From a virus, in IMG/VR virus record IMGVR_UViG_3300009082_000062, positions 1 through 22,900 of that record: a stretch of DNA of 22,900 nt; one strand, 5' to 3'. Within the stretch, counting starts at the first letter, position 1. Each line of letters opens with the position of its first letter. Of the stretch, positions 1 to 22,900 are shown piece after piece. The notes beneath the pieces were generated by a model. That model did no database searches. It saw nothing but the letters and a program-made list of their open reading frames with translations, and was not told where the DNA came from. A program made the position numbers and the translations under genes.

Positions 1-294
1 ATCGGTGGTAGGTCTCCTGAAGAACGCGAGTTCGTTCAAGGGACCAAGGGATTCATGGATCGTGTTCCTGTTGTAGGAATGATTCGTAAGACTGAAGACA
101 ACGGATGGTCTGTTGAATACTACCTCAAGAAAGACGGAAGACTCTACTCACGAGAGTTTGGCCCAGGAGGAACGGCTGGGGCGAAAGTTCACCCCTACCA
201 GCTCATGTCGGCAGATGGGGACGAAGCAAAGAAAACATTCGAGGGACTGAGGAGCCAACCTGAGTGGAAGTCTGTCGGGACTTCCTTGAAGTAG
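1..294 (+). CDS. C-terminal part of an unrecognised phage protein (5' end outside the window)
   Basis: The reading frame is open from base 1, with no stop before TAG at 292-294, so this is probably the last 97 residues of a longer gene. An internal ATG at 55 has no convincing ribosome binding site. The visible part is hydrophilic, with a likely beta-rich stretch (GWSVEYYLKKDGRLYSREF) followed by a GPGG turn. It ends in VGTSLK. I do not recognise the family. Its stop lies 14 bases before the ATG of the next gene, and the next gene's ribosome binding site overlaps or directly follows the stop, so the two are probably co-transcribed and coupled. The last 21 bases plus the gap resemble a sequence at 1267-1301 inside the next gene (see findings). 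Position upstream of head genes suggests a structural or packaging role, but that is inference only. Confidence 0.6.
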   Translation: MGGRSPEEREFVQGTKGFMDRVPVVGMIRKTEDNGWSVEYYLKKDGRLYSREFGPGGTAGAKVHPYQLMSADGDEAKKTFEGLRSQPEWKSVGTSLK

Positions 295-308
295 GAAAGG
301 GAACTACA

Positions 309-1301
309 ATGGACCTTGATCTAATTCGAGTGTTGCGACGAAGGCGCTCTGTTGAGGAAGTCTTCAAGAGTGCTGTACTCCCTGTGGGGACGATTCGAGT
401 GTGGGACGGTACTCGATACCAGAAGCAGTCGAACGGTTCGTGGACACCGATGCCTTCGGGTAAAGGTGGGGGTGAGGCGAAGACTTCATCTACACAGAAA
501 CCTGCTGCCAAGGAAGGTGCAGCAGCTCTTCAACAAGTCGCTCCCGGTCGTTGGGCAGTTCCAGGAACGGCTGAGGCGAAAGAGGCGGCACCGTCTGCGC
601 CTCCTGGTAAGAGTGGGGGTAAGCTGTTTGCTTCTGAGAAGCCTACTCCAGCCGGTCCGTCCGAGGGTGAGTACAAAGTTGGTGGCGGCAAAGAACCGAC
701 GGAGAGACAACTGCACTACGAGAAGCTGTTTCAAGAGTCTCCCACGCACGATCAGGGTACGGTAGGAGAGTCGAGGAAGTTCTTCGCGCGGAGCTACACA
801 AAGACGGGTCCAGGAGAATGGACTCGTGGGGAAAAGCAGAAGCCCCTCACAGAAGCCGAGTCTGCGGACCAGGACAAGGAGTTTGCTCAGCGAGGAGCAC
901 GTTCTGTAGCAGCTCGAAAGCGGCTTTACCATGCAGGTCTTATCAAAACGACAAACGACTTGCTCACCGTTCGTGATTCCAAAGGGCAGACCGTGAAGGC
1001 TCTGTTGGTTGACGTTGCAGACAACGGAAACACCTTGATTCTGGAGAGTGGATTCCACGAAAAGCTTTTCGTTGTGCGGGCACCGTGGGCTCCGAAGCCA
1101 GCGGTTCTCCAACCTCAAGCACAACCTCAAGCTCCGGCTCAACAACAGCAACCGGCGCAGCAACAGGCCCCTCCTGCGAAACGACCTGGCTTCATACAGA
1201 GAGTAGGGCGAGCCGTGAGCGCAGCAAAACAAGCGTTCGTCGCAAAGTCACATACAGAGAACCTTGATAGGAACTCCATTGGAGTAGGAGAGAGGACCGT
1301 G
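309..1301 (+). repeat. Unit 1 of the three-unit protein
   Basis: Residues 1-331. It begins with the basic helix MDLDLIRVLRRRRSVEEV, followed by the GTIRVWDGTRY hairpin motif, and ends in a Pro/Gln-rich linker and a basic helix finishing FVAKSHTEN. A segment with winged-helix-like character (RKRLYHAGLIKTTNDLLTV) lies near residue 205. Confidence 0.55.
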
Positions 1302-3314
1302 ATGAGCAACGACTTGATGCGTGCTATAAACCGAAGACGAACCGTATCGGCGGTGACGCTGTACGGAGCGGAGAGGGTAGAGAAGTCGAAGAAGTTCCCG
1401 ATTGGAACCGTACACGTTTGGGGTGGGGTTCGGTACAGGAAGATCGGCGAAGGGGAATGGGACATGGACAAAGACCCCTCGAAGCCTCATCAAGGTTGGG
1501 GTCCGTTGGGGGGAAAGATGAAACCCGAGGCGCAAGCCCACCTTGAAGCGAAGGGGAAGGGTGTAGAGACTCTAGCAGAACACGAAAAGCGCCTTGCGAA
1601 GGAACGCAAAGAAGCAGACGAGGATGTCAAGGCGTACAACTCGTACGACAAGAGGGGGAAACCGAAAGGGGAGACTGGCTACAGTCCTGAAGCGGCGAAG
1701 CGAGTCCACAAGGAGTTTCAGGAGAGTCCTGAAGGCAAGAAGTACGCTCAGGAAGAGTCTGCGTTTCGTATCGCACATGAACGGGGTGGATGGAAACCGG
1801 GAGAGACGGACGAACCGAAGAAAGATGTAGGAAAGCACTCGGTAGGAGCGCACTCTCCTTTCGATTCTAGAGCCTACGCGAGGCTGGACCCCGCCGCTAA
1901 GAAGTATGCGGATGAGCTGTACGAACAGTACAGTACGGCTCCCAAAGATGAGTCGAAGGGTGAAGAGAAGAAGGGTGTTCCGAAGGAACTTCGTCCTGTG
2001 GTGAAAAACCTGTCTCCTGAAATGCGGAAAGACTACCTGACGGTCTACTCTCGCCTTCAAAGAGCCTACGGCAAGGGGGCCAACATCGAAGTGGATTGGT
2101 CTCGGAAAAAGGAGGAAGGCGCTCAAGGCTTCACTGTGACGGTGCCTTCTGCTATTCATGGTAAACAGGAAGCCTATGGGAAGACTCCAACAGAAGCCTT
2201 TCACAAACTGGTGAAGCCTACGCAGGATGCTATCGACCGTTCCTTGAAATCTAGGAGCGAAGAGGAAAAGGAGTCTATCGGTATGAATTCTGACATCCTT
2301 CGAGTGATGAAGCGCAGGAACGCTGTAGAGTCTGTGCTGTCGAAAGCGAGGAAGGGAACACTCAACGAACTGACGAAGGCTACTCCAGTGGAAGAGGTAG
2401 AGGAAAGACGCGAGGAGAGGGAAATCACACTCAGCAAGTCTGCTACCCAGGAACTCGACCTCGCAGGCTTCACAATCTTCCACGGTGACGTGCTGGAGAA
2501 AGCACAGCGACCCGGCCTCGTACAGAAGAAAATAACCGTCAACCGTGGAGGGAAGTCGTTTCAACAGACGGTGTGGGTGAGGCAGGGAGAAGAGAGAACT
2601 CCAGAGGAACAGAAAGAACAAGACGCTGCGAAGAAGGAAGTCGAGAAATACTGGGAGGGGTCCATTCAGCGACACGAACCCAGGAAGACTACCGATTCGT
2701 CGGGTAAGGTTACAGAACGTGGGGGAGAGAAAACAGGAAAGCCCGAGCCTCTGTCCGAGAAGGAACGCGAAGAACTTCGCTCGAAGTACCCCAGTGCTTT
2801 CGGGAAAGAGGGTGAGTCTACCACCTGGGGTCAGAAGAAAAAGGATGTGGCGGCTTTTGAAGCAGCGGCACAGAGACCGGGGACGTTGGAGCATCGAGCG
2901 AAGCATTCAGGACCCGAACAGGTCAAGGACATCATACCGCGTGTCATGGCGAATGTGGGAGAGGGGCGTGAGAAGCCGAAGAGTGGTCTCTCTGAGAAGT
3001 TCAAAGCAGGCATCCTGCGAGACCTCGAAGCGGGGGTACAGAAGGACGTTCGTGCTCTGGCTGAGAAGATTGCAAAGGAGACTCGGGGATTCTCTTCTGA
3101 GGACCTTTACAAGGAGATGATTGGACCGGCTTTTGCGGAAGCCAAGAGAATGTTTGGGCACAACGTCGAGACGGAGAGTCGTACGACTGACGAACGGAGT
3201 GAGATCATTCGGACGCTGAGAGGGTCGGCTATGATGCGGGCTCGGTATGAAGCCGACAAGATCAAGCGTGAGGGATTGGCAGAAGACAAGAGTCGAGCTT
3301 CAACGAAAGACTAG
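309..3314 (+). CDS. Modular basic/charged protein of three fused units, putative internal head or injected protein
   Basis: The frame gives 1001 residues from ATG 309, which follows AGGAAAGGG at good spacing; an upstream in-frame GTG at 264 lies inside the previous gene and was not used. Three units start with similar segments: residue 1 (MDLDLIRVLRRRRSVEEV), residue 332 (MSNDLMRAINRRRTVSAV) and residue 659 (MNSDILRVMKRRNAVESV). Units 1 and 2 then carry a GT[IV]xVWxGxRYxK motif (about residues 25-45 and 363-384). Unit 3 carries an RPGLVQKKITV...VWVRQGEE motif. Unit 1 ends in a Pro/Gln-rich linker (about 267-295). The same motifs occur in the 2102- and 315-residue proteins of this window. There is no catalytic motif I can name. 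Length, charge, linkers and position among head genes suggest a capsid-internal or injected protein; this is inference. A structural hub or assembly factor is the main alternative. Confidence 0.75.
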   Translation: MDLDLIRVLRRRRSVEEVFKSAVLPVGTIRVWDGTRYQKQSNGSWTPMPSGKGGGEAKTSSTQKPAAKEGAAALQQVAPGRWAVPGTAEAKEAAPSAPPGKSGGKLFASEKPTPAGPSEGEYKVGGGKEPTERQLHYEKLFQESPTHDQGTVGESRKFFARSYTKTGPGEWTRGEKQKPLTEAESADQDKEFAQRGARSVAARKRLYHAGLIKTTNDLLTVRDSKGQTVKALLVDVADNGNTLILESGFHEKLFVVRAPWAPKPAVLQPQAQPQAPAQQQQPAQQQAPPAKRPGFIQRVGRAVSAAKQAFVAKSHTENLDRNSIGVGERTVMSNDLMRAINRRRTVSAVTLYGAERVEKSKKFPIGTVHVWGGVRYRKIGEGEWDMDKDPSKPHQGWGPLGGKMKPEAQAHLEAKGKGVETLAEHEKRLAKERKEADEDVKAYNSYDKRGKPKGETGYSPEAAKRVHKEFQESPEGKKYAQEESAFRIAHERGGWKPGETDEPKKDVGKHSVGAHSPFDSRAYARLDPAAKKYADELYEQYSTAPKDESKGEEKKGVPKELRPVVKNLSPEMRKDYLTVYSRLQRAYGKGANIEVDWSRKKEEGAQGFTVTVPSAIHGKQEAYGKTPTEAFHKLVKPTQDAIDRSLKSRSEEEKESIGMNSDILRVMKRRNAVESVLSKARKGTLNELTKATPVEEVEERREEREITLSKSATQELDLAGFTIFHGDVLEKAQRPGLVQKKITVNRGGKSFQQTVWVRQGEERTPEEQKEQDAAKKEVEKYWEGSIQRHEPRKTTDSSGKVTERGGEKTGKPEPLSEKEREELRSKYPSAFGKEGESTTWGQKKKDVAAFEAAAQRPGTLEHRAKHSGPEQVKDIIPRVMANVGEGREKPKSGLSEKFKAGILRDLEAGVQKDVRALAEKIAKETRGFSSEDLYKEMIGPAFAEAKRMFGHNVETESRTTDERSEIIRTLRGSAMMRARYEADKIKREGLAEDKSRASTKD
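1302..2282 (+). repeat. Unit 2 of the three-unit protein, with an internal start-like site
   Basis: Residues 332-658. It begins at ATG 1302, which is preceded by AGGAG (1286-1290) and GAGG (1292-1295) at ribosome-binding distance, although the frame is open through it. It has the basic helix MSNDLMRAINRRRTVSAV and the GTVHVWGGVRYRK hairpin motif. It ends in RSLKSRSEEE. Confidence 0.55.
2283..3314 (+). repeat. Unit 3 of the three-unit protein, with an internal start-like site
   Basis: Residues 659-1001. It begins at ATG 2283, preceded by AAGGAG at 2268-2273, although the frame is open through it. It starts with the basic helix MNSDILRVMKRRNAVESV. It carries the LEKAQRPGLVQKKITV ... VRQGEE type of boundary motif instead of the GTxRxW type, and a charged helical C-terminal half. 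Confidence 0.55.
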
Positions 3315-3412
3315 TCGCCTTTCAATTCAACAGAAACAACTCCGCCCTGTCATTCTCAGTAGAGAGTAGGCAGCAAAGCGGCACCTAGAATCATCACAAG
3401 GAGGATAGGCTT
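3315..3412. other. Short intergenic gap with a strong ribosome binding site
   Basis: These 98 bases hold no open frame worth calling. A strong AAGGAGG lies about 10 bases before the ATG at 3413. I see no clear terminator or promoter. Confidence 0.6.
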
Positions 3413-4453
3413 ATGTCTATCACGGAAACCCAGGCGAGTCGCCTGGACAACATGTGCAGTGCGGCGAAGAACTCTTCGATCGGCACTGCACTACGAAAGG
3501 CTCAGGTTGCCCTCGACACGTTCGAGGGACCGGGCAACGTCTACTATGTCAGTGGTGGAGCACTCGGCTCTGACGGCAACGACGGACTGTCGTGGGAAAC
3601 GCCCTTCAAGACGATTCAGTATGCGCTGAACGCTTGCGTGGCGCATGACACGGTGGTCGTGGCTCCTGGAGACTACGGCGAAGACCTCATCACCAGAAGC
3701 GCGGCTGATGGACGGAACTACGGTGTTCGACTCATCGGAGCGAGAATCGGTCGGTCGATGCCGAGGATCTACCCGGCGACTCCTGCTACGAAGTCTGCGC
3801 TTCTGATTCGCACCCGTGGGTTCACGCTCTCTGGGTTCAAAATCAGTTGCGGTACGGCTGTAGCGGCTGGCGTGACGGTGGCGTACCAGTACGACAGAGA
3901 CGAGACGACGGGCGTGTTCTCGTTCAACGCGGCGAGCACGACGAACCTCGGCTATGAAGCGACGATCGAGAACTGCTTCTTCGCCGCGAAGACTCCGGGA
4001 ACCACTTTCGGCGGGTTGGACCTCCTCGGTGGTTCGTTCGACTGCACGGTGAAAGACTGCCTCTTCCAGGTTTTGCACACTGCGGGTGACACCGCTTTCG
4101 CGATTGGAACCACGGGAGCGGCGTTCAACATCGTCGAGCGGTGCCACATCATCGGGAACACCTTCATCGAGTGTGACAAGTACATTGACTTTGTGCTTGG
4201 TGGACTCGGTGGTGGGTCTCGTGGGTGTGTCATTGAGGGGAACACCTTCCTCGCGACCAGCACCATTCTTGGCTACAACTGCAAGCCGAAGATCAACCTC
4301 GCAGGAGCGGGCATCGGAAACATCGTGACCGGGAACTACATGGGTGGGACGTACTCGGCTGCTGCGGCTGAGTACATCCCGGCCACGGGTGGAACCGATA
4401 CGTGGGGTGGAAACTTCACCACGACGGGCATGAGCACCGGAATTCCTGCGTAG
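3413..4453 (+). CDS. Right-handed beta-helix (pectate-lyase-like fold) virion protein
   Basis: This is 346 residues from an ATG behind AAGGAGG. Residues around 44-85 have the typical opening of parallel beta-helix proteins: VYYVSGG, then GSDGNDGLSWETPFKTIQYAL, then a V-V-V-APGDY turn (DTVVVAPGDYGE). The remainder shows repeating coil turns such as IENCFF, VKDCLF, IIGNTFI and VIEGNTF, which is the 'I.NC.F / I.GN.F' signature of beta-helix rungs. No signal peptide or pectate-lyase active site is visible. Such folds are used in phage fibres, tailspikes and capsid decorations. Placement just before the portal gene suggests a head-associated decoration or fibre, but a glycan-binding or glycan-cleaving role is not excluded. 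Its codons are more GC-rich than those of the preceding gene, which hints at separate acquisition. Confidence 0.8.
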   Translation: MSITETQASRLDNMCSAAKNSSIGTALRKAQVALDTFEGPGNVYYVSGGALGSDGNDGLSWETPFKTIQYALNACVAHDTVVVAPGDYGEDLITRSAADGRNYGVRLIGARIGRSMPRIYPATPATKSALLIRTRGFTLSGFKISCGTAVAAGVTVAYQYDRDETTGVFSFNAASTTNLGYEATIENCFFAAKTPGTTFGGLDLLGGSFDCTVKDCLFQVLHTAGDTAFAIGTTGAAFNIVERCHIIGNTFIECDKYIDFVLGGLGGGSRGCVIEGNTFLATSTILGYNCKPKINLAGAGIGNIVTGNYMGGTYSAAAAEYIPATGGTDTWGGNFTTTGMSTGIPA

Positions 4454-4473
4454 GGTTCTAGCGTAAGCAAGCA

Positions 4474-4492
4474 GTCCTACAGAAAGTAGGAC
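4474..4492 (+). other. Small hairpin after the beta-helix gene
   Basis: GTCCTAC and GTAGGAC form a perfect 7-bp stem around an AGAAA loop. No T-run follows, so it is a hairpin of unknown role rather than a standard terminator. Confidence 0.5.
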
Positions 4493-4523
4493 GTTGCCTC
4501 ATTTGTGTCTCGTACACAACTTC

Positions 4524-4549
4524 AAGAGGTCGCTTAACGGCGGCCTCTT
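4524..4549 (+). terminator. Putative transcription terminator hairpin
   Basis: AAGAGGTCGC pairs with GCGGCCTCTT over 10 bp, including one T-G wobble, around the 6-base loop TTAACG. Only a short T-tract (CTCTTT) follows. The shape is that of phage Rho-independent terminators located between head genes, but the weak tail makes efficiency uncertain. Confidence 0.55.
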
Positions 4550-4654
4550 TGGTACCTCGAACATCACAACATCGTTGCATTCCCGAAGAGGGAAAGGATG
4601 CCTTCGAGATGCCAAAGAGTCCGCCGTAACTTCAATTCAGGATGAGGAAGAATC

Positions 4655-6259
4655 ATGGCGAAGACAACCAACTACGGGAGGGTGATGGAGGTCGCGAGTC
4701 AGTTGACCTCCGCGAACTTCCTACCTTTTTCCAGCGACGTACGGTCCAGGGTAATGAAGGTCAGTTTCAACGTGATCGAGCGCATGACCGAGTCTGATTC
4801 TCTCATCAACGCCATTATCAACAAACGCTGCCAGCAAGTTCGCCCCTTCTGCAAAGTAGCCGTCGAGAGAAACGATACCGGGTTCAAGATCCAACCGAGA
4901 GGTGGCAAGGACACAAAGGGTAAACACGAGAAGCGGATAAAGGAACTCGAAGATTTTATGATGCAAACCGGCCACGAGTACGTAGCCGATAGAGAAGATG
5001 ATCTTGCCGACTTCGTACAGTATTTGACTCGTGACGCGCTTGTGTACGACCAGAATGCTACAGAGATCCGTAGAACGAGAGACGGGAAGGTCTACGACTT
5101 CTGGTACGTAGACCCGGTGACGATCGTTCGCGCAATGCCTACTGACAAGAAGAGTGAGATGCGGCCTCGGGGTATGGCAGCGGGAACGATGCGGGGTTCT
5201 GAACTGAAAGGTGACGACATTCGTTTCGTCCAACGGGGAGAGAACGACAAGATCATTGCCCAGTACACTCCCGACCAGATGATCTTTGACTACATGCACA
5301 AGCGGTCCAGGATGCGGAACCGTGGTTACGGTTGGTCACTGTCCGAGCAGTGCATCGACGTTATCACGACCTTCCTTTTCGCAATGACCTACAACCGGGA
5401 CTTGTTCCTTCGTGACAGAATCCCCAAGGGCTTCCTCGCCGTCATGGGTGACGTAGACGACAAGGCGCTTCGAGCTGTTCGCAATCACTGGGTCAACGAA
5501 ATGACGGGCTACGGCGCGAAGTGGAAAATACCGATTCTTCCTTCGGGAAAGGATGGAGTTGGAATCGACTGGAAGCCGATGGGGCAGACCAACAGGGACA
5601 TGGAGTACCTGAAGCTCCTCAGCATCATCATCGGACTCAAGTGTGCGGTGTTCGGGATCGACGCTGCCGAGCTTGGACTCAAAACGGAATGGCAGACGGC
5701 GTTGACGAGTGACAGCGGGGAAGCGAGAATCCAGGCGAGCAAGGACACGGGGCTTGCTGCATTGCTTGCCTACGTAGAGACGTACCTCAACAAGATCCTG
5801 ATGAAGGTGGACAGCAACTACGTGTTCACCTTCACGGGGATCAAGAAAGAGGACGAGACCATTCGCGTGAACCTGCGGAAGGCTCGTCTTGAAACAGACA
5901 CAACGATCGACGAACTGCGAGAAGAGGACGGGAAGGAACCTTTCAACGAGGAATGGAGTCAGCTTCCTCTCAATCCGCAAGTCGTGCAGATTTTCCAGCA
6001 AGCAAAGATGCAGGAACAACAGCAGGGGATGATGGGCGGGGGACCTGGGGGAGCACCCGGAGGCGCTGAAGGACCTCCTGAAATCGTTGAGGAGGGAGGA
6101 GAGGAAGGCGCGGCGGGTGCGAGCGGTCCATCCTACGAAGTAGAATCGAGCAACGCGAAGCTGGAGAACGCGGGGCAGAGTGAGAGCGCAAGCTCACCGG
6201 CAGACCTTGCTACGAAGTCGAAGAACTACGAAAACGCCTTCTTCACGATAGAGGTGTAG
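4655..6259 (+). CDS. Phage portal protein
   Basis: 534 residues, a usual length for portal proteins. The portal forms the ring at the capsid vertex through which DNA enters and leaves. Typical features are an N-terminal segment with ESDSLINAIINKRCQQV, a clip/stem region with YVDPVTIVRAMPTD, and the long helical stretch YGWSLSEQCIDVITTFLFAM, followed by RDRIPKGFLAV. Further on come SGKDGVGIDWKPMG and the helix with MEYLKLLSIIIGLKCAVFGI. The C-terminal 80 residues are Gly/Glu-rich low complexity (GMMGGGPGGAPGG) and end in ADLATKSKNYENAFF, so the tail is probably flexible. Start ATG 4655 follows GAGGAAG. The stop is one base before the GTG of the giant gene, indicating coupled translation of portal and polyprotein. 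Confidence 0.9.
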   Translation: MAKTTNYGRVMEVASQLTSANFLPFSSDVRSRVMKVSFNVIERMTESDSLINAIINKRCQQVRPFCKVAVERNDTGFKIQPRGGKDTKGKHEKRIKELEDFMMQTGHEYVADREDDLADFVQYLTRDALVYDQNATEIRRTRDGKVYDFWYVDPVTIVRAMPTDKKSEMRPRGMAAGTMRGSELKGDDIRFVQRGENDKIIAQYTPDQMIFDYMHKRSRMRNRGYGWSLSEQCIDVITTFLFAMTYNRDLFLRDRIPKGFLAVMGDVDDKALRAVRNHWVNEMTGYGAKWKIPILPSGKDGVGIDWKPMGQTNRDMEYLKLLSIIIGLKCAVFGIDAAELGLKTEWQTALTSDSGEARIQASKDTGLAALLAYVETYLNKILMKVDSNYVFTFTGIKKEDETIRVNLRKARLETDTTIDELREEDGKEPFNEEWSQLPLNPQVVQIFQQAKMQEQQQGMMGGGPGGAPGGAEGPPEIVEEGGEEGAAGASGPSYEVESSNAKLENAGQSESASSPADLATKSKNYENAFFTIEV

Positions 6260-6260
6260 G

Positions 6261-9200
6261 GTGAGACTGGTTCTCCAAAAAGCACCTGCGAAGACGATAC
6301 AGGTGATCGACGTGCTACGAAAGGCAAGCGAGATGAGGAAGCCTGTCGTGTGCCTTCCAGTCGTCGGGCAGGTCGTACTCATCAAGAGCAAGGGTCACGA
6401 ATCGCTTTCCTGTCGAATCAGCGAGGTCAACGAGGACTTCGTGAGGGTGGTGGACGAACAGCGCCGCGTCTTTCGTGTGGATACGAAGGCGCTTGTGGTA
6501 GCGAAGAGTGAACCGACGAGTCAGCACAGGCTGATACTGAAGTCGAAGCTCGTTCGTGTTCCCGCATCGGCGAAGCACAAAGCGTATGTGAGGAATGACC
6601 CGAGAACGAAGAAAGCGAAGACGGGACTTTTACGGGTTCGAGAGATACTGACTGATGATTCGTCATCAGATGAGCTAGTGCGACGGGCACTTTTGTTTTC
6701 ATGGCGAAAGGGAACAGGGACTGTCGGCGCAATCCTGCTACAGGAAGCTGTGAAGGATGAGCTACTTAGGGGAAGAGGTACGGTCTACTACACACCGGGG
6801 TCATACTCTCCCGTTTTCGACCCGTCTGATGAGGAGAAGCCTTATGTCGTGTCGTCCGTAATGCGGGAGAAAATACGAAAAGTTGTTCGGGGGCAGTATC
6901 GAGAGACTCAGAAACAACTGAAAGCACAACGGGGGGAGTGGCCGATCTATACACTCTACCGAGGAGTTGTCGAGGAAGGGTCACTTGGGAATGCTTTGAC
7001 AAGTTGGTCTGATTCTCGCGAGGTTGCAGACAGTTTTGCTGGGGCTGTCCCTGTGATTCGACAGTATGTCCCTGCTCAAAGGATTTTTGCATCTGTTGGG
7101 ACTGAGGGTGAATACCTTGTTCTTCCGGCAGAGGGCACCGAGAAGAGTTTCGAGAAGAGCGAGTATCAAGAGCGTGTAGGTAAGGAATGCGTACAGGCGT
7201 GTTTGGACACACCATACACCCCGTCTCAGAAGATGGACAGGCTGAAAGCAGAGTTCTTGAAAGAGGCACAGGCAAAACAGAGGAAGATTCGAGAAGAGGA
7301 TGAGTGGGCGGAAGGTATCGAGCAGGGTAAGAAGTGGTCGGTTGTCCCCAGTGACTCAGCAGATGCGGCAGTGATGGGACTCGTTGAGAGGAACAGCTAT
7401 CCGAGGGTGATGAACCCCGAGAAGAGGGTCTTTCGTGTGGACACGAAAGCGTTGTGTGTAGCGAAGAGTGGGCTGGCTGCACAGCACAAACTGATATTGA
7501 AAGCGAAGCGTGTCTACGTTGCCCCTTCCTTGGAGCACAGGGGCTACTTTCGCATGGACCCGAGGACGAAGAAGGAAGTAGCGGGGCCTACCAAGATCGA
7601 AGAGCCAAAGCCGGAAGTATCTGAAGAGAAGCCTTCGACCTCAGCCTTACACGGGCAGGAGATTGTTGACGTTGTGTCTGTAGTGGACACTCGGGACTGG
7701 GTAGAAGGTGACGACGACAAGTTCCATCCAGTTCCAGGATCGGGAACAGAGAACACTTGCGCTCGATGTGGAAAGCCTCACGAGATCCACGCAACGGTGA
7801 AGATGGCAGACGGTTCACAGGCAGTTGTGGGTGTGTCTTGTGCCAGAAAAGAATCCATCGAGAAGGAAATCAAGGCAAAGCTGGCAGCGGCACAGACAGG
7901 GAAGAGACTGGAAGCTGAGTTGAAAAGGGCGCAGGAGAAGTTGGTTCAAGCCGAGACAGCGGAGAAAAAGGCGAACGCTCTGCCCCTTCCTCCTTTGGAA
8001 TTGACTGAGATTGACCTACAGGGTGGGGAGAAGATGCCTGTACTTAGGATGGGTGATGCAGAGGTGTGGCTTTCCTATCCTTGGAAACAAGGAGACCCGA
8101 TCTCTGAGGAGAGGAAGAAGGCTGTAGAGTATTCTTGGAGAGACAAACGCTACAAAGAGTCGGGGCTTCCCCTTTCTGCTTATTCCTACTACCAAAGAGT
8201 CAAAGAGCTAGAAAAGTACCTTGCTCGTTACAAGAAACGAGTGGAGCTTGCTGCGGCAGGGGAGTTCGGGAAGGTAGAGAAGTCTCGGCATTCCTTGGTG
8301 CTACACCCCCAGAGCTTGCAGAAATCTCGGGAGGGACTCGTAGAGAAGAAAGTCCCGGTCAAGCTGAAGTCCGGTAAAACCGTCTACGCGATTCGGTACG
8401 TTCGGCAGGATCTAGGCCCTACGTGGTTGAGGCGACGTGAGAAACAGTCGTGGATCAAGGAGAGTGACCCTGACAAGGAGACGATCAGCCTTGCAGACAG
8501 GATGGTAGCCACACCGGAGTTTTCCCCGTTGAAGGAATACTTCACCAAGCAGGAGTACCCCGGTCTTGCTTTTGACCTCGTTGGTGGGGACGCCGAAAAG
8601 ACTCGTCAGAGCATAACTACAGCGAAGGAATACCCGGCAGAGGTTGCAGCCTACGTTGGAAACAGCTTGGACTTCTGTTGGAGGATGTGGGAGAGAACTC
8701 ACAAGGAAGATGCGAAGCTAGAAGCCGCAAAGCTTCTCAGACCAAAAGAGTTCGGAAAGAACTTCCCGACCTTCACGACATGGGCTGCGAAGCACTACGA
8801 AGACAAAGACCTCACGGCAGAGAGTATCCTTACTGCGATGCGAGACGCCATTCATCGAAACTCGAAGAAGTACACGATTCCTGAAGAGAGCCTGTTGGCT
8901 TTCGTTCAAGAGCTTGGACTTCGAGAAGAGAGTCGAGACTCCTTCACGCAGGGGGCACTGGACGAAGCGTTCAAGCAGAAGAAGCTGTCTCCAAAGCAGC
9001 TATCTAAGAAGTTCCCGAGACTGGGGGCCTTCAAGTGGTCTCGCAAGATCACGGTGAGAGAAGCACGGAAGATGGACCTCGCCTTTGAGGAGCTGGAGTT
9101 GGTTGCTCCAGGTGCCTTGAAAGCTCTAGGCCCAAAGCTTACGATCAAACCTCGACGGCTCGGGTATCGTGCGTTTGGTGGGTTGTTCCATCCCAACCTG

Positions 9201-12200
9201 AACGGAACGGGAGAGATCGAGATTGACATTCGATACCGAGAATCTTTCGCGCACGAGATGGGGCACGCTCTGGAGTACCTCGTGCAGAGAGCGAACCTGG
9301 AACCGGGAGTACCTACTGAACAAGCTTCTCGTTGGGTTGGTGGGGGAGCCTTCTTTACAAGAACCTACGTCGGTAGGAAGATTTGGAATGAACTGGTAGA
9401 GAAGGGAACCATCAAGAGGTTCGAGGGGCTGAAGTCAGGCATTCGCGCAGACTACTATGCGAGTCCTGTGGAAGTGTTCGCGAGGATCTTCGAGCAGTAC
9501 ACTGCGGGAAGGCTTGGGAAAGATCATCCGAATCGCGTTACTTTTTCTACACCCACTGCCTTCTCCTTGCAGTATTCCAACGCCTACCTGAACGAGAAGG
9601 AAGCCCAGGACATCCTGCCCCAGTTCGGGGAAGCCGTACGTACGGTGTTCGGTGAAACGATCCTGAAAGCAATCACGCGAAGATTTCGGTTCATCCTGAA
9701 GTCTCGACGACTCCTTCTACTTCAAAAGGGGAAGTCCTTTCCAACAGGAACGATTCGCTACTGGAAAGGCCAAGCGTTCAAGAAGCTTCCTACAGGGGAA
9801 TGGGTCCCTTACAACCTGACCTACGGAAGGAAAGCGACTGAGGAAGAAGTAGATAAGGTCACGTCAGGAGGAAAGGGGCACAACGATCTTGAAAAGAGAC
9901 CAGACGAGAATCCTCCCGACGTAGAGGAATCCTCGAAGGAGACTCCAAAAGAGGAAAAGCCCGTCGTTGAATCTACTGCCCCACTCAAAGAGCCTACCGC
10001 GAAAGAGAACCCTGACGGAACGAAGGTAGAAGAGTCTACCTACTCGGGAGAGCTGGACCCGAAAGCCCTTCTGGAAAAGGAACCTGGGCTGAAAGAGTTC
10101 TTTCAGAAAAGCAGTGAACCAACAGCCCTGCTTGATGCGGTAGCGATTCCTGCCTTTGGTGTGGGGAAGCGTGAGTACCGAAAAGAGGCCGCGATAATTC
10201 ATCCCCTCCTTGCTCAAAGGCTGCGAAGCGACTACGCGCTGGCATTTCGTCTTTGGAAGTTGGCCGATACGGAGGGTAGATCGAACGTACCTGACTTCGA
10301 GGAGATAGAGAAGAAGTACCCCAAGCTGGCAGAGGCCGCAGGGAAGTACGCTACTCGAAGCGTAGAGACAAAGAGGCACTTTACAGGAGCCGTGTCGGGA
10401 ATGCGGAAGTACGTCGATCGTCTTTTACAGTCTTCAATGAAGAGTGGGGACACGCGGGCGTTCGACATCTTGTCTAAGACTATAGCTTCTTGGGAAATCT
10501 CACAGGGTTCTCGGTATCGCTACAACGTCGTGATGAACCCAGGATACGCCGATGAGTTGGCGCGAAGATGGGTCGAACGGCAAAGAGAAGGAACGGCGAA
10601 GAAAATCTCTACGGGGGAGTTCAAGAACCTGAAGGGGATCAAGCTGACGGGTAAGGGTCTTACGAAAGCGCAGGTAGGAATCCTTGACCAGTCTGTTGGT
10701 GAGGTCTTGGAGCGAGTTCCTACAGCGAAGGATCTTGCAGAGCGCACGGGCCTTTCAATCAAGGTGACTACGATACCCAGCAACAAGGCGTCGGGAGTCT
10801 ACGTTCCCGCCAAGAACTACATCGAGCTGGACTTTCGATCACCGAACGCTCTAGCGCATGAGTGGTGTCACTTCTTCGATCACCAACTAGGGGTGTCTTT
10901 GTCTCCTGCATGGAAGGAAGGGGTCGAGAAGGCGAAGGAAATAGGGTGCTACTCACGATGGTTGTCTCTCGGGTACGTGTCGCCCCCATCCTCTGAGAAC
11001 GAGTCCAAAGCGCAGGCGCTCATTGCGAAGATGGCAAAGAACTTTCTTGTGAAAGGGGAGCATCCACCAAACTACTACGATGTAGTAGCCGGGTTGTCTC
11101 TTGCAAGAGAAGGAGAAGCCTACTGGAAGTACCTGAAGACCCGCTACATGGACATAGGGGGTCTGACTGAAGCCGAGATGAGGGAGATTCGAGACCTACA
11201 GGGAACTTCGATAGTCAAGGATCGAGTCTTGTACAGCGACATGGTGAAGAAACACGCCAAGAAGGCGGGCTCCTATGGATCGTACCTCTGTGAGTCAGGA
11301 GAGATGCTGTCCAGGTTGTTCGAGCAGCACGTAGCAACTCGTTCAAAGGATAAGCTTCTCGTTTCAGCACATGCAGAGAAATACTACCAGACCAGGAATG
11401 GCTACTTCACCGAGGAAGAGTACAAGACGCTTCTACCCTACATGGAAAGGGCCTTCGAGGAAAAGGGTGGAAAGGGATTCTTGAAGTCCGTCATGCGGAG
11501 AATGCTTTACATACAGAAATCCCATGAAGGTCTCACAAGGAAAAAGGTCACGGTGCATGGGAAGGGGAAAACCTTTCAAGCTGACCGATGGGTGAGGACA
11601 GGGGAAGAGGAAGCAGAACCTACAGCCACGTCCCCGAAAACTACCGTTGAAGGGGTTCATGTTGAATACGACCACGGAGCGGGTAAAGAAGAATCTGCAA
11701 AGAGCGTGAAGCTCGCGGCAGCGGGTCTTCGAGAAACCTTGGGTGTCTTCAAGGGACTGGGAAAGAAGATGAAGTCCTTTGGAGCAACAGTACGAGTGGG
11801 GAAGATCAGCGGATTGGGTGCTGCCAACGCTCTCTACCAGGCGACCGACAAGGTGCTACTCTTGGATGATGAGCGTGGGAAAGACAGCCTTGTACATGAG
11901 ACGGGGCACCTCATGGACCAGATGTTCCAGGTGACAGGAAGAATTCTACCGAAAGAGAGCTACGATCGAATCGAGAAGATCATTCAAGAGCGCAGGTCTT
12001 CACAGCACCGCTACATCAGCAACGTCTTGTTTCGTGCGTCGATTGCTGGGGACAAAGAAGAGATCGAGGAAGCTCTTCGAGGATCTATGCTCGACCTCAT
12101 TCCTGCGGTGAAAGAGGAACTGACTCAGCTACTTACCCCGAAACCGTCTGTGGCGTGGACGGCTCTGTACTCTTATGAGCAGACAACCTCAATGGCCCTA

Positions 12201-12569
12201 AAGGTTCCTACCTTGGAAGAGGCGGGAGACCCCGGAATTCAGTACACGTCGTACATCAACCGAGAACCCGAAGTGTGGGCAAGGATGCTGAACCAGTACT
12301 TTGCCTATCGGTACTCGAAGACGAAGGGGAGCGAGAAGCCTACGTCGTCTGATTCCTACCAGCAGATGATCGACGCGAAGTCACACTCAGATGTTCGCTT
12401 CGCAAGTGAAGCAGAGAAGGTCGGGTTCAAGTACGCTCCTCGACACTTCATGGACGACAAGGAGTTTCAGAAAGCAGTTCCGTTGATCGAAGCCTGTTTG
12501 AAGGGGACGGGGTTCATCAAGAGCATCTTGCGCGTCCTGGAACTTTTGGGGCAAGGAGAAAGAACATGA
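6261..12569 (+). CDS. Giant multidomain protein: ADP-ribosyltransferase-like domain, zinc-knuckle-like segment and three zincin metallopeptidase-like domains
   Basis: 2102 residues from GTG 6261; GAGG at 6251-6254 is the ribosome binding site, inside the portal gene. Domains in order are an N-terminal basic segment and the first 50-residue repeat (69-118), an ART-like domain (about 119-388), the second repeat (389-438), a Cys segment with C500, C503 and C527 followed by a coiled coil, zincin 1 (HEMGH at 998-1002), zincin 2 (HEWCH at 1533-1537) and zincin 3 (HETGH at 1879-1883). Each zincin has a downstream E-x-hxR segment (E1071, E1681, E2004). Modules are joined by [IL]xK[SA][KRH] plus a beta-hairpin motif. 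The set matches the domain repertoire of phage 'polyvalent proteins', which are thought to enter the host with the DNA. Injection and cleavage into pieces are inference. It ends in a 4-base ATGA overlap with the next gene. Confidence 0.85.
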   Translation: MRLVLQKAPAKTIQVIDVLRKASEMRKPVVCLPVVGQVVLIKSKGHESLSCRISEVNEDFVRVVDEQRRVFRVDTKALVVAKSEPTSQHRLILKSKLVRVPASAKHKAYVRNDPRTKKAKTGLLRVREILTDDSSSDELVRRALLFSWRKGTGTVGAILLQEAVKDELLRGRGTVYYTPGSYSPVFDPSDEEKPYVVSSVMREKIRKVVRGQYRETQKQLKAQRGEWPIYTLYRGVVEEGSLGNALTSWSDSREVADSFAGAVPVIRQYVPAQRIFASVGTEGEYLVLPAEGTEKSFEKSEYQERVGKECVQACLDTPYTPSQKMDRLKAEFLKEAQAKQRKIREEDEWAEGIEQGKKWSVVPSDSADAAVMGLVERNSYPRVMNPEKRVFRVDTKALCVAKSGLAAQHKLILKAKRVYVAPSLEHRGYFRMDPRTKKEVAGPTKIEEPKPEVSEEKPSTSALHGQEIVDVVSVVDTRDWVEGDDDKFHPVPGSGTENTCARCGKPHEIHATVKMADGSQAVVGVSCARKESIEKEIKAKLAAAQTGKRLEAELKRAQEKLVQAETAEKKANALPLPPLELTEIDLQGGEKMPVLRMGDAEVWLSYPWKQGDPISEERKKAVEYSWRDKRYKESGLPLSAYSYYQRVKELEKYLARYKKRVELAAAGEFGKVEKSRHSLVLHPQSLQKSREGLVEKKVPVKLKSGKTVYAIRYVRQDLGPTWLRRREKQSWIKESDPDKETISLADRMVATPEFSPLKEYFTKQEYPGLAFDLVGGDAEKTRQSITTAKEYPAEVAAYVGNSLDFCWRMWERTHKEDAKLEAAKLLRPKEFGKNFPTFTTWAAKHYEDKDLTAESILTAMRDAIHRNSKKYTIPEESLLAFVQELGLREESRDSFTQGALDEAFKQKKLSPKQLSKKFPRLGAFKWSRKITVREARKMDLAFEELELVAPGALKALGPKLTIKPRRLGYRAFGGLFHPNLNGTGEIEIDIRYRESFAHEMGHALEYLVQRANLEPGVPTEQASRWVGGGAFFTRTYVGRKIWNELVEKGTIKRFEGLKSGIRADYYASPVEVFARIFEQYTAGRLGKDHPNRVTFSTPTAFSLQYSNAYLNEKEAQDILPQFGEAVRTVFGETILKAITRRFRFILKSRRLLLLQKGKSFPTGTIRYWKGQAFKKLPTGEWVPYNLTYGRKATEEEVDKVTSGGKGHNDLEKRPDENPPDVEESSKETPKEEKPVVESTAPLKEPTAKENPDGTKVEESTYSGELDPKALLEKEPGLKEFFQKSSEPTALLDAVAIPAFGVGKREYRKEAAIIHPLLAQRLRSDYALAFRLWKLADTEGRSNVPDFEEIEKKYPKLAEAAGKYATRSVETKRHFTGAVSGMRKYVDRLLQSSMKSGDTRAFDILSKTIASWEISQGSRYRYNVVMNPGYADELARRWVERQREGTAKKISTGEFKNLKGIKLTGKGLTKAQVGILDQSVGEVLERVPTAKDLAERTGLSIKVTTIPSNKASGVYVPAKNYIELDFRSPNALAHEWCHFFDHQLGVSLSPAWKEGVEKAKEIGCYSRWLSLGYVSPPSSENESKAQALIAKMAKNFLVKGEHPPNYYDVVAGLSLAREGEAYWKYLKTRYMDIGGLTEAEMREIRDLQGTSIVKDRVLYSDMVKKHAKKAGSYGSYLCESGEMLSRLFEQHVATRSKDKLLVSAHAEKYYQTRNGYFTEEEYKTLLPYMERAFEEKGGKGFLKSVMRRMLYIQKSHEGLTRKKVTVHGKGKTFQADRWVRTGEEEAEPTATSPKTTVEGVHVEYDHGAGKEESAKSVKLAAAGLRETLGVFKGLGKKMKSFGATVRVGKISGLGAANALYQATDKVLLLDDERGKDSLVHETGHLMDQMFQVTGRILPKESYDRIEKIIQERRSSQHRYISNVLFRASIAGDKEEIEEALRGSMLDLIPAVKEELTQLLTPKPSVAWTALYSYEQTTSMALKVPTLEEAGDPGIQYTSYINREPEVWARMLNQYFAYRYSKTKGSEKPTSSDSYQQMIDAKSHSDVRFASEAEKVGFKYAPRHFMDDKEFQKAVPLIEACLKGTGFIKSILRVLELLGQGERT
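6465..6614 (+). repeat. Direct repeat, copy 1, upstream of the ART-like domain
   Basis: It encodes residues 69-118 of the giant protein, from RVFRVDTKALVVAKS to YVRNDPRTKK. It is strongly similar to 7425-7574 in both protein and DNA (for example CTTTCGTGTGGA and GTAGCGAAGAGTG are identical in both). It contains the boundary motif LILKSK. Confidence 0.85.
6618..7424 (+). other. Domain: R-S-E class ADP-ribosyltransferase-like (within the giant gene)
   Basis: Residues about 119-388. The ART triad is readable in order: R234 in YTLYRGVV, the S-W-S strand at 248-250 in TSWSDSREVADSFAG, and E282-G-E284 in TEGEYLVLP, preceded by the typical YVPAQRIFAS strand. E-x-E is the signature of arginine-directed mono-ADP-ribosyltransferases such as T4 Alt/ModA and many toxins. 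The expected reaction is transfer of ADP-ribose from NAD+ to a host protein arginine; the target cannot be read from the sequence. The domain is bracketed by the two direct repeats. Confidence 0.75.
7425..7574 (+). repeat. Direct repeat, copy 2, downstream of the ART-like domain
   Basis: It encodes residues 389-438, from RVFRVDTKALCVAKS to YFRMDPRTKK, and pairs with 6465-6614. Its boundary motif reads LILKAK. The following residues (CARCGKPHEIH ... GVSCARK, with C500, C503 and C527) form a zinc-knuckle-like segment outside the repeat. Confidence 0.85.
8322..9698 (+). other. Domain: zincin 1 module (within the giant gene)
   Basis: Residues 688-1146. It starts with KSREGLVEKKVPV ... YVRQD and a helical region. 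The metallopeptidase core follows: the IEIDIRYRESFAHEMGHALE helix with HEMGH at 998-1002, then YYASPVEVFARIFEQY containing E1071. The YxSPxExFAR-type segment after an HExxH helix is characteristic of the zincin-like domains in phage polyvalent proteins. The histidines and a downstream glutamate would bind zinc. Confidence 0.75.
9699..11516 (+). other. Domain: zincin 2 module (within the giant gene)
   Basis: Residues 1147-1752. It starts with KSRRLLLLQKG and the GTIRYWKGQAFKK hairpin (1163-1175), then an acidic linker and a helical region. The core has VYVPAKNYIELDF, LAHEWCHFFDHQ (H1533, E1534, H1537) and ESGEMLSRLFEQH with E1681. The last part (TLLPYMERAFEEKGGKGFLKS) resembles the ends of zincins 1 and 3. 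The second zinc-helix residue triplet is unusual in having Trp-Cys inside HExxH. Confidence 0.72.
11517..12566 (+). other. Domain: zincin 3 module (within the giant gene)
   Basis: Residues 1753-2102. It starts with KSHEGLTRKKVTV ... RWVRTGEEE. The core has KVLLLDDERGKDSLVHETGH with HETGH at 1879-1883 and REPEVWARMLNQY with E2004. It is shorter than modules 1 and 2 because their N-terminal helical region is absent. It ends in GTGFIKSILRVLELL, similar to the ends of the other two. Confidence 0.72.
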
Positions 12570-12940
12570 AATGGCGATTCGTTATTCTGTCGAAGGCGAA
12601 GCACGACCCTATTCAGTCAACCATCCTCGCGTTCCTTCAACAGAACCCGAACCCCTCTGACAAACAGGTCCACAAACTAGCAGACAGCCTGGAGATGGAC
12701 CCGAGTGAGCTTGAAGAGAAGGTGTATGAGATCCTGGGTTCGTTTGCAAGCAGTGGCAGGGCGAAGTCGAAGGGGATAACGGAAAAGGACGTAGACGCGA
12801 AAGAGCTTGCGATGGGTGTCAAGGTCGAGATGGAGCACACGACTTCACCCATCATGGCGAAGAGGATCGCACTTGATCATCTTTCCGAGCTAAAGGATTA
12901 TTATTCTCGTTTGAAGAAGATGGAATCCAAGAAGGAATAG
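12566..12940 (+). CDS. Small DUF5661-like protein
   Basis: 124 residues. The start ATG 12566 overlaps the stop of the giant gene by four bases (ATGA) and is preceded by AAGGAG. The N-terminal half (DPIQSTILAFLQQNPNPSDK, then QVHKLADSLEMDPSELEEKVYEIL) is a helical domain common in phage and environmental proteins. The C-terminal half (ELAMGVKVEMEHTT ... AKRIALDHLSELKDYYSRL) fits the DUF5661 pattern 'G-x-x-VE-x-EHT...A-x-x-IA-x-DHL-x-E-x-x-DYY'. The function of that family is not known to me. It begins MKWRFVILSKAKHD, close to the RFRFILKSRR boundary of the giant protein, so it may be a module split off from that chain. The assignment is from memory of family patterns and moderately sure. Confidence 0.7.
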   Translation: MKWRFVILSKAKHDPIQSTILAFLQQNPNPSDKQVHKLADSLEMDPSELEEKVYEILGSFASSGRAKSKGITEKDVDAKELAMGVKVEMEHTTSPIMAKRIALDHLSELKDYYSRLKKMESKKE

Positions 12941-12945
12941 GCGAC

Positions 12946-13152
12946 GTGCCTGTACTCGTTTGTGGAAAGTCTACCTCAAGGGGAGTTTCGGCGAAGAGAC
13001 CGAAGCGTGAGGGGAATCGGCTGAAGAAATCCTGGGTGGATGATCTTCACGCATACCACGAACTCAAGTACGGCCACAATGACAACGCAACACGGATGAA
13101 ACTGACGCTGCGAAAGGGGACGAACGATGCAAGTGCTCCTCAAGGTGTCTAA
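12946..13152 (+). CDS. Possible small basic protein of unknown function
   Basis: 68 residues from GTG 12946, with AAGGA at 12932-12936 as a rather distant ribosome binding site. It fills the gap between two confident genes and overlaps the start of the minor head gene by 26 bases. It is basic, with a tract such as SWVDDLHAYHELKYGHND, and has no recognised motif. It may be real because the gap would otherwise be a 186-base hole in a tightly packed operon. It may equally be chance: the start is GTG, the binding site is weak and the overlap is long. Confidence 0.4.
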   Translation: MPVLVCGKSTSRGVSAKRPKREGNRLKKSWVDDLHAYHELKYGHNDNATRMKLTLRKGTNDASAPQGV

Positions 13153-14188
13153 CGTCACAGAGGAAAACAGGAAAGAGAAGTTCGTAGCCGGGGTAGCAGA
13201 GCTGGCGAAGGCTCTCCGGGTTCCTTCCAAGTTGAAAGACGAGAGCGCCCAGCACGAAGTTCCGTTGAAGGCTGTAGCGAAGTCAGAGGAAGAGTACCTC
13301 GACCACATGCGGCAGGTGTTTCGAGAGATCACGATGCTTGTGGCGAAGAGGTTGGGGCTACTCGCGAAGTCTGAGGTTCCTTTCAGGTTGGGAACGAAGG
13401 TTGTTATCATTCCAGAGACAGGAAAGATCCTGTCGCAGAAAAACTGGGATGCGTTCGAGGCCGCGATTGACGGCTACCTCGAAGTCCGCGTCAAGGGCCT
13501 GGCCGAGAGGATGGCGGCGAAGCAGGTTGCCCTCGGTAGGATCATGGCGAGGATGGAGGCTGACGCGGTAGACCTCGACAAGGTAGAGCTGAAGGACATC
13601 AAGCAGGCTCTTCCTACCACAACGAAAGCAGCACAGAAGCAACTTCCTCCAGAAGCAAGAGACAGACAGGTATTCTCTGAGAGACGTGTGGCGCAGTACG
13701 TAAAGGGCGTGAGTGAGAAGGTACGCAACGACATCCTGCACGTCATAAACGACGGGGTAGCGAACCGAACCCCACGAGGAAAGATGGTCCAGCAGCTCCT
13801 TGAACTCGACGGACACTGGAACAGAGATTGGCGCAGGATCGTCGAGACAGAGAGTCAAGACCTGTGGCAGGACGGGGCGCTGATTGAGGAGCTGACACAG
13901 GCAACACCCGGAGAGCCTATCTACATGGTGGGGTATGGCTCACCGGGGGCGTGCCCGGTGTGCAAGCAGCAGATCATCAACAAGGTCGTTCGGTTGTTCC
14001 CTGTACCACCACCAGACGGGGGAGAGAGAATCCGAGACACCTACACAGACACGGCAATCTGGCCGGGGAAAAGCTCAGTGGGGCATGGAAGAGAAGTGTG
14101 GGCGGCGATCAGCCGACATCCCCACTGCCGCTGCCGCTGGGTTCGTATCTCAATGAGTGAAGCACACAAGCGAATACAGCCCGCCTAG
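13127..14188 (+). CDS. Minor head / head morphogenesis protein, Mu F-like (SPP1 gp7 family)
   Basis: 353 residues from ATG 13127, behind AAGGGG. The C-terminal third has the family's marks: ANRTPRGKMVQQLLE, WRRIVETESQDLWQDGALIEE, then SPGACPVCKQQ and ISRHPHCRCRWVRI. The CxxC and HPxCRC cysteines and histidine are the usual conserved core of Mu F-like minor head proteins. These proteins bind the portal and are present in a few copies in the capsid; some are ejected with the DNA. The N-terminal 200 residues are helical and less conserved, with two xAKSE motifs (KAVAKSEEE and LLAKSEVPF). Its place between the portal/polyprotein genes and the protease fits this call. Confidence 0.85.
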   Translation: MQVLLKVSNVTEENRKEKFVAGVAELAKALRVPSKLKDESAQHEVPLKAVAKSEEEYLDHMRQVFREITMLVAKRLGLLAKSEVPFRLGTKVVIIPETGKILSQKNWDAFEAAIDGYLEVRVKGLAERMAAKQVALGRIMARMEADAVDLDKVELKDIKQALPTTTKAAQKQLPPEARDRQVFSERRVAQYVKGVSEKVRNDILHVINDGVANRTPRGKMVQQLLELDGHWNRDWRRIVETESQDLWQDGALIEELTQATPGEPIYMVGYGSPGACPVCKQQIINKVVRLFPVPPPDGGERIRDTYTDTAIWPGKSSVGHGREVWAAISRHPHCRCRWVRISMSEAHKRIQPA

Positions 14189-14237
14189 CTATTCCACAAA
14201 CACGCAAGATTCTTGATACCAGTAGAAGGAGTCTCCC

Positions 14238-15095
14238 ATGAGTACGAAAGTAGGATACTCGTACATCACCATGAACAGTGTTCTGTTCAAGGCAGATGCC
14301 ACGGACAAGGACATTTTGTACATCGAAGCAAGCAATCCACAACAGGACAGCCAGAAGGAAGTCGTGTTGAAGAGTGCTCTTGAAGCAGAGACAGAGCACT
14401 TCCTCAAGGTCGGGGTAGTCTCGTACGACCATCAACACAAAATCAGCAAGGACCCCTCCTTCATCGTTGGTGAGCCTCTCGACGTGAAGTTCTCTGCTGA
14501 CGACAGAACGCTCGTGAAGGCTCGCATGTACAACACCAAGTACGGTACAGCTCTCATGGAGCTGGCGAAAGCGAACTCTTCTCGTCTTGGAGCTTCGATT
14601 GGTGGGTACGTCGTACAGCGAACGCAGAAGTTCGACAGGGCGTTGCAGAAAGCAGTCCCGACGATCGCACGGCTTCTGTGGGACGAGGTGGCACTGACTG
14701 CAAAGGCTGTGAACGAAGGCACGACGGTAGCCGGTGGTGGACGTGGGGTGTCTGTGATGCCCTTTCCTGAATTCAAGAAGGCTTGGATCGAAGACCCGAA
14801 AGAGCGTGAGGAAATCGTGAAGGCTCTCATGGCTGGCTACGGAACAGACAGTGCAACCTTCACAGGTGGAAGGTCTCTTCAGGAAGAGTCGTTCCAGGGT
14901 GCGAAGAAGAAAAAGCGAGAGAGGATGCAGCACGCTTTCAAGTGCCTTCTCTCGAATCTCGGCAAGGCGAAGCACTTCGATTATTACGAACTAGAGCGCA
15001 TATGTAGAAGCTACGGTGTGGAGGAAGAGACACCGAACATGGCCCGGCTCATCGTGCAGAGCAAGGGGAACGTGAGAAAGGTTCTGTCATGCTAA
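14238..15095 (+). CDS. Prohead maturation protease (S78-like) with a C-terminal extension
   Basis: 285 residues from ATG 14238, behind AAGGAG. The fold of HK97-type prohead proteases is readable: VVSYDHQHKI with H65 as likely catalytic histidine, FIVGEPLDVKF, then RLGASIGGYV with S120 as likely catalytic serine, and LLWDEVALTAKAVNEGT, the usual 'L.EVSL...N' strand. These enzymes cut scaffold, capsid arms and themselves during assembly. Residues about 199-218 carry AGYGTDSATFTGGRSL, also found near the N-terminus of the capsid protein. A Lys/Arg-rich tail of about 65 residues follows. That tail is unusual and may be a self-cleavage or tethering segment. The gene overlaps the next one by seven bases (ATGCTAA). 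Confidence 0.85.
   Translation: MSTKVGYSYITMNSVLFKADATDKDILYIEASNPQQDSQKEVVLKSALEAETEHFLKVGVVSYDHQHKISKDPSFIVGEPLDVKFSADDRTLVKARMYNTKYGTALMELAKANSSRLGASIGGYVVQRTQKFDRALQKAVPTIARLLWDEVALTAKAVNEGTTVAGGGRGVSVMPFPEFKKAWIEDPKEREEIVKALMAGYGTDSATFTGGRSLQEESFQGAKKKKRERMQHAFKCLLSNLGKAKHFDYYELERICRSYGVEEETPNMARLIVQSKGNVRKVLSC
14832..14891 (+). repeat. Shared capsid/protease motif, copy in the protease tail
   Basis: It encodes residues 199-218 of the protease, AGYGTDSATFTGGRSL followed by QEES, directly after VKALM. It matches 17083-17142 in the major capsid gene in 16 of 20 residues. Confidence 0.85.
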
Positions 15096-16036
15096 CAGAA
15101 CTGCTTCGAGAACGTGCCCGTCGAGAGGCGGTGCAGAAAGCCTTGATCGTGAACGGACTCCCTTTGTCGAAAGGCAAGAAGCTCCCACCGGGAACTGTGA
15201 GAACCTGGAAGGGTCAGGTGTGGAAGAAGGTAGCGGAGGGGAAGTGGGAGAAGGTGAAGGGAGAAAAGAAAGAGGAATCTTCCTACCGTTCTGGTGAACA
15301 GATTGAGCGGGAGAAGTCTGAGTACCGAGATAAAGCTATGGAGCCATTCATACAGAGGGCCACCAAAAACGCTCTTCAACAGGTTCGATGGTTCTCCAAT
15401 CACAGTGGGAGCAAGACGCTTGACCAACGCCTTTTGTCCGAGGGCCTCATCAAAATCGAAAGGGGCTGGCCTCTGCTGACACCAAAGGGAAAAGAGAAAC
15501 TCAAGGAACTTGGTGGGTTGGATAGGGACCCCTCCAAGGAGGAAGAGAAGGAAATGTCCTCGTCTATGAGAAACACGGGAAAGACAAAAGACGCTGAAGG
15601 AGAGAGGCCCAAAGGCTACGCCGCTGTTCGTGCTGAAGCAGAACCCAAAGAGGAAGAGGCCCGAAAGAAGTTCCGTTCCCTTCCAGCAAAAGAGCGTGAG
15701 GGGATGGGGGAGAAGCCTTCAGCGAAGACCATGGACGAGGCGACTGTGGGAAGTGGACTTTTCAGAGACCCGAAACCTCAAGGACTTGCCGCAGAAGCAA
15801 GGGAGCGGGGGGTATCCGTTGCACAGGTGATGCGCGAACGCGGTGTGGCTAGGGTGGAGCCGAAGGGTGAGGAGAAACCCACTACTCCCGAAGGACACGC
15901 GATGAAGATTGCCCGTGACACTCTCCGTATGCCCGATGCGATGGCCGGTGTGATGGGGGGGCCAAGCAAGGCAGAGGCGAGGAAGCGTCTTGGTGAGGAA
16001 GAGTCAGTAAGGATCGAAGGGAAGAAGAAAAAGTAG
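15089..16036 (+). CDS. Basic modular protein sharing the boundary motif of the giant protein
   Basis: 315 residues. ATG 15089 overlaps the protease stop by seven bases, so translation is probably coupled. It starts with the basic helix LLRERARREAVQKAL, then LSKGKKLPPGTVRTWKGQVWKK with W40 and W53, the same hairpin found in the 1001- and 2102-residue proteins. Residues about 105-145 contain RLLSEGLIKIERGWPLLTPK, a winged-helix-like shape. The rest is charged and probably disordered, ending in GKKKK. I see no catalytic motif. The high charge, shared motif and position between protease and scaffold suggest a capsid-internal, possibly DNA-binding protein. This is inference; no family is recognised. 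Confidence 0.7.
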   Translation: MLTELLRERARREAVQKALIVNGLPLSKGKKLPPGTVRTWKGQVWKKVAEGKWEKVKGEKKEESSYRSGEQIEREKSEYRDKAMEPFIQRATKNALQQVRWFSNHSGSKTLDQRLLSEGLIKIERGWPLLTPKGKEKLKELGGLDRDPSKEEEKEMSSSMRNTGKTKDAEGERPKGYAAVRAEAEPKEEEARKKFRSLPAKEREGMGEKPSAKTMDEATVGSGLFRDPKPQGLAAEARERGVSVAQVMRERGVARVEPKGEEKPTTPEGHAMKIARDTLRMPDAMAGVMGGPSKAEARKRLGEEESVRIEGKKKK

Positions 16037-16054
16037 GAATCACTCTAGGCACTT

Positions 16055-16082
16055 CTCAGGTCTACGGACGATAGACCCTGAG
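16055..16082 (+). other. Hairpin between the modular protein gene and the scaffold gene
   Basis: CTCAGGTCTA pairs with TAGACCCTGAG (one bulged C) around a 7-base loop. No T-run follows, so a terminator call is doubtful. It could be an attenuator or RNA-processing structure upstream of the heavily expressed scaffold and capsid genes. Confidence 0.5.
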
Positions 16083-16135
16083 CATCCTAGCCAGTCGATA
16101 CAGTGCAACACAAACACATTCAGGAGGAAAGAAGA

Positions 16136-16936
16136 ATGAAACTGATGGATCGCGCGCGGCGACTGTTGAAGTCGGTCACGGCGGCTGTCGAGCCCACCGC
16201 AGAAGAGCTTGAGAACGCTCCCGAAGAGGAGAGCGCGGGTTCGGAAGTGCGGAAGGCGTTCGACGCTGCGGCGGCTGAGCTTCAGTCGGAGATCGGTGGA
16301 GACGCCGAAGAGAACGAAGACGAGGTGGCTGAGGAGCCCATCGTGAAGGCGAAGGGAAAGAAAGCCCCGCCGGTCGAAGAGGAATCTGAGGAAGAGGACG
16401 AGGAAGAGGAAGGCGAAGAGGACGAGTCGAAGCCCTTCAAGGGCAAGAAGGCTCCTCCGTTCATGAAGAAGTCTGTCGAAGCGGCTGTCTCGGAAGATCC
16501 CGAGAGTGAGGCGGCGATGGACGTTGAGCCGTTCCTGAAATCCCTCGTGAAGGGAATCGATCGACGCATTGACGATCAGGCGACTCAGATTCGAGACATT
16601 GCCGAGACCAACGAGGCAATGTACTCCGTGCTGAAAGTCCTTGCGAAGGCCGTTCTCATGTCGGGGGAGATCACGAAGAGCGTGCATGAGTCTCTCGAAG
16701 CGATCGGGTCGGTTCCCGAGCCTCGCAAGGGGCAGCTCACTCTGATGGATCGGTTCCAGAAGAGCGGGGCGGATGCGACGGACTACGATCCTCGCGTTGC
16801 GAGGGCTACGCTCACCGAGCTTGCGAAGAGCAAGAAGCTCGACTCGCGTCAGGTCGGCGTCGTTGAGATGCGACTGAATCACGGCCAGGAACTTCCTGAC
16901 TTCTTCATTCCGTTCATGGAAAAGAAGTCTGAGTAG
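16136..16936 (+). CDS. Acidic scaffold-like capsid assembly protein
   Basis: 266 residues from ATG 16136, five bases after AGGAGG; an upstream GTG at 16103 in the same frame has no binding site. It starts with MKLMDRARRLLKSV, resembling the starts of the modular proteins. An acidic run (81-98) is flanked by two copies of KGKKAPP (about 74-80 and 103-109). The C-terminal half is helical (residues about 130-200). Seven K-S dipeptides are spread along it (near 12, 112, 135, 181, 209, 231 and 264). Position directly before the major capsid gene, high charge and helix content are the usual marks of scaffolds, which guide capsid assembly and are then degraded. No sequence family is recognised, so the call rests on context and composition. 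Confidence 0.7.
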   Translation: MKLMDRARRLLKSVTAAVEPTAEELENAPEEESAGSEVRKAFDAAAAELQSEIGGDAEENEDEVAEEPIVKAKGKKAPPVEEESEEEDEEEEGEEDESKPFKGKKAPPFMKKSVEAAVSEDPESEAAMDVEPFLKSLVKGIDRRIDDQATQIRDIAETNEAMYSVLKVLAKAVLMSGEITKSVHESLEAIGSVPEPRKGQLTLMDRFQKSGADATDYDPRVARATLTELAKSKKLDSRQVGVVEMRLNHGQELPDFFIPFMEKKSE

Positions 16937-16971
16937 TACGGGCTGAAGAAAGAACGAAGGAGGAAGCAGCA

Positions 16972-18369
16972 ATGAGTATGGAATACGGAAACGCCGCACT
17001 GAACGTGCTGGCGCAGCAGGCGGGAGACGGGTTCGCGATTGCGAACGATCTCGTCCTTGAAGACCTTCAGAAAGCCCTTTCTGCGGGTTACGGAACGGAC
17101 GCGGCGTCGTTCACAGGCGGTCGATCGCTGATGCCCGAGTCGTTGGACACGACTCTCGTCAGCGTTCTGCATTCGGTGGATGAGTCGAAGCTCTTCCAGC
17201 GACTGAAGAAAGAACCTGTCGGTTCGACGGTTCACCAGTGGACGAAGCGGACGGAAGTGGGCGCGGATGAAGGCGTGTTCGTGTCGGAAGGCGGGACCTC
17301 TCAGACGATGAACCAGACGCTCGCTCGCAAGACGCTGAACATGAAGTACATCCAGACCAAGCGTGAAGTGACGCTCCAGATGGCGACGGCGAAGAGCATC
17401 GAGGACGCCCAGGCGCTCGAACAGAACGCCGGTATGCTCCAGATCGTTCGTGTGGTGGAGAAAAACTGCTTCACTGGCAATGCGACGCATGTGACCGAGC
17501 AGTTCGACGGTCTCGAAGCCCTCCTCACGACCAACGTGATCGACATGCGGGGCAAAGACGCGACGACCAGCACGTTCGAGGACAAAATGTCGGAAGGTTG
17601 CAGGAGAATCCGCAACTACTTCGGCAAGGCGACTCTGAGCCTTTCGAGCACGATGGTCATGGAAGATCAGCAGAAGCTGCTTCGTGACAGACTGCGCGTT
17701 CGACCGGGCAAAGAGACGGACGGCGCGACCGTGTTCGACTTCTACCCGACGAAGTTCGGCCGACCGGAACTGCAGGACGACGTGTTCCTTCAGGAAGGTA
17801 GCACGCCGGTCACCGGCAGCCTCGCCGGAATCCCGACCGTTCCCACAGTCAACTCGATCGCGGCGGCTGCCCTTGCGGGTGGCTACTTCGTGGCGGCTGA
17901 CGCGGGAACCTACTACTACAAGATCGTGGCGACGAATGCCTACGGGGATTCGGTTGCAACGGCTGGGTCGAGCGTGGTCGTGGCTGCGGGAGATCGAGTG
18001 ACGATCAACGTAACGGGTGGCGCGACTCTCGGCACCTGCTACAAGATCTACCGATCGAAGAAGAACGCGGCGGATGCGACGGACTGTCGCTACATGAAGA
18101 CCGTGACGTACACGGGTGCCGCTCAGAACCTCTACGACACGAACTCGGACCTTCCGGGAACGTCGAGCGTGTACCTTCTGAACATGGACCCCAACTACGA
18201 CGCGATCGAGTGGAATCAGTTCCTCCCCGCGATGAAGTTCCAGTTGTACCCAAATTCTTCCGCCGTCTATCCTTTTCTTGTTTTGCTCTTTGGCGCGCTC
18301 GCTGTAAAAAAAGAAGAGCAATGTGTACGTATCCGGAATGTAGGATACAGCGGTTTGAGTTGGTTCTAG
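16972..18369 (+). CDS. Major capsid protein
   Basis: 465 residues from ATG 16972, with AAGGAGGAAG upstream. The N-terminal arm has LQKALSAGYGTDAASFTGG. It is followed by the HK97-fold core: VGSTVHQWTKRTEVGADEG, VSEGGTSQ, and KYIQTKREVTLQMATA. Residues about 295-395 form an inserted Ig/FN3-like domain (TYYYKIVATNAYGDS, then CYKIYRSKKNAADATDCRYM). The chain returns to the core at NMDPNYDAIEWNQFLPAMKF and ends with YPFLVLLFGALAVKKEEQ and VRIRNV, which looks like a natural capsid C-terminus. From about base 18250 codon use becomes distinctly less GC-rich than in the rest of the gene, just before the HNH gene. The protein forms the icosahedral shell; the arm may be trimmed by the protease (inference). 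Confidence 0.88.
   Translation: MSMEYGNAALNVLAQQAGDGFAIANDLVLEDLQKALSAGYGTDAASFTGGRSLMPESLDTTLVSVLHSVDESKLFQRLKKEPVGSTVHQWTKRTEVGADEGVFVSEGGTSQTMNQTLARKTLNMKYIQTKREVTLQMATAKSIEDAQALEQNAGMLQIVRVVEKNCFTGNATHVTEQFDGLEALLTTNVIDMRGKDATTSTFEDKMSEGCRRIRNYFGKATLSLSSTMVMEDQQKLLRDRLRVRPGKETDGATVFDFYPTKFGRPELQDDVFLQEGSTPVTGSLAGIPTVPTVNSIAAAALAGGYFVAADAGTYYYKIVATNAYGDSVATAGSSVVVAAGDRVTINVTGGATLGTCYKIYRSKKNAADATDCRYMKTVTYTGAAQNLYDTNSDLPGTSSVYLLNMDPNYDAIEWNQFLPAMKFQLYPNSSAVYPFLVLLFGALAVKKEEQCVRIRNVGYSGLSWF
17083..17142 (+). repeat. Shared capsid/protease motif, copy in the capsid protein
   Basis: It encodes residues 38-57 of the capsid protein, AGYGTDAASFTGGRSL followed by MPES, after QKALS. It is paired with 14832-14891 in the protease tail. 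Confidence 0.85.
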
Positions 18370-18401
18370 CCTACACTGAAAAAGTTCAAGTGAGTCAGAA
18401 C

Positions 18402-18425
18402 ATGTAGCCCCGTTGGGGACTACAT
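18402..18425 (+). terminator. Hairpin, possible terminator after the capsid gene
   Basis: ATGTAGCCCC pairs with GGGGACTACAT around a GTT loop, with one bulged A. There is no following T-run. Confidence 0.4.
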
Positions 18426-18439
18426 AGAATGTAGATAAG

Positions 18440-18461
18440 GTCTCATGCGACGGCTTGAGAC
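18440..18461 (+). other. Small hairpin between the capsid and HNH genes
   Basis: GTCTCA and TGAGAC form a perfect 6-bp stem (7 with a closing G-T pair) around a 10-base loop. Confidence 0.35.
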
Positions 18462-18467
18462 TGAAGT

Positions 18468-18508
18468 CCAACCGGCACCCACTGCTTGCTTCAGTGGGTG
18501 CCGGTTGG
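18468..18508 (+). other. Perfect 17-bp hairpin upstream of the HNH gene
   Basis: CCAACCGGCACCCACTG pairs without mismatch with its reverse complement at 18492-18508 around the 7-base loop CTTGCTT. It is very stable and lies 33 bases before the HNH start. No T-run follows, so it is more likely an RNA structure or recombination/processing element than a simple terminator. Confidence 0.65.
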
Positions 18509-18541
18509 CAACCCTTAAAGCAAGAATAGGGATAAAGAACC

Positions 18542-19054
18542 ATGACTGTACCCCACAGGTTCACCGCTAAGCAGAAAGAATCCATCAAGAAAGACTACGT
18601 TCTAGGAAGAACCACCAAAGAGATTGCGCTACGTTATGCGTGTGGCGTACAAACTGTGCGGAGAATCCTTCGCGCTTTGAGCGTACAGTGGCGTACCACA
18701 CCTCCCATGCTAGGGAAGAAGCACTCGGTAGAGACCAGAAGAAAAATTCGGAGGTCTTCACCAAAAAGGGAAAAGGCCCATGCTTGGAGAGGAGGTCGTG
18801 CCCATGTTCAAGGGTACGTACAGCTACTCGTACCTACTCACCCCAAATGCAACTCTCGTGGGTACGTCATGGAGCACCGATTAGTTATGGAGAAGTTCTT
18901 GGGGCGGTATTTACACCCCAAAGAGGGAGTTCACCATAAAAATGGGTGCAGAGAAGATAACCGACTTGAGAATTTAGAGTTGGTAGCTAAACCCGGAAGG
19001 CACCTTGCCCACGCAACGTGTCCTTACTGCCAACGATCATTTGCTGTTCGCTAA
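18542..19054 (+). CDS. Free-standing HNH homing-type endonuclease
   Basis: 170 residues from ATG 18542; the binding site (AGGGA, about 12 bases upstream) is weak. An N-terminal helix-turn-helix (residues about 6-46: TTKEIALRYACGVQTVRRIL) is followed by a NUMOD3-like DNA-binding segment (MLGKKHSVETRRKIRR). The HNH nuclease domain follows: RGYVMEHRLVMEKFLGRYL, then EGVHHKNGCREDNRLENLEL with H131/H132 and the N residues. A CPYC pair sits near the end. HNH proteins of this type cut DNA of related phages so that their own gene and flanks are copied across. It sits immediately downstream of the capsid gene and is less GC-rich than its neighbours, as expected of a mobile gene. No intron or intein around it was recognised. 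Confidence 0.85.
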   Translation: MTVPHRFTAKQKESIKKDYVLGRTTKEIALRYACGVQTVRRILRALSVQWRTTPPMLGKKHSVETRRKIRRSSPKREKAHAWRGGRAHVQGYVQLLVPTHPKCNSRGYVMEHRLVMEKFLGRYLHPKEGVHHKNGCREDNRLENLELVAKPGRHLAHATCPYCQRSFAVR

Positions 19055-19077
19055 CCCAAACTTACCAAAGATCACTA

Positions 19078-19098
19078 AGCAGGGCATCTAGCCCCGCT
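19078..19098 (+). other. Small hairpin after the HNH gene
   Basis: AGCAGGGC and GCCCCGCT form a stem with one A-C mismatch around ATCTA. It lies just before the AGGAGG site of the next gene; the role is uncertain. Confidence 0.35.
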
Positions 19099-19124
19099 GA
19101 AATTCTCCAGGAGGACGAACCATC

Positions 19125-19550
19125 ATGGCCAAGACGATTGACGACGCGAAAGCCCCGAAGACCCCGAAGCCGAAGGCTAAGAAAGAAGCTGAGGTTGTAG
19201 CTGAGGGGGAAGAGAAGACGCCGCAGGAGCGTCTTGACGAAACGGTTGAGGGAGTGAACGAGGCTCTGCCGAACATTCCTGACCTTGCTGCCGTCAACGA
19301 CCCGGTTGACCCCGACTCTCGAATGGGTGTTGCTGACATCACGACGAATGCGAACAAGCCCCTCGACCCGATTGTTGCGAAGAGCAAGGACGGCAACGTT
19401 CGTATCTTCGCTCCTGAACTTCGTGGTGGTCGAATGTTCGTGTCTGGTTTCGACGGGCAGATCCTCTTTGACTCTCATGGAGAGGCTGTCGTGTCGGTTG
19501 CTGTTGCTCAGAAGCTCATTTCCACCAACTCCACTATCTCTCTCGCCTAG
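19125..19550 (+). CDS. Small protein of unknown function downstream of the capsid gene
   Basis: 141 residues from ATG 19125, behind AGGAGG. The first 30 residues are Lys/Ala/Pro-rich and probably disordered (KAPKTPKPKAKKEAE). An acidic helix follows, and then a compact beta-rich C-terminal part (NVRIFAPELRGGRMFVSGF, then DGQILFDSHGEAVVSVAVAQ). I do not recognise the family. Small genes after the major capsid gene often encode decoration, head-completion or head-tail joining proteins, and one of those roles is plausible. Codon use is GC-rich like the capsid gene, unlike the HNH gene between them. It is therefore likely that it was the capsid gene's original neighbour before the HNH gene arrived. 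Confidence 0.7.
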   Translation: MAKTIDDAKAPKTPKPKAKKEAEVVAEGEEKTPQERLDETVEGVNEALPNIPDLAAVNDPVDPDSRMGVADITTNANKPLDPIVAKSKDGNVRIFAPELRGGRMFVSGFDGQILFDSHGEAVVSVAVAQKLISTNSTISLA

Positions 19551-19566
19551 CATTCCAGTCTAGCAC

Positions 19567-19642
19567 CTAACTAGGCGCGTTTGCTTCTGCCTCGCGCGCC
19601 TACTGACACGCGCTACCCCTCCCGGCAAACGCGCCTAGTTAG
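19567..19642 (+). repeat. Perfect 18-bp inverted repeat with a 40-base structured loop
   Basis: CTAACTAGGCGCGTTTGC at 19567-19584 is the exact reverse complement of 19625-19642. The loop contains a second nested pair, GCGCG and CGCGC. A short TTT follows the right arm. It may act as a terminator before the fibre gene, or be a recombination or mobile-element trace. Confidence 0.75.
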
Positions 19643-19671
19643 TTTCTACTTCCACAACAGGAGAAAAATCC

Positions 19672-22362
19672 ATGCCGAAGAAAGACTACTCAGGTCGTGA
19701 CCTTCGCCTCGACGAGATTGCGAATTTCATTGCTGTCGACGTTGACGACGATGGAAACCCCGACGCCGTAGGTGTCTGCAATCCCGATGGTTCCCCGGTG
19801 GGAGCCTCAGCTCGTCTCATCGACGACTGTGAAGTCTACACGGACTGGTCTGCTGTAGCGGCCAGTGCTGCGGACACGATCGCTGCGAGCACGACGCACA
19901 GGATCGGAGCGAAGTCGGTGTCGTTCGCGAAGAACGGAACCGCTGTGATTGCTGCGATTCAGAAGTCGTGGCCCGTCGCGATCAACTACGGAGTGGAGGA
20001 GGCGGCGAGGGAGGCGATTCAGTGGACGATGTACCTGCCAACGGTGGTAGGTGTCACGAACGTTTTCATTCGCCTGGGAAAAGACGCTACGAACTACGCG
20101 CAGGTGACGGTCCCTGTCGCTTCTTTGAAAGGAGCACAGTGGAACAGAATCTCTGTTCAGTTCCTCGACGACACAGCCTGGACGCAGGTTGGCACGGGCT
20201 TTGACACGGCGGATCTTCGCTACATTGCTATTGGAATCACGACGGCGGCTGCCGCAACGGCGATTGCAGGAATCCTTATCGACAATATCTTGTCGATCGA
20301 CTATGTAGAGACGAACATGCGTGCGTCGATCACCGTTACGACGGCGGGTGTCACGAAGATCGAGGGTGGAGTCGGAGGGGCGATTCTCGACGTGACGGCA
20401 GATGGTGGGAACAACGCCGCCTTCGTGCAGTCGAACAGCTTGGCCACCGAAGTAACAGTGGCTACTCTCGCCACAGAAGCCACCGCAGCTACTCTAGCTA
20501 CTGAGGCGACTGTTGCAACGCTTGCCACGGAAGCGACCGTTGCTACGCTTGGGACTGAAGCTACGTTGGCAACGTTGGCTACCGAAGCCACGACTGCAAA
20601 AGAAGCCACGCTCGCGTTGGTCGCTACCGAGGCGACTCTTGCTACGCTCGCAACAGAAGCCACGACGGCGAAGGAGGCGACTCTTGCTCTGGTTGCGACA
20701 GAGGCCACTCTCGCAACTCTCGGGACAGAGGCGACACTTGCAACGCTTGCAACGGAAGCAACAGCAGCGACCCTCGCGACCGAGGCCACCGCAGCGACGC
20801 TGGCGACCGAGGCTACGACGGCGAAAGAAGCGACGCTGGCTCTTGTCGCGACGGAGGCCACGACCGCAAAAGAGGCAACACTCGCGCTGGTAGCCACGGA
20901 GGCAACGGTATCCACCCTCGCCACCGAGGCGACCGTCGCAACATTGGCGACAGAGGCGACCCTCAGCACAATCGAGAGCGAGACATCCAACATAGAGTCT
21001 AGCGTCGATGAGATGAAGAACGTCGTCTATGCGAACGATGCCGTCGTTGGAGTGGGAAAAGGGAACCTCGGTGCGGCAAAGTACGAGGCCGCGCTCACTA
21101 CGGTCACCGCAGGAAACGCTGCTATATCGAAGGCGGACCAATATGGAAGACTGCACGTAAACGTATCCGCCGCCGACGCAGGGTTGGCCACGTCCGCGAA
21201 GCAGGACACGGGGAACAGTTCGCTGTCAAACATCGACGGGAAGCTGGGGACGCTCGGCCAGAAGGCCATGTCGGGGTCAGCCCCGGTGGTGATGGCGAGC
21301 GACCAGAGTGCTCTGCCGACTAGGGGTGAGGTGGTGTTGCTTGGGAGCTACACCTCGTCTGGTTCGTGGAATCTGATCGGAGGGGCGACGAACTTAGGCA
21401 CGCGGGACTCTGAGGGTGTCCGAGGCACGAATGGGATTAAGTTTGATGGTGCGGGTAGTGGCGTCGGAGTGTACTGCGGGATTGAGACTACCTTCACAGC
21501 TGTAGGGGTCCCGAGAACGGCACGGAACATTCAGTTGCGCGTTATTTTCTCTTGCGTCGATGGTGCTACGTATGGGACTTTACAAATTAGGGTTCGCGCC
21601 GGAGCTAACGAGCGGACGTTCACCGTACCGCAATCCAGTCTCCTGTCTTACTGGAACGTCGTGTACATCCCGTGGGAAGACCCCTCTTACGCTTTGTCGG
21701 TCAACACGTTACCGAGCGAAGCGGCATTGACGCGGGTCTACTTTGAGGTCGATGACACTTCTGGATCGACATACATCGTCAATGAGATTTCCCTCTGCGC
21801 GACCTATGCACCCCTTGCGGACAAGTATGGCAACCCGATCACAAGCAAGGACGAGGGGTCTGCTGTCCAGTCCATCGACACGAATGTACGGTCGAACACC
21901 GCCCAAGCGGCTTCCGACGCGGCGGCTCCCGCGCAAGTAGTGGCCCTTGGAGCGAAGTACGAGTCTGCGCTGACCTCGGTCGGTACGACGAACGACATCA
22001 CCGCGCTGAAGGCCACGAAGGACGGGCGGCTCATCGTGGAGGAAAAGGACTCCGCGACGCACTGGGAGTACCACGGGAACTTCGCGGCGGCGCAGACAGA
22101 CCTCGTCTTGAAGGCCGCGCCGGGAGCGGGGCTGAAAATCCGCATCCTCGGCTACTCCATGAGCACGGACGCCGCCGTGTCCTTCAACGTGCAGGACGCG
22201 GACGACGCGACGGTGCTCGGGACGAAGTACCTGACGGCACGGCAGACGATCCACGTCGAGAGATGCGACTACCGCGCCCCGACGAACAAGGCGCTGGAGT
22301 TGGACACCATAGGGGCGGTGAACCATTCCATCGACATCCACGGCGATGTGGTGCCCGCGTAG
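19672..22362 (+). CDS. Fibre-like structural protein with a long 6/9-residue (ATx) repeat
   Basis: 896 residues from ATG 19672, behind CAGGAG. Residues 1-250 look like a beta-sandwich domain with LIDDCEVYTDWSAVAAS at its start and IRLGKDATNYAQVTVP inside it. Residues 257-433 are 21 repeat units of nine (LATEATVAT type) or six (EATLAT/EATTAK type) residues. A linker with NIDGKLGTLGQKAMSGSAP and VVMASDQSALP follows; this phrase recurs in environmental phage fibres. A second beta-sandwich occupies about 560-710, and a C-terminal small beta domain (LKIRILGYSMSTDAAVSF) ends the chain. The protein is probably a trimeric tail or head fibre, perhaps host-recognising at the C-terminal end. The 3' third is more GC-rich than the middle, suggesting a swapped tip domain. 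Confidence 0.75.
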   Translation: MPKKDYSGRDLRLDEIANFIAVDVDDDGNPDAVGVCNPDGSPVGASARLIDDCEVYTDWSAVAASAADTIAASTTHRIGAKSVSFAKNGTAVIAAIQKSWPVAINYGVEEAAREAIQWTMYLPTVVGVTNVFIRLGKDATNYAQVTVPVASLKGAQWNRISVQFLDDTAWTQVGTGFDTADLRYIAIGITTAAAATAIAGILIDNILSIDYVETNMRASITVTTAGVTKIEGGVGGAILDVTADGGNNAAFVQSNSLATEVTVATLATEATAATLATEATVATLATEATVATLGTEATLATLATEATTAKEATLALVATEATLATLATEATTAKEATLALVATEATLATLGTEATLATLATEATAATLATEATAATLATEATTAKEATLALVATEATTAKEATLALVATEATVSTLATEATVATLATEATLSTIESETSNIESSVDEMKNVVYANDAVVGVGKGNLGAAKYEAALTTVTAGNAAISKADQYGRLHVNVSAADAGLATSAKQDTGNSSLSNIDGKLGTLGQKAMSGSAPVVMASDQSALPTRGEVVLLGSYTSSGSWNLIGGATNLGTRDSEGVRGTNGIKFDGAGSGVGVYCGIETTFTAVGVPRTARNIQLRVIFSCVDGATYGTLQIRVRAGANERTFTVPQSSLLSYWNVVYIPWEDPSYALSVNTLPSEAALTRVYFEVDDTSGSTYIVNEISLCATYAPLADKYGNPITSKDEGSAVQSIDTNVRSNTAQAASDAAAPAQVVALGAKYESALTSVGTTNDITALKATKDGRLIVEEKDSATHWEYHGNFAAAQTDLVLKAAPGAGLKIRILGYSMSTDAAVSFNVQDADDATVLGTKYLTARQTIHVERCDYRAPTNKALELDTIGAVNHSIDIHGDVVPA
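20440..20970 (+). repeat. 21-unit repeat in the fibre gene (17 nonads, 4 hexads)
   Basis: It encodes 177 residues of the pattern A-T-x, with x cycling through Leu, Glu and Val/Ala/Thr. Every unit is 9 or 6 residues. Protein units are nearly identical, but synonymous codons differ strongly from unit to unit. Confidence 0.9.
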
Positions 22363-22371
22363 GAGGACGGC

Positions 22372-22900
22372 GTGAAACACGCGGTCTATGAGTCGGCCAC
22401 GGGAAGGATCGTGGCTGTGTTCGATGAGGCGATAACGGCTCCGCTTCCTGCAGGTTGCGCGAAGACGGCGGTGGAGAACCTCGACGCCTCCGCGACGTGC
22501 CTGTCGGTGGTGGCCGTCGTAGCGGACGAGCCTCTGGACGCCGGGGAGGAGGGCGCGACGGTGAAGCCCGACGCACTGACCTTCTCCGCGCCAAAGACGG
22601 TCAACTGCAACGAGGAACTCCTCTTGACGGTGCAGGCGGTGGACGGCGACGGGAACCCCACGATGCTGGAAACCTCCTACGACATCAAGGTGTCGTGGGG
22701 GTGCGACGTGCTTCTCAACGAGGAGCGGGAGTTGGTGGCTGGGATGGACGTGGTGTCCATCGCAGTCCCGGCCAAGCGACCGCTGATGGGGGGAAAGGAA
22801 CAGCCCTACTCGATCATGGTGTCGGTGTCGGACGGCGTACACCGGGGATGTTCGGCGAGGGTGGAGGTTCCCGAGAAGGACGATGGGGGCGCGGTTGTCG
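22372..22900 (+). CDS. N-terminal part of an unrecognised structural protein (runs off the window end)
   Basis: The frame is open from GTG 22372 to the end of the window, at least 176 residues. The AGGAGG binding site at 22361-22366 overlaps the stop of the fibre gene, with five bases before the start, so the pair is coupled. The protein starts MKHAVYESATGRIVAVFDEAI. Later strands (PDALTFSAPKTVNCNEELLL, then VQAVDGDGNP, and further on YDIKVSWGCDVLL and YSIMVSVSDGVHRG) have the alternating pattern of an Ig-like beta-sandwich. Base composition is clearly GC-rich and matches the last third of the fibre gene. A fibre-associated or fibre-chaperone role is possible from position alone. Confidence 0.7.
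   Translation, partial: MKHAVYESATGRIVAVFDEAITAPLPAGCAKTAVENLDASATCLSVVAVVADEPLDAGEEGATVKPDALTFSAPKTVNCNEELLLTVQAVDGDGNPTMLETSYDIKVSWGCDVLLNEERELVAGMDVVSIAVPAKRPLMGGKEQPYSIMVSVSDGVHRGCSARVEVPEKDDGGAVV

Follow-up and report, generated by a model that had tools for sequence, protein, structure and literature searches.

What brings maturation proteases into proheads in suitable numbers, and frees them at the proper moment, is not settled. In herpesviruses, the C-terminal part of assemblin (UL26/UL26.5 type) binds the major capsid protein (MCP), brings the protease to the procapsid and is then cut off, this tail being common to the protease and the scaffold. Prohead-targeting protease tails have already been proposed in other phages. 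In the giant phage SPN3US, the protease carries at its C-terminus a propeptide which is self-cleaved off and was proposed to target the protease into the prohead core (PMC5694885, PMC7411985). The capsid-targeting sequence of T4, a short propeptide, sits at the N-terminus of other, internal proteins (PMC7411985). In HK97/D3, about 60-90 protease copies are packaged per prohead and the N-terminal domain of the MCP is removed (PMC12749128), a removal also predicted for the phage studied here. The scaffold (delta) domain of HK97 is part of the MCP. The protease of the P100-like phage CKA15 is present in virions (PMC12282133). In the searchable literature, with subscription journals largely outside it, no protease tail copying an MCP arm was found described.

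The DNA analysed here, hereafter the window, is a 22,900-nucleotide stretch of an IMG/VR virus record (IMGVR_UViG_3300009082_000062, positions 1 to 22,900). Its plus strand carries a head maturation protease gene (14238..15095, 285 aa), an MCP gene (16972..18369, 465 aa) and, between them as in relatives, a putative scaffold gene (16136..16936, 266 aa). The protease matches PHROG 1028, a Herelleviridae-type head maturation protease (E 1.6e-16, residues 23-220), and its H65 and S120, the predicted catalytic His and Ser conserved in the T4 gp21/herpes class, are invariant in sets of 13 and 50 relatives. A PDB search with this protein gave no useful match. In the AlphaFold2 model, the catalytic domain (about residues 21-165, 14298..14732, plus strand; pLDDT mostly >78) has T4 gp21 (5jbl, probability 1.00) and herpesvirus proteases as best Foldseek matches in the PDB, with E-values of only 4e-3 to 0.06 and modest TM-scores. 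The last part of the protein (residues 222-285, 14901..15092, plus strand) forms a C-terminal domain of three predicted helices, with pLDDT of about 73-90 in most blocks. The phage resembles T4 in its protease-scaffold-MCP gene order, in the predicted removal of an N-terminal MCP propeptide and possibly in the gp21 fold of its protease, and SPN3US gp245 (and phiKZ gp175) in the broad class of that protease.

The protease and the MCP share a segment, at residues 191-218 of the former (14808..14891, plus strand) and 30-57 of the latter (17059..17142, plus strand), in which a K|A dipeptide is followed by AGYGTDxAxFTGGRSL. This 16-residue motif reads AGYGTDSATFTGGRSL in the protease (residues 199-214, 14832-14879) and AGYGTDAASFTGGRSL in the MCP (residues 38-53, 17083-17130), with 14 of the 16 residues identical. 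The initial annotation had located both copies at these residues, which is borne out by translation, by a degenerate DNA pattern (2 places matched in the window, 0 in 100 shuffles) and by local alignment of the protease with MCP residues 1-140, which covers exactly the two segments (score 103, z 14.0; top of 300 shuffles 56). It had also placed [QV]KAL before both motifs. This element is present in both proteins, as VKALM in the protease and QKALS in the MCP, so a single variable residue separates it from the motif and the two do not adjoin. Over 22 motif codons, the copies are 73% identical as proteins and 64% as DNA, and they agree at only 2 of their 8 common fourfold-degenerate sites. The likeness is therefore held at the protein level and does not reflect a fresh DNA duplication.

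The MCP was assigned to the SU10-type HK97-fold capsid proteins from the major head protein profile PHROG 752 (E 3.9e-68), from Pfam SU10_MCP (25.8 bits for a cut-off of 24.1) and from its PDB relatives 9vel (E 1.4e-26), 5lii and 9row. Its residues 1-34 (16972..17073, plus strand) are predicted to be removed as a propeptide, being homologous to the 23 residues lost from Cps of Listeria phage A511 and to those missing in PDB chain 9row_B. The annotated mature peptide of A511 Cps begins at S24 and 9row_B begins with SFQTGYG, in each case right after the K that precedes the motif. By alignment, K34|A35 of the window MCP (17071..17076, plus strand) is homologous to these documented mature N-termini and would be its maturation cleavage site; K34 is invariant in both MCP alignments. 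In the model, the motif of the MCP is arm-like and unfolded, with low confidence (pLDDT <50 at residues 39-44 and 51-65).

Aligned with this site, K195|A196 of the protease (14820..14825, plus strand) is a candidate self-cleavage site copying that of the MCP, and about 114 of 116 distinct proteases have K at this position. A second, upstream candidate is K181|A182 (14778..14783, plus strand), where K181 does not vary in either protease alignment and relatives usually have AKS. Self-cleavage at such C-terminal sites would be a feature in common with the SPN3US gp245 type. The two systems differ in that gp245 cleaves after A-X-E and the window phage family at K|[SA]; the available parts of its descriptions, which mention no copy of an MCP arm, also set it apart (PMC5694885, PMC7411985). 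In the AlphaFold2 model, the motif lies in a flexible linker joining the catalytic to the helical domain (pLDDT <50 at residues 200-209 and 211-217), and the tail shows no confident packing. The motif is thus C-terminal of the catalytic domain, not N-terminal as in T4-type targeting.

We then considered the distribution of the motif among relatives. Neither protein, used alone as the query, retrieved relatives from IMG/VR, and our counts of carriers rest on motif-free queries (motif-free alignments of closer relatives). The motif was present in 67 of 68 distinct proteases, a frequency that the initial annotation had proposed to determine, and in 65 of 66 distinct MCPs, the sole miss beginning at a contig end. 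Nine Herelleviridae have both copies. The view that the motif has no obvious reason to stand in a protease tail overlooks this family-wide presence. Outside these two proteins, nothing comparable was detected: over 5593 ORFs, the lowest motif score among motif-bearing proteases and MCPs was 34 and the best score of any other ORF 9.3, and all pattern matches in IMG/VR (64/64) and in GTDB genomes (14/14) were this protease or MCP. In two lineages (L153/L155/L227, and L253 through an internal deletion), the protease has lost the motif and the MCP has kept it, so the protease copy is not strictly required. A segment shared by protease and MCP was absent from T4, HK97, DAC16, SJC03 and the faecal phage MT835500, so a motif common to all tailed-phage proteases is rejected. 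For T4 gp21 and the gp23 N-terminus, alignment gave no significant shared segment (z 1.5), nor did that of the HK97 protease and MCP (z 2.6, with a higher score for the best shuffle). Besides T4 and HK97, the genomes lacking the motif number three and are related to Bacteroides phages.

Where both copies occur, they vary together. Their identity is 0.649 within a genome vs. 0.537 between genomes (P = 5e-5), a difference that holds within clades, and over independent tree pairs the same-direction changes total 47.0 and the opposite ones 12.4. In Brochothrix phage BtpYZU04, for example, both proteins have the unusual form KSMTTGY.HGGTDQ..G.ALRRQSLA. Agreement at fourfold sites is 0.476 within vs. 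0.380 between genomes, an excess behind which shared codon usage may lie. Such covariation would also arise if the protease read both copies, or if gene conversion acted occasionally and silent sites drifted afterwards.

On balance, we think it likely that a C-terminal propeptide of the protease contains a mimic of the MCP N-arm with its cleavage site; this propeptide would serve for recruitment to the procapsid and be removed at maturation. In the primary product, the catalytic domain would come first and the propeptide after it, opening with the N-arm copy, which includes the MCP maturation site, and closing with the helical domain. Both proteins would then follow one order: the part to be separated (the MCP propeptide or the protease catalytic domain), K|A, and the N-arm motif. 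The motif of the protease would dock where the procapsid accepts the N-arm of the MCP, on either the MCP lattice or the scaffold core, and we propose that a share of the protease is therefore built into each procapsid. At maturation, the protease would cut the K|A of the MCP; in itself or in neighbouring molecules, it would cut K|A, the upstream K181|A182 or both. These cuts would trim the MCP arm and free the protease from its anchor. The basis is the shared segment, its family-wide conservation, its restriction to two proteins, its covariation within genomes and the MCP site in relatives, and from these we infer docking, recruitment, self-cleavage at K195 or K181, and release. Of the common cleavage or docking site suggested by the initial annotation, docking is favoured and the shared segment does include the maturation site, whereas the cut would fall at K|A, upstream of the motif and not in it. 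More tentatively, the tail may occupy the very site of an MCP N-arm within the procapsid lattice, and the catalytic domain would then take the place of the MCP propeptide. If so, the dose of protease per shell would be fixed, and one cleavage context would be read both for self-release and for arm trimming.

A different role for the motif deserves attention, even if we judge it rather unlikely: the protease itself would bind the motif beside the K|A cut, which would present the MCP arm, and its own copy would be a tethered pseudo-substrate keeping it inactive until assembly. In line with this, almost every MCP and protease has the motif immediately on the P' side of K|A, and the motif covaries within genomes. 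Tethered inhibition also has a precedent, since an N-terminal segment blocks the catalytic centre in the structure of preactive T4 gp21 (PMC9958956). However, scaffolds have many K[SA] sites without the motif, and K|A is missing beside the motif in three proteases (L004, L062 and SAC12B), whereas a pseudo-substrate should hold its spacing to the scissile bond. The model, without confident packing of the tail, speaks weakly against this role as well.

As another reading of the likeness, both tails might have gained the motif independently, selected by one partner and without common origin; the shortness of the homologous block is in keeping with this, as are the matching changes that a common partner would force. 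We find this improbable, for the likeness takes in the cleavage site and, in the Herelleviridae phiSA_BS1, BtpYZU04 and Goe8, continues into the segment that follows (L..LTY), which copying explains more easily. Profiles of protease tails and MCP arms align as one block of 44 columns (E 8e-18), and the phiSA_BS1 protease matches, in a PDB search, the N-arm of the phage 812-type MCP (5lii, E 5.7e-8). That the MCP arm was copied onto the protease long ago is plausible; the functional conclusion is identical under convergence or copying. Recent gene conversion as the source of the likeness is unsupported in the window, two of the eight fourfold sites being equal. In a few other genomes (L024 and L169), the motif DNA is near-identical between the copies, so occasional gene conversion may have occurred in some genomes.

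The scaffolds bear on the possibility that what the two proteins share is just a consensus surrounding all sites of the protease. The segment begins at a cleavage site, and MCP, protease and scaffold all have K followed by S or A. In the window scaffold, S or A follows 12 of 25 K (0.48 vs. 0.19 expected); in scaffolds, S makes up 26.7% of the residues after K vs. 6.8% of all residues, and K followed by S/A is not enriched in MCP bodies. Motif scoring of the scaffold ORFs nevertheless found no motif despite these plentiful K[SA] sites, and scaffolds thus share K|[SA] alone. As no other ORF among those scored and no other IMG/VR or GTDB match has the motif either, a general substrate consensus was rejected as very improbable. 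Given the scaffold sites without motif and the three proteases without adjacent K|A, the motif is more than a plain cleavage signal. Least credible of all is that the trace of an MCP gene fragment fused to the protease gene, which the initial annotation had also envisaged, persists as a functionless relic: alignment as one block is expected of a copied fragment, but a relic would decay, and the protease copy is kept in almost all relatives, has diverged at silent sites and changes with the MCP copy of the same genome.

If the N-arm mimic acts as we propose, recruitment, dosage and release of the protease would rest on one short element, open to deletion or testing in laboratory phages that are simple to handle, and the rule would span Herelleviridae (SPO1, A511 and staphylococcal relatives) and large environmental groups. 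For giant phages a targeting tail has been proposed; in the window phage family the tail itself points to its partner. In addition, thousands of capsid proteins without annotation would have their maturation site marked by the motif, which is also a candidate tag to carry foreign proteins into the heads of these phages. The layout differs from that of herpesviruses in that the tail segment is common with the capsid protein, the scaffold ORFs being without the motif. Five relatives (L035, L044, L054, L065 and L069) come nearer to the herpesvirus layout, with protease, motif and a scaffold-like part in one ORF.

In the 22.9-kb virus record, residues 199-214 of the head maturation protease (285 aa) read AGYGTDSATFTGGRSL and residues 38-53 of the major capsid protein (MCP; 465 aa) read AGYGTDAASFTGGRSL, encoded at 14832-14879 and 17083-17130, respectively. 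The translation agrees with the initial annotation, which had placed the two motif copies at these residues. A degenerate DNA pattern for the motif matched only these two copies in the window and gave no match in 100 shuffles. Protease residues 191-218 can be aligned with MCP residues 30-57 (score 103, z 14.0). Both protein names are backed by family profiles, and the best structural matches of the predicted protease fold are T4 gp21 and herpesvirus proteases, at modest scores, all structure predictions being of single chains. A 315-aa ORF of no assigned family (15089-16036) sits between the protease and the scaffold, unlike in most annotated relatives, where the scaffold directly follows the protease.

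Known phages with related proteins belong to the Herelleviridae and to a group of ~90-kb proteobacterial phages (PHB04, ST4, Jeremy, Touem01, fHe-Yen8-01, phiT5282EW and Mecenats66). Both proteins carry the segment in all such phages examined, including nine Herelleviridae (A511, CampHawk, SBSphiC, phiSA_BS1, BSP38, EF24C-P2, SAC12B, BtpYZU04 and Goe8). A pattern search of IMG/VR returned 64 stretches, all 64 inside protease or MCP ORFs of the same family, and the 14 stretches found in 84,980 bacterial and archaeal genomes were all in protease or MCP genes. Because these samples were selected by the motif itself, the search was repeated with two motif-free queries, one an alignment restricted to the catalytic domain and the other restricted to the MCP body. 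The motif was present in 67 of 68 distinct proteases, which answers the earlier question of how often related proteases carry it, and in 65 of 66 distinct MCPs, the sole exception starting at a contig end. In the sole distinct protease without it (locus L153; also L155 and L227), the motif is replaced, K-S (the hyphen marking a candidate cut after K) is kept, and the MCP is normal despite the loss; in the protease of another locus, L253, a deletion runs through the motif. These two natural losses show that the motif would help but would not be essential in every phage. Protease and MCP are likewise found together at L249-L262, loci in bacterial assemblies (Treponema and other Spirochaetes, Nitrosomonas, Oxalobacter, Parvibaculum), as putative prophages or co-binned phages; the spirochaete copies have the same GGR motif variant as the window.

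Of the 8 fourfold-degenerate sites that the window copies share, just 2 agree, so that their protein identity reflects long-term selection. Independent evolution after an ancestral split predicts that own and foreign MCP copies are equally close to the protease copy. Over 83 non-redundant genomes, the identity was 0.649 to the own MCP copy vs. 0.537 to foreign ones (p = 5e-5), and the excess persisted with within-clade shuffling (0.649 vs. 0.594 expected). For independent pairs on the MCP-body tree, same-direction changes summed over columns to 47.0 vs. 12.4 for opposite ones, which is supporting evidence only, as columns are not independent. Striking examples of this coupling are BtpYZU04, both proteins of which have TTGY(N/E)HGGTDQ..G.ALRRQSLA, and locus L087, where an ASNYQTD insertion is common to the protease and its own MCP. 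Rare gene conversion may contribute to the likeness, since the motif DNA of the two copies is nearly equal in a few genomes.

The lysine preceding the motif is invariant in both MCP alignments. The annotated mature start of A511 Cps, S24, immediately follows it; the PDB sequence 9row_B (439 aa) begins with SFQTGYG, and 5lii_P (463 aa) is a precursor with VVK ahead of this type of start. By homology to these mature starts, the window MCP would be cut between K34 and A35. The protease copy contains K195-A196, and protease K181 is invariant (AKS in most relatives). Because the proteases of SAC12B and of loci L004 and L062 keep the motif without K-A directly before it and have K[SA] sites upstream, self-cleavage may use either candidate site, K195-A196 or K181.

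Among 5593 ORFs of the loci, the best motif score of any other protein was 9.3, whereas no motif-bearing protease or MCP scored below 34, and scaffold ORFs have no motif. In scaffolds, 26.7% of lysines are followed by S, vs. 6.8% predicted by amino-acid composition, an enrichment that MCP bodies do not show; in the window scaffold, S or A comes next after 12 of 25 lysines. Since scaffolds are rich in K[SA] yet lack the motif, K-[SA] is probably the general cleavage site and the motif an additional element confined to protease and MCP. Unlike the window phage, T4 and HK97 have no segment common to protease and MCP by alignment, nor have DAC16, SJC03 and a faecal phage (MT835500), all related to Bacteroides phages.

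Protease and MCP have the same order: a part to be separated (which would be the catalytic domain and the propeptide, respectively), K-A, and the N-arm motif. In single-chain models, the motif forms a flexible linker in the protease, ahead of its helical C-terminal domain, and an unfolded arm following a helix in the MCP. We infer docking, recruitment and self-cleavage of the protease: its tail would dock at the MCP arm's docking place, and the docked enzyme would be freed by a cut at the same kind of site as in the MCP. The tail would resemble the removable C-terminal propeptide of SPN3US gp245, whose targeting role is argued experimentally (PMC5694885, PMC7411985). In T4, HK97 and D3, ~55-90 protease copies are packaged (PMC9958956, PMC12749128). 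The main rival explanation is that the protease itself reads the motif. The lack of the motif in scaffolds and the uncoupling of motif and K-A in some proteases speak against this rival, which may nevertheless hold, since the MCP could need an extra exosite. Searches of the open-access literature turned up no description of the segment common to protease and MCP.

Six loci (L035, L044, L054/L055, L057, L065 and L069) encode proteases of 497-534 aa and have no space for a separate scaffold gene ahead of the MCP. The motif separates the catalytic part from a scaffold-like part, with 9-12 K[SA] downstream of it in the five of six loci examined; these proteins look like protease-motif-scaffold fusions. 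They carry the GGR variant, as in the window.

Elsewhere in the window, a 2102-aa ORF (6261-12569) has three HExxH metallopeptidase-like sites (HEMGHALEY, HEWCHFFDH and HETGHLMDQ) together with K[SA] dipeptides at 42 of its lysines (0.21 of all lysines vs. 0.15 expected). It resembles a series of repeating modules, which may be head-internal proteins that the maturation protease cuts apart. A 1016-aa ORF (264-3314) has a leader repeated three times (MDLDLIRVLRRRRSV, MSNDLMRAINRRRTV and MNSDILRVMKRRNAV), and a PxGTxxxWxG element is common to both ORFs and to ORF 15089-16036 (as PPGTVRTWKG). HMMER weakly matched MCP residues 316-392 to light chains of antibodies (E ≥ 0.018), which hints at an Ig-like insertion, the antibody matches being probably of low specificity. 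Directly after the MCP gene lies an HNH endonuclease gene (18542-19054; PHROG 20891, E 1.4e-24), and a long run of ATLATEATxATLATEAT-type repeats (20200-21000) lies inside an 896-aa ORF (19672-22362).
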